Below are positions 1-64,000 of a stretch of 64,000 nt of DNA, piece by piece. The stretch spans positions 2,480,001 through 2,544,000 of the forward strand of contig NZ_CP044016.1 in NCBI RefSeq assembly GCF_004337365.2. The letters run 5' to 3'. This stretch comes from Rhizosphaericola mali. GTDB taxonomy: Bacteria > Bacteroidota > Bacteroidia > Chitinophagales > Chitinophagaceae. The notes under the pieces were generated by a model. That model was not told the DNA's origin and did no database searches. It was given only the letters and a program-made list of their open reading frames with translations. The translations under genes were made by a program, and so were the position numbers. Each line of letters begins with the position of its first letter. The first letter of the stretch is position 1.

Positions 1-64
1 ACTCAAACCGCGAATTCCTATGAGTAAAAATATTATAATGTAAAAATAGATTCTATTCATTCTT

Positions 65-2836
65 TTATTTTATTTGAATAGTTAGAGTAGTTGTTTTCTT
101 TTTAAATGGAATAACTAATATCATCTTAGTTTCATTTACCGTTTTTGTAACAATACGATTCCCATCCTGATAGATCTGATAAGTATGATGAGGTAAATTT
201 TGAATTGTTATAGTTAATTGATGAGCATCATTCGTTCTATTTTCTAGTCGCAAGGTAATTTTTTTTGTAGTTTTTGATATCTCAATTGCATTAAATTGAG
301 AAAGAAAACCATCACGATCCAATGTAATTTCCAAAGGAAGTGCTGGTAACATACTATTAAATCGTTGATTTAATCCATCTTTAGGATAAATACAATAACT
401 ATTTTTATTTTCAGAAAGTGTGCCACCATAAACATACATACCCCAATCTGGCTCCATAGTCAATATCGTCCTCGCCGATCTTAAAGCACCTGTAAAGCCG
501 AGATCAATTTCGCCGTCATACACCCAAGGACCACGCCTCTGAACCATATTTAACCAAGTACGATTTTGGCGTTGTGGTTCAAATGCCCAACCACTTGCAC
601 CATCATTTATTTTTCCCGGATACCAAAACCCGTAATTTGTTTCTTTCGAACCTGAATTGATCAGCGCAAATGAACTAAGATACGAAGCATAGCCAAGAGG
701 TAGATACGTATTGGGCGATTGGGAATAATGTAGTGCGTAGTCTAATACTGCCCACCCACCCATCTGGGCCATATAACTCAACATATACGCGTCATTACCG
801 CCTCTATAGTCTGAACCTTTTAAATAATATGCATTTTCTAACCACCCACGTAGTGCAATATTCGCTTGTATTTGTTCTTCCATATAACGATGAGAAGCTG
901 AGTCCGAAATATGGGGATGCGAATACCATTTTTTTAGATTTTTATCATACCATAACAAAGAATCTGGTTGCATCTGATACGATAATGCATACTTGGCAAA
1001 TGCGTGACTAGACTCAAAAGCTGTAGCATCAATACTATATTCGGAACGATATGGATAACGATCATCGTATATAAAATACTTCACCTTTTTTTCCCATTCC
1101 CGTTGTAGCGTATCCGCATCTTTTTGCCAGCCTACTTGACGCAATTTTTCCATCAACGGAACAATTTCTAATTCATTATAACATCCCCACTTATAAGTAT
1201 CGTACCACGGAAGAATATCATAAGGATATTTAAAATATGCCTTAGCCGTTTCTTTTGCCCGTTTTAAATATTCAGTACTATCTGCATAATGAACTAAAGA
1301 AGGATATTTTTCCGCAATCTGAGCTAAGTAAAAATATAGTGCCATGATATGCGGATAATCATAGGAACGCCACACGTGATCTTTATCCAAATTCTTATTC
1401 GTATACTTTCTTCTTTGCTCAATATATTTGTTAGTATACCAATTCGGTGTGCCGTAGATACCATATGGATGCAAGCCTGCCGTATCTGTCTTTTGCAATC
1501 CATTCCAAACAAAATGTGCTATATAGTATTCTAATGCCGCTATTTCTTTTGTATTGGGATAACTAACATTTTTCAAAGCTAGAAATGGAGCTTTACATAG
1601 TGCAGGATCATCACTTGCTATTGCGTAGGAAACACCATTAATCAGATTCAAAGGATTATCTGGGGTTGCTAATTCTTGCTTTTGCATATTCCAATTAGCA
1701 AACAAACCATTATACCATTTAAGAGAATCTTTTACCTGTTCGGTATTAGTTAAAAAGTCCGCTCTCTTCTTATAAAGCGTGCCCAATGGTTCTGTTACAA
1801 AAAACTCCAAATAAGTCTTGCGCCCTTTCCCATAAAGGAGGGTCAATTTATTTTCACCTAAATGATGAAATTTGACTTTATATAAAGACTTGCCATTCTT
1901 TAATGTTTTAATAAATTGAATATTTGTAGCCGATGGATATTCAGATAAAATCTCCTCCATAGGTAATAAAGAAACAATCGAAATATTCGCCTCAAGATTA
2001 GAAGGAATCGTCATTCCAGGAAGAATATCAATCACAGGAAGACTATCTTTATGCAGAATAACTTTAATATCTGCATAGTTCGTAGCCTTTTGAAACTTAA
2101 AAGAATAAACTATTTCCTGATCTGACTGTAATACTTGATCTGTTAGAGGTTGTCTCCAAGTACTGACATTGCTGTCCGCAAGACATTTGGACAAAGTATA
2201 AACTTTATAAACGCTTGAATCTGGACCTAGGCTATCTACTTTGTAATATTCCAATGAAGTATTTTCACAAGGTGTCATCAGTAAATACGGACCAACGCCC
2301 GTAGGTCTTTCAAAGAACAAAAAAGAACCATTACCAGAAACAAAACTATGTTTCAGGACTCTTCTTTCAAATATCGTAGTTGGATCCTCTCCTTCTAATC
2401 CATTATACACAATAGGAATACCCAGACTACCTAATAAAACGTTATTCTTATTGTGGTTCTTAATGCGTATTTCATAGCGTAGAGCATTCTCACTTACAAT
2501 AAATGCTAGTTCTACAGACAAGCCGTTAAATTGATGATTAAAAACGATTGTATTTTTATCAATTACAAATTGCTTATCCTTATCTGCATCGAGATGCCAA
2601 TTAAACCATTTGCCTGCTAATAAAAACTGAATATCTACATTACCCAAACTTTTACTAGGAGCAATATAATTTAAGGGAAATGTATCTCGTAAAATATGTA
2701 GTTCACTAAGTCCAGAACTATCCCATCCCATTTGAAATACCTCATTTTTCGTCTCCCAAATTTGATGATTTTGTCCAATTGTTTTTAATTGAATTAATAC
2801 TAAAATTATAAAAAATAAATGCTTTATAAAACGCAT
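65..2836 (-). CDS. DUF5695-like secreted protein A, putative glycoside hydrolase
   Basis: A 923-residue protein with an N-terminal signal peptide (hydrophobic residues about 5-20). I recognise it tentatively as the large DUF5695-type family of Bacteroidota, whose activity I do not know. The N-terminal ~350 residues look beta-rich. The middle and C-terminal parts are rich in aromatic and helical segments, suggesting an alpha/alpha-barrel enzyme followed by a small beta domain. It is a paralogue of the protein at 19548-22280, with the same length and domain order and shared local patterns. It is the last gene of the run GH97, zincin, GH127, GH51; its start codon lies 1 base after the GH51 stop, so the two are translationally adjacent. 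By context it probably acts on arabinosylated or galactosylated glycoprotein. Family assignment is moderate; function is inferred only from context. Positions 1-64 downstream show no feature. Confidence 0.6.
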   Translation of the reverse strand: MRFIKHLFFIILVLIQLKTIGQNHQIWETKNEVFQMGWDSSGLSELHILRDTFPLNYIAPSKSLGNVDIQFLLAGKWFNWHLDADKDKQFVIDKNTIVFNHQFNGLSVELAFIVSENALRYEIRIKNHNKNNVLLGSLGIPIVYNGLEGEDPTTIFERRVLKHSFVSGNGSFLFFERPTGVGPYLLMTPCENTSLEYYKVDSLGPDSSVYKVYTLSKCLADSNVSTWRQPLTDQVLQSDQEIVYSFKFQKATNYADIKVILHKDSLPVIDILPGMTIPSNLEANISIVSLLPMEEILSEYPSATNIQFIKTLKNGKSLYKVKFHHLGENKLTLLYGKGRKTYLEFFVTEPLGTLYKKRADFLTNTEQVKDSLKWYNGLFANWNMQKQELATPDNPLNLINGVSYAIASDDPALCKAPFLALKNVSYPNTKEIAALEYYIAHFVWNGLQKTDTAGLHPYGIYGTPNWYTNKYIEQRRKYTNKNLDKDHVWRSYDYPHIMALYFYLAQIAEKYPSLVHYADSTEYLKRAKETAKAYFKYPYDILPWYDTYKWGCYNELEIVPLMEKLRQVGWQKDADTLQREWEKKVKYFIYDDRYPYRSEYSIDATAFESSHAFAKYALSYQMQPDSLLWYDKNLKKWYSHPHISDSASHRYMEEQIQANIALRGWLENAYYLKGSDYRGGNDAYMLSYMAQMGGWAVLDYALHYSQSPNTYLPLGYASYLSSFALINSGSKETNYGFWYPGKINDGASGWAFEPQRQNRTWLNMVQRRGPWVYDGEIDLGFTGALRSARTILTMEPDWGMYVYGGTLSENKNSYCIYPKDGLNQRFNSMLPALPLEITLDRDGFLSQFNAIEISKTTKKITLRLENRTNDAHQLTITIQNLPHHTYQIYQDGNRIVTKTVNETKMILVIPFKKKTTTLTIQIK

Positions 2837-2837
2837 T

Positions 2838-5411
2838 TTATTTCAACATTTTTATTCGAATAATATTAAAAGAATAAGGCGCTACTTTTATTTCAAAATC
2901 TTTTGACACATTATTTATTACATGATTTGTTGGGATATATTTTGTTGGATATGCGAACGAATTTTCCGCATCAGGCTTATCGGCTGACAAGGTAGTTATC
3001 GTTCCAGTTTTAGCGACTTTCGTAATTCCGGACAAATCTATTTTAGATATATAAGGTACATTATATGCATTGACAACTTTTACTATAATTTCATTTTTAG
3101 CTTTATCAACACCTGATAATAAAAAATATTTGGAAGGTTCTTTATACTTAATCAATAGTTGGTTATCCATATATGCCGCCACACTATCACCATGCACCTC
3201 TACTCGAATATCGTACCATTTATCTTTTTCAATTTTAAATGGCAATCTTGCAGGCGAACTAAGATTTCCAACATCATAACCATTCGTAACGGACTCAACT
3301 AAAGTAACCGCATTTACCCAAGCACCTATGTGTATCCGATCAAATGTATTAGAATCTTTTACAGCAAAAGGAATGATAAATCCATTATAGCCATCTAATT
3401 TACGTGCTTTTAATGTTAATGTATAATCGGATAAACTATGATTGGGTAAATATGCAAAAGTCTGTGCACCATCTGCATTTTGCACGTAGGCGCTATCTTT
3501 TATCCTCCAATCACCACGTAAACCTTTCCATTCATCAGGATGATTTATAAAATCAGAAGAATATACTGTTTTGCCCTTTTGAATAATTTCTATATCCTTA
3601 TATTCCGAATGCGTATCCCAAGTAGCCAAACCAATACCTCCTTTAAATGCATCATTCAACACATTAGCAGGTTGTTCTAATTTTACATCAGAATGAATAT
3701 TTATAGTCGGCTTATTTTCATTCATCATTTTTAACATGTAATAGGAAATACGTGCGAAACTTTTTTCATTATCAAAATTGATCAAGTTCACCGGCCAATC
3801 TTCGTCATTGACATTGACTAATAAAGGCGCATAGCTACTCATTGTAACCAAATCACCATTTTTTTCCATACCCATAATATACACCGCATCGCTCAAGGAT
3901 GCAATAATATTACCTCGACCTACACCGTTATTAGTCGCATATTCCCCGACATATACATCCCAACCTTTATCCCTAGGATAGGAATCAAAATGATTATAGT
4001 TCGCCATAGACCAATAAGCACCTTTATAAGAATGTTCATCGGAGTATTGTACGTGATCCATGTATTTAAGTGTATTGGGATCCACGTCACCAATACCCAT
4101 ATTAGCAATGATTTTTATCTGTGGATATTTAGAATGAATAGCGTTATAAAATAAATTATATCGTTTACCGTATAGTTCGCCATGTTGCTCGTTACCCACT
4201 TCTACATATTCCAATGGATAAGGTTTAGGATGTCCATTTTTGGCTCTTTCAGCCCCCCATTTAGTTGTAACTGGATCTATGGCATACGAGATTGCGTCCA
4301 AAGCACTTTGGATATATTGTTGCACTGTATCACCAGTAACATAAGTTCCACTACGCATCTCACAAGAAATACCAACATTGAAAACGTATAAAGCTTTTGC
4401 ACCTATGTCTTCGCAATAACGCAAGTATTCATCATATCCGAATCCATTACTTGTATAGTAATCCCAAACACTAAAAGTCGATTTACGAGATTCCACTGGA
4501 CCAATCGTTTCTTTCCAATCAGGAGCAGATTGAATATTAACACCTTCTACAAAACAACCTCCTGGCCAACGTAAAAAACTAGGTTTTAAATCTGCAATTT
4601 TTTGTGCTAAATCCGCACGCAGCCCATTAGGTCGGTTTTTAAATGTATGCTTTGGAAAAAGAGAAACAAAATCTAACTGAATAGTTCCTTGTTTATAAAA
4701 AGTTAATTCAAAATGTGCTTTAGGATCTGTAACTGTAGAAGTTAACTCCGCAGTATATAGAACCCAACCTTTTTTTCTAGTAATAGTAAATGATTTATTG
4801 AGCAAATTAGATCCATTTTTGGATACTAAACTAGCTTGAGCCTTGCCGTCATAGTTACCATCCGTGTATACATAAAATTTGAGTAAATAAGTTTCTCCTT
4901 TTTGAATATTAATCCCCCAAAAACCTTCATTTTGTACACCTGTTATGGCACCATCCTTTTTAATTTCTATTTGCAAACTATGAGGTGTTGCACTATTCAA
5001 TGGGTTTTTATCTGTTAGTGATAATTGAACATCGTCTGAATTCACGGCTGACCATGCAGGAAAATCCGATTTAACAGTCCATGGCATCCACCAATCCGAA
5101 ATACCTTTACCATTATCGATAGAATAGTGCGGCGTTCTTGGTGGAATTAATTTTCCATCTTTAATCGTATCACCCAATGGAACTTGCGAATCTTCGAAAC
5201 CTCTATTCTGGATTAATTCTGCATACAAACCACCTTCTCCACCATGCGAAATTTCTTCGAAAAATGCACCATGAAGTGTAGGGGAAACTTTTGCACCAAA
5301 TTGGTCCGCATGAATGGAAATCTTTGCTGTCTGAGCATTTAAATACCCAAAAGAACAAATCAAGCTCGCGGCAAAACTATATTTATAAAAATTTTTCTTA
5401 CTCAAAATCAT
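2838..5411 (-). CDS. GH51 alpha-L-arabinofuranosidase with carbohydrate-binding-like inserts
   Basis: Secreted family GH51 arabinofuranosidase, expected to remove alpha-linked L-arabinofuranose, for example the terminal alpha-1,3 residue of extensin Hyp-Ara4 or AGP side chains. Numbering from the chosen start, the acid/base is Glu408 (VEVGNEQHG) and the nucleophile Glu490 (YVGEYA). The motif GAFFEEISHGGEGG lies near the N terminus. Residues ~130-255 resemble a CBM4-type jelly roll. Residues ~590-770 resemble a laminin-G/DUF1080-like sandwich inserted before the last beta strands, making the protein longer (857 residues) than a plain GH51. The start at 5411 was chosen because it gives a clean signal peptide (ending near LNAQT) and sits 10 bases after the GH127 stop; a longer start at 5477 would overlap GH127 without adding a sensible signal. 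Operon partner of GH127. Confidence 0.9.
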   Translation of the reverse strand: MILSKKNFYKYSFAASLICSFGYLNAQTAKISIHADQFGAKVSPTLHGAFFEEISHGGEGGLYAELIQNRGFEDSQVPLGDTIKDGKLIPPRTPHYSIDNGKGISDWWMPWTVKSDFPAWSAVNSDDVQLSLTDKNPLNSATPHSLQIEIKKDGAITGVQNEGFWGINIQKGETYLLKFYVYTDGNYDGKAQASLVSKNGSNLLNKSFTITRKKGWVLYTAELTSTVTDPKAHFELTFYKQGTIQLDFVSLFPKHTFKNRPNGLRADLAQKIADLKPSFLRWPGGCFVEGVNIQSAPDWKETIGPVESRKSTFSVWDYYTSNGFGYDEYLRYCEDIGAKALYVFNVGISCEMRSGTYVTGDTVQQYIQSALDAISYAIDPVTTKWGAERAKNGHPKPYPLEYVEVGNEQHGELYGKRYNLFYNAIHSKYPQIKIIANMGIGDVDPNTLKYMDHVQYSDEHSYKGAYWSMANYNHFDSYPRDKGWDVYVGEYATNNGVGRGNIIASLSDAVYIMGMEKNGDLVTMSSYAPLLVNVNDEDWPVNLINFDNEKSFARISYYMLKMMNENKPTINIHSDVKLEQPANVLNDAFKGGIGLATWDTHSEYKDIEIIQKGKTVYSSDFINHPDEWKGLRGDWRIKDSAYVQNADGAQTFAYLPNHSLSDYTLTLKARKLDGYNGFIIPFAVKDSNTFDRIHIGAWVNAVTLVESVTNGYDVGNLSSPARLPFKIEKDKWYDIRVEVHGDSVAAYMDNQLLIKYKEPSKYFLLSGVDKAKNEIIVKVVNAYNVPYISKIDLSGITKVAKTGTITTLSADKPDAENSFAYPTKYIPTNHVINNVSKDFEIKVAPYSFNIIRIKMLK

Positions 5412-5421
5412 ACTATCAAAA

Positions 5422-7842
5422 CTATTTAACTTTCCACTCATGAACACCTGCAGAAGCTTCTTTAGGTAATTGAACAACCAATTTCAACGCTGTTGTAGTT
5501 ACCGGTTTGAAATGAACAGCATCATATTTATCTTTTGAAATAGTATAGTCCGTTGTCGTTTCTACAGGCAACCATTTACCCTCACTTAAATATTCCAAAT
5601 GCCATGCACTAGGAAGATCACAACCTCCCCAAGGTTTGTCATTATACCAATACACTTCACTTTCTGAAATAGAATAAGCTTTATCAAATTTATATTCCAA
5701 CCATTCTGGTTTATTCTGTGCTGGCCACCAATGTAAATAGTTAACACTATTATCATGAGAATCCATCGGATCATATTGATCATTCAACGCCTTCAACATC
5801 AATGGACTCACTGAAGAACCAGTTGCTATGCTTTTACTCGCAATAGTAGGCGCAGGTTTTGGTTTTGCTTTCGCACTAGAATACGGAACCCAAACTTCCA
5901 TCTCACCAGCTCCACGATTATTCCAAGAATAGTATGGAATCGCAACTACTTCTTTGTTTGTTTTAATCAATTCATCTGAATTGCTTTGTCTAGCGACTAC
6001 ATAACCATTTCCTCTTAATTCCACTATTCCATTCAATTTGGATGGCATATAGCTTGGTGTAAATTGTGTTGCAGTATCTACAACGACATTCATAACACCA
6101 CTATCAGGTTGATCTTTGCCTTCTAAGCAATACACTACGGGACCTCTTTGGAATGCAAACAGGCCATTATCTGCAGTTACTTTATCATTCGCCAAAACTT
6201 TTTCTACGGGCATAGGCAAATCAAAGCTTACCTTATCTCCTTTTTTCCAACTATGTTTAATTACCGCATAACCTTTTTCGATCGTATAATTTTGTAGTTT
6301 TCCATTTACATAAATAGCAATTTTATTTGCTGAATTATTCTCAGTAAAATGATATAAGTCACCAGGCACCACTTCATCTTGCGCCCATCCTGGAATTCTT
6401 AATTTGAGTGTAAAATCTTTATTTTTCTTAGGGTCTACTACTACACTTATTTTCCCATTCCAAGGATATTCTGTCACTTGTTCTAATTGAATATCTCCAT
6501 TTGCCAATTTCAAACTAGATTTATTAGCGGCATAAAGGTTAATGTAGGCTTCATTATTATTCTGAGCATAAATATAACCGGGCATGGAAGGCATAAAACG
6601 AGCAACATTGGTAATACAACAAGCACAGGCAAACCATGCACTACGATCATGTTGTCCCATGGATGCCAATGGATTAGGATAAAAGAAACGATTACCACTC
6701 AATGAAACGCCTGAAAGTAGACCATTATACAATGTTTTTTCCAGTACGTCAATATATTTGGAATCACCATGTAGTAAGAACATTCTTTCATTCCAATAAA
6801 CATTAGCAATAGCAGCACAAGTCTCGGCATAAGCACTCATATTAGGCAATTCGTATGCTTTACCAAATGCTTCTCCTGCACCTGTGGCACCGATACCACC
6901 AGTAATATATAGTTTGCGATACACTACATCATCCCAAAGCTTATCAATTGCATTCAGATAATCTTGATCATCGGTCAACGCTGCAACATCTGCCATACCT
7001 GTATACATATAAGTCGCACGTACAGCATGTCCTACAGCTTCCGTTTGCTGTACTACTGGAATATTGGATTGACTATATTCAGAGGCATATTCTTTTCCAA
7101 ATTTAGGTCCTCGAATATCCAAAAAGTATTTTGCCAATTTTAAATAGTCTAAATTACCCGTTACTCGATACATTTTGACTAAACCAATCTCTACAATCTG
7201 GTGTCCTGGCCACACTTGTACTTTTCCAGGACCAAAGGAACGAACTAATAAATCTGCATTTTTGATAGCAATATTCAAATATTTCTTTTTTCCTGTAGCT
7301 TCATAGTGCGCTACAGCCGATTCGAATAAATGCCCAGAATTATATAGTTCATGGCTCAAATCTTCTTCTTTTTCCCATCTTTTAGCGCCGATCCATTCAT
7401 GTGGATGCGTAACTTTTGCGGTTCGGAATGTATATAAATAGCCATCAGACTCTTGCGCTTTTCCCATGATATCAATCAAAGTATCCAATTGTCTATCCAA
7501 TTCCGCATTGTAGTGGGCTTGCAAACTATAAGATGCACCTTCAATCAATTTGTATAAATCAGTATCATCAAAAGGAAAATCAGTCAATTTATCTCCTGCT
7601 TTATCCAAACCAGCAGCTTTTCTAAAGTTTTCAATCCTACCATGTTCGCGGCACATTTTTAAAATGTAAGGAATAGTTACGTTGGCATTCACCTCAATTT
7701 TAGGTTTCCAAAATTGATCCGTTAAATTGACATTGGTAAATACCACAGGTTGTATTGCATAATCCTTCTTCTGTGCTTTACTTAAAATAGGCAACACGCA
7801 CAAAGACACACCAACTATTGATTTCCATTTTAATCCACTCAT
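5422..7842 (-). CDS. GH127 beta-L-arabinofuranosidase (HypBA1-like)
   Basis: An 806-residue secreted enzyme of the former DUF1680 group, GH127. Characterised relatives (Bifidobacterium HypBA1) cleave beta-1,2-arabinobiose and beta-L-arabinofuranosyl-hydroxyproline, the linkage of plant extensins. The zinc/cysteine catalytic set is visible: Glu340 and Cys342 (AETCA), Cys408 and Cys409 (CACCITN), and the probable acid/base Glu324 (GATGAGE). A signal peptide covers about residues 1-23. The catalytic part is followed by a C-terminal discoidin/F5-8-type domain (about residues 660-806), probably sugar-binding. It lies 50 bases after the zincin gene and 10 bases before GH51, in one apparent operon starting at GH97. 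All key residues are present, so the family call is secure; the precise natural substrate is inferred. Confidence 0.93.
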   Translation of the reverse strand: MSGLKWKSIVGVSLCVLPILSKAQKKDYAIQPVVFTNVNLTDQFWKPKIEVNANVTIPYILKMCREHGRIENFRKAAGLDKAGDKLTDFPFDDTDLYKLIEGASYSLQAHYNAELDRQLDTLIDIMGKAQESDGYLYTFRTAKVTHPHEWIGAKRWEKEEDLSHELYNSGHLFESAVAHYEATGKKKYLNIAIKNADLLVRSFGPGKVQVWPGHQIVEIGLVKMYRVTGNLDYLKLAKYFLDIRGPKFGKEYASEYSQSNIPVVQQTEAVGHAVRATYMYTGMADVAALTDDQDYLNAIDKLWDDVVYRKLYITGGIGATGAGEAFGKAYELPNMSAYAETCAAIANVYWNERMFLLHGDSKYIDVLEKTLYNGLLSGVSLSGNRFFYPNPLASMGQHDRSAWFACACCITNVARFMPSMPGYIYAQNNNEAYINLYAANKSSLKLANGDIQLEQVTEYPWNGKISVVVDPKKNKDFTLKLRIPGWAQDEVVPGDLYHFTENNSANKIAIYVNGKLQNYTIEKGYAVIKHSWKKGDKVSFDLPMPVEKVLANDKVTADNGLFAFQRGPVVYCLEGKDQPDSGVMNVVVDTATQFTPSYMPSKLNGIVELRGNGYVVARQSNSDELIKTNKEVVAIPYYSWNNRGAGEMEVWVPYSSAKAKPKPAPTIASKSIATGSSVSPLMLKALNDQYDPMDSHDNSVNYLHWWPAQNKPEWLEYKFDKAYSISESEVYWYNDKPWGGCDLPSAWHLEYLSEGKWLPVETTTDYTISKDKYDAVHFKPVTTTALKLVVQLPKEASAGVHEWKVK

Positions 7843-7892
7843 TTCAACTCTTAATTATAGAAAAGCCTTCACTTTTCTGTATTCAAAAAAAT

Positions 7893-8747
7893 TTATTTAA
7901 TTATTGACCAACCGTAGTACACATCCGCAGGAATATGATGTCCGATATACACTTTAGCTAAAATATTGAAAAGTGTATTATCATATTTTTCCAAATCCAT
8001 CGGCGTGACTATGACGACATTTTTATCTTTAAATCCAAAATTTGACCAGAACCACCATTGCGTCCCTTCTGCCCAATATTCCGCTACAGTATTAATTGCA
8101 TATTGCCCATGATACATATCCTTTTTTTTCGCATCAGCATAGGCTGCATAAATTTCTTTAACCAAATCCTTATCACAAGTTTCTAGTGCATTCATAATAT
8201 TATGACTAAACTCATGTACCAAAATATTTTCACCATAATATTTAGTGTATGGAATTGCTAACAAGTTTTCTTCGGCACAAGAGGTTTCATTTCCGCCCAT
8301 TCCCCTTGCTCTTGCATTCCAATAAGCCTTATCCGTCAAAGAAGCAATACCACCTGGCTTATTATAATTTTCTCTCTCTGATGGCGTTAAGCGCGGATCA
8401 TCGTAACTCGGCTTTTTCCAATCACTTCTTTCGGGTAAATCAGTTTCCATCTCTGTCTGTGCCATCACCATTACTCGTGCATGTGTAGATACTAACTGTT
8501 GACGTACATCACTCCTTCCTGCCAACATATAAGAAACAATATCCCGAGCAATGAATAAAGCTTCATCTTTTACTTTTGAGGAAGAAACGATCGGAATCCC
8601 AACCGCATCTATGCCTTTTTTGTAAAAAGTATCCAAATGTACACCCAAACTATCCGGCTGCTTTATTTCTAATTGGCTGTACGAAATTAATTGTGCATTA
8701 ATTGTACAACTAACTATTAAAAATACAAAACATATAATAGATTTCAT
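7893..8747 (-). CDS. Secreted zincin-like metalloprotein (HExxH), unknown family
   Basis: A 284-residue protein with a signal peptide (about residues 1-18). It has a clear zinc-protease signature, HEFSH at residues 178-182, with possible third ligands Glu223 or Glu227 in VAEYWAEGTQ about 45 residues downstream, an arrangement like gluzincins. I do not recognise a named family with confidence; it is too short for M1 or M61 and lacks a propeptide. It sits between GH97 (33 bases upstream) and GH127 (50 bases downstream), apparently co-transcribed with glycosidases. A peptidase that opens a glycosylated protein backbone would fit this place. The aromatic stretch WWFWSNFGF at 231-239 is unusual. 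Function is inference; only the HExxH motif and secretion signal are seen. Confidence 0.6.
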   Translation of the reverse strand: MKSIICFVFLIVSCTINAQLISYSQLEIKQPDSLGVHLDTFYKKGIDAVGIPIVSSSKVKDEALFIARDIVSYMLAGRSDVRQQLVSTHARVMVMAQTEMETDLPERSDWKKPSYDDPRLTPSERENYNKPGGIASLTDKAYWNARARGMGGNETSCAEENLLAIPYTKYYGENILVHEFSHNIMNALETCDKDLVKEIYAAYADAKKKDMYHGQYAINTVAEYWAEGTQWWFWSNFGFKDKNVVIVTPMDLEKYDNTLFNILAKVYIGHHIPADVYYGWSIIK

Positions 8748-8780
8748 GAAATCAAAAGAATTTTAAAGATTAATTAGCAG

Positions 8781-10748
8781 TTACTCCTTTGTCAAGATTG
8801 CCGACCAACCACCACCAGATTGCATAGAAATATGAACAGCGTCATTTTGTTTCCAATGAGCAGTTTCTAATATATAATCTTCGGCAAATTTATCTGCATT
8901 TACACCATCTTTAAATATCTGAACTTTATAGTTGGTATTTTTATCCAAAAAATCCAATTTAAAATCTAGTTCACGTTTATTCCAATTATTTAGCCCACCG
9001 ATATACCAATTATTTCCATGTTTACGCGCCACTAAAACAAACTCTTTTATATCTCCATCAATAGCCACAGTACTATCCCAAGTTGTCGGAAAATTAGTCA
9101 TATAAGCTGTACAACTAGAATCCTTTAAATAATTGGATGGATTGTCTGCCAACATCTGCAATGGACTTTCATACACAGCATACATAGCCACTTGATGTGC
9201 TCTAGTACCTTCACTCATTGGCATTTCTACATTTGCTTTATAATTTTTCTTAATTACATTTCTCATCGCTCCTGGAGTATAGTCCATCGGCCCGACGACC
9301 ATTCTAGTGAAAGGTATCGTAACATCATGCGGAGGATTTGCTTCCTCATCTGTCCATTTGTAATTTTCCAAACCTTTTACACCTTCATAGGAAACAATAT
9401 TTGGATATTTTCTATTCAGACCAACGGGTTTGTAGGCACCATGTAGATCTACCATGAGGCGATGTTTCGCTGCAGTAGAAGCCAATCTTTCATAAAAATT
9501 CACCATATACTGATCCGCTCGTGCCATAAAATCAACCTTCACTCCTTTCACGCCCCATTTTTGATAGGTATCAAGAACAGTCTCCATGTCTTTATCCATT
9601 GGCTGCCACAAAGTCCATAAAATAATATCTACATTTTTAGATTTACCATAACGTACAAGTTCTTCAACATCTATATTGTTGGCATTATGCGTTATATCCC
9701 AAGTTGATTTAGACCAACCTTCATCTAAAACTAAATAAGGTAATTTGTATTTTGCCGCGAAATCAATATAGTATTTATAAGTGTCATTATTAATTCCTGA
9801 TTTGAAATTAACGCCATAGATATTATTATCATTCCACCAATCCCAAGCTACAAGCCCTGGTTTGATCCAATCCGTTTCTTTCAAAACATTAGGACTTGCT
9901 AATTGAAATACTAGATTATTTTCCAATAAATCTTTGTCCTGATTGGCTACCATAAACACACGCCATGGGAAACTACGCGTACCAATAGTACGTGCTATAT
10001 AATTGTGATTTTCCAAAATTTTAGTTCCTCTATCCCCATATAAAGTATCTTTTGCTATGACTTTGGGAAATACACCATGGATTTTTGTTGAATTCGTCCC
10101 AAGGAAAAACAAATTGGAATAATCTAACAAATTAGATTCAGAAATTAATACTTTAGGATTATTTTTATCACCTACATATAGGGGCAAACATGCATCTTGT
10201 TTATCTGTCACACTTTCTAAATAGGTTTCCTTAAATATTTGCTCATAATGCGATTGCAAATATTTGTTTTCATTATCAGAACCCCAAAATACGCGCTTAT
10301 TACTAGGAAATTCAATATCTACAATTTCATTGGTTACATTGATTGAATCTTTAAAGTTAGTGATCCAACTATAAGCAATTCCATTGTTGAACAATCTAAA
10401 ATCAATAGCGGAACCAGATTTCAACTGAATAATTAAATCATTATAATTATTGGCTATAGACTTTGATCTTATGGGTATGGTAGGATATATAATATCCTTA
10501 GCAGAATGTTTTTTTAAACTTTTTACCTTTTCATTCCATCCAATGACGCCATATTGTTCTACAGCCAAAGCAGCGACTCCTGATTTAATAACAACACTTC
10601 CATCTTCTGATAAATTCCAGCGAATACTATCAGAGATGGAAATATTGGCCTTTAATTTATTATTTGGCGATTGAAGCGTATAGGCTTGTTGGGCGAAACT
10701 ATTCTGAAAAATAAATATTGAAAAAAAAAGTAAGGATCGTTGTAACAT
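8781..10748 (-). CDS. GH97 retaining alpha-galactosidase-type glycoside hydrolase
   Basis: A 655-residue secreted GH97 enzyme with signal peptide (about 1-19), N-terminal beta-sandwich, (beta/alpha)8 barrel (about 290-540) and C-terminal beta domain. The motif GVKVDF carries Asp406 at the nucleophile position, with Glu455 (VSYEGVKGLE) as probable acid/base. In GH97, an Asp nucleophile marks the retaining branch (BtGal97b alpha-galactosidase, related beta-L-arabinopyranosidases), whereas SusB-type inverting alpha-glucosidases use Glu bases. The enzyme is therefore predicted to remove alpha-galactose or an equivalent sugar. This would suit the single alpha-galactose that extensins carry on serine. 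It appears to be the first gene of the operon GH97-zincin-GH127-GH51-DUF5695, with its own 134-base upstream gap. Family secure, substrate inferred. Confidence 0.88.
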   Translation of the reverse strand: MLQRSLLFFSIFIFQNSFAQQAYTLQSPNNKLKANISISDSIRWNLSEDGSVVIKSGVAALAVEQYGVIGWNEKVKSLKKHSAKDIIYPTIPIRSKSIANNYNDLIIQLKSGSAIDFRLFNNGIAYSWITNFKDSINVTNEIVDIEFPSNKRVFWGSDNENKYLQSHYEQIFKETYLESVTDKQDACLPLYVGDKNNPKVLISESNLLDYSNLFFLGTNSTKIHGVFPKVIAKDTLYGDRGTKILENHNYIARTIGTRSFPWRVFMVANQDKDLLENNLVFQLASPNVLKETDWIKPGLVAWDWWNDNNIYGVNFKSGINNDTYKYYIDFAAKYKLPYLVLDEGWSKSTWDITHNANNIDVEELVRYGKSKNVDIILWTLWQPMDKDMETVLDTYQKWGVKGVKVDFMARADQYMVNFYERLASTAAKHRLMVDLHGAYKPVGLNRKYPNIVSYEGVKGLENYKWTDEEANPPHDVTIPFTRMVVGPMDYTPGAMRNVIKKNYKANVEMPMSEGTRAHQVAMYAVYESPLQMLADNPSNYLKDSSCTAYMTNFPTTWDSTVAIDGDIKEFVLVARKHGNNWYIGGLNNWNKRELDFKLDFLDKNTNYKVQIFKDGVNADKFAEDYILETAHWKQNDAVHISMQSGGGWSAILTKE

Positions 10749-10767
10749 ATCTATGATTATTCTTTTT

Positions 10768-10811
10768 CAAATTTATTAGAAATAGATTAATAAGTTAACA
10801 ATGATTTTAAC
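10768..10811 (-). promoter_or_regulatory. Putative promoter and TAAC-type operator upstream of GH97
   Basis: Reading the minus strand, 10775-10768 is TAAATTTG, matching the Bacteroidota -7 box TAnnTTTG. A -33 TTTG at the usual 19-20 base distance is not clear. At 10796-10811 two TAAC half-sites lie 12 bases apart (TAACAATGATTTTAAC), resembling the 11-base-spaced pair near 17962 and 49692. The gap separates the SusC1 operon from the GH97 operon, so an extra promoter here is plausible. Pattern match only. Confidence 0.35.
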
Positions 10812-10882
10812 TGATAGTTATTCAATTTTATCATTATATCATTTTTTTGATAAGAATTTTATGAAAAAGCTTAAAAAATTGT

Positions 10883-11881
10883 TTATTTATGTATATCCTT
10901 CAACAAATGATAGGTAATATTATATGTTCCTGGTGCCAATAATGAAAAATACATCACTGTCTGCACAGAAGCAACACCTGATATTCCTGTAATTTTATTA
11001 TCAATTCTAACTCCGTCTGTTGAAGTTGCATTCCCATAATTAGGTAAATTAAAATATGGAAAACTTAGTGTCACATTAGGTAATTGCTGTACAATAGTAG
11101 AATCTGTGAATTTTTGAGCATAATAAGGAGCCCAATAATGTAATTTAGGATAATAAGTTGTTGTAATTGGGTCATTAGAAAAATCCGTAACTTCTCCTTT
11201 GTTTGGATTAAACGGAATGCCATTTTTATCTACAAATTTTAAAATAATTTGACTAGTACCTGGAGTTTCTGAATATGTAATATCAAACGAAGAATAAGAG
11301 GGATCAGATTCTGTGCGCATAATCAAATTTCCATTTGCATCATATGTTCGATAACTAAAATATCCAGTTGTTGATGTTGTAGACAATGGAATTATATTTA
11401 TCTGACACGCATTTTTTATAGTTCTTTCGCCATTAACATTAGAAACAGAAATATCCATATTATAACGTCCTGTGGGTACATAGGATGTTGCAGATGTAAA
11501 TTGTAAGCGCCCACCAATTTCAGCAATATTAAACGGTCTGACCAAACTATCATTAAGTTTACTATTAAATTGATCTAAAGTAGTGTCCGTATATAATAAT
11601 GGTGCTTTATACGTTACAATAGAATAAGGAGTCCTCAATAAGCTATCGGCATCATTACCTAGCGAATCCGTTAAAGATAATAATTTAACAGATAGAGGTG
11701 CTGTAGACCCGTTTAATACCAAGGCGGCAGACACAGTAGTAACTCCTTGTTGCACATCAAATGGGTTTACTTGATAGTAAATATCATCACTGATATAACC
11801 ATGCACTATTTTTTGACAACTATTACCTAATAAAGCAATAGAAAAAAGCGATGCCAATATTTTTATTTTCGTTGTAGTCAT
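10883..11881 (-). CDS. DUF5007-like surface lipoprotein of the SusC1 operon
   Basis: A lipoprotein of about 332 residues with lipobox LGNSC near residue 22; the start at 11881 is preferred over an upstream one (11908) because it gives a compact lipoprotein signal. The sequence is beta-rich and rich in Ser/Thr/Asn. It resembles DUF5007 proteins, which I know as companions of SusC/SusD and fasciclin lipoproteins in this phylum. It is last in the operon SusC1-SusD1-fasciclin-DUF5007, 76 bases after the fasciclin gene. A surface glycan- or glycoprotein-binding role is likely from its position, but no binding residues can be pointed out. Confidence 0.7.
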   Translation of the reverse strand: MTTTKIKILASLFSIALLGNSCQKIVHGYISDDIYYQVNPFDVQQGVTTVSAALVLNGSTAPLSVKLLSLTDSLGNDADSLLRTPYSIVTYKAPLLYTDTTLDQFNSKLNDSLVRPFNIAEIGGRLQFTSATSYVPTGRYNMDISVSNVNGERTIKNACQINIIPLSTTSTTGYFSYRTYDANGNLIMRTESDPSYSSFDITYSETPGTSQIILKFVDKNGIPFNPNKGEVTDFSNDPITTTYYPKLHYWAPYYAQKFTDSTIVQQLPNVTLSFPYFNLPNYGNATSTDGVRIDNKITGISGVASVQTVMYFSLLAPGTYNITYHLLKDIHK

Positions 11882-11957
11882 TTTTTTTAGTTTATGATAA
11901 ACACACATTTTTAATTTAATTAAAAAATATTCGTGTTATATAATTAGCTTCAATTAT

Positions 11958-13049
11958 TTATTGTGAAACTAACTTCACATTGATATTAATATATGCTGTT
12001 TTTTTATCACCATCTGAGTTGATATATAATAAAGCCAATTTTAGTACATATGTCTGCCCCAGCACGGCTTGACTTGGAAACTGACCTACTGTAATTTGAT
12101 AACTATCAATTAAATAGTCTGCATATATAACTGCATCATCTCCCCAATTAACAACGGAGCCATCACTTCCAAACCAAAAACCAGGAGTATCTGCAGTATA
12201 ATTATCCGAAAATGTTCCATCTGGTTCGATAGCATATAATTTTAGACTATCACTACCCGCATCTAATAATGAACTAATCTGACTTGTGGAGATATCAAAT
12301 AATTTGGCAATTGCATTAGAATCCAATTGTAAAGTATTATTAGTATAATCATTATCATCTTGTACCACATTGATATTAAAATTATAGACTGTCGTATCCT
12401 TAACAGGATCTCCAACTAAATTTATTGATGCATTATTTGCGAAGACATTTAGATTAGTACCACTAGCTGTTTTAATACCTGTAGTTTGACATTGTAAGGT
12501 AAGGTCTGTTGCATCATTCGATGGAGCGCCAGCACTACCATCTAAAACTCCATTTATTTTGACATATTCAAGTATATAATAGGTTAGACTTGATGTAACA
12601 ACTGAGTAGGATTGGGCGAGTTTTTTTATTGCACATGTCGAATCTGCCCAATTCGTATACATTTTTGCAGATGTTGAAACATTATCCAATGTAATTGTAG
12701 AATCAGCAAACATGTACTGCGTTAAAAACTTGGAGTTTATTTTTTTATATAATCGATCCAAAGATGTTATACTATTATTACTCATCAATTTGTTAATTGC
12801 AAAATCAGTAGGCGCAAAAAAAGTTCCAGCGTTATTAACCGAATCTTTTAAACCTAAATGATCAATTATCTGAATCAAAGTATCAAAATAATGATATTCA
12901 TTATTTGCCAAATATTCATAAGTGGTGTAAGTTGTATTAGCGCTAGCCAATCCTCCATCTGTCAAATAATCTTTTTTACAAGAAGTAAAGGCAAATATCA
13001 TGCTTATGCAAAATAGAAAAATATAATATTTTAGTTTATTAGGAGACAT
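11958..13049 (-). CDS. Fasciclin (FAS1) domain lipoprotein
   Basis: A 363-residue lipoprotein (lipobox FTSC near residue 24). Residues about 45-175 form a FAS1-like domain with the diagnostic segment TFFAPTDFAINKL, followed by a long beta-rich C-terminal half of unknown fold. FAS1 domains mediate cell adhesion and carbohydrate or protein binding. Between SusD1 (10 bases upstream) and the DUF5007 lipoprotein, it probably acts as an accessory surface-binding protein of the SusC1/D1 complex. Plant fasciclin-like AGPs carry the same domain type, but that resemblance alone says nothing about the ligand. Confidence 0.78.
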   Translation of the reverse strand: MSPNKLKYYIFLFCISMIFAFTSCKKDYLTDGGLASANTTYTTYEYLANNEYHYFDTLIQIIDHLGLKDSVNNAGTFFAPTDFAINKLMSNNSITSLDRLYKKINSKFLTQYMFADSTITLDNVSTSAKMYTNWADSTCAIKKLAQSYSVVTSSLTYYILEYVKINGVLDGSAGAPSNDATDLTLQCQTTGIKTASGTNLNVFANNASINLVGDPVKDTTVYNFNINVVQDDNDYTNNTLQLDSNAIAKLFDISTSQISSLLDAGSDSLKLYAIEPDGTFSDNYTADTPGFWFGSDGSVVNWGDDAVIYADYLIDSYQITVGQFPSQAVLGQTYVLKLALLYINSDGDKKTAYININVKLVSQ

Positions 13050-13059
13050 AAAATTATTT

Positions 13060-14592
13060 TTAATAAGTTAATAATTGTTGCCAAAAAGTAGTTTGAACCA
13101 AACCTGAGTTCAAGGTCATTAAGGACGGATCAATTGGCCAATAATATTTACCTGCTGTAAACTGAGCCTGCGTCATATATGGAAATTTAGACACACCTGT
13201 AATACGCTCATTTCGAACAAGATCATAATATCGACTACCTTCTAATAAAAGTTCTCTTCCTCGTTCTGCGGTAACACTATCCAATAAAGAATTCTGTCCA
13301 TTTGTACTTAATTCTGCTAATGTATAATTTGAAATACCAGCTCTAGTTCTTATTGTATTCAAATCAGTCAATGCATTTGAAAAATCAGGAGTTGATTTTG
13401 AAGCGTATGCCTCAGCGCGCAATAAATAAATATCTGCCAATCTAAAAACTATAATATTATTTTCAGACAAATAATAGTTAACTCCACTTGCTGTTACTGT
13501 AGATATATTAGAGTATTTAGTACAATAGTAATATTTAGTCGAACCTGAATTTACATATGTATATTCTTTTTTAAATCTTGCATCAGTTGTATCGTTATAC
13601 AATTCAAATAATTTTCCTGTGCTTAATTTCCAGATAGGAACAGAATTAGTTGCTATATAAGGCGCTGCCAATGTAAAATATGCTATACTAGCCTCAGTTT
13701 GTGCATTTAATGCCTCACTTGTAGAATTTTGTGCTATTTCAAATATACCTTCATCTGATTGTCCGTTATAAATTGTCGCATAATTACTTCCACTAACCAA
13801 GGAATACCCTCCATTACTAATCACAGAATCACAGGCCATTACACAACTATCGTAAGCACCTTTCCATGCATAAATATGTGCCAATAAAGCAAAGCAGGCG
13901 CCTTTATCAGCTCTTACATTTTTATCCGTAGAGGAAGCATCTCTATAATCCATATTTGCTTTAGCAATATTCAAATCATAGATTGCTGCATTTAAAATTT
14001 GAGATTGATCCACTCTTGGATCACTCGTAATAGAAGATATATCTTCTTGATAAGAGGTATCTAATGGCACATTGCCCCATACTCGAGCCATATAGAAATA
14101 ATTAAACGCTCTACAAAATCTTGCCTCAGCTTCAAATGCTTTCTTTTGTGCTATTTCATCAGCCTCTGTTGCTCCATCAAATTTATCATTACTCATCGTA
14201 TTGATAAAATAAAGACAACGATTAGACTGTTGAATAGAAGAATAAAATGGAGTCCAAACCCTTAATTTTAATTTAGGATCATACGTATTTAACGAAGAAA
14301 CGGTGATGCCCCAATTCATTTGATAAATATAATTGTAATCAGAATTTGCCGTCATATCTCCCCATAAATCCGTAGGAACATCTCCATAAGAATAAAAAGA
14401 GCATGCAGCGTTAAATGCGGATCTAATCCCTGAATAACAACCTGCTATTTGTGAATTTACGTCAGAGGACGAGCTCCAAGATGTCGCATCCGTAACGGTA
14501 CTGATCGGATCTTGGTCTAAAAATTTTTTACACGAAAATGAGCCAAATACAATCAATCCAATGAGTGTTTTAATTAATATTTTTGAATTCAT
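13060..14592 (-). CDS. SusD/RagB-type outer-membrane binding lipoprotein (SusD1)
   Basis: A 510-residue lipoprotein with lipobox FSCKK near residue 20 followed by the typical FLDQDP segment. The fold is helix-rich (TPR-like repeats), with the common SusD C-terminal pattern RxxElxxEGxRYYDLVR and YxWPID near the end. It captures oligosaccharide or glycopeptide at the cell surface and closes over the SusC partner. It follows SusC1 by 35 bases in the same operon. It belongs to the classical SusD/RagB branch, unlike the SusD-like_2 branch of the two other SusD proteins here, so the three systems probably import different molecules. Confidence 0.92.
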   Translation of the reverse strand: MNSKILIKTLIGLIVFGSFSCKKFLDQDPISTVTDATSWSSSSDVNSQIAGCYSGIRSAFNAACSFYSYGDVPTDLWGDMTANSDYNYIYQMNWGITVSSLNTYDPKLKLRVWTPFYSSIQQSNRCLYFINTMSNDKFDGATEADEIAQKKAFEAEARFCRAFNYFYMARVWGNVPLDTSYQEDISSITSDPRVDQSQILNAAIYDLNIAKANMDYRDASSTDKNVRADKGACFALLAHIYAWKGAYDSCVMACDSVISNGGYSLVSGSNYATIYNGQSDEGIFEIAQNSTSEALNAQTEASIAYFTLAAPYIATNSVPIWKLSTGKLFELYNDTTDARFKKEYTYVNSGSTKYYYCTKYSNISTVTASGVNYYLSENNIIVFRLADIYLLRAEAYASKSTPDFSNALTDLNTIRTRAGISNYTLAELSTNGQNSLLDSVTAERGRELLLEGSRYYDLVRNERITGVSKFPYMTQAQFTAGKYYWPIDPSLMTLNSGLVQTTFWQQLLTY

Positions 14593-14627
14593 AATTGTTA
14601 AATTAGTAAGTGAAAATTTTAGTTTTT

Positions 14628-17600
14628 CTATAGTGTAACTCTAAAACCAAGATTCACTTTTAATGCATTAGGATAAGTAGCATTACTTGATCCTGTAGTA
14701 TTATCATAAAGCGAAGGATCCACTAAATCTTTAGATTTTTTCCAAGTATATATATTATTAAACGAGCCATACACATTTAGAGCTGATAAATGCCACTTTC
14801 TAACCAGACCACTCGTAAAAGTATAACCTAGCATTATTTGTTGTAATCTGATATAGGAACCATCACGCAAGAAATAGCTATTAGCTACATTCCAAGGATC
14901 TAATTGAGTTGAACCTGTACCATATACTAACCTAGGATAAGTTGCATTGGCATCTCCAGATTGTTGCCAAAATTTATTAAGATATTGAGAATAGACACCA
15001 GCTGGACCAGCAACACTACCCCATGCAGCATAAGAACTTCCATTTAACGCATCAGACAAAGTACCATTTAGCAACTTATTTCCAAAAGAATACATAGCAA
15101 AAACTGTAAGTGAAAACCCTTTGTAATTAAATGTATTCGTCAATCCACCAGTAACCTTAGGAGCAGGGCTTGCATTCATATTTACCTGATCATCATAGTT
15201 AATATTATAATCCCCATTTTGGTCTACATATTTTGGATCACCACCTTTTAAGGTCGTACCAAAATAAGTCATTTTACTACCTGTAATTGGATCGGTAGGC
15301 ACACTCTGATCAGTAGCGTATACACCATCAACTTTCCATATTTTATAACTAAATAAAGGTTGCCCAAGAGTCAAGGTTTTCCTAAACCAAGGCGCTCCAT
15401 ATATGATATCACGTCCACCATTAGGCAATTTGGTTACCCAGTTTTTATCAAATGATATATTAAAGTTCGTGATCCATTGAAAGGCAGAGGTATTTTTCAG
15501 ATTATGGGAAGTAACACTCAGTTCTAAACCTGTATTCCTAACATTTACATAATTACCTGAATAATAGGCATATCCAGTTGTTGACTCAGCAGGAATTTGC
15601 CATAAATATTTATCATCCGCATCTTTTTGGTACCAATCCATTGAAAAGCTCAATCGACTATTAAACATTTCCCAATCCATACCAAAATCTAATTGAGGAT
15701 ATTTTTCCCAACGAACATCATTGCTTGATTTTATGCCACTATTTACATAGTTATCTACATACGGGAATGGAGTAACTACGGTTGTCCCATTATAGGTTGA
15801 AGGAGTGCCTGTTAAATAAGGATAAGCTGCCCCTCCTCCTATTATACCTGTTGTAGATCCATACGAACTTGCATCTGTATATAATGATTGATATTTGGCA
15901 TACCAGCTTCCAGGATCTTGTCCAGTAACACCGTAACTAGCTCTCAACTTTAGAAAGTTGACCACATGTTTTAAGGGCTGAAAAAAGTTTTCATCCGACA
16001 TTACCCAACCTAAAGAAGCTGAATAAAATGTTCCCCAGCGATAATCAGGACTATAAATGGAACTGGCATCTCTTCTTAAACTACCTGTAAATAAATATTT
16101 ACCATTATAATCATAATTCACTCTACCATAATAAGATTGAGTTGTTTTAGTAGCCGTTGTTGAATTTGCATATAAATTAGAGCCGCTTGGAACCGTTGCA
16201 ACGGTATATATATTAGATACATCAATACCATAGGCATACATAGTTGCATCATATTTCATCGCTTTATAAGCAGAATAACCGCCAACAAGGGTTAAATTAT
16301 TCAATCCTATATGCTTATTATATTGAGCATAAGACTCCCATGTCCAGTTTGGATTTGAATTAGTAATATCATTTGCCTCATTATATATACCATTCAATGC
16401 CTCAGGCGAAAAATATGCGTATTTTTCTTGGAAATTATTGTATCCGAATGTACTCGTTATTGTCAGATCTTTAGTTAATGTATCTGTAAGTCTTAAACTT
16501 CCAGCCATCGAAAAAACCTTATCATCATCATATCGAGAAGATTTTCCTGAATATAAATCCAACTGAGATTGGGATAAAGCCGCCAATGACGTAGGGAAAT
16601 TACTAGGAGAAAAAATGTATGGATTGTCACTTACACCTGCACCATGGGTATGTTTTTCTGAGGATATTTGCATAGTCAATCCTACGGATAACTTGCTAAT
16701 AGGATTCAATTGTAAATCTAGATTAGGCGCTATTCTACTTACGCCATACCCATTCACTGCACCTTGCTCATCATAATGACTTATACCAAATCGATACATA
16801 TTATTCCCAGGAAACATGCCTTGTAGACTCAATTCTTCACTATTCACTTTCGCAAAATTTTCAATCAATAAACCTTGCCAATCCACATCATTATTAAAAG
16901 AGGAATTTAAACTATCTGTTAATTGAATAGGAATTACGCCATTTTGTAAATCTGTATAGGTCAATTGACTATTCAGCATTTTCAATTTTAATGCTCTTTC
17001 TGCATTACCCGTAGTTACGTCAATCAACTTCGGATTTAATGTACCACCTCCATAGGCATTTAATGTTACTTGAGGTTTATAACTTTTCGCTCTACGTGTC
17101 TTGACTATAATTACACCGTTACCACCTCTAGCTCCATATATCGCAGCCGCTGATGCATCCTTAAGCACATCAATAGATTCAATATCATTAGGATCAATTA
17201 CACTTAAAGGATTAGAGTAAGTATAGGAAGTTCCCATATTATTTACATCATAAATCACACCATCTATGACATATAAAGGCTGCGTATTACCACCATTGGC
17301 ATTACCATAATCAACGTTGGTAGAGCCACGAATGACTATTTTAGTTGCAGCTCCAGGCTCGCCCGAACTTTGAAGTACGTTTACACCAGCCAATCGACCT
17401 TGTAACATTTGGTCAAAACTCAATTGAGGTATATCTTGAATAGCATCCCCACTCAAGGAAGATACGGCTGCGGTAACCTTACGACGAGATTGCGTATTGT
17501 AACCCACAACTACAACATCATCTAATGAAGAATTCTGCGCAGATAAAATGATGTTATTAATTTCGTCACCTTTGACTATTTTAGTTTTATAGCCAATATG

Positions 17601-17843
17601 AGAAATTTCAAATTCATTGTCAAGATATTTTACATTAACTGTAAAATTACCTGAGGAGTCTGTTAGAATTACAGTTTTCGTTTTTAAAACCTTTACAGTT
17701 GCACCAGCAAGCACTTCGCCTTTATCATTTTTTACTGTACCAGTAATCCCATTTTGAGATTGTGCACTAACTACAGAACAATACAATAAAGGAATAAAAA
17801 GTAAGCATACCTGCTTTGTCTTTCTCTTCTTTAAAGTAAACAT
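14628..17843 (-). CDS. SusC/RagA TonB-dependent outer-membrane transporter (SusC1)
   Basis: About 1071 residues. From the chosen start (17843; an in-frame codon at 17873 gives a poorer signal) there is a signal peptide, then a carboxypeptidase-regulatory-like domain (starting ITGTVKNDKGE), the TonB box/plug (DDVVVVGYNTQ; ASAAAIYGARGGNGVIIVKT) and a long outer-membrane barrel. It imports large ligands delivered by SusD1, using TonB energy. It is first in the operon SusC1-SusD1-fasciclin-DUF5007. The upstream gap contains a TAACC repeat (17962-17977) and the terminator of the preceding M61 gene, so this operon has its own promoter. It keeps the N-terminal extension that SusC2 and SusC3 lack. 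Confidence 0.95.
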   Translation of the reverse strand: MFTLKKRKTKQVCLLFIPLLYCSVVSAQSQNGITGTVKNDKGEVLAGATVKVLKTKTVILTDSSGNFTVNVKYLDNEFEISHIGYKTKIVKGDEINNIILSAQNSSLDDVVVVGYNTQSRRKVTAAVSSLSGDAIQDIPQLSFDQMLQGRLAGVNVLQSSGEPGAATKIVIRGSTNVDYGNANGGNTQPLYVIDGVIYDVNNMGTSYTYSNPLSVIDPNDIESIDVLKDASAAAIYGARGGNGVIIVKTRRAKSYKPQVTLNAYGGGTLNPKLIDVTTGNAERALKLKMLNSQLTYTDLQNGVIPIQLTDSLNSSFNNDVDWQGLLIENFAKVNSEELSLQGMFPGNNMYRFGISHYDEQGAVNGYGVSRIAPNLDLQLNPISKLSVGLTMQISSEKHTHGAGVSDNPYIFSPSNFPTSLAALSQSQLDLYSGKSSRYDDDKVFSMAGSLRLTDTLTKDLTITSTFGYNNFQEKYAYFSPEALNGIYNEANDITNSNPNWTWESYAQYNKHIGLNNLTLVGGYSAYKAMKYDATMYAYGIDVSNIYTVATVPSGSNLYANSTTATKTTQSYYGRVNYDYNGKYLFTGSLRRDASSIYSPDYRWGTFYSASLGWVMSDENFFQPLKHVVNFLKLRASYGVTGQDPGSWYAKYQSLYTDASSYGSTTGIIGGGAAYPYLTGTPSTYNGTTVVTPFPYVDNYVNSGIKSSNDVRWEKYPQLDFGMDWEMFNSRLSFSMDWYQKDADDKYLWQIPAESTTGYAYYSGNYVNVRNTGLELSVTSHNLKNTSAFQWITNFNISFDKNWVTKLPNGGRDIIYGAPWFRKTLTLGQPLFSYKIWKVDGVYATDQSVPTDPITGSKMTYFGTTLKGGDPKYVDQNGDYNINYDDQVNMNASPAPKVTGGLTNTFNYKGFSLTVFAMYSFGNKLLNGTLSDALNGSSYAAWGSVAGPAGVYSQYLNKFWQQSGDANATYPRLVYGTGSTQLDPWNVANSYFLRDGSYIRLQQIMLGYTFTSGLVRKWHLSALNVYGSFNNIYTWKKSKDLVDPSLYDNTTGSSNATYPNALKVNLGFRVTL

Positions 17844-17961
17844 AAACAATTGGATAATTTTATAGTGAGTCAATTTTCTAAAGGATCTCTTTAGATAGTC
17901 AAATTCTTGATCTAAATTAAAATAGAAAATCGTATTCTATAGTATATAAAATATCCAATAA

Positions 17962-17977
17962 TAACCATATTTTAACC
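17962..17977. promoter_or_regulatory. TAACC direct-repeat operator candidate upstream of SusC1
   Basis: The 16-mer TAACCATATTTTAACC, two TAACC half-sites 11 bases apart, lies 119 bases upstream of the SusC1 start. An identical 16-mer is at 49692-49707, in the control region between the hydroxyproline operon and its divergent AraC gene. Direct repeats one helical turn apart are typical of AraC-family sites. Chance identities of this length can occur in AT-rich DNA, so the matching location is the main argument. Confidence 0.4.
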
Positions 17978-18020
17978 AAAAAAAGGTTGATATTATTGTA
18001 ATAAATAATATCAACCTTTT
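17978..18020 (-). terminator. Intrinsic terminator after the M61 gene
   Basis: A perfect 17-base inverted repeat (17981-17997 with 18004-18020, core GGTTGATATTATT) around a 6-base loop, with an A-run on the plus strand at 17978-17984 that becomes the U-run of the minus-strand transcript. It lies 20 bases past the M61 stop and separates the DUF5695B-M61 unit from the SusC1 operon. Confidence 0.85.
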
Positions 18021-18039
18021 TTATAAGTAAAAAATACAA

Positions 18040-19530
18040 TTAATTAGTCAAATGAAAGATTTTTTTACCATTTTGCAATGTATAATTCAATTTTAAACCC
18101 AATAAATTCAAGTACTTATTATAATCAACTTCTTTAGCAGTGTTTATATATTCAAATAATGGTAGTATTTTTTTTGTACCGTAATGAGTTGCTATATTTT
18201 TAAATTCATCTTCGGTAAAACCTCTACCTAATTTTTTATAGTATTGATCATATAACGCTCTCATTACATTTTCTAATGAAAATTTTCCTTTGGAATAATA
18301 TTTAATTGCGCAGTCAAATAACAATCCAACTACAGGCCCCTTATCATAATAAGATATAGCAGTATCACTTAAATTACCAAAAGGTCCGTCGCTCCAAGTA
18401 TTCCAACTAGAAGATGCTAGAGATTGAATAAGATGACCTGGTTTATTCTCATAAATATCCATTGCGTCCGCAAACGTATTTAAAAATTCTTCTTGTGAAT
18501 AAATACCCGTTTTATACAATAGCCAATTTTCATAGTAGACAGATAGCCCTTCCGATATCCATAGTTGGCGCGTACGATTTGCTGTTTGATAATCAAATGG
18601 ACCAAGTTCTATAGGTCGAATACGTTTAACATTAAAATTATGAAAATATTCATGCGTTAAAAAACTTAGTACACGTTTATAGTCATTCTCATTTTTAATA
18701 GAATTACCCGAAAATGAAACAGAAGAAGAGTTCAAATGCTCAATACCTCCTCGCCCCTCTCCAATTCCCAGAAAAACATATTTTTGATATGGAATATCCT
18801 GAAATATATCAATTGCTTGGGTAATTATCTTTTTCATATCAGACATCAATCGCTGCGTATACTGACTATTACCTAAATCATAACCAACAAACTGATGAGC
18901 AATACCATGAATATAAAAAGTAGGCAGACTGTCTAACTTTCCTAATAAAATTGGACTATCATAAAAATCATCCAAAGTATTCGCTGTAAAGTCCCACGTT
19001 GAAGCATCCGTTTTTTGAAGAGATAAACCTGTACCATAAATATTAGGCCAAGACGGGTCTTTAAGAACTCTCACTCGAATATTTTTTCCAAATTGAATCT
19101 GCTTATTATATAAAAATAAATTTGTAGGTAAAATATACGCACGATTACCGTCCACATAACTTTCTGCTACAAAATTTTTATTTTCTAACATATCATATCC
19201 AATATGAACCGTCTCACCCTTCTTTACAGGTACGATCCAATGAGAACTATCCACCAAAATATATTCCAATGTTTCTTTTGCATTATTCTCAAATTTCAAG
19301 TTCCGAATACTTGCTGCGAAATCCATAATCTGGTAATATCCAGGTGTCCATTTGGGTAAATAAAAGGAAACTGAATCTTCCTGAGTTGTATTTACATAAT
19401 CTATTTCAATATGAAATAAATGCTTAGCCGTATCTTTTACACCGATAGTATAATCTACTACATTTACCTGTGCATGCAAATGCGTACCAAGAAAAACTAT
19501 ACTAATTAAACCAAATATTTTTTTTCTCAT
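18040..19530 (-). CDS. M61-family glycyl aminopeptidase-like metallopeptidase
   Basis: A 496-residue secreted protein (signal peptide about 1-20) of peptidase family M61. Visible features are the N-terminal beta domain with the typical KWTPGYYQIMD segment, GGIEHLNSS (260s), the zinc site HEYFH at 293-297, and the third ligand Glu327 in WISEGLSVYYE. Many M61 members carry a PDZ domain after the catalytic part. This protein ends at about 496 residues and seems to lack a full PDZ. Family members release small N-terminal residues (Gly, Ala) from peptides. It lies 17 bases after the DUF5695B gene and is followed by a strong terminator. In this locus it probably trims peptides from glycoprotein backbones. 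Confidence 0.85.
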   Translation of the reverse strand: MRKKIFGLISIVFLGTHLHAQVNVVDYTIGVKDTAKHLFHIEIDYVNTTQEDSVSFYLPKWTPGYYQIMDFAASIRNLKFENNAKETLEYILVDSSHWIVPVKKGETVHIGYDMLENKNFVAESYVDGNRAYILPTNLFLYNKQIQFGKNIRVRVLKDPSWPNIYGTGLSLQKTDASTWDFTANTLDDFYDSPILLGKLDSLPTFYIHGIAHQFVGYDLGNSQYTQRLMSDMKKIITQAIDIFQDIPYQKYVFLGIGEGRGGIEHLNSSSVSFSGNSIKNENDYKRVLSFLTHEYFHNFNVKRIRPIELGPFDYQTANRTRQLWISEGLSVYYENWLLYKTGIYSQEEFLNTFADAMDIYENKPGHLIQSLASSSWNTWSDGPFGNLSDTAISYYDKGPVVGLLFDCAIKYYSKGKFSLENVMRALYDQYYKKLGRGFTEDEFKNIATHYGTKKILPLFEYINTAKEVDYNKYLNLLGLKLNYTLQNGKKIFHLTN

Positions 19531-19547
19531 ACAGTTAGTAAATGTGC

Positions 19548-22280
19548 TTATTTAATTTTCAAAATTATTTGAGTTAATTTCTCTTTGCTTAGTGGAACTA
19601 TAATTTTACCATCATTTCTCTTCGTATAATTACCAACTAATGTGTAGTTACCAGTCCAATCCATTACTGCATCAGGCGTATAATTATCTGCATTTTTCAA
19701 CCATACAATCACTTTTTTATCTTTTATTGAATAAGTAAAATGATCTACTTTTCCTGCCAAGAATAAAACATCTAGTTTAGATGGCGCAATAAAAAGATGG
19801 TTATCTCCAGCCGTTGTAGGCACAAAGGCAATTTCATCTTTAGTTTCTTTCAAATTACCACCAAAAGCCAACCATCCAAAAGTAGAATCATGAACCAAAT
19901 AACTTTCCGTATTAACAGAATATCCAAAAAATCCAGATCCATAATCTCCAGAAATACCATCATTTTTTAATGTAGATGGGTACGAATGAAAAGCAGCAGG
20001 CGCAAATCCGTCTTGTTCGATATTGGCAATACCTCCTAAAACTCCACCATAGCCAACACGCAAACTGTATAGATCAGAAGGATGTAATTTATAGTATTCC
20101 AGTAGTGGAATTGCATTTAATTCTGAACCATAGTGATGAATCATACGTTCAATCCGTTGCAATTTACCTCCATATAAAAAGTCCCAATAACGTCTAGCAT
20201 TACCATTGTATGCCCAGTGTGGAATGGCGGGATCATACGCCAAAATTGCACTATAGGTAACATCTGTTTTATCTAAGAATCCAAAATACAAAGACCAAAT
20301 AAATACTTCCTCTTGTCCTGTGGAGTCCCAAGGCATTTCACTCTCAAATGGGAAAAGCAAATCATCCCAATGAATAGCTCGTTTTTTCATTTCCGCTTCT
20401 AGTAATTCTGCTTCTTTAGTCAGTCCTTCCGCCTTTAGATCTTTGAGTATAAAATAAAAAACAGTTCCTTCCATTTGACCAAACTGCGCATAGTAAGGAG
20501 CTTGACTGACCATATTCATCACCGTCTCATAGGCTTGATTAAGATACCATTGCCAAGGATGATTTTCAACTAAATTTTTATGATTTCTTGATAGTCTATA
20601 TAAAGACCAATAAGCCGCTGCAACATGTGGATAATTATAGGAACGACCAGGATCTAAAGCTTCTTTAACTGGCCAAGCAGACCATGTTTTGAAATTTATA
20701 GAAGTATCATACGTTCCTTTGGGTAAAGAATCAGGAGCGTAAAAAAATAAACTTTTACGTACACCAAATTTATGTTCGCCATTACTATATTGAATTTGTC
20801 CCCATAAGGTTGTGTCGACAAAATGTTCTAATTTCTTTATTTCTGTTTTATCCGGAGAAACCATTTGTTTCATGGCTGCCCCCAACCAACTGCCTGCACC
20901 ACCTTCATCACTCAATCCAGCAATCCATGCTCTACTATCTTGCGTTACTTGTTTTTTTTCTTCATTATCATACGTAATATATCCTGGCGCTCTATGAAAA
21001 TAAGGATCATTTTGTTCAAACCATTGTTTGTTATTTAAAAATTTTCCATAGTTACTAATTGTAGTACTCTCAGGTAAAATAACCTTATAGTGTACTGTTT
21101 GCACTTCTCCATTTGCATAAGTTATAGTTACTCTTGAGCGTCCATAAACATTACCTTTTACTTTATATTTATACCAACCATTTTGAACCGTCGAAGATTC
21201 CAAGGCAATTGCATTTTTCGGAAAAACATCAATACTTTTTATAGGTGAATTTGCATGAATATATAAAGAACCATTTACATCTGTTGGCAAAACATATCCA
21301 GGAAATCCTACAACTACAGGTCGCTTTTCTGCGATTAATTTAGACTCAATACCTTTAATAGAATCAGCTAATACAAAACGTAAACCCCAACTTTTCTTTT
21401 CCTTAGGTTGTAAAATATAAGAAGTAGGATTATTCCACTGAGTGGCATTTTTCCACAAAGTTTCGGAGTAAGATTTTGAAAAAACATCCCATTCATAAAA
21501 CCCTTCAAAATCCAAACCTCTCGGAGTAGGATCTTCTAGTAAGGGACGATAATTTTCAAATGGCGTATTTCCCTCTGGAAGCACTAACAACGCAGGACCT
21601 TTTCCATCTAATTTTGCGACTTGCAGATAGCCTCCATTTCTTCCCATATACGGATCATAGAAAGAATTTTCTTTGTGTGCTGCCTCTAAAGATTGTCCTT
21701 GAAGTATATTATTAAAAATTAGTGGAAATCCTAAACCTCCTAATTCAATTTTGTTATTGGTTTTATTTTCTATAGTAAATTTTAAAACTAGAGCATCACC
21801 TTTACCATCTTTTACTTTTTCCCATGTACGTGTGATTTGAATAAAATCCTCCATCTTTTTTGGTAAAATTAAAATTGATTTACTCAACGTATTGTCTTTA
21901 TTGGAAACGACAACCTTATTACCCAACCTTTGTGTAGCAGAATAATAAGTAGTCCAACTAGTATCAGAAAGTAATCGAAATTGTACATTTATATCTCCTA
22001 AATAATTCATTCCACTAATCCTTCTATCCTTGATGCGCTTACTTGGTGTAAAGTCAAATGCACTATTAGCTACCGGTGAAAGTCCCATAGCCAATTGACT
22101 ATAATTACCAATTTCAAATATAAATGGATGGATATTAAACTTATCTATACCTGCATCTTCATGGAGCACAGAAGGCATTTTTTTTAATTCATCCCAAGTA
22201 TAATGTTGTGCTTGAGATGATAATGTAAATAAACAGCCTAAAAGTAATCCAGTAATAAAAACGTTATTATAAAATTTCAT
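19548..22280 (-). CDS. DUF5695-like secreted protein B, putative glycoside hydrolase
   Basis: A 910-residue protein with a signal peptide (about 1-24), paralogous to the protein at 65-2836. Both have an N-terminal beta-sandwich-like half, a central helical region with conserved aromatic/Asp/Glu clusters (for example SDEGGAGSWLGAAMKQ here), and a short beta-rich C terminus. The fold suggests an alpha/alpha-barrel glycosidase or lyase. I know no defined activity for the family, and the DUF5695 label is from memory. It heads a two-gene unit with the M61 peptidase. Pairing with a peptidase rather than a glycosidase hints that the substrate is a glycoprotein or glycopeptide; this is inference. Confidence 0.6.
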   Translation of the reverse strand: MKFYNNVFITGLLLGCLFTLSSQAQHYTWDELKKMPSVLHEDAGIDKFNIHPFIFEIGNYSQLAMGLSPVANSAFDFTPSKRIKDRRISGMNYLGDINVQFRLLSDTSWTTYYSATQRLGNKVVVSNKDNTLSKSILILPKKMEDFIQITRTWEKVKDGKGDALVLKFTIENKTNNKIELGGLGFPLIFNNILQGQSLEAAHKENSFYDPYMGRNGGYLQVAKLDGKGPALLVLPEGNTPFENYRPLLEDPTPRGLDFEGFYEWDVFSKSYSETLWKNATQWNNPTSYILQPKEKKSWGLRFVLADSIKGIESKLIAEKRPVVVGFPGYVLPTDVNGSLYIHANSPIKSIDVFPKNAIALESSTVQNGWYKYKVKGNVYGRSRVTITYANGEVQTVHYKVILPESTTISNYGKFLNNKQWFEQNDPYFHRAPGYITYDNEEKKQVTQDSRAWIAGLSDEGGAGSWLGAAMKQMVSPDKTEIKKLEHFVDTTLWGQIQYSNGEHKFGVRKSLFFYAPDSLPKGTYDTSINFKTWSAWPVKEALDPGRSYNYPHVAAAYWSLYRLSRNHKNLVENHPWQWYLNQAYETVMNMVSQAPYYAQFGQMEGTVFYFILKDLKAEGLTKEAELLEAEMKKRAIHWDDLLFPFESEMPWDSTGQEEVFIWSLYFGFLDKTDVTYSAILAYDPAIPHWAYNGNARRYWDFLYGGKLQRIERMIHHYGSELNAIPLLEYYKLHPSDLYSLRVGYGGVLGGIANIEQDGFAPAAFHSYPSTLKNDGISGDYGSGFFGYSVNTESYLVHDSTFGWLAFGGNLKETKDEIAFVPTTAGDNHLFIAPSKLDVLFLAGKVDHFTYSIKDKKVIVWLKNADNYTPDAVMDWTGNYTLVGNYTKRNDGKIIVPLSKEKLTQIILKIK

Positions 22281-22392
22281 ATTCTAAATTTTGAAACTCA
22301 ACCGAAAGTAAAACTAAAAATGCTAAAATAAGGTACAGATATTAGCAAATAATCATTAATAATTAACATAATCCCAAAGCTTTTTGTAAAAC

Positions 22393-22425
22393 AAAAAGGT
22401 TCGTTTAAATAAATTAAACGAACCT
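22393..22425 (-). terminator. Intrinsic terminator after the DUF885 gene
   Basis: A perfect 12-base inverted repeat AGGTTCGTTTAA / TTAAACGAACCT (22397-22408 with 22414-22425), 5-base loop, followed on the minus strand by a U-run (AAAAA at 22393-22397 on plus). It lies 22 bases after the DUF885 stop and isolates the downstream DUF5695B-M61 unit. Confidence 0.85.
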
Positions 22426-22446
22426 CTAAAAACATGGAAAAACTAT

Positions 22447-24207
22447 CTATTTATCGTAAAAACGCCAATTAGTTTTATAATTTGCTGTCAACTTCTCTCC
22501 TTTCAAAATTGCCCTCACCATCTCAATTGGCATAGCATTTAGCTGCATCACGGCATCATTAAATTGCTTAAGTGACATCTTTTCACCTTTATCTACTAAA
22601 TCTTTTTTAAGCGCTAAAATCTGTTGTCCACCAACCAAATAGCCTACCTGATACAATGGAGAATAAGAACCTTCAAAAGAGCGACGCACTTCCCCCTCAG
22701 CATTCGCACGTTCGTAATCTACGCGATCAACTAAATAATCAATGCATTGTTGAGGCGACCATTTACCTAAATGATAATTTAGTGAAAATATGATACGCGC
22801 GCATCTTGTCATACGCCAAAACAGCATACCAATACGATCTTCTGGACCACGAGGAAACTGTTTATCCCACAATAATAGTTCCCAATAAAGACTCCATCCT
22901 TCCACCCAAAAAGGCGTACTATAGTCTCTGTAAGTGCGGTTACGTCGCATATAGTAAAACTCAAGATTATGACCAGGAATCAACTCATGAAAAACCGTCG
23001 ATCGAGAAAAATGAGGATTATTTCCTCTCATACTCATTAACTTATCACTTTCTGACATATTATCTGTAGGATAAGAAATGGTTATTTCATTCCCGCCAGT
23101 AAAGAATGGATTGATTCGCTGACGTTCAGGAGGCATCATATCCATGCCCCATGTCTCTTCCGCTATTGGCGGAATCGTCACCATATCATGCTTCTTTACA
23201 AAATCTATAGATTGCTGATACAGATCATTGATCAACTGCGGTTGTTCACCAACTGGAACATAGGAGTTTTTTACCTTTTCAACCGCTTTTTTCCAATCCA
23301 AACCGAAGCCCATTTCTTTACTAGCTTTTAACATTTCTTGATCGCACCAAGCAAATTCTTTGTTAGCCTGATCAATCAATTCTTCTGGTGAATAAGGAAT
23401 CATTTCAAATTTCAATTGATTCATTAATTCTTCGCGACCAATAGGCATTCCTACAATACCAGAACCATCATGGAATTGATATGCCTTTTCATTTTCCAGT
23501 ATTTTGGTTTGAAAGGATTTTAACCCATCCATTAATGCCACCACAGGAGTCTTCATCCACCAACTATACATTGGCTGATATCCTTTATAAAAATTATCGA
23601 CCCATTCAATAGTCGTTTCAATGTCATTAACCTTAGCCTCTGCAACTTTCAATTCCGCCAACGATAACTTTTTTTGATTGAGTATCGTAACATTATTGTT
23701 CAGAACTTTAGCGATAGAATCAAATTGATAGGCTTTTTTCTCATAAGAAAAAGAATCACCTCTTCGACGCGTTTTTCCAAGATCATAAATGATATCTTCA
23801 AAAGTAAATGCAGATTTGAGATCTTGATAAGTATGTAATGTTTCATCTATTTCTTGGTTCACTTCTTCTAAATTACGTTTGAATAAAATGTAATCCACCT
23901 TACATTCTTGGGGTAATTTACTAAAAGAAAGCTGTTCAATTTTTTGAAGATATACCTCATTACATTTTCTAAGACGTTGTAACTTTTCTTCAGATGCACC
24001 TTTTACTTCAGTTGTATTTTTTGCGACAAAATAATTACCAATATGTGGGGAGTAAAAACTAAAAAGTTGTTGATAGTCTGCCTTATATTGCTGCATTAAA
24101 GTAGGAACTTCTTGACAAGGCACACAAGGTTCGCTAGACATTTGGGCATCAGCTAAAGAAAATGAACAACAAATACTCCCTATTATAATTAAGCCATATT
24201 TTTTCAT
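22447..24207 (-). CDS. DUF885-family secreted putative metallopeptidase
   Basis: A 586-residue protein with a signal peptide (about 1-22). The family hallmark HELIPGH at 407-413 (HExxPGH) and the C-terminal segment YQVGYLVGGQQ place it in DUF885, helical proteins regarded as zinc peptidases, mostly uncharacterised. It lies downstream of SusD2, separated by a 482-base stretch with a gene remnant, and is followed by a perfect terminator. Carried in a locus with S10 and M61 peptidases and peptide-type SusC/D pairs, it probably degrades imported or surface-bound peptides. The substrate is not predictable; proline- or hydroxyproline-containing peptides are a context guess. Confidence 0.8.
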   Translation of the reverse strand: MKKYGLIIIGSICCSFSLADAQMSSEPCVPCQEVPTLMQQYKADYQQLFSFYSPHIGNYFVAKNTTEVKGASEEKLQRLRKCNEVYLQKIEQLSFSKLPQECKVDYILFKRNLEEVNQEIDETLHTYQDLKSAFTFEDIIYDLGKTRRRGDSFSYEKKAYQFDSIAKVLNNNVTILNQKKLSLAELKVAEAKVNDIETTIEWVDNFYKGYQPMYSWWMKTPVVALMDGLKSFQTKILENEKAYQFHDGSGIVGMPIGREELMNQLKFEMIPYSPEELIDQANKEFAWCDQEMLKASKEMGFGLDWKKAVEKVKNSYVPVGEQPQLINDLYQQSIDFVKKHDMVTIPPIAEETWGMDMMPPERQRINPFFTGGNEITISYPTDNMSESDKLMSMRGNNPHFSRSTVFHELIPGHNLEFYYMRRNRTYRDYSTPFWVEGWSLYWELLLWDKQFPRGPEDRIGMLFWRMTRCARIIFSLNYHLGKWSPQQCIDYLVDRVDYERANAEGEVRRSFEGSYSPLYQVGYLVGGQQILALKKDLVDKGEKMSLKQFNDAVMQLNAMPIEMVRAILKGEKLTANYKTNWRFYDK

Positions 24208-24316
24208 AATTCATTTTTAATTAAATTATATTGCCCAGACGAAGTACTATTTTGAATAATATAAATTTTAAATCCTCAATGCTAAATGACACCTTTTATT
24301 TTAATAGAGTATATGC

Positions 24317-24520
24317 TAAGAAATCCTTGGTACACATTCTAACATAGTGGAAAACTTTATTAGTATAGTCTTATCTATATTGAGCCATTTCAATATCAGA
24401 AGCGTCACCTGTTAATATCACAAATACCTTGGTCAGACAATTTAGAATCTGCTTCACCAACAACAAAGATCAAAATCTATTTCAGTTTGTATACATTCAT
24501 CGTAAATATCCATTCTTAAT
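24317..24520 (-). pseudogene. Decayed gene remnant, copy 1, in the SusD2-DUF885 gap
   Basis: The 482-base gap 24208-24689 has no intact gene. Read on the minus strand, 24520-24317 gives short coding-like blocks broken by stops: YKLK followed by LIFVVGEAD near 24490-24440, DYTNKVFHYVRMCTKDFL at about 24370-24317. The same blocks, in the same order and at similar spacing (YKLK...LVV.DAN, DYTNAGLYLRI, TKDFL), occur at 29295-29500. The gaps also share the identical 12-mer ATTAGTATAGTC (24359-24370 and 29334-29345). I cannot name the ancestral protein. The rest of the gap (24208-24316, 24521-24689) shows nothing recognisable. Confidence 0.5.
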
Positions 24521-24689
24521 ACTTAGTATATACTCGCAAATGCATCAAAAAATGAAACAAATAAAGATTTTATAATATTATCCCAAACCATCTATTTTCT
24601 ATATACCCTCTAATTAAGAAATATCATAAATACTATTTAATCATTCAATATTAATCAACTATAGAATTCTTAAAAATAATAGAACAATT

Positions 24690-26093
24690 TTAATTAGCAT
24701 CCCACCAAACACGATCTGACAATTTTACATTTTTAGGTGTATTCGTATTCTCTGTAAGCTCTGTATATGGGTAATAAAAACGTCTTGGTATAGATGATGA
24801 ATAAGCATTATTTACCACGTTTAATACCGGATAACCTGTGCGCCTCCAATCTGTAAAGTTTTCTAATGACAAGAAATTCGCGATTGATTTTTGATACATA
24901 ATCTGAGCTAATGCAGTGGAAGATTCTAACGTACCGTAATTTTTCAAATATGCCTGAGCAGATGTTCCTGTAGTATCAATACCCATTTTCAAGAAATTAT
25001 TGACAATACCATTATAATAATAGGATTGAGCAGACGCATAACCATCAACATATAGTTCAGCTTCAGCTTTTAAAAATATAGCTTCATCTGCAGCCATTAC
25101 ATAACCACTAGAACTCTTGGCTCCATAGAAATCACCCAATTCAGATATTGCATAATAAGAAGTTGCTGGTGTAGAACCTATTAATAAACCTACATATGAA
25201 CCATCTTTATCTTCACCAGATTTAGCGATCAAATAAGACAACCTTGGATCATTTGTATTTTTTAAAGTGTCAACTATATGACTAGACATCACTTCTGTTG
25301 CAGTTTGTGTAAAATATTGACTCCAAGAGGATATTGCAGTAGAACCATCATAAGTATATTTGCAATCATCATTATAGTCAACCATACCATTATCAAGAGC
25401 AGCAAGAGCAAGCTGCGCTTGTGTATTTTTAGTATATCCACTTGCATTAATCAAATGCATGTAATTTCTTGCTTTAAGCGTATATGCAAATTTAATCCAC
25501 TTAGTAGCATCTCCACTATAAAAATAATCTTCCGAACCGACACTTTGTCCACCTGCCGAAGTCAATTGAACTATTGCACTATCAAGTAGTACGTGAAGTG
25601 AATCATATATAGATTCTTGACTATCATATTTAGGATTAGATTGATTAACACCCAAAAATGCCTGAGTATAAGGAATATCGCCCCATAAATCTGTCGCATT
25701 TCCTAATGAATAAGCCATTAATACCTTTGAAATCCCCGCGTAAACATCATTTCCATCCGCATCAGCTTTCAAATTTAATAAGTACAAATTATTCATTATT
25801 GTAGTATAATAAGTATACCAGTATCCATCGAATGTACTTGTAAGTACATAATAGGTCGCAGAGTTTGGAGCCGTTTGATTTGGTGTCATAATCTGCATCC
25901 ATTCATTTGTATTAACGGCATCTGGACCTCCAGAAAGGCTTGTTGTAATTGACAATTCTAGCGGCGCTAAAATTTCTTTTTCAGGAACATCAGTTGGCTG
26001 ATTTGGATTGGAATTAACGTCTAAGTATTTAGAACAGCCTATCAAAATAAGTGCAAATACCGAAACTAAAAATCCACTATTATATAATTTCAT
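24690..26093 (-). CDS. SusD-like_2 family outer-membrane lipoprotein (SusD2)
   Basis: A 467-residue lipoprotein (lipobox LIGCSK near residue 20, then YLDVNSNPNQPT). It belongs to the SusD-like_2/RagB-like branch, recognised by VLMAYSLGNATDLWGDIPYTQAF, FLKAEAELY and the C-terminal RRFYYPYTE...DRVWWDAN. I associate this branch with peptide rather than polysaccharide capture. It follows SusC2 by 19 bases. It is paralogous to SusD3 (31550-32971) with the same layout, for example PKYDSQESIY versus PKFDSQESIY and the shared DRVWWD ending. Its partner is SusC2. Confidence 0.92.
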   Translation of the reverse strand: MKLYNSGFLVSVFALILIGCSKYLDVNSNPNQPTDVPEKEILAPLELSITTSLSGGPDAVNTNEWMQIMTPNQTAPNSATYYVLTSTFDGYWYTYYTTIMNNLYLLNLKADADGNDVYAGISKVLMAYSLGNATDLWGDIPYTQAFLGVNQSNPKYDSQESIYDSLHVLLDSAIVQLTSAGGQSVGSEDYFYSGDATKWIKFAYTLKARNYMHLINASGYTKNTQAQLALAALDNGMVDYNDDCKYTYDGSTAISSWSQYFTQTATEVMSSHIVDTLKNTNDPRLSYLIAKSGEDKDGSYVGLLIGSTPATSYYAISELGDFYGAKSSSGYVMAADEAIFLKAEAELYVDGYASAQSYYYNGIVNNFLKMGIDTTGTSAQAYLKNYGTLESSTALAQIMYQKSIANFLSLENFTDWRRTGYPVLNVVNNAYSSSIPRRFYYPYTELTENTNTPKNVKLSDRVWWDAN

Positions 26094-26112
26094 ATTATTT
26101 TAATTTATGAAT

Positions 26113-28971
26113 CTAAAAATTAACATTTAAAGAAAGACCATAAGAGGTTGAACCAGGAACAGATGGCAAATAAACACCCATTGCGCCATTAGAAGCACCT
26201 CCTGAATTGATCGTTTCAGGATCTCCAGCTGTAAATCCTTTTGATTTATTTAAAATTATATTTTTAGCTGTAAAAGTGATACTTGTTGCTTTGATAAGGC
26301 TATTCCCTAAAACTGTTTTTGGCAAACTATAAGAAAATGTTACATTTCTTAACTTTACATAAGAAGCATTTTGAACATAACTTTCTGTCACTCCTGAAAC
26401 CGACTGCCAATAGTCACGACCAGTAACGGCAACAGTATTAGCTTGCTGTGTAGTTGCATTAACGCCATTTACAACTCTAGTACCTCTATCCAAAGTTTGT
26501 ATAGCAGTACCATAATACATTCCATAAGAATCTTGAGAATTAATAAATGCACCACCAGATTTTACATCAATAAAAAAGCTTAACATAAAATTCTTATAGT
26601 TAAAGGTATTGGTAATACCTCCTAACCAATTGGGCGTATTATTACCTACGACCTCTGCAATGCCATTATTAACTGGTAAGCCATTATCATCCACTACAAT
26701 TTTTCCATCTTGGCGTTGATATCTCGTCCCCATCAACATACCATATCGTTGTCCAGCAATTGCATAAGTACCTCCAATGGATGCAGTATCTAAACCAGGA
26801 GCTATTTCATTTACGATTGTTCTAATTCTAGTATAGTTTATAGTAAGATCCCACCTAAAATCTTTCGTTCTAATAGGATTAGCATTGATTAATAATTCAA
26901 TACCATTTGTAGTCATACGGGAAGAATTGATTGTAGTAGAAGCATATCCAGTAGAATATGGAAGTGCTAAACCTGCCACAATACCATTAGACATATTTCT
27001 GTGAAAATAAGAAGCTTCAACTCCAATTCTACTATCAAAAAACTTCATTTCCAAACCTGTTTCAAACTCCTTTTGCAACTCATTTCTTAACTTCCCATTA
27101 CCCAAGGCATCGCTGATCAAAAAGCCATTCAAACCACCAAAGGGGTAGTTTGTTGGAATGCCATTGGCTCCCGTTACCGTAGCTTGATTATAGTATGTAT
27201 TATTTGCATAGGCATCAACATTGTCATTTCCAACAGAAGCATAAGAAACCCTCACTTTACCAAAATTGATAATTTTTTTTGCATTCTCTGACAAAAATTC
27301 GGAGAAAATAAAACCTGTTGCAATAGACCCGTATGGATAATATCTATGATCACTAGATAACACAGAGGACCCATCATATCTACCTGTTAATGATAATATT
27401 AAAAATTTATCATAATCAATCTCTGCCTGTGAATAAAATCCAACTTTTCTTTTCAAACCAGAGCTTTCAGTATATTTCACATTAGAAGCATTTGACATAT
27501 TACTAAAACCTGCTATGGACAAATCTGATCCATAAGCATACAGATTCTCACTATAGTTAGAATAAATATTATTTCCTAAGATTAAATTTGTCCTCCATTT
27601 ACTTCCAAAATCCTTATTTAAAGTAACTATGAAGTCATTATTAAATTGTTTAAAAGTCGTATTATTTGTAGTTATCAAACCAGTCGTGTAAGTTACAGAT
27701 CCTTGGTTAACAAACGAATGATATCTATCGACATAAACGTCTCCACCACCTCTTTCCATAATTGACAACCAATTAGTAGGGTGCCAATTAATAGTAAGAA
27801 CCGGTATAAATCTATTTATATTAGACTTGTTAATTGTATTATGTAACAACCAATAAGGATTGTCTCTACCTGTTCGATAGAGTCTTTGATTACCATCTTC
27901 ATCCTCGTAAGGATTCAAATTATAAGACACCGGCGCATTATATAATGTAAATAATGGATTCGAAGCATAAGATTGAGGTAATATGTTATTAACACTACTA
28001 CTATAACTCAATTGGAATGTCGCAGTCAAATCATTCAGTATATTGACATTGTATTTTGAAAAGAAATTATGTCTTATAAAATTAGTAGTAGGTTCTGTTC
28101 CACTTTGGTTGACGTAAGAATAGGACATTACATAGTCCGACTTCCCATTGCCACCACTAACACTTACATTATCTAAAGTTGTAAATCCAGTTTTATAAAA
28201 CTCTTTAAGTGGATTATAAAATTTAACCGACGGATCTGCAGCCGTTAGTGAGTCCATGCTAGGTCCCCACGATAGAGATGATTGTTGATTCACTCCATCA
28301 TAATATTGACCATCTAACCCCAGTGCATATTTCATTTGATGCTCTGGCAAAATGGCCTTATCCATTATATTAGAGGTACTAAATGATACCTTAGGTGTAT
28401 TGGACATTGTACCTTTCTTAGTAGTAATTAATACCACACCTCTCGCACCAGCAGAACCGTACAAAGCTGTAGCAGCAGCACCTTTTAAGATATTAACATT
28501 GTCAATAATCGCAGGATCTAGGTCATTTAAACGATTAGATCCCCCACCACCATCGGTAGGATTACCCGTTTCATCATTATTAATAGGAATACCATCCAAA
28601 ATAATTAATGCCTGATTATCTCCATATAAAGAAGTCGCACCTCTAATAACTATTCTAGTCGCACTTCCTGGCATACCGGTAGAGCTAGTTAACTGTACCC
28701 CTGCAATTTTACCTGTCATAGAATTCAATATGCTAGGATCTTTTGCTCTTAATAGTTCATCGCTTTTTATTTCTTGTGTACTAAATGTCAGATTTCGTTT
28801 TGATCGCTTTATTCCGAGTGCCGTTACGACAACTTCATCTAATTGCCTAGTGGAGTCTTTAGATGATCTAATGGAATCTTTTTCCGATTTAATTTCTTGT
28901 GACATAACTTTAGATATTGGAATTAGTCCAACACAAGTAGTCAATGAACAAATGAGCCATTTTCTTAACAT
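26113..28971 (-). CDS. SusC/RagA TonB-dependent transporter (SusC2), short N terminus
   Basis: A 952-residue outer-membrane transporter. After the signal peptide and about 20 charged residues the sequence goes straight to the plug (LDEVVVTALGIKRSKRNL; ILKGAAATALYGSAGARGVV). The carboxypeptidase-like N-terminal domain common in SusC proteins, and present in SusC1, is missing. The barrel ends with the typical aromatic terminus (SLNVNF). It is strongly paralogous to SusC3 (32989-35829). It probably imports peptides or glycopeptides together with SusD2. A TAnnTTTG box at 28992-28999 suggests its own promoter. Confidence 0.94.
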   Translation of the reverse strand: MLRKWLICSLTTCVGLIPISKVMSQEIKSEKDSIRSSKDSTRQLDEVVVTALGIKRSKRNLTFSTQEIKSDELLRAKDPSILNSMTGKIAGVQLTSSTGMPGSATRIVIRGATSLYGDNQALIILDGIPINNDETGNPTDGGGGSNRLNDLDPAIIDNVNILKGAAATALYGSAGARGVVLITTKKGTMSNTPKVSFSTSNIMDKAILPEHQMKYALGLDGQYYDGVNQQSSLSWGPSMDSLTAADPSVKFYNPLKEFYKTGFTTLDNVSVSGGNGKSDYVMSYSYVNQSGTEPTTNFIRHNFFSKYNVNILNDLTATFQLSYSSSVNNILPQSYASNPLFTLYNAPVSYNLNPYEDEDGNQRLYRTGRDNPYWLLHNTINKSNINRFIPVLTINWHPTNWLSIMERGGGDVYVDRYHSFVNQGSVTYTTGLITTNNTTFKQFNNDFIVTLNKDFGSKWRTNLILGNNIYSNYSENLYAYGSDLSIAGFSNMSNASNVKYTESSGLKRKVGFYSQAEIDYDKFLILSLTGRYDGSSVLSSDHRYYPYGSIATGFIFSEFLSENAKKIINFGKVRVSYASVGNDNVDAYANNTYYNQATVTGANGIPTNYPFGGLNGFLISDALGNGKLRNELQKEFETGLEMKFFDSRIGVEASYFHRNMSNGIVAGLALPYSTGYASTTINSSRMTTNGIELLINANPIRTKDFRWDLTINYTRIRTIVNEIAPGLDTASIGGTYAIAGQRYGMLMGTRYQRQDGKIVVDDNGLPVNNGIAEVVGNNTPNWLGGITNTFNYKNFMLSFFIDVKSGGAFINSQDSYGMYYGTAIQTLDRGTRVVNGVNATTQQANTVAVTGRDYWQSVSGVTESYVQNASYVKLRNVTFSYSLPKTVLGNSLIKATSITFTAKNIILNKSKGFTAGDPETINSGGASNGAMGVYLPSVPGSTSYGLSLNVNF

Positions 28972-28991
28972 AATTAAAGAATTTTCTGACT

Positions 28992-28999
28992 CAAATGTA
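28992..28999 (-). promoter_or_regulatory. Putative -7 promoter box of SusC2
   Basis: On the minus strand 28999-28992 reads TACATTTG, matching TAnnTTTG, 20 bases before the SusC2 start codon. No convincing -33 TTTG at 19-21 bases, so support is partial. The region 29005-29290 upstream is AT-rich with no other recognisable feature. Confidence 0.3.
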
Positions 29000-29294
29000 A
29001 AATAGTATAATATCTAAAAATTCCTCAATATTATCAATTTGTTATTATATTTTATCCAATAAAAATTTTATTTCATTAGTAAAAATCAAATCCCAAACCT
29101 AATTCACATCAAAATTAACAAATATAGTTTTTATATAATTTAAACTATATTATTTAATACTTCTCATAAGCGATCCATTCTCACATATTTTTATATTAAA
29201 TAATTTTGTTTGAACGATAAAATATTTTAGGAAATGTAAATACTGAATGATCCATTCTAGAAGGAATTTCAGCACCTATTAAGTAAATGGTGAA

Positions 29295-29760
29295 CAAAAA
29301 ATCTTTAGTTCAAATCCTTAGATATAGACCAGCATTAGTATAGTCATTCAAAGAATAGGTAGAAAATAAAGATCTTTCCCAGCCTTTATCAAAGCATCTA
29401 CTACCCAATTGATACCTTTCGGATGGCACGTTAATATTTGCATCACGGACGACAAGCATCAAAGTAACTTTCAATTTGTAAGAATTTTTAACATTGTTCA
29501 GCTACCCATATCAAGAACAGACAGATTACGCTATCTATTATACATCCCTCCATTAGTCGTCAATACGATTATCATAGCATACACATGTACAAATATCAAC
29601 TTACAATTGGCAATTGTAGAAAAAAATCGTCCCCATTGATTTTATCATTCAAAACTTACCGTCCATCCTTACTTTTTTTAAACTGCAATTGAATGTTTCT
29701 TCCAAATTTAGGAGAAATACTTGTCTATGCACCATTCCAATATAGAGAATGTAAAATAGT
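29295..29760 (-). pseudogene. Decayed gene remnant, copy 2, in the S10-SusC2 gap
   Basis: The 876-base gap 28972-29847 contains no intact gene. Minus-strand translation gives blocks in shifting frames: near 29760-29660 segments such as SISPKFGRNIQLQFKK; at about 29500-29337 a longer open stretch including YKLKVTLMLVVRDANINV, then ERYQLGSRCFDKGWERSLF and SLNDYTNAGLYLRI; then a stop and TKDFL at 29309-29295. The last ~200 bases match the remnant at 24317-24520 in block order and spacing. Several frameshifts and stops show a dead gene of unknown identity. A plus-strand open stretch at 29409-29639 is its antisense shadow. Confidence 0.5.
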
Positions 29761-29847
29761 AAAATAATATACTAACGATAACAATATATACCACAACAAT
29801 CATAATAACAGTACAATAAATATTCAAAACATTTGAAATAATTATGA

Positions 29848-31386
29848 TCAATATTTTATCGGAATTCCATATTTTATGGAAGATTTCATAAAATCTCGAA
29901 TATGTTGAGTTGCAACTTTACGATCCTGCATTCTCAAATACATCATATGCCCGCTTTCGTATCCCTCCCATTTAATACGGTTTTGTAGTTTACCATTCGG
30001 GTCAAGTTGCCAAGTATTATACTTTGCATTAAAATAATCACAAGCTCCATCAAAGTAGCCAGATTGTACAAAAAGATTCAATGCTGGATTTTGCCTCATG
30101 GCATTTCCAAGATCATAACCTGTATTATTGTTATTATTATCCCAAGGAAATACAGAACCAAAAACATTATATTTAAGATCAGTTTTAAATCCTAATTCAT
30201 TACGGACATAATCATTCATTGCGGGAGCAAATGCGTTATTCCATGCTACTAATTCCATATTATAGTCAGGTTCAACGCCTCCATCTTTCGCATCAATTCC
30301 CTTATACCTAGAATCTAGTCGACCAATAGTAAACCCCTCTTCCCTGAGCAACTCTTTCCAAAATAACCATGGAGATACATCGAGATTATTATTTAAATAC
30401 ACTGAAGCCTTTATTCCTGTATAACTTTCCAGTTTTTTTGCAATGGCTGCTTTCTTTTCAGCGGGTAATATTCCGCCGTAAGCCAAGGCTGGAATAAATT
30501 CTTCAATTGTAAATTTCTCCACTTCTGGGAGAAAGTCTTTTAGCTTTTTATCTGCATAAGGTGCTAATAATTTTTTATGATACCAGGCGGTAGCTGCAAA
30601 GTATGGCGTTTTTAATGCAGCAGATACAGGTCCATCTCGCTTAATTCCTAATTCCGTTGGAGAGACTAAAATAACACCATTTAAAAACATCCATTCTCTA
30701 CTTTGCAATGCTTCAGCTAGACCAGCCGCACGCGTAGTTCCATAACTTTCTCCAATCAAAAATTTTGGAGATTTCCAACGATTGATCCTACTAACAAATG
30801 TATTAATCCAGTCAGCAATATATTTAACATCTTGATTGACTCCATAAAAAAGAGCATCAGGAACATCTTTACTTGTTTTTCTAGCATATCCAGTATTGAC
30901 AGGATCTATATATACAATGTCTGCATCATCCAGTAAGGAGTAAGGATTATCCCGCATTCCATAGGGCAAGATAGGATATCCTTCATCATCTATATTCAAC
31001 ATACGAGGACCAGTATAACCAATTTGCATCCATAATGAAGCAGTACCGGGACCACCATTAAATGATATCAATAATGGACGTTTAGCTCTATCATTAATAT
31101 TATCTCTTTCATAGTAGGTATAAAATATATCCGCAATAGCACTTCCATCTTCATTCCATATTGGCATCGTTCCTGTTCTTGTAGTATAAGATATATTTAC
31201 TCCCCTAATTATTGCAGAATGCTTAGTTATCACACAAGTATCAGGATCAATTTTCATTGAAGGCGACACTGTAGTCGGATTCTTATATTCAGGTATAGGT
31301 ATTGAATTCCCTCTTCTTTGCGCCATTAGACAATTAGAAAATATAGTCAAAAATGCGCTCGTAAAAACAGCCAATATTTTAATCAT
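29848..31386 (-). CDS. S10-family serine carboxypeptidase
   Basis: A 512-residue secreted protein (signal peptide about 1-22) of peptidase family S10. The oxyanion segment SFNGGPGTAS (108-117), nucleophile Ser214 in GESYG, Asp446 in SGYFDGA and His480 in ESGHMMY form the catalytic triad. S10 enzymes remove C-terminal residues at acidic pH, and some accept proline near the scissile bond, useful on proline/hydroxyproline-rich chains. It lies 161 bases after SusD3 with an intrinsic terminator between them, so it may be expressed by read-through or from a promoter in that gap. Part of the SusC3-SusD3-peptidase module. Family certain; substrate inferred. Confidence 0.9.
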   Translation of the reverse strand: MIKILAVFTSAFLTIFSNCLMAQRRGNSIPIPEYKNPTTVSPSMKIDPDTCVITKHSAIIRGVNISYTTRTGTMPIWNEDGSAIADIFYTYYERDNINDRAKRPLLISFNGGPGTASLWMQIGYTGPRMLNIDDEGYPILPYGMRDNPYSLLDDADIVYIDPVNTGYARKTSKDVPDALFYGVNQDVKYIADWINTFVSRINRWKSPKFLIGESYGTTRAAGLAEALQSREWMFLNGVILVSPTELGIKRDGPVSAALKTPYFAATAWYHKKLLAPYADKKLKDFLPEVEKFTIEEFIPALAYGGILPAEKKAAIAKKLESYTGIKASVYLNNNLDVSPWLFWKELLREEGFTIGRLDSRYKGIDAKDGGVEPDYNMELVAWNNAFAPAMNDYVRNELGFKTDLKYNVFGSVFPWDNNNNNTGYDLGNAMRQNPALNLFVQSGYFDGACDYFNAKYNTWQLDPNGKLQNRIKWEGYESGHMMYLRMQDRKVATQHIRDFMKSSIKYGIPIKY

Positions 31387-31503
31387 ATTAAAAAAATAAT
31401 TATACTATTTTTGATTCTATTTAGTATAAATATCAAAATAGTGTTCTTTTATATTTAATTTTTGTTCCTTATAGATGTACATTGGAATCACTATACTAAT
31501 TTA

Positions 31504-31538
31504 AAAGGAGTTGTCAATAATATCTAGACAACTCCTTT
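31504..31538 (-). terminator. Hairpin terminator between SusD3 and S10 peptidase
   Basis: A perfect 12-base inverted repeat AAAGGAGTTGTC / GACAACTCCTTT (31504-31515 with 31527-31538), 11-base loop, 11 bases past the SusD3 stop. The minus-strand transcript ends in a short U-stretch (CTTTTAAATT). It probably lowers expression of the downstream peptidase relative to SusC3/SusD3. Confidence 0.7.
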
Positions 31539-31549
31539 GACCTAATTCT

Positions 31550-32971
31550 TTATTTAGTGTCCCACCATACTCTATCTGTCAGAGTTGCTGTTGGTACATT
31601 AGATGCATTGGCAGTTTCTTCAGATAATGGATATAAAAATCTACGCGGAATGCCTTTTGTATTAGCAGGCGCTCCATTGGCGGTACTAATTACAGTCAAA
31701 GCTGGATAACCGGTCCTTCTCCAATCCGTCCATATTTCAGGTGAAAAAAAGTTAGCAACAGATTTTTCCTCCATGATTCTTTGGATTGCGTTTGAAGTGG
31801 TAAGTGTACCTCTATTAGTTAAATATGCCTGTACACTATCCGCAGACGCACTCAACCCCATCTTAGCCATATTATTTAGAATAGCAGTTTGATAAACCTC
31901 TTGTGCAGCACTCAATCCAGAAACATAATACGTTGCTTCTGCCTTCAAAAACAAAGCTTCGTCCGCTGAAAATATATAACCATTGGCATTATCTGCCGCA
32001 TAAAAATCACCTGGAATAGAAAAATTATAAAGAGTCTGAAAACCGGAACCAATAACGCTACCTGTATATAATCCAGTATTTGCAGCAGGTGCAACTAATT
32101 TAGTCAAACGTGGATCCTTTCTTGACTTTAAAGAATCAACATAATTTGATGCTAGAATATTTGTGGATGTATTATAAAAATTCCAATACCATGGAGATGA
32201 ATAATTTTGACCACCATTATAAGTGAAATAACAATCCTCGGTGTAAGACGTAAGACCATTATCTAAAGCAGCTAAAGCAAGTTTGGACTGAGTTTGCACA
32301 TCATAGCCAGATGCGTTTATCAAATGCATGTAAAATCTAGCTTTCAACGAATATGCCAATTTCTTCCACGAAGTAGCATTTCCACTATAAAAATAATCAT
32401 CGGTACTGGGAACTAAACCATTTCCTCTATCTAATTCAATAATTGCAGAATCAAGTAAAACTTGAAGATTTGTATAAATACTTTCTTGACTATCAAACTT
32501 TGGCGTCAAATTCCCCACTCCTGAAAGACCTGCTGAGTAAGGAACATCACCCCACCAATCTGTCACATCGCCTAATGTATATGCCGTTAAAGTTTTTGCA
32601 ATACCTGCATAGATATCATTTCCATCAACCATCGCCAAACTATCCATAATTTTCATATTATTCAAGTTTGTCACATAGGCATAATACCAATAAGAATTAA
32701 AACTAGAATTATACACAACATATGTTACTTCATTTGGGACAGGTTGATTAAGCGTCATATTTTGCATCCAATAATTGATGTAAATAGCAGCACCACCTGC
32801 AGCCATTCTACTCGATACGGATTCTTCTATTGGTCCCAATAATAAATTAACAGAAGGAGAGGTCAAATCATTATTATCTTTATTGACATTTAGAAATTTT
32901 TTACAGCTTGTAAATATAATAGGGATACAAAGTAAAGCCGTCAATACTTTTATTATTTTATTTCTATACAT
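31550..32971 (-). CDS. SusD-like_2 family outer-membrane lipoprotein (SusD3)
   Basis: A 473-residue lipoprotein (lipobox FTSCKK near residue 22, then FLNVNKDNNDL). Same SusD-like_2 branch as SusD2, with LTAYTLGDVTDWWGDVPYSAG, FLKAEATYYVSG and the C-terminal RRFLYPLSEE...DRVWWDTK. It follows SusC3 by 17 bases and is followed by a terminator. Differences from SusD2 concentrate in the central loops, as expected if the two pairs recognise related but different ligands. Predicted role: surface capture of peptides or glycopeptides for SusC3. Confidence 0.92.
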   Translation of the reverse strand: MYRNKIIKVLTALLCIPIIFTSCKKFLNVNKDNNDLTSPSVNLLLGPIEESVSSRMAAGGAAIYINYWMQNMTLNQPVPNEVTYVVYNSSFNSYWYYAYVTNLNNMKIMDSLAMVDGNDIYAGIAKTLTAYTLGDVTDWWGDVPYSAGLSGVGNLTPKFDSQESIYTNLQVLLDSAIIELDRGNGLVPSTDDYFYSGNATSWKKLAYSLKARFYMHLINASGYDVQTQSKLALAALDNGLTSYTEDCYFTYNGGQNYSSPWYWNFYNTSTNILASNYVDSLKSRKDPRLTKLVAPAANTGLYTGSVIGSGFQTLYNFSIPGDFYAADNANGYIFSADEALFLKAEATYYVSGLSAAQEVYQTAILNNMAKMGLSASADSVQAYLTNRGTLTTSNAIQRIMEEKSVANFFSPEIWTDWRRTGYPALTVISTANGAPANTKGIPRRFLYPLSEETANASNVPTATLTDRVWWDTK

Positions 32972-32988
32972 TTTTTTTACATTAAAAA

Positions 32989-35829
32989 TTAGAAAAGAAG
33001 TTTAAGGGCTACACTATAAGATCTGTTCGTAGGTGTACCAAATGTATAAACACCAATACTACCATTACCTGTACCAAATGTATTATTAGACTCTGGATCT
33101 GACCCCGTGAAATCACTATTATGCCAAATCCATAAGTTTCTACCCGTCAAAGTTATAGTAGCCTCTTTGAAAGGAGATTTTTTGAAAATAGAATTATTTA
33201 AAGTATAGTTTATATTAACATTTCTAAGTTTAATATAAGATGAATGTTGAATCAATGCCTCTGTAATTCCACTAATCCTTTGATAATAAGATTCAGCTTT
33301 AACAACTTTGGTATTTTCTTCTCCAGTTGCAGCATCAATGCCTTTCACTACAAAATCAGCTCTATTCTCAGTCCTTTTACTTATACCATAGTAAAGGTTA
33401 TAATAATCATCTGTATTTTGAATTACACCTCCTTGCCTAGTATCAAATTGAAATCCCCATGAGAATTGTTTATATCGAAAATTATTAATAATTCCTCCAG
33501 ACCAATTAGCCATAGCAGATCCCAAATATCCATTTGCTTCAGTATATGGTAAACCGGATGCATCAACTAAAAGATTACCTTTCGAATCTCTTGCATAGAC
33601 TGAACCATATTGCATTGCATATTTTTGTCCTTCAACTGCATAGGTAAAACCAATATTGGTACTAGTTAAACCACCTCCAATTTGTTTAACAATGGTTTTG
33701 GGATTACTATAATTAATAGTCACTTCCCAATTAAAATCTTTTGTTTTAATTGGAGTTCCCGTTAATAATAATTCCAATCCAGATGTTCTGATTTTAGCTG
33801 AATTAATAGTTGTACTAGAATAACCTGTTGAATTTGCAATTGCGATACCTTGCACCAAACCGTCACTCATATTTCTAACATAGTAAGAGGCTTCGATCCC
33901 CACTCTACTATTAAAAAATTTAGATTCAAAACCCACTTCAAATTCTCTCTGCAATTCATTTTTTAAAGTCGAATTACCTAATGCATCACTAGACAAAAAT
34001 CCATTTTGACCACTATAAGGCCAAGTAATATTCGTTGAAGCTTGATAGAATGGAGTTATATTTGAATAAGCACTTACATTATCATTACCTACAGAGGCAT
34101 AGGAAACTCTTACTTTACCGAAATTCATCACATTTTTAAAACTACCTTTTATCAAATCTGTGAAAACAAATCCCAATGCCGCTGACCCATAAGGATAGAA
34201 TTGTTTTGCGGTAGACAAAACAGAGCTTCCATCATAACGTCCACTTAGGGATAAGATTAAGAATCTTTTGTAATCAAGTTCTCCTTGTGCATAAAATCCA
34301 ATCTTTCTAGTCAATGTATTATATTCAGAATAGGTAATTGTTGAAGCATTTGCCATATTATAATAACCATTCGTAGTCAAGCCAGTACCTGTTGTTTGCA
34401 TCTGATCATAATTTGTAGTTAATATATTATTTCCTACTAATCCCGAAATTTTAAAATCTTTAAAATCATGATTCATCTGAATAATAAAGTCTTGATTTAT
34501 TTGACGGTTATTAGCATCTCTACTAACTAATCTACCATCCGCATAGCTTACATCTCCAATATTTACATGATAATTATATTTATCAGAGGATATATCTGCC
34601 CCAATTCTTTCTGTGATTGTCATCCATGGCAAGACATTATAGTTCATTGTTACCACCGGAATAAGTCGGCTAACGCCTGAAACGTTACCTACATTATCTA
34701 AAACCCAATATGGATTATCTCTACTATATCTATATAAACGTTGACTACCATCATCATTATAAATAGGGAAAAAATCATATGAAATAGGTGCACTATACAA
34801 GGTTGTCAAAGGACTTTGTAAGCCATATCCCTGATTCGCAAATCTATTTTTTGAATAAGAATAATTAATCGACGTAGTCAAAGATAACTTAGGTATAATC
34901 TCTGTTCTATATTTTAAGAAGAAATTGTTTTTAGTAAAACTAGTATTGGGAACCGTCCCTGTTTGATCCAAAAAAGAATAAGAAGCTACATAATCAGAAG
35001 TTGCATTACCTCCAGAAACGGATACTGTATTTGTATTGGTTTTACCAGTTTTAAAAAATTCTTTCAACGGATTATGAAATTGAACATTACTATTTTCTGC
35101 CTTTAAAGAATCTATATTTGGCCCCCATGACAAACTTGTTTTAGTATTCTCGCCATCAATATAAACCCCTCCATCCCCCTGTGCATAAGTCATCTGACGT
35201 GGTGGTAAAATTGCATGATCTTGAGAATAAATAGAGGAAACTGTTACAGTAGGTTTTCTATTTTTAGCTCCATTTTTTGTAGTAATAAGAACCACACCTC
35301 TTGCACCTGCAGAACCATATAAAGCCGTTGCAGCGGCGCCTTTTAAAACGTTGATATTTTCTATTATGCTTGGATCAATATCACTTAGTCCACTAGTACC
35401 AGCACCTCCATCTCCACCTCCATCTCGTTCACTATTATTAATAGGTACACCATCCAAAACAATTAATGCTTGGTTGTTTCCTAAAATAGAAGATATACCT
35501 CTAATTACAATGGACGTAGCGGCACCAGGGGCCCCAGAGGTACTATTAAGTTGAACACCAGCCACTTTTCCACTCATTGCATTTAAAACACTAGGTTCCT
35601 GTGTTTTTAGCAAATCAGAGCCCTTTATTTCTTGAGTACTATACGTTAGATTACGTTTTTCACGCCGTACTCCTAAAGCTGTAACTACAACTTCATCTAA
35701 CTTATTAATTGAGTCATTACTTCTTCGCAATGAATCTAAATTTTTTATTGTATGCTGAGCTTTGATAAAAGTAGTCGGGATTACCAAAGACATACATACA
35801 ATTGAGGGTAGTAGCCATTTTCTTGCCAT
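32989..35829 (-). CDS. SusC/RagA TonB-dependent transporter (SusC3), short N terminus
   Basis: A 946-residue TonB-dependent barrel, paralogue of SusC2. Like SusC2 it lacks the carboxypeptidase-like N-terminal domain and begins with a charged linker and plug (LDEVVVTALGVRREKRNL; VLKGAAATALYGSAGARGVV). Barrel segments such as NELQREFEVGFESKFF mirror NELQKEFETGLEMKFF in SusC2. It pairs with SusD3. It starts 95 bases after the GH2 stop, and that gap holds a 16-base direct repeat (35879-35914), so it probably has its own promoter within the larger same-strand run. Confidence 0.94.
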   Translation of the reverse strand: MARKWLLPSIVCMSLVIPTTFIKAQHTIKNLDSLRRSNDSINKLDEVVVTALGVRREKRNLTYSTQEIKGSDLLKTQEPSVLNAMSGKVAGVQLNSTSGAPGAATSIVIRGISSILGNNQALIVLDGVPINNSERDGGGDGGAGTSGLSDIDPSIIENINVLKGAAATALYGSAGARGVVLITTKNGAKNRKPTVTVSSIYSQDHAILPPRQMTYAQGDGGVYIDGENTKTSLSWGPNIDSLKAENSNVQFHNPLKEFFKTGKTNTNTVSVSGGNATSDYVASYSFLDQTGTVPNTSFTKNNFFLKYRTEIIPKLSLTTSINYSYSKNRFANQGYGLQSPLTTLYSAPISYDFFPIYNDDGSQRLYRYSRDNPYWVLDNVGNVSGVSRLIPVVTMNYNVLPWMTITERIGADISSDKYNYHVNIGDVSYADGRLVSRDANNRQINQDFIIQMNHDFKDFKISGLVGNNILTTNYDQMQTTGTGLTTNGYYNMANASTITYSEYNTLTRKIGFYAQGELDYKRFLILSLSGRYDGSSVLSTAKQFYPYGSAALGFVFTDLIKGSFKNVMNFGKVRVSYASVGNDNVSAYSNITPFYQASTNITWPYSGQNGFLSSDALGNSTLKNELQREFEVGFESKFFNSRVGIEASYYVRNMSDGLVQGIAIANSTGYSSTTINSAKIRTSGLELLLTGTPIKTKDFNWEVTINYSNPKTIVKQIGGGLTSTNIGFTYAVEGQKYAMQYGSVYARDSKGNLLVDASGLPYTEANGYLGSAMANWSGGIINNFRYKQFSWGFQFDTRQGGVIQNTDDYYNLYYGISKRTENRADFVVKGIDAATGEENTKVVKAESYYQRISGITEALIQHSSYIKLRNVNINYTLNNSIFKKSPFKEATITLTGRNLWIWHNSDFTGSDPESNNTFGTGNGSIGVYTFGTPTNRSYSVALKLLF

Positions 35830-35878
35830 ATTCTCATGTTTTAGTAATCCAAATATCTTATCTAAATTCGAATATAAC

Positions 35879-35914
35879 AGCTAGCATTTTAACTAAAACA
35901 GCTCATATTTTAAC
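35879..35914 (-). promoter_or_regulatory. Direct-repeat operator candidate upstream of SusC3
   Basis: Two 16-mers, CAGCTAGCATTTTAAC (35879-35894) and CAGCTCATATTTTAAC (35899-35914), match at 13 of 16 positions and are 20 bases apart, two helical turns. They lie 50-85 bases upstream of the SusC3 start. The second contains CATATTTTAAC, also present in the 17962 and 49692 elements. Suggests a regulator site shared across the locus; not tested. Confidence 0.45.
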
Positions 35915-35924
35915 ACATTAACAA

Positions 35925-38348
35925 CTAATTCACATCAAATTCAACAATTGCATTTTTTATTATATTTGAGCTTGCAACCATTTGGATTTGTCCTTTATTC
36001 TTACCGCTTTTAATAATCACTTGTGCTTTACCACCAAACAAATGTCTTTGCCAAGCACCATCGACACATTTATCGGCTTCATGACTACTTGGATCACCAT
36101 TACCGACACCTATAATTTGAGCATCAGTGCCATTTAAGGAAAATTGAATTAAATCATTCGCATTCGGCACTTCTAAACCTTCTTTATCAACAACAGAGAC
36201 ATTTACCACAACAGCATCTTCACCATCAGCCAAGAGTACTTTTTTGGAAGGAGATAATTTAATTTGATAAGGAACATCTGTAGTTTTGACTATAGAGGTA
36301 ATTTCTTTTCCGTTTCTATGTCCAATAGCTTTTAATTCACCCGGCGTATATTTTACATTCCAAGTTAAATGCCCGTCTTTAGGCATCGTCTTTTTACCCA
36401 AACTTTGTCCATTTAAAAATAGTTCAACATCCTCTGCATTGGAATTTATCCAAACCAATTTTTCTTTTCCTTCATCACCTTTCCAATTCCAATGTGGTGC
36501 GATATTTAAAACATCTTTATTGGACCACCAAGCTTGATAATAATAGTAAACTGTTTTGGGGAAACCACACATATCCATTATACCAAAATGCGAATTAATA
36601 TTGGGCCAACGATAAGGCGTAGGTTCGCCTCTATAGTCAAATCCTGTCCAAACAAAACCACCCATATACCATTTTCTTGCATCTGCCTGCGTCCACCAAG
36701 TTTCTGCTTTAGCCGCCCATGAAGGAAATGTTGAGTCATAGTCTGGAACATAACAATTTACTGTATCTTTTATAAAAACACCTCTAGTAGACACCATACT
36801 AGAAACCTCAGAACCGTAAACTGGCTGTTCTGGATGATCTTTGTGATAAGGATCGATACCTTCAAGATGATAATTAAATCCTCTAATTGGAATTACTTCA
36901 TTAACTCCTTTATACACATTGCCCATATTGGCGGCGTAGGATATACCACGAGTCGTATCTAACGTCTTTATTAGATTAATTTGATTTTGCGCAATGCGTG
37001 TACCTATATTATTAGCTTGAGTCAGATATTCCTCATTTCCAATAGACCACATAAATACGCTTGCATGATTTCTATCTCTTTCTACAAGATCGGTGAGTTG
37101 CTTTGCATATTCGTTTCCACTTGTCAATAGTCTGGTTTCATCGAATACCAATATACCCAAACTATCACAGGCATCTAACAACTCTGGTGTGGGTGGATTA
37201 TGTGTCGTGCGATACGCATTTGCACCCATTTCTTTCAATAGACCCACTCTATAGTATTGCAAATAATCTGGTAGTGCAACGCCCACACCTGCATGGTCTT
37301 GATGATTGCTCACACCCAACATTTTCACAGATTTACCATTTAGAAAAAAACCGTCTTTACTATCAAATTTGAATTCACGTATTCCAAATTTAACTTTCAA
37401 ACGATCCAATTCTTTTCCATTTTTTGTAACTACAGTAACGGCTCTATATAAATATGGATTATCCAAATCCCACAATTCCACATTTTTCAAAGCAATAGAT
37501 TGTTTAATCCTTCCGCTTTCGTCAATTGCCAATTGAATCGGTTGGACTTTAGAAGTTCCAATCACCTTACCCTCTCGATTAGTAATTTCGGTAAATACAG
37601 AGATATTTTGGTTTTCTAGACTCTTATTTTCTACTTTAGTTTCGGTATAAATTGTTGCATCTTTACCTTTTATCGCTGTATGTACATAGAAGCCATCTTT
37701 TTGCGCAATATGCACATCGTTATAGTTATTTAACCAGACATGACGATAAATACCCGCACCTTCATAAAACCAACCTTCATCTTGAGTCGCATCAGCACGT
37801 ACAACTAGGGTATTTTTCTTTCCAAAACGGATAAAATCTGTAATATCATAGTACGCAGTCGTATAACCACTAAAATTACCTCCCACATAATAACCATTTA
37901 TCCAAACTTTACTATCTCTATACACACCATCGAATTGGAGTATGTAACGACCACCAGAATCTTGTGCATTTAAAGTAAATGATTTACGGTACCATCCTAT
38001 GGAATTTTCGGGAAATAAACCGCCTACAGGCTTGTAACCATGCGCATCTATATCATCATTTTTTATATACGTGAATGGCAATCCTACGACCCAATCATGT
38101 GGTAGATTGACAGAATCCCAGCCGGATTCATCCCATTTTTCAGAAATCGCAGTATTACTTGTTTCCCCTGACTTAGAAAATACATTACCAATTCCATAGT
38201 TAAAATCACGATTTGGATCTGAAGCATTTCCTAAATGAAATTTCCATCCAAAATCAAAATTTATATGCTTTCTTTCTGTTTGCGCATTGCTTGTTTGAGT
38301 GAAAATGGTTCCAGATATTAATAATGCAAGCAAATATTTATGATACAT
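35925..38348 (-). CDS. GH2 glycoside hydrolase, beta-galactosidase type
   Basis: An 807-residue secreted GH2 enzyme (signal peptide about 1-22). Order: sugar-binding jelly roll (about 25-210), immunoglobulin-like domain (210-325), TIM barrel (325-600) with acid/base Glu439 (WSIGNEE) and nucleophile Glu514 (VYGSEVSS), then a DUF4982-like beta domain (about 620-690) and a C-terminal Ig-like domain. This architecture is common in Bacteroidota beta-galactosidases; beta-glucuronidase or other activity cannot be excluded. It is third in the run GH30-GH43-GH2, 12 bases after the GH43 gene, so it probably finishes galacto-oligosaccharides released by those two enzymes from type II arabinogalactan. 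Confidence 0.88.
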   Translation of the reverse strand: MYHKYLLALLISGTIFTQTSNAQTERKHINFDFGWKFHLGNASDPNRDFNYGIGNVFSKSGETSNTAISEKWDESGWDSVNLPHDWVVGLPFTYIKNDDIDAHGYKPVGGLFPENSIGWYRKSFTLNAQDSGGRYILQFDGVYRDSKVWINGYYVGGNFSGYTTAYYDITDFIRFGKKNTLVVRADATQDEGWFYEGAGIYRHVWLNNYNDVHIAQKDGFYVHTAIKGKDATIYTETKVENKSLENQNISVFTEITNREGKVIGTSKVQPIQLAIDESGRIKQSIALKNVELWDLDNPYLYRAVTVVTKNGKELDRLKVKFGIREFKFDSKDGFFLNGKSVKMLGVSNHQDHAGVGVALPDYLQYYRVGLLKEMGANAYRTTHNPPTPELLDACDSLGILVFDETRLLTSGNEYAKQLTDLVERDRNHASVFMWSIGNEEYLTQANNIGTRIAQNQINLIKTLDTTRGISYAANMGNVYKGVNEVIPIRGFNYHLEGIDPYHKDHPEQPVYGSEVSSMVSTRGVFIKDTVNCYVPDYDSTFPSWAAKAETWWTQADARKWYMGGFVWTGFDYRGEPTPYRWPNINSHFGIMDMCGFPKTVYYYYQAWWSNKDVLNIAPHWNWKGDEGKEKLVWINSNAEDVELFLNGQSLGKKTMPKDGHLTWNVKYTPGELKAIGHRNGKEITSIVKTTDVPYQIKLSPSKKVLLADGEDAVVVNVSVVDKEGLEVPNANDLIQFSLNGTDAQIIGVGNGDPSSHEADKCVDGAWQRHLFGGKAQVIIKSGKNKGQIQMVASSNIIKNAIVEFDVN

Positions 38349-38360
38349 AATTCTATTTAT

Positions 38361-39356
38361 TTATTTTAATGTAGAAAATTTCCAATCTGAGTTCCAATCG
38401 ATGGATATCATATCCTTTTCAAATGTGATTGGTAACCATTGATACCGGCTATCTTTTAAATTTTTCGGATTCCACTTATCTCCTACATAGATCCAATGAG
38501 GTTGTTTACCTTTTTGATATTTGAATGCAAAAGCGGGTTGTCCGAAAAATGAAATATCCGCATTTGGACCATGAAATGGATTATACAATTCTTTATAGGG
38601 GCCAAATATGGTAGAGGCAGAATAAACATTGCCTTTATTTGGTCTCCAACCTGTGCAAGCGCTGGTTAATAGATAATAAGTATTATTTTCTTTGATCATA
38701 ACAGGAGCTTCACGCTGTTGACTAAAAAGCATCGTATCTTCTTTAGTAACATCCAAATAATCCTGTGTTAATTTAACAATGCGCATATCATAGTTTTCAT
38801 TAGAACTATAAATATGATAGGCAGTACCATCATCATCTACAAAAAGATTCATATCCCGCGACATATTACCATTAGGTCGAAAACTTTTTTTATAAATATA
38901 TGGCCCAGTAATAGATTTACTTGTTGCAATGCCTGCGCGTGCAGCAGCATAACCTTTATCTTTTAACTCCAAATGAAACCACATCACATACATTTTAGTT
39001 TTAGCATTATAGATTACTTTGGGACGCTCCATAATACAACCCGTTTCAATATCTGAACCAATAGTTGAAGACGTTCCTAAAGCTAATTTTTCAAACTTCC
39101 AATTATATAAATCTTTGGATGAATACACATTGACTCCTCCTGAGTGCGCGGCACCACGTTTCTCTCCAAACCAATAGTATTTACCATTTGCAAATAACAA
39201 ATCACCTCCATGAGCATTAATCGTATCTCCATTATTATCTAACCAAATACGATCAGGTTTGATGTTATCATATTGCACTTTTTGAGCTATGCCATTAAGT
39301 GAAATATTATTCAGTATTATTGTGAAAATTAAAATTGAAATATATTTCGTATTCAT
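38361..39356 (-). CDS. GH43 protein, exo-beta-1,3-galactanase-like (subfamily 24-like)
   Basis: A 331-residue secreted single-domain five-bladed propeller of GH43. Segments INAHGGDLLF, DIETGCIMERPKVIYN, NMSRDMNLFVDDDG and QQREAPVM are those I associate with exo-beta-1,3-galactanases. Near the N terminus, where ordinary GH43 enzymes have the Asp general base, this protein has INAHGG. Absence of that Asp is a known oddity of the galactanase subfamily. Candidate acidic residues are Glu110, Asp168 and Glu216. It would attack the beta-1,3-galactan backbone of AGPs and bypass side branches. It sits 4 bases after the GH30 stop and 12 bases before GH2. Subfamily assignment is by memory of motifs. Confidence 0.78.
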   Translation of the reverse strand: MNTKYISILIFTIILNNISLNGIAQKVQYDNIKPDRIWLDNNGDTINAHGGDLLFANGKYYWFGEKRGAAHSGGVNVYSSKDLYNWKFEKLALGTSSTIGSDIETGCIMERPKVIYNAKTKMYVMWFHLELKDKGYAAARAGIATSKSITGPYIYKKSFRPNGNMSRDMNLFVDDDGTAYHIYSSNENYDMRIVKLTQDYLDVTKEDTMLFSQQREAPVMIKENNTYYLLTSACTGWRPNKGNVYSASTIFGPYKELYNPFHGPNADISFFGQPAFAFKYQKGKQPHWIYVGDKWNPKNLKDSRYQWLPITFEKDMISIDWNSDWKFSTLK

Positions 39357-39360
39357 TTAA

Positions 39361-40911
39361 TTATTTTTTTATTACGATTGTGTAGATACTTCTCGGTTGT
39401 AGTTGCAACTCTGACGTATTAGTAGAAATGGATTGTTTGGATAAATTATGTTGTTCGTTTGTAAGATAGACAGTCATCGAACTATATTTTTTCAGGTTGG
39501 TAATGTTTGGATGGATATTTTTTTCTTCATTGGAATAATTTATCAGCACAACTACAATCTGTTTATTATCCTCAAATGCGGAAACCATTAAGTCTTTTGC
39601 CTGTTGTACTTCATTTAATCCATTATTTACAACAGCTTTAATTCTGTGCATATTGGGTAATATAAAATGACTATAATTACCTAAAGCCCACAACATTTTC
39701 GTAGGAATAACTTTTCCTGACACAAATGTAGAATCGGAGGATTGCAATGCTAATAGGAAATAGCGCGTATCGAAATCTGGATTCCCAGGCTCGACACTAT
39801 TCCAAAATTGCCAAGCCTTTGCATTGCCATACACAAAATCATCATGTATTACTTTACTCAAAAACAAAGCACAATCCATAGCGGACACTTTTCCCTTTTT
39901 GCCCTCTTTGTAATTATCTCCCAACATGGAGTATTCCGTTTGCCAATAAGAAGTACCATATTTTTCCGCTGTATCACGGACATTTTTTCGTATTGCAATT
40001 CTAGTGGAGTCATCTCCGTCTGTATAATAACTATGACCAGCAGCAGCATTTAAAACATGAGAATATTTTGATACATCTAAAGAACTATTTCTATTAAAAA
40101 GCATTTGAACCTGTTCACCTGCTCGTCCTTTTTTCGAATACAGATATTCTAAATGTCCAGCTTCGGGTGTTATAATTTTCGAATTTATTTTATTTTTAAC
40201 TAATGCACTATCTAAGGCCTTTACAATTTTAGAAATTTCATAGTTGGTCCATGGAGAACCTTCCTGACTATTGTTATACCAATCCCATTGCGGTTCATTG
40301 ACAGGACTGATATAATTAAAATGAATTTTTTCTTTAGCAAAATGAGATAGTATATTGGCTAGAAATTGTGCATAATTGCCATATTCATTTGTTTTTAAAT
40401 TGGAGGTATAATCCTTTATTGTTTTAAAACCGAGTCCATTGGTGGTCATAAATACGGGTTGCGTATTAGAAAATGCTATCAAATCTTTTACGCCATACGC
40501 TTTAGCTTTTTTGACAAACCATAAATAGCCAATTTGTTTGTTCCAATCATAGTGACCATTTGAATCTAAAAAACATTCAACTCTTTTTCTAAAATCTTTA
40601 ATGCGACTTGAATCACCTAATTCTGTAGTACCACCTCCAATATTAAAGCGAAAAGACGACAACCCAATACCTTCGGGGTTGCCGTCTTTATCCATTTTTT
40701 TACTAAATAACCAGCGAGCCATATTTTCTCGCTGCTCCTCACTCCAATATTTTCCAATAAACTCTGTAAACCATGCCGATGATGCTCCTATATTATCTAT
40801 TCTTTGAAAAGATATTTTTGAATCTATTTCTATCGAAATAGAGGAATTGCTTTGGGCATGTGTTATATGAATTCCTAAAAATAAAAATAGTGATAGTGTA
40901 GTCTTAAACAT
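39361..40911 (-). CDS. GH30 glycoside hydrolase, endo-beta-1,6-galactanase-like
   Basis: A 516-residue secreted enzyme (signal peptide about 1-19) with a (beta/alpha)8 barrel and an all-beta side domain formed from both termini, as in GH30. Acid/base Glu206 in ISPVNEPQWDW and nucleophile Glu326 in WQTEYSML are clear. The N-terminal FQRIDNIGASSAW and the EPQWDW region resemble GH30 subfamily 5 endo-beta-1,6-galactanases, which cut the 1,6-galactan side chains of AGPs. Clustering with a GH43 exo-1,3-galactanase-like protein and GH2 supports this. Other GH30 activities (glucanase, fucosidase) are less likely by context. Confidence 0.82.
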   Translation of the reverse strand: MFKTTLSLFLFLGIHITHAQSNSSISIEIDSKISFQRIDNIGASSAWFTEFIGKYWSEEQRENMARWLFSKKMDKDGNPEGIGLSSFRFNIGGGTTELGDSSRIKDFRKRVECFLDSNGHYDWNKQIGYLWFVKKAKAYGVKDLIAFSNTQPVFMTTNGLGFKTIKDYTSNLKTNEYGNYAQFLANILSHFAKEKIHFNYISPVNEPQWDWYNNSQEGSPWTNYEISKIVKALDSALVKNKINSKIITPEAGHLEYLYSKKGRAGEQVQMLFNRNSSLDVSKYSHVLNAAAGHSYYTDGDDSTRIAIRKNVRDTAEKYGTSYWQTEYSMLGDNYKEGKKGKVSAMDCALFLSKVIHDDFVYGNAKAWQFWNSVEPGNPDFDTRYFLLALQSSDSTFVSGKVIPTKMLWALGNYSHFILPNMHRIKAVVNNGLNEVQQAKDLMVSAFEDNKQIVVVLINYSNEEKNIHPNITNLKKYSSMTVYLTNEQHNLSKQSISTNTSELQLQPRSIYTIVIKK

Positions 40912-40919
40912 AAAAGCTA

Positions 40920-40960
40920 TTTTTTACACCGTCAAATATCCCCATTAAAAGTGTAAAAAA
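40920..40960 (-). terminator. Weak hairpin between oxidase and GH30 genes
   Basis: Inverted repeat TTTTTTACAC / GTGTAAAAAA (40920-40929 with 40951-40960) with a 21-base loop, in the 58-base gap after the oxidase stop. AT-rich stem, so at best a partial terminator or mRNA-processing hairpin. Confidence 0.3.
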
Positions 40961-40969
40961 CAATATCTT

Positions 40970-42226
40970 CTATGCAAATCTTTCCACATCGAACGCAGAC
41001 AAGTCCACACTAGTAGATTCGCGTTGCAAAAGTTCTTTCACTAACAATCCTGTTGCGGATCCCAAACTAATACCTAATTGGGAATGCCCAGTAGCGACTA
41101 CAAGATTCTCCCATTTTTTAGTTTTACCAATATAAGGCATTCCATCACCAGAAGTCGGGCGGAACCCATACCAAATCTTATCCTTTACATCATCCAATTT
41201 TATATTTATTTGAGGGAAAAAATCATGTACAGCCTTCAGAATGCCTTCCACTCTATTTAGTCTCGGAGGCGTATCAACAGAAGTAATTTCCATGGTACCT
41301 CCAAATCTTATTTTATCCCCATCCATAGGCGTAAAAGCACAACGTCCTTCTACCAATATACCAGGATGTTGGATATTCATCTGACTATTGGAAACGGGTA
41401 GCGTTATTGAATATCCTCGGCCACCAACCAATGGCATTTTTAAGTTCAAATCTTTATTAAATGAGGCGGACCAAGATCCTGCAGCTAAAACGAATGCATC
41501 AGCAGACATTTTACCTTTTGTCGTTTCAATCTCAGTAATATGCCCTTGCTTACCATGTAACCCAAGCACTTCAGTATGGGACAATAGTTGCACCCCTTTA
41601 TTTTTCAAATATTCTATCAAATGCGCCATTAATTTTTGAGGATACAAATGACCATCACATCTATAGTGAATTGCACCAATGGCATCCACTTCGGTATTGG
41701 GTTCTAAACGATCCAAACCAGCTTTATCTTCTAGAACGACATCCAAACCTAATTTTTGCCCAAATGCAACGGTCTCTGCACATTCATGTTTTGCCGCTGC
41801 TGTTTTGAATATTTCAATCATTCCTTTGTCATCATAAGCAAAGTCAAAATCTTTTTGCCAAACTTTTTCGTATTCATGCTTCGCTAACAAACCAATATCT
41901 CTCAAGGGAATGCCATGTTTTTCAATATTTTCATGTTTGGCACTTTTCAAAAATGCCAATCCCCATTGAATCAAATCCTTATTTAATCTTGGCTGTATAT
42001 AAAACGGACTTTTAGAATCAAACATCCACTTAATCCCTTGTTTTACTACACCGGGAGTGGCTAATTGGATATAGTGACTAGGACATACAAAACCCGCATT
42101 ACCGTAAGAACAATTATCCAAATAATCATTCTTTTCTACAACTGTAACATCCCATCCAGCTTCAACTAAATATTTGGCGGAGGACAAACCGATAATTCCA
42201 CCGCCTATAATAATTACTTTACTCAT
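40970..42226 (-). CDS. FAD-dependent cis-4-hydroxy-D-proline oxidase (DadA-like)
   Basis: A 418-residue cytoplasmic flavoprotein of the DAO/DadA fold. The N terminus IIGGGIIGLSSAKYL is the FAD dinucleotide-binding motif, followed by VVEKND; the C-terminal GDGMPYIGKTK and ATGHSQLGISLGSATG complete the FAD site. DadA relatives oxidise D-amino acids. Next to a 4-hydroxyproline epimerase and the deaminase/dehydrogenase genes, the best substrate is cis-4-hydroxy-D-proline, giving 1-pyrroline-4-hydroxy-2-carboxylate. The gene lies between GH146 (21 bases upstream) and GH30 (58 bases downstream), that is, embedded among glycosidase genes rather than beside the other pathway genes. Confidence 0.85.
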   Translation of the reverse strand: MSKVIIIGGGIIGLSSAKYLVEAGWDVTVVEKNDYLDNCSYGNAGFVCPSHYIQLATPGVVKQGIKWMFDSKSPFYIQPRLNKDLIQWGLAFLKSAKHENIEKHGIPLRDIGLLAKHEYEKVWQKDFDFAYDDKGMIEIFKTAAAKHECAETVAFGQKLGLDVVLEDKAGLDRLEPNTEVDAIGAIHYRCDGHLYPQKLMAHLIEYLKNKGVQLLSHTEVLGLHGKQGHITEIETTKGKMSADAFVLAAGSWSASFNKDLNLKMPLVGGRGYSITLPVSNSQMNIQHPGILVEGRCAFTPMDGDKIRFGGTMEITSVDTPPRLNRVEGILKAVHDFFPQINIKLDDVKDKIWYGFRPTSGDGMPYIGKTKKWENLVVATGHSQLGISLGSATGLLVKELLQRESTSVDLSAFDVERFA

Positions 42227-42247
42227 TATATTAAAATCTTTAAATTG

Positions 42248-44620
42248 CTATTTTGATTTTATAGTTCTAATTTCAAATGCTCGACCTGCAGTATAACCAT
42301 GATTAGCTAATAATGAAATTTTCACTTGGGATTTTCCTTTCGTCAATTCAACTGGAATTAAATATTCTTTATCGTAAAATTTATCCTCTTGAAAATCTCC
42401 TTTGGTAGTTTCTGTAAGTAAAAGTTTTCCATCCACAACGATATCAAATTTTCTATTTTTATCCGCACCGATATAGTTAATTAACAAACTATTCGTCGAA
42501 TTAGGATCAACCTTCATTGTAAAGTTTAAAGATCCACTAGCACGCGCTTCTCTACCATGCTTTCCAAATGCTTCACTTACATAACTATTTCCTGTAGATG
42601 TAAAATTATGATCACGTTCTGGTTGCATCTCTCCTATTCTAAATAGATCTATAGTACGTAGTTCGATTTCCTTTTCATGTTCCTTTTCCTTGATATATTC
42701 CGCTTTTCTCACAGACCATTCTTCATTGGTAAATTTATCCCAATACACATTGTAGTGACCTTGATCAGAGGCGTAGAATGGTTTTATAGAAACCTGAATC
42801 GGTTGTGCTGCATCTGTAGTTTTGAATAAAAGATTATGAATATCTGTAGATTTCACCCAATTATTTACATTATTATTTTCGGAAAGAATTACGGGCACGC
42901 CTTCTACTGGATCTGGATTTTTCGCACCCAATTGTCCCGCTAACAAAACTGGTCCATAGTAAAATGCTAATCTTTTCGAATTATCATTCATACTTTCTGC
43001 ATATAATTTCTTTGGAATACTATAGGTAATTTTATCCCCTAATTTCCACTTGCGATGAATATCAAAATAGCCATCAGTACCTATGCTAGAATTATATTTT
43101 TTACCATTTACATAAATAGTAACTGCATCATTTTCTACCCAAGATGGTTTACGTAATTTGATCGTAAATTCGGTAGCTTTCTTTGGCGAAACTGCAATTT
43201 CTATTTTATCTGAATGCAAAATATTAGATTGAATTTGAATCGTTGCATTTTTTTCTTTCCATTTCAACTCAGAAGGAAGGAATAAATTAACATACAAACT
43301 CTTCGCATCAGGTGATTGAAAGTAAATAGCTTGGTTATATTTTGTATGATTTTCCATACCTGTACCTACACAACAGGTGAACGTATTAAATTGATCACTA
43401 TATTCTTTTTGTCCGCCCATACGTAGTGGAACAAAATAACAGAACATACCGTCACTATCATTCTGAGAACCTAAAATGCCATTCACCAATGCACGTTCAT
43501 AATAGTCAGCATAATTAACATTAGGATTCCAACTAAAAATCGCCGCAGTCAATTTTTCCATGTTATAAGTAGCGCAAGTCTCACTATTATCATCACTTAA
43601 TCTCGTACTTAATTTGTCTTCATCTCCAAAATATTCATAGTTACCATTTCCGCCATTGGCATATGTATGATGATTCACTATAGTTCTTTGCATGTATTGC
43701 GCAATAATACTATCACGAGAAAGACCTCCGTAAATATATTGATCAGCGGAACCCAATCCTTTTGGAATATTGGTATTAGAGTGTTTATTTTGAATAGCAT
43801 CTTTCCTTTCTGACAAAGGAATCATGACAAAATCATCAATCCAACGGTAGGATTGTTTTAGATATTTTTGTTCACCAGTTATAGCATAAATCATTGCTAA
43901 GACATCATTCATTCCTCCAAATTCGCAACGCATCATTTTTTGCATTAAGGAATCATCCAAATGGGTAATCAAACCATCTGACCAGTCTGCCATACCCTTC
44001 ACCACCGTTAATGCCTCTTTATTTCCACCATAAATATAAGCATCAACTAAACCAGCCATAACTTTGTGTACCGTATACCAAGGAGACCAACCGCCATTTA
44101 AATCAAAACCGCCAGAATGAACGATACCTTTTCTAACTAGGCCAAAAATACTATCCTCTTTAGGAATCGCACCGACATAACCAGTACCTCTTTTTGTTTG
44201 GCATTTTGCCAATTCCCCTGTTATGTAGTCAATCCTTGTTTTCAATTGCGGGTCTTTGGTAGACGCATACAACATACTGATTGCAGAAAGATAATGCCCC
44301 AAACTATGACCAGACAAGCCATCACTTTCCCAGCCACCATAGGCATCGCCTTTTGTTGGTAAGCCTGCATTGATATAGAATCTCGCCAACAATCTATTAG
44401 GGTCCAATAATAAAAGATATGTGGAATCTAATTGTCTAGCTTTATAAAATTCTGAACCAGGAAGTAATTTCACGTCAGATAAGTCAAACCCATAAGCCTT
44501 GATATTCGCTACAGGTTTGACTTTAAATCTTGCATCATTTCGTTGTGGAATATAAGATTGCGCTTGTATGCCACAATACACAAAAGAAGAACATATTAAA
44601 CTTAATAGTATTTTTTTCAT
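42248..44620 (-). CDS. GH146 beta-L-arabinofuranosidase (DUF1680 family)
   Basis: A 790-residue secreted enzyme (signal peptide about 1-20) of the DUF1680 superfamily, closer to GH146 (B. thetaiotaomicron BT0349 type) than to GH127. Characteristic segments are LLDPNRLLARFYINAGL, YGGWESDGLSGHSLGHYLSA and NGGWSPWYTVHKVMAGL. The zinc/cysteine catalytic set is Glu347, Cys349 (SETCATYN), Cys416 and Cys417 (FTCCVGTG). Expected to release beta-L-arabinofuranose from arabinans or arabinosylated hydroxyproline. A C-terminal domain of about 150 residues may bind sugar. It starts 2 bases after the permease stop, and the D-hydroxyproline oxidase follows by 21 bases, so it is tied to hydroxyproline metabolism at operon level. 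Confidence 0.9.
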   Translation of the reverse strand: MKKILLSLICSSFVYCGIQAQSYIPQRNDARFKVKPVANIKAYGFDLSDVKLLPGSEFYKARQLDSTYLLLLDPNRLLARFYINAGLPTKGDAYGGWESDGLSGHSLGHYLSAISMLYASTKDPQLKTRIDYITGELAKCQTKRGTGYVGAIPKEDSIFGLVRKGIVHSGGFDLNGGWSPWYTVHKVMAGLVDAYIYGGNKEALTVVKGMADWSDGLITHLDDSLMQKMMRCEFGGMNDVLAMIYAITGEQKYLKQSYRWIDDFVMIPLSERKDAIQNKHSNTNIPKGLGSADQYIYGGLSRDSIIAQYMQRTIVNHHTYANGGNGNYEYFGDEDKLSTRLSDDNSETCATYNMEKLTAAIFSWNPNVNYADYYERALVNGILGSQNDSDGMFCYFVPLRMGGQKEYSDQFNTFTCCVGTGMENHTKYNQAIYFQSPDAKSLYVNLFLPSELKWKEKNATIQIQSNILHSDKIEIAVSPKKATEFTIKLRKPSWVENDAVTIYVNGKKYNSSIGTDGYFDIHRKWKLGDKITYSIPKKLYAESMNDNSKRLAFYYGPVLLAGQLGAKNPDPVEGVPVILSENNNVNNWVKSTDIHNLLFKTTDAAQPIQVSIKPFYASDQGHYNVYWDKFTNEEWSVRKAEYIKEKEHEKEIELRTIDLFRIGEMQPERDHNFTSTGNSYVSEAFGKHGREARASGSLNFTMKVDPNSTNSLLINYIGADKNRKFDIVVDGKLLLTETTKGDFQEDKFYDKEYLIPVELTKGKSQVKISLLANHGYTAGRAFEIRTIKSK

Positions 44621-44622
44621 TC

Positions 44623-46047
44623 TTATACTTTTTGTAAACTTTCATTTGATAGTTTCTTTTTATTCAAATAACTATAAATAGGAAGTCCCAGTAAAACAAT
44701 AAATAAGCCCGGCCAAGTAAATTTTGGTTTATATATAAATAGGGAAATAGAAATCACCGAAGCGACTATAATATAAATAATTGGCAAAACTGGATACCCT
44801 ATTGCTTTATAAGGTCGAGCTAAATTGGGTTGTGTCTTTCTCAACTTAAAAATACCCGAAATCGTTATAATATAAAATAGCAACACTACAAAAATTACAT
44901 AATCAAGCAAATCTCCATAATGACCACTCAAACATAAAATAGAAGCCCAAAAACATTGAATCCATAAGCCATTTGCAGGAACCGAATTTTTATTTAAAAC
45001 TCCTGCTTTTTTCAAAAATAAACCATCATGTGCCATCGTATGATAAACGCGAGCTCCCGTAATTATCAAACCATTCACACATCCAAATGTGGAAATCATG
45101 ATCAATATTGCCATAATTCGCGTTCCTGTTAGTCCAAACAATCTCGAACTCGCATCTATCGCAATTCGATCATTTTTTGCAAAAGCAATTTCTTTTAATG
45201 GCAATGCGGATAAATAAACAAAATTGACTAACAAATAAAGCGCTGTAACTATAATCGTTCCCAACACTAAACTTAAGCCAATATTTCGTTCTGGTTTTTT
45301 AACTTCTCCAGCAATAAAAGCAATCGTATGCCAACTATCCGAACTAAACAAACTACCCACCATAGCAGCTGCAAAAGCACCAAATACCGCAAAACCAGAA
45401 TAGTTACTAAACCCATCGAGCGACAATTTTCTAAACGAAAAGGCATTTTGCCAATTCTGATGCCATACATTTCCATTTGCACCAAAATAAAAGCCGAAAC
45501 CGATTAAACCAATAAGCGAACACAATTTTGCAATTGTAACAACGGTCTGAATGTTTTTTCCATGATTCACGCCAAGCGTATTGATGGCAGTCAATCCTAT
45601 AATCAAAACAATAGTCAATATTTGCGCAGCGGAAATTGTAAAACTAGAAAATTGTAGCAAAATATGATCTTCACCTAAAGAGGGAAATAAATAAGCGGCA
45701 AATTTGGAAAATGCAACACCCACGGCCGCAATAGTCCCAGTTTGAATAACGGAAAAGAAACTCCAACCGTATAAGAATCCCATTTTTTTACCAAATGCTT
45801 CTCTTATATAAGTGTACTGCCCACCCGCTTTGGGAAACATACCGCTTAATTCACCATAACTCAATGCACCTATTATAGTCACTAAACCAGTCAAACACCA
45901 CAATAGTATCAACCAACCCGAAGAGCCCACATTTCTAATCATATCCGCGCTAACTATAAATATCCCAGAGCCTATCATAGCTCCAGCCACAAACATAGTC
46001 GCATCTAACAAACTTACATTTCGTTTATAATCATTTTCATCTGTCAT
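44623..46047 (-). CDS. APC-family amino-acid permease, probable hydroxyproline/proline importer
   Basis: A 474-residue polytopic inner-membrane protein of the amino acid-polyamine-organocation superfamily with about 12 transmembrane helices. TM1 has the substrate-binding GAMIGSGIF motif, and the conserved GELSGMFPKAGGQYTYIREAFG follows TM2. It resembles SteT/LAT-type transporters. Located between the hydroxyproline epimerase (65 bases upstream, with a hairpin) and GH146 (2 bases downstream), it is the obvious candidate to bring hydroxyproline or small peptide-derived amino acids into the cytoplasm. Specificity cannot be read from sequence. Confidence 0.85.
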   Translation of the reverse strand: MTDENDYKRNVSLLDATMFVAGAMIGSGIFIVSADMIRNVGSSGWLILLWCLTGLVTIIGALSYGELSGMFPKAGGQYTYIREAFGKKMGFLYGWSFFSVIQTGTIAAVGVAFSKFAAYLFPSLGEDHILLQFSSFTISAAQILTIVLIIGLTAINTLGVNHGKNIQTVVTIAKLCSLIGLIGFGFYFGANGNVWHQNWQNAFSFRKLSLDGFSNYSGFAVFGAFAAAMVGSLFSSDSWHTIAFIAGEVKKPERNIGLSLVLGTIIVTALYLLVNFVYLSALPLKEIAFAKNDRIAIDASSRLFGLTGTRIMAILIMISTFGCVNGLIITGARVYHTMAHDGLFLKKAGVLNKNSVPANGLWIQCFWASILCLSGHYGDLLDYVIFVVLLFYIITISGIFKLRKTQPNLARPYKAIGYPVLPIIYIIVASVISISLFIYKPKFTWPGLFIVLLGLPIYSYLNKKKLSNESLQKV

Positions 46048-46101
46048 AGTCCATCATTTTCAAAAAATAGCACAGTTGCAGTAGTAGTAATCAAGAGAAA
46101 A

Positions 46102-46129
46102 GCTTTTCTGTCTTATAAAACAGAAAAGC
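46102..46129 (-). terminator. Hairpin over the epimerase stop codon (attenuator-like)
   Basis: A perfect 10-base inverted repeat GCTTTTCTGT / ACAGAAAAGC (46102-46111 with 46120-46129), 8-base loop, followed on the minus strand by TTTTCTCTT. The stem includes the last codons and the loop the stop codon (46113-46115) of the epimerase, so translating ribosomes would melt it. Probably tunes expression of the permease and downstream glycosidases. Confidence 0.6.
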
Positions 46130-47120
46130 CCAATGCATACGGATCGTCCTCGGGATCAATCGTAATCGTATTATATCCATAGACGCGAGCCCAACCTTCA
46201 ATACCAGGACGTACAGCAGGCATACCGCCAACGGTCGTCTCCTCTTCTATCGTACCGATAAATTTCGATCCGATAATACTTTCGTGTATAAATTTATCGC
46301 CTTTTTTCAATAAACCTTTTGCGTACCATTGTGCAATTCTTGCAGAGGTTCCTGTACCGCAAGGACTACGATCTATCGCTTTATCACCATAAAATACGGC
46401 ATTTCTCGCTGTAGACGTTGGATCTAAAACTGCTCCCGTCCATTCAATATGATGTACAGAATTGATAGTCGGATCTTCTGGATGAACAAATGTATACTGA
46501 GCATTAATCCTGTCACGAATTACTCTCGCCCATGCGATTAATTTCTCCACAGAATAATGTTCCAATCCTTTGAAATTATCTTGTACATCTACGATAGCGT
46601 AGAAATTACCACCGTAGGAAACATCAAATTTTAATTCCCCTAAATCTGGACATTCTACCGTCAAATCCGTCGCAGCAAGAAAGGATGGAACGTTGGTCAA
46701 TTTGACACTTTTGACCTTATTTCCTTCTTGTTTGTATTCGATATTTACATATCCAGCAGGCGCTTCCATACGAACGATACCCGGTGTTTTGGGAACGATC
46801 AAACCTTCTTCAATGCCCGCAGTAATCGTACCGATCGTACCATGACCACACATCGCTAAACAACCACTTGTCTCAATAAATAAAACACCTACATCATTTT
46901 TGGGATCAGCAGGTGGATATAAAATAGATCCGCTCATCATATCGTGACCTCTTGGTTCGAACATCAAGCCCTTACGAATCCAATCATAATTTTGTAAAAA
47001 ATATTGCCTTTTTTCACTCATAGTTACGCCCTCTAATTGAGGACCGCCACCAGCAACCAATCTCACTGGATTACCACAAGTATGCGCATCAACACAAAAA
47101 AAAGTTTTTTTCATCTTCAT
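46113..47120 (-). CDS. 4-hydroxyproline 2-epimerase (proline racemase family)
   Basis: A 335-residue cytoplasmic enzyme converting trans-4-hydroxy-L-proline to cis-4-hydroxy-D-proline, first step of the bacterial hydroxyproline pathway. Both catalytic cysteines are present: Cys91 in LAMCGHGTIG and Cys254 in DRSPCGTGTSA. The N-terminal DAHTCGNPVRLV is typical of the hydroxyproline epimerase branch. Two Cys rather than Cys/Thr separates it from the trans-3-hydroxyproline dehydratase group. The start at 47120 overlaps the previous gene by one base (TGATG), implying translational coupling with the semialdehyde dehydrogenase; a TTG at 47123 or an ATG at 47114 are alternatives. Confidence 0.93.
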   Translation of the reverse strand: MKMKKTFFCVDAHTCGNPVRLVAGGGPQLEGVTMSEKRQYFLQNYDWIRKGLMFEPRGHDMMSGSILYPPADPKNDVGVLFIETSGCLAMCGHGTIGTITAGIEEGLIVPKTPGIVRMEAPAGYVNIEYKQEGNKVKSVKLTNVPSFLAATDLTVECPDLGELKFDVSYGGNFYAIVDVQDNFKGLEHYSVEKLIAWARVIRDRINAQYTFVHPEDPTINSVHHIEWTGAVLDPTSTARNAVFYGDKAIDRSPCGTGTSARIAQWYAKGLLKKGDKFIHESIIGSKFIGTIEEETTVGGMPAVRPGIEGWARVYGYNTITIDPEDDPYALGFSVL

Positions 47121-48598
47121 CAATTTTGAGATTCATTCGTCCAATTATCATCTACCAAACGCCAAATTTTTAATGGATTAGCAGCTTTTAATTCATCAGG
47201 AAGGAAGTTTTCAGGAAAACCTTGATAGCAGATGGGTCGCACCCACCTCTTAATCGCCGTAGTACCAACGGAAGTATAACGTACATCTGTAGTCGCTGGG
47301 AACGGTCCACCATGAATCATGCTACTACAAACCTCCACTCCAGTAGGCACATCATTGATAATAACTCTACCAGCAAGGCTTGTTTGTAAATCAATTATAT
47401 TAGGATAATCCGCTAAATCTTTTTCCGTAGCCATCAATGTTGTAGTTAATTGACCACCTAAGGACGCAAGAATAGTTTCTAATTCAGATAAATCTTCCAC
47501 TTCTACAACTATAGAATATGGACCAAATAATTCTTCTTGTAAATATTCTTTTTGCAAAAAGGTTTTGCCTTCTGTTTTTACTACGGTTGGATAGCCTTCA
47601 ATATCCACAGCTTCTGTATCCGCCTTACCAACTATAGAAACATCTGATTTTTCAAGTATACGATTCAATCCAGTATTGTATGCTTTTTGAATACCCGCAT
47701 GCAACATTTTTTGAGGTAATACTTTTGCAATTTCATCTTTTAAAACGGCTAAAAAAGTATCCAAACTAGAAGATTTTACCGCCAAAATCAAACCTGGGTT
47801 CGTACAAAATTGTCCCATCCCTACCGTTATAGAGCCCGCATATTGTTTGGCTAAAGCTGTAGGATCTTGAGCTAATTTATCCGAAAATAAAACGACAGGA
47901 TTAATACTGCCCATTTCTGCAAATACAGGAATTGGATTTTTGCGTGCTTTCGCATATTCTACTAATGCTAAACCACCTTTTTGAGAGCCAGTAAAACCAA
48001 CACCTGCAGTAACTGTATGTTGCACTAATAATTTACCTGCATCAAATGATGTATCTGTCACATGCTGAATCGTAAACTCAGGCATACCACTAGAAATAAC
48101 CGCACTATCTAATATTGCAAATACTTTATCTGAAAGCTTGGGATGACCAGGATGAGCTTTTATAACTAAGGTAGAACCAGATGCTAATACACTAGCAGAA
48201 TCACCACCAGCAGTAGAAAATGCAAAAGGAAAATTACTCGCACCAAATACAACAACAGGACCGACTGGCTGTAACATTTTACGAATATCCGCTTTTGCTA
48301 AAGGCTTACGGTCAGGCTTAGCTTGATCTATCGAAGCTTCCACCCAACTACCTTCCTTTAATAATGCAGCAAATGCTTTTAGTTGATTGGTAGTTCGCGA
48401 CAATTCACCTTGAAGTCTTCCTTCGGGCAAATGACTTTCTTCCATTGCCAATGGAACTAATTCTGTTCGTTGACTTTCCAAAGCATCAGCCAAATTTTCA
48501 AGAAATTGTGCACGGTCTTTTTTGCTACTTTTTTTATATATGGTAAATGCATTTTTAGCATTTACCATAATTTGATCTATATTTTCTTCTAATGTCAT
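47120..48598 (-). CDS. 2-oxoglutarate semialdehyde dehydrogenase (aldehyde dehydrogenase)
   Basis: A 492-residue aldehyde dehydrogenase superfamily protein, last step of hydroxyproline catabolism (2-oxoglutarate semialdehyde to 2-oxoglutarate, NAD(P)-linked). Catalytic Cys265 lies in GMGQFCTNPGL, general base Glu228 in FAEMGSINP; the cofactor region has FGASNFPFAFSTAGGD and VIKAHPGHP. These segments match the type III enzyme found in hydroxyproline and proline-derived pathways rather than succinate-semialdehyde dehydrogenases. It follows the deaminase by 28 bases and overlaps the epimerase start by one base. Confidence 0.9.
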   Translation of the reverse strand: MTLEENIDQIMVNAKNAFTIYKKSSKKDRAQFLENLADALESQRTELVPLAMEESHLPEGRLQGELSRTTNQLKAFAALLKEGSWVEASIDQAKPDRKPLAKADIRKMLQPVGPVVVFGASNFPFAFSTAGGDSASVLASGSTLVIKAHPGHPKLSDKVFAILDSAVISSGMPEFTIQHVTDTSFDAGKLLVQHTVTAGVGFTGSQKGGLALVEYAKARKNPIPVFAEMGSINPVVLFSDKLAQDPTALAKQYAGSITVGMGQFCTNPGLILAVKSSSLDTFLAVLKDEIAKVLPQKMLHAGIQKAYNTGLNRILEKSDVSIVGKADTEAVDIEGYPTVVKTEGKTFLQKEYLQEELFGPYSIVVEVEDLSELETILASLGGQLTTTLMATEKDLADYPNIIDLQTSLAGRVIINDVPTGVEVCSSMIHGGPFPATTDVRYTSVGTTAIKRWVRPICYQGFPENFLPDELKAANPLKIWRLVDDNWTNESQN

Positions 48599-48626
48599 AA
48601 TCTAAGATAATATTTGTACTATTGAA

Positions 48627-49541
48627 TTAAAGATGCAAATAATCAGGCAAACTAGGTCTGCACGCTAATCTTTCTTCAATAATTTCAATAGCTTTTGCTC
48701 TTTTTTCTCCACTCAATGGAACTCTGGGAGCACGTACAAATTCATTTCCTATACCTGTATATGTTTCTACTAATTTAATATATTGTACCAATTGTGGATC
48801 TATGTCAAATTCCAATAAAGGTAAAAACCATCTGTAAATTTCTTGAGCTTCTTTATATTTTCCAGCTTTTACCAAGTTTACAATGGCAACAGTCTCAGCA
48901 GGAAGTGCGTCCACCAAGCCAGCAACCAAACCATCAGCACCAGCACAAAGTTCTTCGAATGTAATCGTATCTACACCACACAAAATTTTAAATCTGTCAC
49001 CAAATTTATTTTTCATTCTAGTAACATTGGTGATATCTCTAGTTGATTCTTTTACAGCTTCAATAGTAGGGATATCCACCAATTGGCTGAACATATCTAA
49101 AGTAATTTCGATTTTATAGTCAAATGGATTATTATATAAAATAATAGGCAAATCAGTCGCGGCTGCAACAGTTTTGAAATATAATACAACTTCATCATTT
49201 GAAGCTTTATATCTCATTGGAGGTAGCAACATCAAACCGCTTGCACCCCAAGATTTTGCATCTTTAGCAAGACTAATTGCATCTCTTGTCGCACCTTCTG
49301 CAATATTTACAATTATAGGGAAATCTGCACCTAAAACTTCAATAGCTTTTTTTACAAGTAATTCTTTTTCTGATTTTGTAATGGTACTAGCTTCACCTAA
49401 TGATCCGCCAATAATAATACCACGAACACCAGCTTCTTTTTGAGCCAATAAATTTTTACCAAATAATTCTAAGTCTAATTCTTCTTCTTTCGTAAATGCA
49501 GTAGTCACGGCAGGAAATACGCCATCCCATTTAAAACTCAT
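48627..49541 (-). CDS. 1-pyrroline-4-hydroxy-2-carboxylate deaminase (DHDPS/NAL superfamily)
   Basis: A 304-residue (beta/alpha)8 aldolase-like enzyme. Schiff-base Lys164 (IEAVKEST), Tyr136 (ILYNNPF) and the GGSLGEAST loop (45-53) are the superfamily hallmarks. Among DapA-like proteins, the partner genes decide: beside a hydroxyproline epimerase, D-hydroxyproline oxidase and semialdehyde dehydrogenase it is predicted to deaminate and dehydrate 1-pyrroline-4-hydroxy-2-carboxylate to 2-oxoglutarate semialdehyde and ammonia. First gene of the long minus-strand run, read divergently from the AraC regulator across a 219-base control region. Confidence 0.88.
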   Translation of the reverse strand: MSFKWDGVFPAVTTAFTKEEELDLELFGKNLLAQKEAGVRGIIIGGSLGEASTITKSEKELLVKKAIEVLGADFPIIVNIAEGATRDAISLAKDAKSWGASGLMLLPPMRYKASNDEVVLYFKTVAAATDLPIILYNNPFDYKIEITLDMFSQLVDIPTIEAVKESTRDITNVTRMKNKFGDRFKILCGVDTITFEELCAGADGLVAGLVDALPAETVAIVNLVKAGKYKEAQEIYRWFLPLLEFDIDPQLVQYIKLVETYTGIGNEFVRAPRVPLSGEKRAKAIEIIEERLACRPSLPDYLHL

Positions 49542-49570
49542 ATATAATTATTTTTTATTTTTTAATATTC

Positions 49571-49578
49571 CAAAGTTA
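49571..49578 (-). promoter_or_regulatory. Putative -7 box for the hydroxyproline operon
   Basis: Minus strand 49578-49571 reads TAACTTTG, matching TAnnTTTG, 30 bases before the deaminase start. The -33 element is not clear at standard spacing, which would fit a promoter needing an activator. Confidence 0.35.
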
Positions 49579-49681
49579 TTTCACTGATTTTACAAGTATT
49601 TCACAATAATTAATCATTTCATACCAAATATTAACCTTGTTTGAATAAATTTTCTTCCTAACCGAATAAAAAATAAAAATT

Positions 49682-49707
49682 AACCAATTCTAACCATATT
49701 TTAACCC
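49682..49707. promoter_or_regulatory. Three TAACC direct repeats, probable AraC-type operator
   Basis: TAACC occurs at 49682, 49692 and 49703, starts 10 and 11 bases apart, so all lie on one face of the helix, 54-79 bases before the AraC start and about 140-165 bases before the deaminase start. More TAACC/TTAACC copies occur at about 49632 and 49658. The last pair is identical to the 16-mer at 17962-17977 upstream of SusC1. Likely bound by the adjacent AraC protein; inference. Confidence 0.5.
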
Positions 49708-49760
49708 ATTTTATCACAATTAAATATTTTAATGTTAATTTTAGGTATAAAATGTAAGAG

Positions 49761-50651
49761 ATGAAAGTACTACAATTCACCATTCCGGTGCAAGAGGATA
49801 AAGCTATTATAGCTCGTGTGGACAGGTTACCGTTTTTTTATCCATACTTACATAGACATAAAGAGACGCAGATTACTTGGGTTCAACAAGGAGAAGGTAC
49901 ACTTATGGTTAATAATCAGATGCATCCCTTTGAAACCAATTCTCTTTATTTTATCGGGGCAAACCAACCGCATATTTTCAAAAGCAGCCCTTCGTATCAT
50001 AATCCCAAAAGCACAAAAAGCATTGTTAGCTTAGATATATTCTTTGACCCTGAAATTATTTCCAAGACATTATTAAATATTAATGAATTGAAACCACTTC
50101 AATTCTTTTTAAAAAAGATTCAAACAGGTTTTAAGATTCCGCAAAACCTTGTTCCTACAATCTCAAATAAAATGCTTTTAATAAATCAATCTGACGATAC
50201 AATACTAAAAACATTGTACTTTATTGAATTATTACAGGATTTAAAAAATATAGAAGACCCAGAACTACTTTCCTCTGAAAGATCAATTATTTCCACAGAA
50301 ACGGACGGAATCAGAATCAGTCAAATCTATAATTTCATATTACAAAATTTTGATAAAGATATTAGTTTAGAAGATGTCGCTAAAAAAGCATTTATGACGC
50401 CACAAGCATTTTGCCGCTTCTTCAAAAAACATACGAGACATACATTTGTATCATTTTTGAATGAAATAAGGGTCAATGAAGCTTGTAAATTATTTCTTGA
50501 TGGCAACTATGAAGGTATCTCGACCATAGCGTATAAATGTGGTTTTAATAGTATTACCAACTTTAATAGAGTATTCAAAAGTGTGACAGGAAAATCTCCC
50601 AAATTATACAAGGAAAATCTTTTAAAGAAAATGGAGTTAAACTATGCATAA
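49761..50651 (+). CDS. AraC-family regulator of the hydroxyproline/glycoprotein locus
   Basis: A 296-residue regulator. The N-terminal cupin-like effector domain (about 10-110) includes YLHRHKETQITWVQQGEG and FIGANQPHIF. The C-terminal AraC helix-turn-helix pair (about 190-290) has DVAKKAFMTPQAFCRFFKKH and ISTIAYKCGFNSITNFNRVFK. It is the only gene divergent from the 49.5-kb minus-strand run and shares its control region with the deaminase, so it is the natural regulator of the hydroxyproline genes, sensing hydroxyproline or an intermediate. The TAACC repeats just upstream are candidate binding sites. Followed by a bidirectional terminator. Confidence 0.9.
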   Translation: MKVLQFTIPVQEDKAIIARVDRLPFFYPYLHRHKETQITWVQQGEGTLMVNNQMHPFETNSLYFIGANQPHIFKSSPSYHNPKSTKSIVSLDIFFDPEIISKTLLNINELKPLQFFLKKIQTGFKIPQNLVPTISNKMLLINQSDDTILKTLYFIELLQDLKNIEDPELLSSERSIISTETDGIRISQIYNFILQNFDKDISLEDVAKKAFMTPQAFCRFFKKHTRHTFVSFLNEIRVNEACKLFLDGNYEGISTIAYKCGFNSITNFNRVFKSVTGKSPKLYKENLLKKMELNYA

Positions 50652-50676
50652 AAAAGGAGCAAATTGCTCCTTTTTT
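50650..50676. terminator. Bidirectional intrinsic terminator
   Basis: AAAAAAGGAGC, loop AAATT, GCTCCTTTTTT: an 11-base-pair stem with A and T runs on both sides. It lies at the end of the AraC gene (the stop is at its left edge) and 25 bases from the end of the convergent MDR oxidoreductase gene, serving both. Confidence 0.85.
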
Positions 50677-50700
50677 ATAGTACAAATATCATAACTAATA

Positions 50701-51636
50701 CTATAACTCCACTATAATTTTACCAACAGTTCTAGCTGTTTCTTGTTGCAAATGTGCTTCTCTCATTTGGCTAAATGGAAATTTCTGTGCAATAGTTGTT
50801 TTAATCGTTCCATTGGTAAGTAAATCAGCAATCTGTTGCATTTGCTTCCCATTCGAATGAACTAAAATAAAATATCCATTTACACCTAATGCCTTTGCTT
50901 TTTCTGTAACATTTTCATTTAAACCAGAAGGAATACTAATAACAGTACCACCTTCTTTGGTTACTGCTAAAGAATTATCAATATTATTACCACCAATGGT
51001 ATCTAATACAAAATCAAATTCTCTTTTTTGAGCAATCCAATCATAGTTATGATAGTCAATATGATGATCCGCTCCCAAACTCAATACAAAATCTTTATTT
51101 TTTTCGGAAGACGTTCCGGTAACTTCCGCACCTAAATATTTTGCAATCTGTACAGCGATATGACCAACGCCACCAGAAGCCGCATGTATCAATACTTTTT
51201 GACCTTTTTGAACCTTGCCATTTTCTACAAGTGCTTGCCAAGCAGTTAATGCAACGAGCGTAGTTGCAGCCGCTTCATTAAAATCGATATTGGCTGGTTT
51301 TAAAGCCAAATGAGCAGCAGGTGCAGCGACATATTCTGCATAAGCTTTGCCATGACCTGGAAAATTAACCATACCAAAAACGGCATCACCAACTTTAAAT
51401 TTATCACTCTTAGTTTCTTCAACTACGCCGGAAATATCCCAACCTAAAATCAATGGACGAAAATCCTTCAACATACCATACATACCATGTCCAGCTCGAC
51501 TTTTAACATCCACAGGATTGATACTAATAGCTTTTACTTTTACTAAAACTTCTCCATCTTGAATAGTTGGAATGTCAAAATCTTGATATTCTAATTGATC
51601 TACACCACCAGGCGCATTTAATACGATTGCTTTCAT
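50701..51636 (-). CDS. NADP-dependent MDR oxidoreductase (quinone-reductase type)
   Basis: A 311-residue zinc-free medium-chain reductase: N-terminal GroES-like domain (VKAISINPVDVKSRAG; DISGVVEE) and Rossmann domain with VLIHAASGGVGHIAVQIAKYLGA. Relatives reduce quinones, enals or crotonyl-type compounds with NADPH. No zinc ligands are seen. Monocistronic, convergent with the AraC gene, with no obvious link to the glycoprotein locus. Probable housekeeping or detoxification role. Confidence 0.85.
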   Translation of the reverse strand: MKAIVLNAPGGVDQLEYQDFDIPTIQDGEVLVKVKAISINPVDVKSRAGHGMYGMLKDFRPLILGWDISGVVEETKSDKFKVGDAVFGMVNFPGHGKAYAEYVAAPAAHLALKPANIDFNEAAATTLVALTAWQALVENGKVQKGQKVLIHAASGGVGHIAVQIAKYLGAEVTGTSSEKNKDFVLSLGADHHIDYHNYDWIAQKREFDFVLDTIGGNNIDNSLAVTKEGGTVISIPSGLNENVTEKAKALGVNGYFILVHSNGKQMQQIADLLTNGTIKTTIAQKFPFSQMREAHLQQETARTVGKIIVEL

Positions 51637-51734
51637 TTTGTTTATCTTTTAATTTGATAGGGCAAAGCTCTATAGTTTCATAATTTTAAAATGATACAAA
51701 TCAGCGGATAATTTTCACATTTGTAGGAAAGTAT

Positions 51735-52055
51735 TTAATACATTTGAGTCGTGTCAATATGATTCTTATCTAAATTATTCCAATCCGGTTTAAATTCTCT
51801 CTCTTTAGCTATTTCCCAATGTATTATAGTTGCAGATATAACAAAAATAAAAAGCGAAAATTTAAGATATCTTTTTCTAAAATATTTCTTAATGCATATA
51901 TATATGAATAACGAAAAAATTGAGTATAGTGATAATAATTTAATAAACAATACTGCACTGTCAACATCTCTCATCCATTCCTGACCTTCTGCATAAAGCC
52001 GACAAGGTATTAACATTAATAAAACATATACAAAGACTGGACTTACTTTTTTCAT
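51735..52055 (-). CDS. Small membrane protein, unknown
   Basis: 106 residues with a hydrophobic N terminus (signal-like, about 5-22) and two further hydrophobic segments (about 34-55 and 65-82), separated by a basic loop KKYFRKRYLK. I recognise no family. It is isolated between the MDR and SDR genes. Composition is plausible for a real small inner-membrane protein, but support is limited to the open frame and the topology pattern. Confidence 0.5.
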   Translation of the reverse strand: MKKVSPVFVYVLLMLIPCRLYAEGQEWMRDVDSAVLFIKLLSLYSIFSLFIYICIKKYFRKRYLKFSLFIFVISATIIHWEIAKEREFKPDWNNLDKNHIDTTQMY

Positions 52056-52130
52056 AAACTTAACTCGAAAAATAAAGTTAGAGCTTTTTTCGATACGTAA
52101 AAATGTGCTATTCTTCCGCTCAAATGAATA

Positions 52131-52160
52131 ATTGATTTGCTTATAACCTCAATAATTTTG
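52131..52160 (+). promoter_or_regulatory. Putative promoter of the SDR gene
   Basis: ATTG at 52131-52134, then 18 bases, then TAATTTTG at 52153-52160, a fair match to TTTG-N19-TAnnTTTG, ending 39 bases before the SDR start at 52200. Confidence 0.4.
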
Positions 52161-52199
52161 CTATATCAAATTGATAAAAACAAATTAAAATTTTCAAAA

Positions 52200-53024
52200 A
52201 TGAGCAAGATAATATTCATTACAGGAGCATCTAAAGGATTTGGCAGATTATGGGCAGAGGCCCTATTAAGACGCGGCGACAAAGTTGCTGCAACCGCCAG
52301 AAATACTGATGCATTAAAAGATTTAGTAACTAAATATGGCGAAAATGTATTACCATTGGCATTAGACGTGAATGACAGAAATTCCGTATTCGAAGCAGTA
52401 AATAAAGCCGCTAAACATTTTGGAGAAATTGATGTATTAATAAACAATGCGGGATATGGTTTATTCGGAACGACAGAAGAAACAACTGAAGCGCAAGCTA
52501 GACAACAAATGGAAACGAATTTCTTTGGTTCTCTTTGGGTAATACAAGCTATTTTGCCCATTTTTCGTCAGCAAAAAAGTGGATATCTAATACAGATTTC
52601 AAGTGTTCTTGGTTTGACAACTTTACCATTATTGGGATTGTACAATGCTTCAAAATTTGCAGTGGAGGGTTTGGTAGAAACGGTTGCAACAGAAACTTCT
52701 GGACTAGGTATTCACACAACTTTAATTGAGCCAAATGGCTATGCAACAGATTGGGCGGGCGCTTCTGCCGGTCAAACGAGCGCTGATATCACTGACTATA
52801 ATTCAATACGTAAAGCATTTGCAGAGTCTGGTGACAATGCAGATAATTGGGGTAAACCAGAAGCTACAGTGCAACCAGTTCTGAACTTAATTGACAATCC
52901 AAATCCTCCTAAAAGATTATTGTTTGGAAAAGTTGCGTATAATTTAATGCATGATGTATATTCCGCGCGGTTGAAGGAAATCGAAGATTGGAAAGAAGTA
53001 AGCATTACGGCACACGGTCACTAA
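52200..53024 (+). CDS. Short-chain dehydrogenase/reductase
   Basis: 274 residues from the ATG at 52200; an upstream in-frame codon at 52137 would overlap the promoter and only adds a non-conserved leader. Classical SDR: cofactor motif TGASKGFG (8-15), NNAGYG (82-87), catalytic Ser about 135, Tyr148 and Lys152 (YNASK). The substrate is not predictable. An AraC gene follows 79 bases downstream on the same strand after a hairpin, so the two may be a reductase and its regulator, a common pairing. Confidence 0.88.
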   Translation: MSKIIFITGASKGFGRLWAEALLRRGDKVAATARNTDALKDLVTKYGENVLPLALDVNDRNSVFEAVNKAAKHFGEIDVLINNAGYGLFGTTEETTEAQARQQMETNFFGSLWVIQAILPIFRQQKSGYLIQISSVLGLTTLPLLGLYNASKFAVEGLVETVATETSGLGIHTTLIEPNGYATDWAGASAGQTSADITDYNSIRKAFAESGDNADNWGKPEATVQPVLNLIDNPNPPKRLLFGKVAYNLMHDVYSARLKEIEDWKEVSITAHGH

Positions 53025-53030
53025 TTTTAC

Positions 53031-53071
53031 AATATCAATAGTAATTTCTTCGGAAAATTGCTATTGATATT
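53031..53071 (+). terminator. Long hairpin after the SDR gene
   Basis: A 17-base inverted repeat (53031-53047 with 53055-53071, one G-T pair), core AATATCAATAG / CTATTGATATT, with CTTCGG at the tip, a known stable tetraloop type. It starts 6 bases after the SDR stop. The U-run is short (TTTATCC), so it may stabilise the 3' end or terminate partially. Confidence 0.6.
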
Positions 53072-53103
53072 TATCCTAATTTTATATATCGAAAAATTCA
53101 ATT

Positions 53104-53994
53104 ATGCTTCACTACCATTCTCTTACCGATATGTATCACCAAAATTTGTGGGGAGCTCCTGAGCATCCTCTTTTTGGCTTAGTAGGTTGTATGTCCTCTT
53201 GTCCTTTAGGTGATCGGGAGTTTACGACTGACTGTTATGTGATTGCGTTCAAGAAGATTAAAGCAGGACATATCATGTATGGAAGAACGAAATTTGATCA
53301 TGAAAATGGTTCCATGTTTTTCGCCAAACCTCGCCAGATTATTGAGATGAAAGGCTTGGAATTTGAAGAAAATGGCTTTATGATTATGATTCATGAAGAT
53401 TATCTGAAAGGGCATGAATTATTCAAAACCATTGAACAATATAGTTTTTTCGACTATGAAGTAAATGAAGCGCTACATCTTTCCCCAAAAGAAGAGCAAA
53501 TAATCAAAGAACTATATTCAAAAATTGAAGAAGAATATCACAATAATCCAGATGAGTATAGTCGTGAAATTATCTTGAGTCACGTAGACGCTATATTGAA
53601 ATACGCACAACGTTATTTCAAACGTCAATTTATTGACAGAACACAACTGTCTGGTAAAACAATCTCTCGTTTTAATGAAGTTTTAAAAAATTATTTGGCC
53701 AAAAATAGTTTGCAAGATCAAGGCTTACCAAGTGTCAACTATATGGCGGAACAATTGTATTTATCGCCGAGATATTTGAGTGATTTATTGAAACAAGAAA
53801 CGGGGAAAACCGCATTGGAATTAATACATTTGTCGCTTATTTCAGAAGCTAAAAATCAACTTCGTTTGGGTGAAAAAAGTATATCCGAAATTGCTTACGA
53901 TTTAGGTTTCGAAAATGCCTCCTATTTTACACGTTTATTTAAAAAGCAATCTAGCATGACACCTTTGGAATATAGAAAGATGCAGATGAATTAA
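53104..53994 (+). CDS. AraC-family transcriptional regulator
   Basis: A 296-residue regulator with an N-terminal ligand-type domain (about 1-170, with the early motif GCMSSCPLGDREF) and a C-terminal AraC helix-turn-helix region (about 195-295: YMAEQLYLSPRYLSDLLKQETG and ISEIAYDLGFENASYFTRLFKK). It lies 79 bases downstream of the SDR gene. The target is unknown; the neighbouring SDR is the simplest guess. Not obviously related to the regulator at 49761 beyond the DNA-binding domain. Confidence 0.87.
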   Translation: MLHYHSLTDMYHQNLWGAPEHPLFGLVGCMSSCPLGDREFTTDCYVIAFKKIKAGHIMYGRTKFDHENGSMFFAKPRQIIEMKGLEFEENGFMIMIHEDYLKGHELFKTIEQYSFFDYEVNEALHLSPKEEQIIKELYSKIEEEYHNNPDEYSREIILSHVDAILKYAQRYFKRQFIDRTQLSGKTISRFNEVLKNYLAKNSLQDQGLPSVNYMAEQLYLSPRYLSDLLKQETGKTALELIHLSLISEAKNQLRLGEKSISEIAYDLGFENASYFTRLFKKQSSMTPLEYRKMQMN

Positions 53995-54106
53995 TGAAAT
54001 AGTTCATTTATAATTTTAATTTATTTTTAAGAAAAATAAAATATGAAAGGATATTTTAAAGGATATTTAGTCAAACAGTATGTGTTGTTTCATTTAGTTT
54101 TGTAGA

Positions 54107-54988
54107 ATGAAACACAAACAACAAATAGATAATCGACTACTACTTATCAACAAAAATTTATGGTTTGGCTCAATATCTGAGTTAAATAGTGAATCAAATC
54201 CTTTCAAATTAAATCTAGATTTTCATTATATTATAATTGATACAAGCAATAAAAAAAATTATCATTTACTTTTCCTTTCTCAGTTACAAATCCATACATT
54301 AATTGAACTAACTTCTTTACAAAACAGCAAAGTATTTGGATTTTCTGAAATATTTTTCACAGACAAAGAACAATCTAGACAAATATTATTTAACAATTTT
54401 AAAAAAGAGAATTTACAGTCAGGAGATAATCTCGCCACTATAGAGCTTAAAGAATATAGTAAATTTATACTTCAAGTTATTGAACAGATATTTGAATTAT
54501 ACATAGAAATAAAAAATATACAACAGAACATCGATATCCATATTATTAAGAACCTACTAACTACCGTTTTATTATTAGCATTGAAAAAATCATCTATTTT
54601 TATAACAGAAAAAATAGAAAAGTTGCCAATAATCAACTCTCAAAATCTTGCAGTCAAATTTATCCAATTACTAGATCTACATTTCCAAACAGAATCCTCT
54701 TTGGGGTTTTATATTGAAAAACTAGCAACAACAGAAAATATATTAAAAAATGAATGTAAAAAGAAACTAGGGTTACCTCCAAAAGAGATAATGCAAAAAA
54801 AAGTAATTACAGAAGCGAAAAGATTATTATTAAATCAATCTATAACGATTCAACAAATAGCATACGATTTAGGCTATAACGACCCTTCAAATTTTAATAA
54901 ATTTTTCTTAAAAAGGACTGGATTAACTCCTAATGATTTTAGGAAAGAAGCAGCAAACAATATCATTTCTTCACGATTTTTACCATAA
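54107..54988 (+). CDS. AraC-family transcriptional regulator, divergent effector domain
   Basis: 293 residues. The C-terminal 100 residues hold the AraC DNA-binding region (second helix-turn-helix IQQIAYDLGYNDPSNFNKFFLKR; the first is more divergent). The N-terminal ~180 residues are Lys/Leu/Ile/Asn-rich and unlike the other two AraC proteins here. A TAGTTTTG box (matching TAnnTTTG) lies only 4 bases before the ATG, which would give a nearly leaderless mRNA. It precedes the T9SS-sorted protein by 101 bases. Target unknown. Confidence 0.82.
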   Translation: MKHKQQIDNRLLLINKNLWFGSISELNSESNPFKLNLDFHYIIIDTSNKKNYHLLFLSQLQIHTLIELTSLQNSKVFGFSEIFFTDKEQSRQILFNNFKKENLQSGDNLATIELKEYSKFILQVIEQIFELYIEIKNIQQNIDIHIIKNLLTTVLLLALKKSSIFITEKIEKLPIINSQNLAVKFIQLLDLHFQTESSLGFYIEKLATTENILKNECKKKLGLPPKEIMQKKVITEAKRLLLNQSITIQQIAYDLGYNDPSNFNKFFLKRTGLTPNDFRKEAANNIISSRFLP

Positions 54989-55028
54989 TTAGTCTATTTT
55001 TTACCTTTATTGTGATATAATCACTCTT

Positions 55029-55036
55029 TAGTTTTG
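55029..55036 (+). promoter_or_regulatory. Putative -7 box of the T9SS-sorted protein gene
   Basis: TAGTTTTG matches TAnnTTTG, 53 bases before the start at 55090. A TTG lies 16 bases upstream (55010-55012), shorter than the usual spacing. Confidence 0.35.
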
Positions 55037-55089
55037 CAACCCAATTAATTCTATTTCAATCAAATAGCATAATTGAGTTAAGAAACACA

Positions 55090-56205
55090 ATGAAATATTA
55101 TATTGTATATAGCGTAATAGCAGTATTGTTTGCTACTAGTAGTAATGCACAAACAACTTACTCAAAAACATTTTATGTAACTGGTAGTAATGAAAGCCAA
55201 TACATAAAATTTGCAATTACAACTAATACTGTAAATATTAAAGATATCGGAAATTATAACTATCAAAAAATAAATTTTGAAATTAATTGCACATTAACAA
55301 TTACAGCCGTAAATTTCCCAAGTACTACAAGTATCTATGGTAATATTACATTTGGAGGCAGTTCAAGTGCTACAGATGTGACGACTTATTTCCCTGCAAG
55401 TGGAGATATATCCACTACAACCTCCCCATATACTTATACAACAAGCATTACTACGACATCCAACTCAACAATAAGTGCTTATTATGATAATTTAAGTGAT
55501 AAAAGCATGGTTAACAATACCAGTATTTTACCATTGGCGGCATTTTCTTTAGCTAAAATAACATTTAACGTGTCTAATTATAATGATGCTAATGGACCAA
55601 AAGGCGCTTATAGTTTTGACAACTACAATACAGATTCTAGCAATTATTTAATTTCTACGTCTAACTATTCACTACCCATCACCCTTACTGATTTCACAGC
55701 AACTTCAATAACTAATGCTATTCAATTAAATTGGTCAACAAGTTCTGAAATTAATAACAAATATTATGCATTACAAAGATCAGAAAATGCAATTGAATAT
55801 GACTCTATAGGTGTAGTAAATGGAAGTGGAACAACGAATTCAATAAATAACTACTCATATATTGATTACAATTATAGTCCAACTATAAATTATTATAGAT
55901 TAAAGCAAGTAGATTATGATGGAAATTACTCCTTATCCAAGGTAATTTCTATTAATATGACGTCTAATTCTAATAATGACATTTCCATATATCCAAATCC
56001 TGGAAATGGACAAATCAATATCAAAGGAAGTTATGATAATATAAAAATGATACAGCTATATAATATATCTGGACAATTAATGGATAAAATCATCCCGAGT
56101 TCAAATCAATTTCAATTAAGAAATGGACTTTCTTCAGGATTTTATATAATTAAAATAATATTAAAAAACAACAACCCTATATCATTAAAATATATGCTAA
56201 GATAA
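55090..56205 (+). CDS. Secreted protein with T9SS type A sorting domain
   Basis: 371 residues: signal peptide (about 1-20); a Ser/Thr/Asn/Tyr-rich N-terminal domain (21-195) of unknown fold; an Ig/fibronectin-like module (about 196-292) opening with LPITLTDFTATS and containing INYYRLKQVDYDGNYS; and a C-terminal type IX sorting domain (about 297-371: ISIYPNPGNGQINIKG, LYNISGQLM, GFYIIKI). The sorting domain sends it through the Por/T9SS apparatus to the cell surface or medium. The N-terminal domain is not recognised, so the role is open; adhesion-like function is possible. Confidence 0.85.
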   Translation: MKYYIVYSVIAVLFATSSNAQTTYSKTFYVTGSNESQYIKFAITTNTVNIKDIGNYNYQKINFEINCTLTITAVNFPSTTSIYGNITFGGSSSATDVTTYFPASGDISTTTSPYTYTTSITTTSNSTISAYYDNLSDKSMVNNTSILPLAAFSLAKITFNVSNYNDANGPKGAYSFDNYNTDSSNYLISTSNYSLPITLTDFTATSITNAIQLNWSTSSEINNKYYALQRSENAIEYDSIGVVNGSGTTNSINNYSYIDYNYSPTINYYRLKQVDYDGNYSLSKVISINMTSNSNNDISIYPNPGNGQINIKGSYDNIKMIQLYNISGQLMDKIIPSSNQFQLRNGLSSGFYIIKIILKNNNPISLKYMLR

Positions 56206-56394
56206 AACCTATGAAAAATACCTTTTTCCAATAAATATTAGGAATGTTAACCTATGAAAAATTTTTAAACCATATCAAATATTACAATTTAAACTAATTT
56301 AAAAAAGATTAATTGATATAGAATTTAAGGGGGGTGTAAAATTAAACGTACAATTATATAAAATGTGCGAAAAGTGCACAAATGTTTAATTTAC

Positions 56395-57170
56395 GGCACC
56401 TATAACAAAAATATATCCTACCCTTACGCTAGCGAATCTTTTATTTTTCTCGGGAAACTTAATATTGTGTTTTGCTTTCAATTCATCAATTTTCAGGGGG
56501 CGTTCATGACTATATCTTAAAGAGCTGTAAAAGCTGTATCCTTAAAATAAACGCTTTGAGGTATGCTAGATTTATAAGCTCTATTAATAAGTTTTCTCAA
56601 AATATCAATATTATTTAGTTGCAATCGTATTTTTCCTCATCAATCAACCAAAACGAGTTTTGCAATTTTCGAGGTAAGATTTAAACGCAATAGCTATATC
56701 TGGAGTAATACTATTAAAATACAATCTTAGTCCGATAGATTGTGTAAATTCTTTCAGGTACCTAAAAAAATCATTAAGCTTTGCTTTTTCCTTTGGCTAA
56801 TCACAATCATCAATTACTTTTTCTATATATTCTAAAAAGGAAAATTTAGTAAGATCTTTTTTCTTTCCTAAATCAATTTTGAGTTGTTCTTTAAAATTCA
56901 TTGCCTGAAATAACTCATTGGTATTTGACATTGCCAAATAGGTTTTTAATGCATGATTTTCTATACGATCAAGATTAGCATTTACATCCTCAAATAATTC
57001 CATATTTCGCTTTTCTCTTATCCGTTGCTTTTTATCATTCCATTCTGCTGGCAAAGTTTTTAACCCAGTTGAATACTTTATAGGCACTTTAACGCCATAA
57101 AAAGTTACATAATGATCAAAGTTTCATCTTTTGACTTTGCATCTTTTAAATGGGATTTTACACTTACCAT
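56395..57170 (-). pseudogene. Broken tyrosine recombinase/integrase
   Basis: Minus-strand translation in shifting frames follows a Bacteroidota integrase: N-terminal HLKDAKSKDETLII from about 57170, a frameshift near 57107, then VPIKYSTGLKTLPAEWNDKKQRIR (arm-binding domain), an intact piece of 96 codons (57087-56797) ending in a stop, continuing as RYLKEFTQSIGL...ITPDIAIAFKSYLEN (SAM-like domain), another stop/frameshift, NNIDILRKLINRAYKSSIPQS, and finally LKIDELKAKHNIKFPEKNKRF, the entry of the catalytic domain. The catalytic R-H-R-Y part is absent. At least three frameshifts or stops. A scar of a former integrative element; the flanks 56206-56394 and 57171-57424 hold no recognisable gene. 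Confidence 0.75.
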
Positions 57171-57424
57171 ATACTAAATTTATGCCTAAAATAGGAAAAA
57201 ATTAAGGAACATTTAGACTTACAATTGCATAAAAAAACAACAAAACTAGAAGGCATTTGCTACACCTCTACCCTATTTTTACACTTAAATGCAGTTATTT
57301 TTAGCATATAAAAAAATAAGCCCTCCCTAAGAATAGGGACGGCCTCTAACGATTGCTTGCCATATGAAAATCTTTATAATTTAAATCTGCAAGCTAGATT
57401 CAAACTACCTGAATTACTCAGAAA

Positions 57425-57634
57425 TTATTTTTTCAAAGAATCAGTTGCAGCTTTTGCAGCAGAATCTACAGTTGCAGCAGCAGAATCAGCAGTTGCAGTG
57501 ATAGAATCTTTCGCAGCACTTGCTGTAGAATCTACAGATGCAGCAGCAGAATCAGCAGTTGCTGTAGCTTCAGAACCATTACCACAAGAAGCAGCGAAAG
57601 CACCAAGTGCTAAAACAAATAATAATTTTTTCAT
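57425..57634 (-). CDS. Tiny Ala/Ser/Asp-rich lipoprotein 1
   Basis: 69 residues. Lipoprotein signal MKKLLFVLALGAFAASCG with Cys17, then an extended repeat-like tail built of ADSAAA/VDSTA-type units ending in two Lys. No enzyme domain. The first 20 residues are identical to lipoprotein 2 (57727-57933), so the pair arose by duplication. The tail looks disordered and acidic. It has a promoter of good Bacteroidota consensus just upstream (57678-57708). Role unknown; perhaps an abundant envelope spacer protein. The plus-strand open frame over it is a shadow. Confidence 0.75.
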   Translation of the reverse strand: MKKLLFVLALGAFAASCGNGSEATATADSAAASVDSTASAAKDSITATADSAAATVDSAAKAATDSLKK

Positions 57635-57677
57635 TTTTATTTTATTTTTAAGTAAGAAGATAAATCTTAATTTTTTG

Positions 57678-57708
57678 CAAAAGTAATTATCGAAATTGGA
57701 ATTTCAAA
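57678..57708 (-). promoter_or_regulatory. Consensus Bacteroidota promoter of lipoprotein 1
   Basis: On the minus strand: TTTG (57708-57705), 19 bases, TACTTTTG (57685-57678), an exact fit to TTTG-N19-TAnnTTTG, ending 43 bases before the lipoprotein 1 start. It shows lipoprotein 1 is transcribed separately from lipoprotein 2. Confidence 0.65.
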
Positions 57709-57726
57709 ATAATTACTTTATATTTT

Positions 57727-57933
57727 TTATTTTGCAGAATCAGTAGCTGGTGTAGCAGTTGCAGAATCAGCAGCTGGCGTAGCAGCACTATCAGCAGCTG
57801 GAGCTGTTGCAGATGAGTCAGATACTAAAGAAGAATCTGTTAATGTAGAATCTGATTTAGTAGATTCAGTTGAACCATTACCGCAAGAAGCTGCGAAAGC
57901 ACCAAGTGCTAAAACGAATAATAACTTTTTCAT
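57727..57933 (-). CDS. Tiny Ala/Ser/Asp-rich lipoprotein 2
   Basis: 68 residues with the same lipoprotein signal as lipoprotein 1 (Cys17 in AASCGNGS) and a low-complexity tail first rich in Ser/Thr/Asp, then in AADSAATPAADSA units. The signal region is nearly identical at the DNA level to lipoprotein 1, whereas the tails differ, indicating duplication with fast-evolving, probably unstructured tails. It is divergent from the ECF sigma gene across 138 bases that contain a large dyad. Function unknown; regulation by the neighbouring sigma factor is a possibility only. Confidence 0.75.
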   Translation of the reverse strand: MKKLLFVLALGAFAASCGNGSTESTKSDSTLTDSSLVSDSSATAPAADSAATPAADSATATPATDSAK

Positions 57934-57978
57934 TTTGTTACTTTTATAATTGTTTTATGTAGGTTAATACCAGAACTA

Positions 57979-58048
57979 AAAAAAGGTAACCCAAGAAATT
58001 ATATTTTTTTTAAAAAAAATATTTCGATGTTTCTTTGGGTTACTTTTA
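57979..58048. repeat. Large imperfect inverted repeat in the lipoprotein/sigma-factor gap
   Basis: The left arm (57981-58011) contains GGTAACCCAAGAAAT and then a T-run; the right arm (58012-58048) begins with an A-run and ends in TTTCTTTGGGTTACTTTT. GTAACCCAA pairs perfectly with TTGGGTTAC, and the A/T runs pair in the middle, giving a stem of about 30 bases with a small asymmetry. It lies between divergent genes, so a regulatory dyad or a mobile palindrome is more likely than a simple terminator. Confidence 0.6.
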
Positions 58049-58071
58049 TCGCCATTTTGGTATATATATAA

Positions 58072-58656
58072 TTGAGATTAATAGTGCAGATTCCACAAGA
58101 TGACATATTAATAAAAGGTTTGGTAAATAATGATCGTTACTGCATAGAAACGATATACAAAGAGAATTTTAAAATTATCAAGTCTTTTATTATAAATAAT
58201 AAAGGCGACTTGAATGAGGCTAAAGATGTGTTTCAGGAAGCGCTTATATTATTATATGAAAAAGCTAAAAATGGCAATCTGAACTTGACGAGTAAATTGA
58301 GCACCTATCTTTTTGCAATTTGTAAGAATATTTGGCTGAAAAGATTAAATAGAAATAACACATACACTACGGAAATTCAAGAGGATGTTACTTCTGACTT
58401 ATCTGAACAAGATAATATTCAACGATCGGAGGAAGAGCAGGAAACCAATTTAAAATTTGAAACGATGGATTGGGCGATGGAGAGTTTAGGAGAGCCTTGT
58501 AGATCTCTACTTCAAGCCTTTTACATTCATAAAAAAGATATGCGTGAAATATCTGAGACTTTTGGCTATACCAATACAGATAATGCCAAAACACAGAAAT
58601 ACAAATGTCTGATGCGTCTAAAGAAATTATTTTTCGACAAAATAAAAAGTCGATAA
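58072..58656 (+). CDS. ECF-type RNA polymerase sigma factor
   Basis: About 194 residues. Region 2 (YKENFKIIKSFIINNKGDLNEAKDVFQEALILLYEKAKNG part, about 30-75) and region 4 with a helix-turn-helix (about 130-190: MREISETFGYTNTDNAKTQKYKCLMRLKKLF) are those of extracytoplasmic-function sigma-70 factors. No ATG precedes region 2; the frame must start at TTG 58072 or GTG 58084, a rare start that may limit expression. The next gene, 21 bases on, is a membrane-anchored trypsin-like protease, and no ordinary anti-sigma gene is seen. Confidence 0.88.
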   Translation: MRLIVQIPQDDILIKGLVNNDRYCIETIYKENFKIIKSFIINNKGDLNEAKDVFQEALILLYEKAKNGNLNLTSKLSTYLFAICKNIWLKRLNRNNTYTTEIQEDVTSDLSEQDNIQRSEEEQETNLKFETMDWAMESLGEPCRSLLQAFYIHKKDMREISETFGYTNTDNAKTQKYKCLMRLKKLFFDKIKSR

Positions 58657-58677
58657 TTATATAGTCTGAAGTTTTTT

Positions 58678-59748
58678 ATGAAAAAAGAGCAATTGTTGGA
58701 AGAAATAGAATCTGCCTTGTTTAATTCGAAAGGCAAAATTTCTTATCAAGACTTAAAAAATCTTGATCATGAGGAGGGTACTGAAATAGAAGAAAATATT
58801 CTTTTTTTCAACGCTATGAAAGATTATGCTGACAAAAAGCATTTTTTGAGCACGTTACATTCTATTCAAAACAATTTACCAGATACTGAAGAAAAAACAC
58901 CTGGCAAAGTCGTTTCATTTTTCCAAAAATATAAAAAGGTCACTGCGATTGCAGCATCTATTGCTGGCATTACAGCTATAACAATAACTGGTGTAACCAA
59001 TTATTTCTCCCCAAAAACGGATGAATCCAAAATCCAACAATTGAGTAGAGATATTGAAATTATCAAAAAAACACAAGCAGTACAATCCTCTAGAATTAAA
59101 GAAGTTGCTTCTAAAATTCCTAAGGGAGCGGTAGTAAAAAGTGGAGGCTCCGCATTTTTAATCGATACCAAAGGCTATTTTATTACAAACGCGCACGTTC
59201 TAAATGGACAAGGTGCTATCGTTACAAATACCAAAGGACAAGATTTTAAAACTTCGATCGTATATGTAGATCAGACTAGAGATTTAGCTATTCTTAAAAT
59301 TTCGGATAAAGATTTTAAACCTAGCAAATCACTTCCTTACGATATTAAAAGAAATAAATTAGATCTTGGACAAGACATTTTCACATTGGGATATCCAAGA
59401 AATGAAATTGTTTATAATACAGGTTATGTAAGCGCGGCAACTGGATTTGATGGAGATACAAGTACTATTCAAGTTTCTATGATGGCGAATCCTGGGAACT
59501 CTGGTGGCCCTATTTTTAACAAAGAAGGACAAATAATTGGTGTTTTAAGTACGAGAGAAACGAAGTCTGAAGGTGTATCATTTGCCATAAAGGCAAACGA
59601 AATATACCAAACTTTAGATGATTGGAAAAAGTCTGACACCTCAGCTATTTCTTTGAAGCTAAAGGAAAGTAAGTCATTGAAAAATACACCAAGGACCAGT
59701 CAAATAAAAGAATTGGAAGATTATATTTACTTAGTAAAAGTTTATTAA
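58678..59748 (+). CDS. Membrane-anchored trypsin-like (S1C/HtrA-type) serine protease
   Basis: 356 residues. An N-terminal cytoplasmic-looking part of ~85 residues, one membrane helix (about 88-106), a short helical linker, then a chymotrypsin-fold protease (about 145-310) with His173 (NAHVLNG), Asp202 (RDLAILK) and Ser275 (GNSGGPIF). No PDZ domain follows, unlike DegP/DegS. It is directly downstream of the ECF sigma gene (21 bases), so the pair is probably one operon. The N-terminal segment could bind the sigma factor while the protease senses envelope stress; this is inference. A terminator follows. Confidence 0.87.
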   Translation: MKKEQLLEEIESALFNSKGKISYQDLKNLDHEEGTEIEENILFFNAMKDYADKKHFLSTLHSIQNNLPDTEEKTPGKVVSFFQKYKKVTAIAASIAGITAITITGVTNYFSPKTDESKIQQLSRDIEIIKKTQAVQSSRIKEVASKIPKGAVVKSGGSAFLIDTKGYFITNAHVLNGQGAIVTNTKGQDFKTSIVYVDQTRDLAILKISDKDFKPSKSLPYDIKRNKLDLGQDIFTLGYPRNEIVYNTGYVSAATGFDGDTSTIQVSMMANPGNSGGPIFNKEGQIIGVLSTRETKSEGVSFAIKANEIYQTLDDWKKSDTSAISLKLKESKSLKNTPRTSQIKELEDYIYLVKVY

Positions 59749-59778
59749 GGTAAATACCTCAAAACCAACTTTAAATAA

Positions 59779-59805
59779 GAGCAGGTCTAGAAATAGCCTG
59801 CTTTT
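59779..59805 (+). terminator. Intrinsic terminator after the sigma/protease operon
   Basis: AGCAGG(T)CTA, loop GAAA, TAGCCTGCT then TTTTT: a 9-base-pair stem with one bulge and a GNRA-type loop, 30 bases after the protease stop. Confidence 0.8.
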
Positions 59806-59837
59806 TCATTTTACCATGTAATACGGCGTTTATTCGT

Positions 59838-59845
59838 TACATTTG
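59838..59845 (+). promoter_or_regulatory. Putative -7 box of mqnC
   Basis: TACATTTG matches TAnnTTTG, 35 bases before the mqnC start. The -33 element is not evident. Confidence 0.3.
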
Positions 59846-59880
59846 TTGCCTATTTTAGATAGTATTTTAATGATATTTAG

Positions 59881-61005
59881 ATGAATTTAGAAGATTTGTA
59901 TAAAAAGGCGCTCAACTTTGAGTTTCTTACGGTAGAAGAAGGTGTGTATTTATATCACAATGCCCCATTGGCGGATTTAATTCACATTGCAGATGAATGT
60001 CGCAAAGTACAAGTTCCTCATGGAAAAGTTACTTGGCAGATTGATAGAAATGTCAATACAACAAATGTGTGTGTTGCCAATTGTAAATTCTGTAATTTCT
60101 ATAGAATTCCCGGTCATGCGGATGCCTATATTACAGATATGGAAACTTATAGAAAAAAAATCACAGAAACTATTAAGTATGGTGGAGATCAATTGCTTTT
60201 GCAAGGTGGTCATCATCCAGAATTAGGTTTGGATTTTTATTGCAATACTTTTCGTCAAATCAAACAAGAATTTCCTACGATCAAATTGCACGCACTCGGA
60301 CCACCCGAAATTGCGCATATTTGTAAAGTAAGTAAAGTAAGCCATCACGAAGCTTTGAAAGCATTGAAAGAGGCGGGTTTGGATTCCTTACCAGGAGCTG
60401 GAGCTGAAATCTTGGTGGATAGAGTAAGACGTCTAATAAGTAAAGGTAAATGTGGTTCGGATGAATGGTTGGCGATTATGCATGAGGCACACATGTTGCA
60501 TCTTACAACAAGTGCAACGATGATGTTTGGTCATGTGGAAACGATCGAAGAACGATTTATACATTTAGTCAAAATCAGAGATACCCAAGCCCAAAAACCT
60601 GCTGATGCAAAAGGATTTTTGGCATTTATACCTTGGACATTCCAAGATGTAGATACTTTATTGACACGTATTAGAGGTGTACATAATCTTACAACAGCGG
60701 ATGAATATATTCGTATGATTGCATTGAGCAGAATTATGTTGCCAAATGTTAAAAACATTCAAGCAAGTTGGTTAACTGTTGGTAAGGCGACAGCGGAAAT
60801 TTGTTTGCATGCTGGCGCAAATGATTTTGGTAGTATTATGATTGAAGAAAACGTGGTAAGTGCTGCTGGTGCGCCACACAGATTTACTTATAAGACGATC
60901 CAAGAAGCAATTAAGGAAGCTGGATTTGAACCACAATTGCGTAATCAACAATACGAATGGAGGGAAATACCAGAAACCATTCAAGAGCAAGTTATCAATT
61001 ATTAA
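59881..61005 (+). CDS. mqnC: Cyclic dehypoxanthinyl futalosine synthase
   Basis: A 374-residue radical SAM enzyme. The iron-sulphur cluster motif CVANCKFC gives Cys64, Cys68 and Cys71; GGDQLLLQGGHHPELGLDFY, LHALGPPEIAHICK and SLPGAGAEIL are typical of MqnC rather than MqnE. It cyclises dehypoxanthine futalosine in the futalosine route to menaquinone, the respiratory quinone of these bacteria. lysA follows after 30 bases. No other menaquinone gene is in the window, so the pathway is dispersed. Confidence 0.92.
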   Translation: MNLEDLYKKALNFEFLTVEEGVYLYHNAPLADLIHIADECRKVQVPHGKVTWQIDRNVNTTNVCVANCKFCNFYRIPGHADAYITDMETYRKKITETIKYGGDQLLLQGGHHPELGLDFYCNTFRQIKQEFPTIKLHALGPPEIAHICKVSKVSHHEALKALKEAGLDSLPGAGAEILVDRVRRLISKGKCGSDEWLAIMHEAHMLHLTTSATMMFGHVETIEERFIHLVKIRDTQAQKPADAKGFLAFIPWTFQDVDTLLTRIRGVHNLTTADEYIRMIALSRIMLPNVKNIQASWLTVGKATAEICLHAGANDFGSIMIEENVVSAAGAPHRFTYKTIQEAIKEAGFEPQLRNQQYEWREIPETIQEQVINY

Positions 61006-61035
61006 TTTTAATATTTATTTTTCCAATCCCATCTC

Positions 61036-62244
61036 ATGGCACTTTCTAATGAACAGCTGATTGCAGCTGCAAATGAATTCGGAACTCCCGTATATGTTTA
61101 CGAGGCTGAAAAAATTGCTGAACAATATAACAAATTGACGACTGCATTTTCCAAGACAAATGCTCGTTTTTTCTATGCTTGTAAGGCTTTAACCAATATC
61201 AATATTTTAAAGTATGTACAATCTCTAGGCGCTAATATTGATTGTGTAAGTATATACGAAGTGAGATTGGCATTGAAGGCCGGTTTTACACCTGACCGTA
61301 TCATGTTCACTCCGAACTGTGTTGATTTTGAAGAGATTGTTGCTGGTAAAGATTTGGGCGTACATGTCAATATTGACAATATTCCTATGTTGGAGGAATT
61401 TGGAAATACATTTGGCAACTCCTACCCTATTTGCATACGCTTGAATCCACATATTATGGCGGGTGGCAATTATAAAATTTCCACAGGTCATATTGATAGC
61501 AAATTTGGGATTTCGATACATCAATTACGCCATGTAGAGAGAATCATTGAATCAACAAAATTGAACGTTGTCGGTTTGCACATGCACACAGGTAGCGAGA
61601 TCAAAGATATTAATGTATTCTTGGAGGGTTTGGATGTAATGTTGGACATTGCGAAAAGATTTCCTAATCTCACATTTATTGATTTGGGTAGTGGTTTTAA
61701 AGTTCCATACAAAGAAGATGATGTAGCTACGGACGTAGATCAATTAGGGAGTCGCGTTGCAAAAATCTTCAATGATTACCAAAAAGAAATTGGCAAGGAA
61801 TTGGAAGTTTGGTTTGAGCCAGGTAAATATTTGGTAAGCGAATGTGGTTATTTTGTAGTAAAAGCGAATGTTATTAAAACTACTACTGCAACTGTATTTG
61901 TAGGTGTTAACTCAGGTTTTAATCATTTGATCCGTCCTATGTTTTACGAAGCGTATCATTTCATTGAAAATATCTCCAATCTTAGTGGACCTGAAAGAAT
62001 TTATACCGTCGTTGGAAATATTTGTGAAACAGACACATTTGCCTGGGATAGAAAAATTAATGAAGTACGCGAAAACGATTTATTAGTATTTCACAACGCG
62101 GGTGCTTATGGTTTTGAAATGAGTAGTAATTTCAATTCAAGATTGAAACCTGCAGAAGTTCTTTACCTTAATAACAAAGCACATTTGATCCGTAAAAGAG
62201 ATACTTTCGAGGATTTATTGAAAAATGAAATCGAAGTGCTTTAA
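61036..62244 (+). CDS. lysA: Diaminopimelate decarboxylase
   Basis: A 402-residue fold type III PLP enzyme making L-lysine from meso-diaminopimelate. The PLP lysine is Lys50 (FFYACKALTN). Other family segments are GLHMHTGSEI (HTGS phosphate/His region), IDLGSGFKVPY, EPGKYLVSECG and GNICETDTF with the active-site Cys. Length is usual. Start 30 bases after mqnC, probably co-transcribed. Confidence 0.92.
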   Translation: MALSNEQLIAAANEFGTPVYVYEAEKIAEQYNKLTTAFSKTNARFFYACKALTNINILKYVQSLGANIDCVSIYEVRLALKAGFTPDRIMFTPNCVDFEEIVAGKDLGVHVNIDNIPMLEEFGNTFGNSYPICIRLNPHIMAGGNYKISTGHIDSKFGISIHQLRHVERIIESTKLNVVGLHMHTGSEIKDINVFLEGLDVMLDIAKRFPNLTFIDLGSGFKVPYKEDDVATDVDQLGSRVAKIFNDYQKEIGKELEVWFEPGKYLVSECGYFVVKANVIKTTTATVFVGVNSGFNHLIRPMFYEAYHFIENISNLSGPERIYTVVGNICETDTFAWDRKINEVRENDLLVFHNAGAYGFEMSSNFNSRLKPAEVLYLNNKAHLIRKRDTFEDLLKNEIEVL

Positions 62245-62267
62245 AATTTATTTAAAGTATTTACCCT

Positions 62268-62275
62268 TATTTTTG
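62268..62275 (+). promoter_or_regulatory. Putative -7 box of the ABC ATPase gene
   Basis: TATTTTTG matches TAnnTTTG, 29 bases before the start at 62305. No -33 TTTG at standard spacing. Confidence 0.3.
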
Positions 62276-62304
62276 CGAAAAGCATATCCACCGAATAATA
62301 ATAT

Positions 62305-63090
62305 ATGATAGAATTATTGAATGTTAAAAAGAGCTTTGGAGATAAACCGATCATTAAGGGTGTGGATATTGTCATGGAGTCGAGCAAATGTAATCTAATC
62401 ATTGGCTCAAGTGGTAGCGGTAAAACAGTTTTGACAAAATGTATAGTTGGTCTTTTCACACCAGAAGAGGGTCATATTAAGTATGATGGTCAAGATATAG
62501 TTAGTATGCCATTGGAAGAGAAGAAGGAATTGAGACAAAGAATTGGTATGTTATTCCAAGGTTCTGCGTTATTTGATTCTATGACAGTGGAGCAAAATGT
62601 ATTATTTCCGTTGGAAATGTTTTCTGGGAAATCCTACAATGAACGTAAAAAAAGAGCGGATGAAGTACTAGCGAGAGTAAATCTCCTTGAAGCGAAAAAT
62701 AAATATCCCGCGGAAATAAGTGGTGGTATGAAAAAACGTGTAGGTATTGCTCGTGCAATCGTATTAAATCCAAAATATCTTTTTTGTGATGAACCTAATT
62801 CAGGTTTGGATCCGCAGACTTCTTTGCTAATTGACAAATTGATTAAAGAGATTACGGTAGAATATGATATGACCACTGTTGTAGTCACCCACGACATGAA
62901 CAGTGTAATGGAAATTGGCGACCACATTATCTATATGTATCAAGGTCAAAAACAATGGGAAGGAAGCAATAAAGAAATCATCTACAGTGATGACAAATTA
63001 TTAAATGACTTCATCTTTGCATCTGACTTTTTACAGGATGCAAAGAAAATGCGTCAAATAGAAGATAAAAGAAAAGGATTAGCGCAATAA
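62305..63090 (+). CDS. MlaF-like ABC transporter ATP-binding protein
   Basis: 261 residues. Walker A GSSGSGKT (34-41), Q-loop LFQGSALFDSMTV, signature ISGGMKKR (138-145), Walker B YLFCDEP with PNSGLDPQTS, switch His in VVVTHDMNSV. The FQGSALFDSMTVEQNV and GGMKKRVGIARAI segments are characteristic of MlaF/Ttg2A, the ATPase of MCE-type phospholipid transporters of the outer membrane. The permease MlaE is often just upstream; here lysA is there instead, so its partner lies elsewhere. Overlaps the convergent glycosyltransferase by 12 bases. Confidence 0.87.
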   Translation: MIELLNVKKSFGDKPIIKGVDIVMESSKCNLIIGSSGSGKTVLTKCIVGLFTPEEGHIKYDGQDIVSMPLEEKKELRQRIGMLFQGSALFDSMTVEQNVLFPLEMFSGKSYNERKKRADEVLARVNLLEAKNKYPAEISGGMKKRVGIARAIVLNPKYLFCDEPNSGLDPQTSLLIDKLIKEITVEYDMTTVVVTHDMNSVMEIGDHIIYMYQGQKQWEGSNKEIIYSDDKLLNDFIFASDFLQDAKKMRQIEDKRKGLAQ

Positions 63091-64000
63091 TTTGTGCTTA
63101 AATTGTCCTTTTATTTTTTCGAAGAAGGAATTGTACTGTTCGATTATATTTTCCCAAGTATATAATGAATCAATTTTAGTAACATTGTTTACTTTAATTG
63201 ATTCATTTTTTGTTGTATCTGTACTTAAAAGTAAAGCAGCAACATCTTTTGCATTTAAGAAATAGTAAGCATCTTTACCTAAAATAGATTCATTGAACAC
63301 ATTTTTGTGTGCACAGATTACTGTTGAAGATGCCATTGCTTCTAACAAAGAAGGATTCGTCCCTCCTACCGTATGTCCGTGGAAATATAAATGTGCATAA
63401 TAGCGTAGGTTATTCAAAATATTGATATCATAGATACTATTCAAAAAGCGAATAGATGGATTTTTTCCAAATTTATCTAAAAGAAAATCTCCAAATTCTT
63501 TATCATAATTACCGATTACTAAAAATGGGCGTCCAGTATTTGCTAAAACGACACCATCCAAAATCGCTTCAATACTATTTTCAGGTTCCAACCGCGCAAT
63601 CAACATATCATATTGATTGGGCTTTAGGTCATACTGATCTAAAATGGAAATATTTGGGTTTTTAAATACATGCGCACCATAAGGTATATAAGCAGAATCG
63701 ACATCATATTGTTTCAACAAATAACGCTGCACTCCTACAGAATCCGAAATTAAGAATTGACTATATTTTACCGCCAAACTTTCCGCCCATTTCAAAAATT
63801 TCTGTACGCGTGGCGAAAATTTACTTCTTCGCCATTCAATTCCATCCATATTAGTAGCAATTACACTTCTTTTCATCGGTAAAAGCCACCCCCAAACAGT
63901 GCTACTCGTATAACCTAATTGTAGTACAATATCATATTTGCGTTTACGCGTATCCCATATACAATTCAAATCGTAGATAAACTGCCCAGCCGTGCCTATT
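63079..64000 (-). CDS. Glycosyltransferase (DUF1972/rhamnosyltransferase-like), 5' end beyond window
   Basis: A glycosyltransferase of the GT-B type; the frame is open to the window edge, continuing upstream of any in-window start as GTAGQFIYDLN, so the N-terminal ~70-80 residues are missing. Visible parts: LQLGYTSSTVWGW and ATNMDGIEWRRSKF (about the end of the N-terminal domain), SDSVGVQRYLL, AYIPYGAHV, then a C-terminal sugar-nucleotide domain with ARLEPENSIEAILDG, YFHGHTVGGTNPSLLEAMA. These match DUF1972-type transferases of cell-surface polysaccharide synthesis. Its 3' end overlaps the ABC ATPase gene tail by 12 bases. Confidence 0.85.
   Translation of the reverse strand, partial: IGTAGQFIYDLNCIWDTRKRKYDIVLQLGYTSSTVWGWLLPMKRSVIATNMDGIEWRRSKFSPRVQKFLKWAESLAVKYSQFLISDSVGVQRYLLKQYDVDSAYIPYGAHVFKNPNISILDQYDLKPNQYDMLIARLEPENSIEAILDGVVLANTGRPFLVIGNYDKEFGDFLLDKFGKNPSIRFLNSIYDINILNNLRYYAHLYFHGHTVGGTNPSLLEAMASSTVICAHKNVFNESILGKDAYYFLNAKDVAALLLSTDTTKNESIKVNNVTKIDSLYTWENIIEQYNSFFEKIKGQFKHKLLR

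Follow-up and report, generated by a model that had tools for sequence, protein, structure and literature searches.

The bacterial pathway for trans-4-hydroxy-L-proline (Hyp) of Zhao et al. (2014, eLife, PMC4113996) draws on four enzyme superfamilies encoded in one neighborhood; its main text, as far as available, makes no mention of glycosidases, Chitinophaga, Spirosoma, or Pedobacter. Regulation of Hyp catabolism is treated in sections of PMC6608401: in Streptomyces coelicolor one regulator, the GntR-type repressor HypR, serves both Hyp catabolism and the secreted collagenase SCO5912, whose gene lies elsewhere in the genome, and in Pseudomonas aeruginosa the lhp genes are activated by the AraC-family protein LhpR (cited in PMC6608401), with glycosidases unmentioned in those sections.

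The sugar side of Hyp-rich glycoproteins is the subject of other work. Bifidobacterium longum HypBA and arabinogalactan protein (AGP) clusters use GH127/GH146, GH43_24, and GH30_5 enzymes on Hyp-linked arabinosides and AGP, and the available portions of both reports keep to the sugars, with a Hyp catabolic pathway unmentioned (PMC10850190, PMC8939339). The GH146 enzymes XeHypBA1 and Bll4HypBA1 hydrolyze Araf-β1-Hyp, although substrate specificity differs among GH146 members (PMC10850190). Bacteroides degrades gum arabic AGP through PULs (Cartmell et al., 2018, via PMC8939339), and Hyp catabolism is again unmentioned in the excerpt. For Latescibacteria, GH127/GH30-based breakdown of extensin and AGP was proposed in silico; the text available names arabinose as the extensin product and describes no cluster with Hyp catabolism (PMC4454575). 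A literature search, mainly of open full text and by title or abstract start, gave a weak negative: no report of Hyp catabolic genes clustered with GH127/GH146 was among the best matches listed, and the available parts of the eLife (PMC4113996) and gum-arabic (PMC8939339) papers hold no sign of glycosidase-Hyp clustering.

The locus considered here lies in Rhizosphaericola mali (Chitinophagaceae; GCF_004337365.2, NZ_CP044016.1, positions 2,480,001-2,544,000 of the forward strand), a stretch of 64,000 nt referred to below as the window. To the four superfamilies of Zhao et al. (PMC4113996) it adds interleaved glycoside hydrolases, SusC/SusD proteins, and peptidases. Like the HypR regulon in the sections cited (PMC6608401), it appears to tie Hyp catabolism to secreted enzymes for a Hyp polymer, but its putative regulator is AraC-type and its glycosidases, apparently for plant glycoproteins, are physically interleaved with the catabolic genes. 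AraC-family control of Hyp catabolism would be shared with LhpR, a likeness at the level of regulator family, across different phyla (PMC6608401).

Hydroxyproline Genes and Interleaved Glycosidases

The genes run HypD-ALDH-HypE-permease-GH146-oxidase-GH30-GH43-GH2, all on the minus strand (as are all genes below except AraC1), with successive gaps of 28, -4, 65, 2, 21, 58, 4, and 12 nt, the 58 nt separating oxidase from GH30. The original prediction had placed the end of the permease 2 nt ahead of GH146 (44623 versus 44620) and the oxidase 21 nt after GH146 (42248 versus 42226), away from the epimerase and deaminase; these spacings are correct, and it is the permease and GH146 that intervene, with HypE, ALDH, and HypD upstream. 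GH30 (39361-40911) falls beyond the interval 40970-46047 with which that prediction dealt. The whole 64-kb window yielded neither a tRNA nor an Rfam family reaching the gathering threshold.

The Hyp gene set comprises a two-Cys epimerase, a DAO-superfamily oxidase, a DHDPS-superfamily deaminase, and an ALDH in one neighborhood. HypE (46113-47123), a trans-4-hydroxy-L-proline 2-epimerase by NCBIfam NF010578 (582.6 bits, cut-off 376), retains the two Cys motifs of the active site, MCGHG (91) and PCGTG (254). HypD (48627-49541; DHDPS family, PF00701 181 bits), a predicted Δ1-pyrroline-4-hydroxy-2-carboxylate deaminase, has the motifs YNNP at residue 136 and AVKES at residue 162. HypH, the ALDH (47120-48598; PF00171), is a predicted α-ketoglutaric semialdehyde dehydrogenase with best PDB matches 3v4c (NADP+ ALDH) and 1eyy. 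HypO (40970-42226; FAD-dependent D-amino-acid oxidase family, PF01266 DAO 222 bits) is the top-scoring of 20 DAO matches in the genome; all 25 NCBIfam matches listed, of 57, fall under their cut-offs, and its predicted role as a cis-4-hydroxy-D-proline oxidase comes from gene context, not from a curated model. Context likewise predicts Hyp as the substrate of the APC-type amino-acid permease (44623-46047; PF13520 186 bits). Together, HypE, HypO, HypD, and ALDH are predicted to carry out the conversions of the Hyp pathway and to support growth on L-Hyp. From 141 HypE places listed, 120 Chitinophagaceae loci were fetched, the window's own being among the remainder, and homologs of HypO, HypD, and HypH occur in 102, 98, and 90 of them, respectively.

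The interleaved GH146-type β-L-arabinofuranosidase (42248-44620; PF07944 365 bits) is predicted to be exported, its N-terminus being signal-like as judged by eye. Its best PDB matches (5opj, 6yqh, and 8qf8; 453 bits), which we take to be GH146 structures, stand far above the next, 8k7x (227 bits), and GH127 structures (66 bits or less). Residues E329, E347, C349, C416, and C417 (ETC and CC motifs) are invariant in 29/29 aligned sequences, and the catalytic Glu/Cys motifs are present in 40/40 GH127 and 29/29 GH146 sequences. Cleavage of Araf-β1-Hyp is the predicted activity. For the neighboring GH30-type gene (PF14587 349 bits; signal-like N-terminus, predicted export), described in the original prediction as galactanase-type, galactanase activity is possible, the closest matches being PF14587 and 3clw, an entry titled just 'conserved exported protein'. 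The next gene (38361-39356), a predicted exported GH43, is by its matches clearly of the exo-β-1,3-galactanase type (6eug, 6euf, and 7bys, galactan 1,3-β-galactosidase; 3vsf and 5flw, exo-β-1,3-galactanase), and GH43_24 is presumably its subfamily. It is followed by a GalA-type GH2 β-galactosidase, also predicted to be exported (35925-38348; NF041462 1043 bits, cut-off 900).

Farther along are a GH97 of α-galactosidase type (8781-10748; PF10566 358 bits; retaining α-galactosidase model NF053844 708.5 bits, below the cut-off of 800), a GH127 (5422-7842; PF07944 357 bits, PF20736, PF20737), and a GH51-type α-L-arabinofuranosidase (2838-5477; PF22848 156 bits, PF06964 69 bits). The window has the makeup of a PUL: besides an AraC regulator and seven GH genes (GH146, 30, 43, 2, 97, 127, and 51) it holds three pairs of TonB-dependent outer-membrane transporters and their SusD partners, namely SusC1 (32989-35829; PF07715/PF00593) with SusD1 (31550-32971; SusD-like_2, PF12771 218 bits), SusC2 (26113-28971; PF07715/PF00593) with SusD2 (24690-26093; SusD-like_2, PF12771 221 bits), and SusC3 (14628-17873; PF07715, PF13715) with SusD3 (13060-14592; PF07980 105 bits).

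Peptidase-like genes lie among these pairs: a serine carboxypeptidase-like (S10) protein with a signal-like N-terminus (29848-31386; PF00450 44 bits; carboxypeptidase Y in the PDB, 34.7 bits), a DUF885 protein (22447-24207; PF05960 149 bits), presumably a peptidase, with homologs in 21 of the 120 loci, and an M61 glycyl aminopeptidase-like protein (18040-19530; PF05299 120 bits). DUF5695 (19548-22280; PF18951 1178 bits) has a predicted polysaccharide-lyase-like fold (model pLDDT 73; the top Foldseek match, at E 4e-22, is the polysaccharide lyase BACCELL_00875, 5no8/5nok). A metallopeptidase-like protein with an HExxH motif (HEFSH) and no Pfam match (7893-8747) adjoins GH127, and its homolog also lies beside GH127 in three other loci (L115, L116, and L200). 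The structure model of u284 (pLDDT 54) is too poor for use, and its PDB profile search gave just two weak matches, the better at E 0.0093 (a designed protein).

Co-transcription from HypD through GH2 is plausible. The 2-nt and 21-nt gaps leave no room for a site like the operator described below, and no such site was found in the 65-nt HypE-permease or 58-nt HypO-GH30 gap. Both wider gaps contain hairpins (-16 kcal/mol at 46100-46131 and -13 kcal/mol at 40918-40962, respectively), which could terminate or attenuate the transcript. Scans for consensus sigma-70 promoters (62 sites versus 61.6 in shuffles) and terminators (9 versus 7.8) were uninformative. Bacteroidota promoters follow a -33/-7 pattern, of which nothing was found between HypD and SusC1.

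A Candidate AraC Operator

AraC1 (49761-50651, plus strand; PF12833 and a cupin-type N-terminus) is divergent from HypD and is the proposed regulator of the locus; a divergent homolog adjoins HypD in 31/87 loci and 15/46 genera. AraC-type operators typically consist of direct-repeat half-sites about two helical turns apart, placed ahead of the promoter and beside the regulator gene, and the candidate here is GGTTAAWATNTG with a weaker half-site 21 nt on (column information 0.3-1.0 bit; spacing read by eye). Two strong sites precede HypD, one distal (49674-49708, minus strand; weight-matrix score 28.1, higher than in any of 40 shuffled windows, maximum 19.2) and one proximal (49604-49638, minus strand; 22.4). 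A third precedes SusC3 (17945-17979, minus strand; 24.6, 71 nt ahead of the start, 0/1000 shuffles). The weak sites before SusC2 (29025-29059, minus strand; 12.9, 5/1000 shuffles) and SusC1 (35883-35917, minus strand; 8.5, 3/1000 intergenic shuffles), each 53 nt ahead of the start, score within the range of shuffled windows and are favored by single-region shuffles only, nine regions having been tested. A matrix trained without the window's sites ranks HypD, SusC3, and HypD as its top three window matches, and 20 of 31 motif copies sit 60-95 nt upstream. This candidate AraC operator, common to Hyp and SusC genes, goes beyond the original prediction.

The motif was first chosen by visual inspection of the window and of its relatives, so the 34 matches against 0.8 expected in 33 regions are partly circular, these being the same regions; the sites before SusC, GH127/146, and peptidase genes are the independent part of the evidence. 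Among relatives, scores of at least 13 were found before 7/16 SusC genes, 5/39 operon-first peptidases, 11/102 operon-first HypE genes, and 5/43 free-standing (operon-first) GH127/146 genes, against 5/937 unlabeled operon-first and 0/127 housekeeping controls, in a scan that omits genes with identical first 121 nt or with upstream sequence shorter than 150 nt. Just 39/158 HypD genes reach that score, 19 of the loci being training loci, so the operator is confined to certain lineages. With at most one mismatch, the motif occurs in 21/24 regions whose AraC1 is at least 38% identical and in 0/9 with 37% or less, a cut-off chosen post hoc; in one locus, L046, the sole match is on the opposite strand. 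Across the genome the exact 12-mer shows no enrichment (14 matches versus 12 for the reversed control), nor does the one-mismatch form in the window (9 versus 6.8). The covariation makes AraC1 a candidate to bind this motif. The cluster is probably jointly regulated.

Recurrence in Related Bacteria

The Hyp operon might have come by chance to lie in a PUL region, with the glycosidases inserted without a functional link. The window is indeed crowded with PUL genes, and GH127/146 is missing within 10 kb in 69/119 family HypE loci, many of the fetched loci reaching a contig end before that distance. However, GH127/146 homologs occur in 50/119 family HypE loci (28/52 genera) against 1.2-4.3 expected (these counts exclude L122, where one genome has a second racemase, 40% identical). 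The enrichment does not extend to GH2, as 35/134 listed PF07944 genes but 0/110 listed GH2 genes, the control, lie within 12 kb of HypE. Of the 18 genomes for which exactly one PF07944 copy is listed, eight carry it at the HypE locus, where 0.08 would be expected; L091 is not counted among the eight because its match (71 bits), a divergent PF07944 protein, is not its listed copy. Across 294 genomes, 114 have both HypE and PF07944, 25 HypE only, 51 PF07944 only, and 104 neither; such genome correlations ignore kinship except on the tree, which makes their p-values too small. Outside the family, GH127/146 occurs in 5/20 loci, taken from 68 places with E < 1e-130, and never between HypE and HypO. 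Some named loci (e.g., L129 and L010) repeat sampled genomes, so the named and sampled sets are not independent. GH127/146 at HypE loci is thus common, not universal.

A GH127/GH146 gene lies between HypE and HypO in 31/93 comparable Chitinophagaceae loci, a character that changes 22 times on the HypE tree, at least 10 of them forced by starred branches (six short or ORF-less loci are left out). The window HypE clusters at 99* with three loci of identical order. A single insertion of the glycosidase into the operon is disfavored by the forced changes, in which gain and loss are not distinguishable. The permease-GH146-oxidase order recurs in 4/119 sampled relatives from two genera, so that of the junctions in question permease-GH146 and GH146-oxidase are not peculiar to this strain; the oxidase-GH30 junction was seen in no other examined locus, which suits a chance arrangement. 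By tblastn, neither GH30 (E 1e-12) nor GH43 was matched in the other loci.

The enrichment, the repeated changes on the tree, the lack of enrichment of listed GH2 genes, and the operator-like motif, which also precedes some free-standing GH127/146 genes, make chance neighborhood very unlikely. That the sugar and Hyp genes are selected together, as originally proposed, is well supported, and the linked hydroxyproline-arabinoside arrangement recurs in many related bacteria.

Proposed Function and Significance

The locus quite likely serves complete use of plant Hyp-rich glycoproteins (arabinogalactan proteins and extensins), both sugars and protein core, under AraC1. Exported GH43_24-type, GH2, GH30, GH51, GH127, and GH97 enzymes would trim the galactan and arabinan chains, S10-, DUF885-, and M61-like peptidases would cleave the protein core, and SusC/SusD pairs would bring fragments in. 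GH146 would take the last arabinose off Hyp, and the permease would import the freed amino acid, which in the cytoplasm would be epimerized by HypE, oxidized by HypO, deaminated by HypD, and oxidized by ALDH to α-ketoglutarate. AraC1 probably activates the Hyp operon and neighboring SusC operons through their common direct-repeat operator.

Alternatively, the substrate might be pectin (rhamnogalacturonan-II, arabinan) or another arabinan polymer, with GH127/146 acting on pectic β-arabinosides and wall-protein Hyp as a by-product. The window GH127 resembles the aceric acid hydrolase model NF049879 (497 bits, below the cut-off of 950), but a pectic substrate leaves unexplained the Hyp pathway bracketing GH146 and the operator-like site common to some peptidase genes, and the GH43_24-type and GH2 set suits arabinogalactan proteins; we regard it as very unlikely. 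About as unlikely is that HypD and ALDH chiefly serve oxidative L-arabinose breakdown (2-keto-3-deoxyarabonate to α-ketoglutaric semialdehyde to α-ketoglutarate), the node common to Hyp explaining the clustering: DHDPS- and ALDH-family enzymes act in both pathways, and some relatives' operons hold aldose-epimerase-like and weakly SMP-30-like genes, but the genome has an AraA_N (arabinose isomerase) homolog (PF02610, E 4.5e-87), which points to the usual isomerase route, and neither an arabinose dehydrogenase nor an arabonate dehydratase was recognized among the scanned window cluster genes.

The cell walls of plants and green algae contain Hyp-rich glycoproteins, and the literature searched treats degradation of the sugars separately from degradation of the protein core. 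A locus coupling de-arabinosylation to Hyp oxidation points to organisms and genes potentially able to mineralize the whole molecule, and it suggests substrates for the uncharacterized neighbors DUF5695, DUF885, and the HExxH protein. The candidate operator would let a regulon be read from sequence across many genomes, in a form open to testing. More tentatively, and at somewhat under even chances, several Bacteroidota lineages may have a Hyp regulon whose AraC-type activator responds to the core amino acid as its inducer and turns on the proteins that release this amino acid, namely outer-membrane importers, β-arabinofuranosidases, and peptidases. If so, the inducer of a glycan-degrading locus would be its peptide anchor and not an oligosaccharide, and such 'glycoprotein utilization loci' would form a class distinct from ordinary PULs.

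Gene Order and Enzyme Identities

Nine genes of R. mali, all on the minus strand, form a putative operon: in transcription order, HypD (DHDPS-type deaminase, 48627-49541), ALDH (HypH, 47120-48598), HypE (epimerase, 46113-47123), an APC-type permease (44623-46047), a GH127/146-family enzyme (GH146, 42248-44620), the DAO-family oxidase HypO (40970-42226), GH30 (39361-40911), GH43 (38361-39356), and GH2 (35925-38348). An AraC-family gene, AraC1 (49761-50651, plus strand), is divergent from HypD. The intergenic gaps, in the same order, are 28, -4, 65, 2, 21, 58, 4, and 12 nt. The measured coordinates bear out the 2-nt and 21-nt gaps flanking GH146 in the original prediction of an interleaved permease-GH146-oxidase-GH30 unit, but GH30 lies outside the interval assigned to that unit (40970-46047). 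Hairpins at the two widest gaps (46100-46131, -16.1 kcal/mol, and 40918-40962, -13.2 kcal/mol, both minus strand) could be attenuators, lowering read-through. Downstream of GH2, still on the minus strand, follow SusC1-SusD1, an S10-like peptidase, SusC2-SusD2, DUF885, DUF5695, and an M61 peptidase, then SusC3-SusD3, a fasciclin-like protein, the protein u341, GH97, the protein u284, GH127, GH51, and DUF5695. At 58072-59748 (plus strand), a weak match to sigma-70 region 2, narrowly below the Pfam cut-off, is followed by a trypsin-like protease; this has no relation to the cluster.

HypE passes the curated NCBIfam model NF010578 (582.6 bits; cut-off 376) and keeps both catalytic cysteines. The window HypD, ALDH, and oxidase are members of three superfamilies included in the trans-4-hydroxyproline pathway in the available text of PMC4113996. 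We infer the substrate of HypO from its co-occurrence with HypE (homolog in 102 of 120 family loci), because none of the 25 NCBIfam matches listed, of 57, is above cut-off. The closest structures to GH146 (5opj, 6yqh, and 8qf8; 453 bits) are presumably those of the GH146 enzyme BT0349, and the Glu/Cys motif residues are conserved in 29/29 GH146 and 40/40 GH127 homologs longer than 500 aa. Two characterised GH146 enzymes are described as cleaving Araf-β1-Hyp, the sugar nearest hydroxyproline (PMC10850190). The window GH43 matches solved exo-β-1,3-galactanase structures and GH2 passes the GalA model; GH30 is assigned at family level, its matches not indicating a galactanase subfamily. By eye, GH146, GH30, GH43, GH2, SusC/D1-2, and the peptidases have signal-like N-termini and the hydroxyproline enzymes do not. 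GH127 (5422-7842) resembles an aceric acid hydrolase model (497 bits, below cut-off), which makes a pectic RG-II role possible for it.

Two DUF5695 proteins (19548-22280 and 65-2836, minus strand) represent a family that recurs beside hydroxyproline operons in some Chitinophagaceae and in Pedobacter loci. A structural model of the former (pLDDT 73) has as its best Foldseek match the polysaccharide lyase BACCELL_00875 (5no8; E 4e-22, 14% identity), which we take to act on AGP; the lyase-like fold suggested by the model is a lead only. A protein without a Pfam match (7893-8747, minus strand) carries an HExxH motif (HEFSH) and, downstream, a conserved AEYWAEGTQ motif; it adjoins GH127 in the window, L115, and L116, occurs in L200, and is a candidate peptidase for glycoprotein cores.

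Recurrence in Related Genomes

Of 294 Chitinophagaceae genomes, 139 have a HypE homolog (E ≤ 1e-50). Loci with flanks of at most 10 kb in either direction were taken for 120 of the 141 HypE places listed, and 119 remain after leaving out a distant paralog (L122). A GH127/146 homolog is found in 50/119 loci (strong tblastn match in 49; the weakest, in L091, is to a protein that Pfam assigns to PF07944), against a chance expectation of 1.2 from scored copies per genome (at most six candidates scored in each), or 4.3 when all first-look candidates count as copies. Such loci span 28 of 52 genera, 16 of them with the gene between HypE and HypO, an arrangement present in 31 of the 93 loci having a same-strand downstream HypO. 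Where exactly one PF07944 copy is listed, it lies inside the HypE locus in 8/18 genomes vs 0.08 expected; HypE and PF07944 co-occur in 114 of the 294 genomes, with HypE alone in 25, PF07944 alone in 51, and neither in 104 (enrichment and co-occurrence tests take genomes as independent). As a control, among the best 150 matches listed per family (GH2 from 98 genomes, PF07944 from 294), genes no more than 12 kb from HypE number 0/110 for GH2 (counted in genomes with HypE) and 35/134 for PF07944; the real number for GH2 must exceed zero, because the window GH2, about 10 kb from HypE, ranks below the matches listed. In a HypE tree of 114 rows, built by a quick method with SH-aLRT as its sole support measure, there are 22 changes of the between-HypE-and-HypO label, at least 10 of them on starred branches, so the arrangement was gained or lost repeatedly.

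The full order HypD-ALDH-HypE-permease-GH146-HypO with a divergent AraC gene recurs in 4/119 loci of two genera (L009, L010, L012, and L025), the HypE of three grouping with the window HypE at 99 (starred). The permease-GH146-HypO part of the predicted order is thus shared with relatives, but GH30, like GH43, has no tblastn match in 220 loci. The window GH2 has one weak match there, in a named locus, and at an E cut-off of 1e-12 none in the 120 loci of the family. Other lineages have a different insert, HypE-GH127-GH146-HypO, with partners including GH51, a GH2-like protein, a glutaminase-A-like protein, aldose epimerase, and GH36 or GH95; a few other genes in the interior fit models for apiosidase, GH3, GH27-type melibiase, or GH130/43, and an additional one hits PF07944. 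Operons of the compact form HypE-GH127-(GH2-like or glutaminase-A-like)-GH146-HypO occur in several genera (L046, L049, L055, L061, L064, L073, L080, and L107), and many such operons neighbour FA hydroxylase, BshC, or SMP-30-like genes. Outside Chitinophagaceae, GH127/146 is present in 5/20 loci and lies between HypE and HypO in 0/20. GH127 is upstream of HypD in 7/9 Mucilaginibacter loci, the remaining two contigs stopping shortly before HypD; in the Pedobacter loci, genes for aminopeptidase P and DPPIV are present in 4/4, M1 in 3/4, DUF885 in 3/4, and GH146 in 1/4, and both Chryseobacterium loci carry aminopeptidase P genes.

Operator-Like Sites

The motif GGTTAAWATNTG, with at most one mismatch on both strands, has 34 matches in 33 AraC1|HypD regions (the window's included) vs 0.8 from shuffles, a comparison that is partly circular because the motif was chosen by eye from the same regions. 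A weaker second half lies 21 nt beyond it, and 20/31 copies are 60-95 nt before the gene start. With an identity cut-off set after the data were seen, the motif is found in 21/24 regions in which AraC1 shares at least 38% identity with the window protein and in 0/9 at 37% or less.

A 35-nt matrix built from 27 sites (19 loci, nine genera, window sites excluded) ranks HypD distal (28.1), SusC3 (24.6), and HypD proximal (22.4) highest in the window; the best score in 40 shuffled windows is 19.2. The SusC2 (12.9) and SusC1 (8.5) sites are inside the range of shuffled windows; both end 53 nt ahead of the start codon and outscore 995/1000 and 997/1000 own-region shuffles, respectively. Among the nine regions tested, DUF5695 has a weaker site (5.2; 9 of 1000 own-region shuffles), and the permease, GH30, S10, and DUF885 have none. 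The exact 12-mer by itself is not specific: it has 14 matches in the genome vs 12 for the reversed control. Three intergenic matches fall in the cluster vs 0.15 expected; the remaining eleven comprise two intergenic matches (ahead of tRNA synthetase and PAP2 genes), four within ORFs, and five with no same-strand downstream gene in the 3 kb examined.

In relatives, 250 nt upstream of 2717 genes were scanned at a threshold of 13 (the analyst's choice), with related loci (L023/L026; L184/L185/L206) inflating the counts. Sites precede SusC (7/16), GH127/146 (operon-first 5/43, all 5/86; L156, L157, L160, L209, and L200), peptidases (operon-first 5/39, all 8/89), HypE (operon-first 11/102, all 11/202), GH97 (1/1), HypO (1/164), and unlabelled genes (operon-first 5/937, all 5/1501), and are absent before housekeeping genes (0/127), AraC1 (0/83), GH51 (0/10), and DUF5695 (0/8). 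HypD itself has a site in only 39/158, mostly training loci; from these counts, the site is a feature of certain lineages rather than of all. In Chryseobacterium, sites also lie upstream of a Pfam-confirmed malate:quinone oxidoreductase gene (L192, 3923-5497) and a same-length gene (L195, 3936-5510); in these genomes the regulon may extend to the TCA cycle.

Proposed Action on Plant Glycoproteins

The hydroxyproline pathway, GH146 chemistry, and PULs are already known separately. The Streptomyces HypR regulon, as described in PMC6608401, places hydroxyproline catabolism and an extracellular depolymerase under joint control and is a precedent, although its depolymerase is a collagenase whereas those of the window are plant-glycoprotein glycosidases; the same source notes an AraC-type hydroxyproline regulator in Pseudomonas, the type proposed here. 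Among the papers listed by full-text literature searches, none has a title or opening abstract lines describing hydroxyproline catabolism combined with plant-glycoprotein glycosidases, and as far as those listings reach the combination may be new.

The available text of PMC13164431 describes extensin hydroxyproline as bearing one to four arabinofuranoses, the longest chain being α-1,3, β-1,2, β-1,2, β, and extensin serine as bearing α-galactose. We infer that the window enzyme set fits extensin bond by bond: GH51 would remove the α-arabinose, GH127 and GH146 the β-arabinoses, and GH97 (GH36 in relatives) the galactose on serine, while peptidases would degrade the protein core and the GH43_24-type enzyme, GH2, and GH30 would act on arabinogalactan proteins. 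The HypD-to-GH2 genes are plausibly co-transcribed, and AraC1 would act through the operator-like sites. GH146 would supply free hydroxyproline to the hydroxyproline pathway of its own putative operon.
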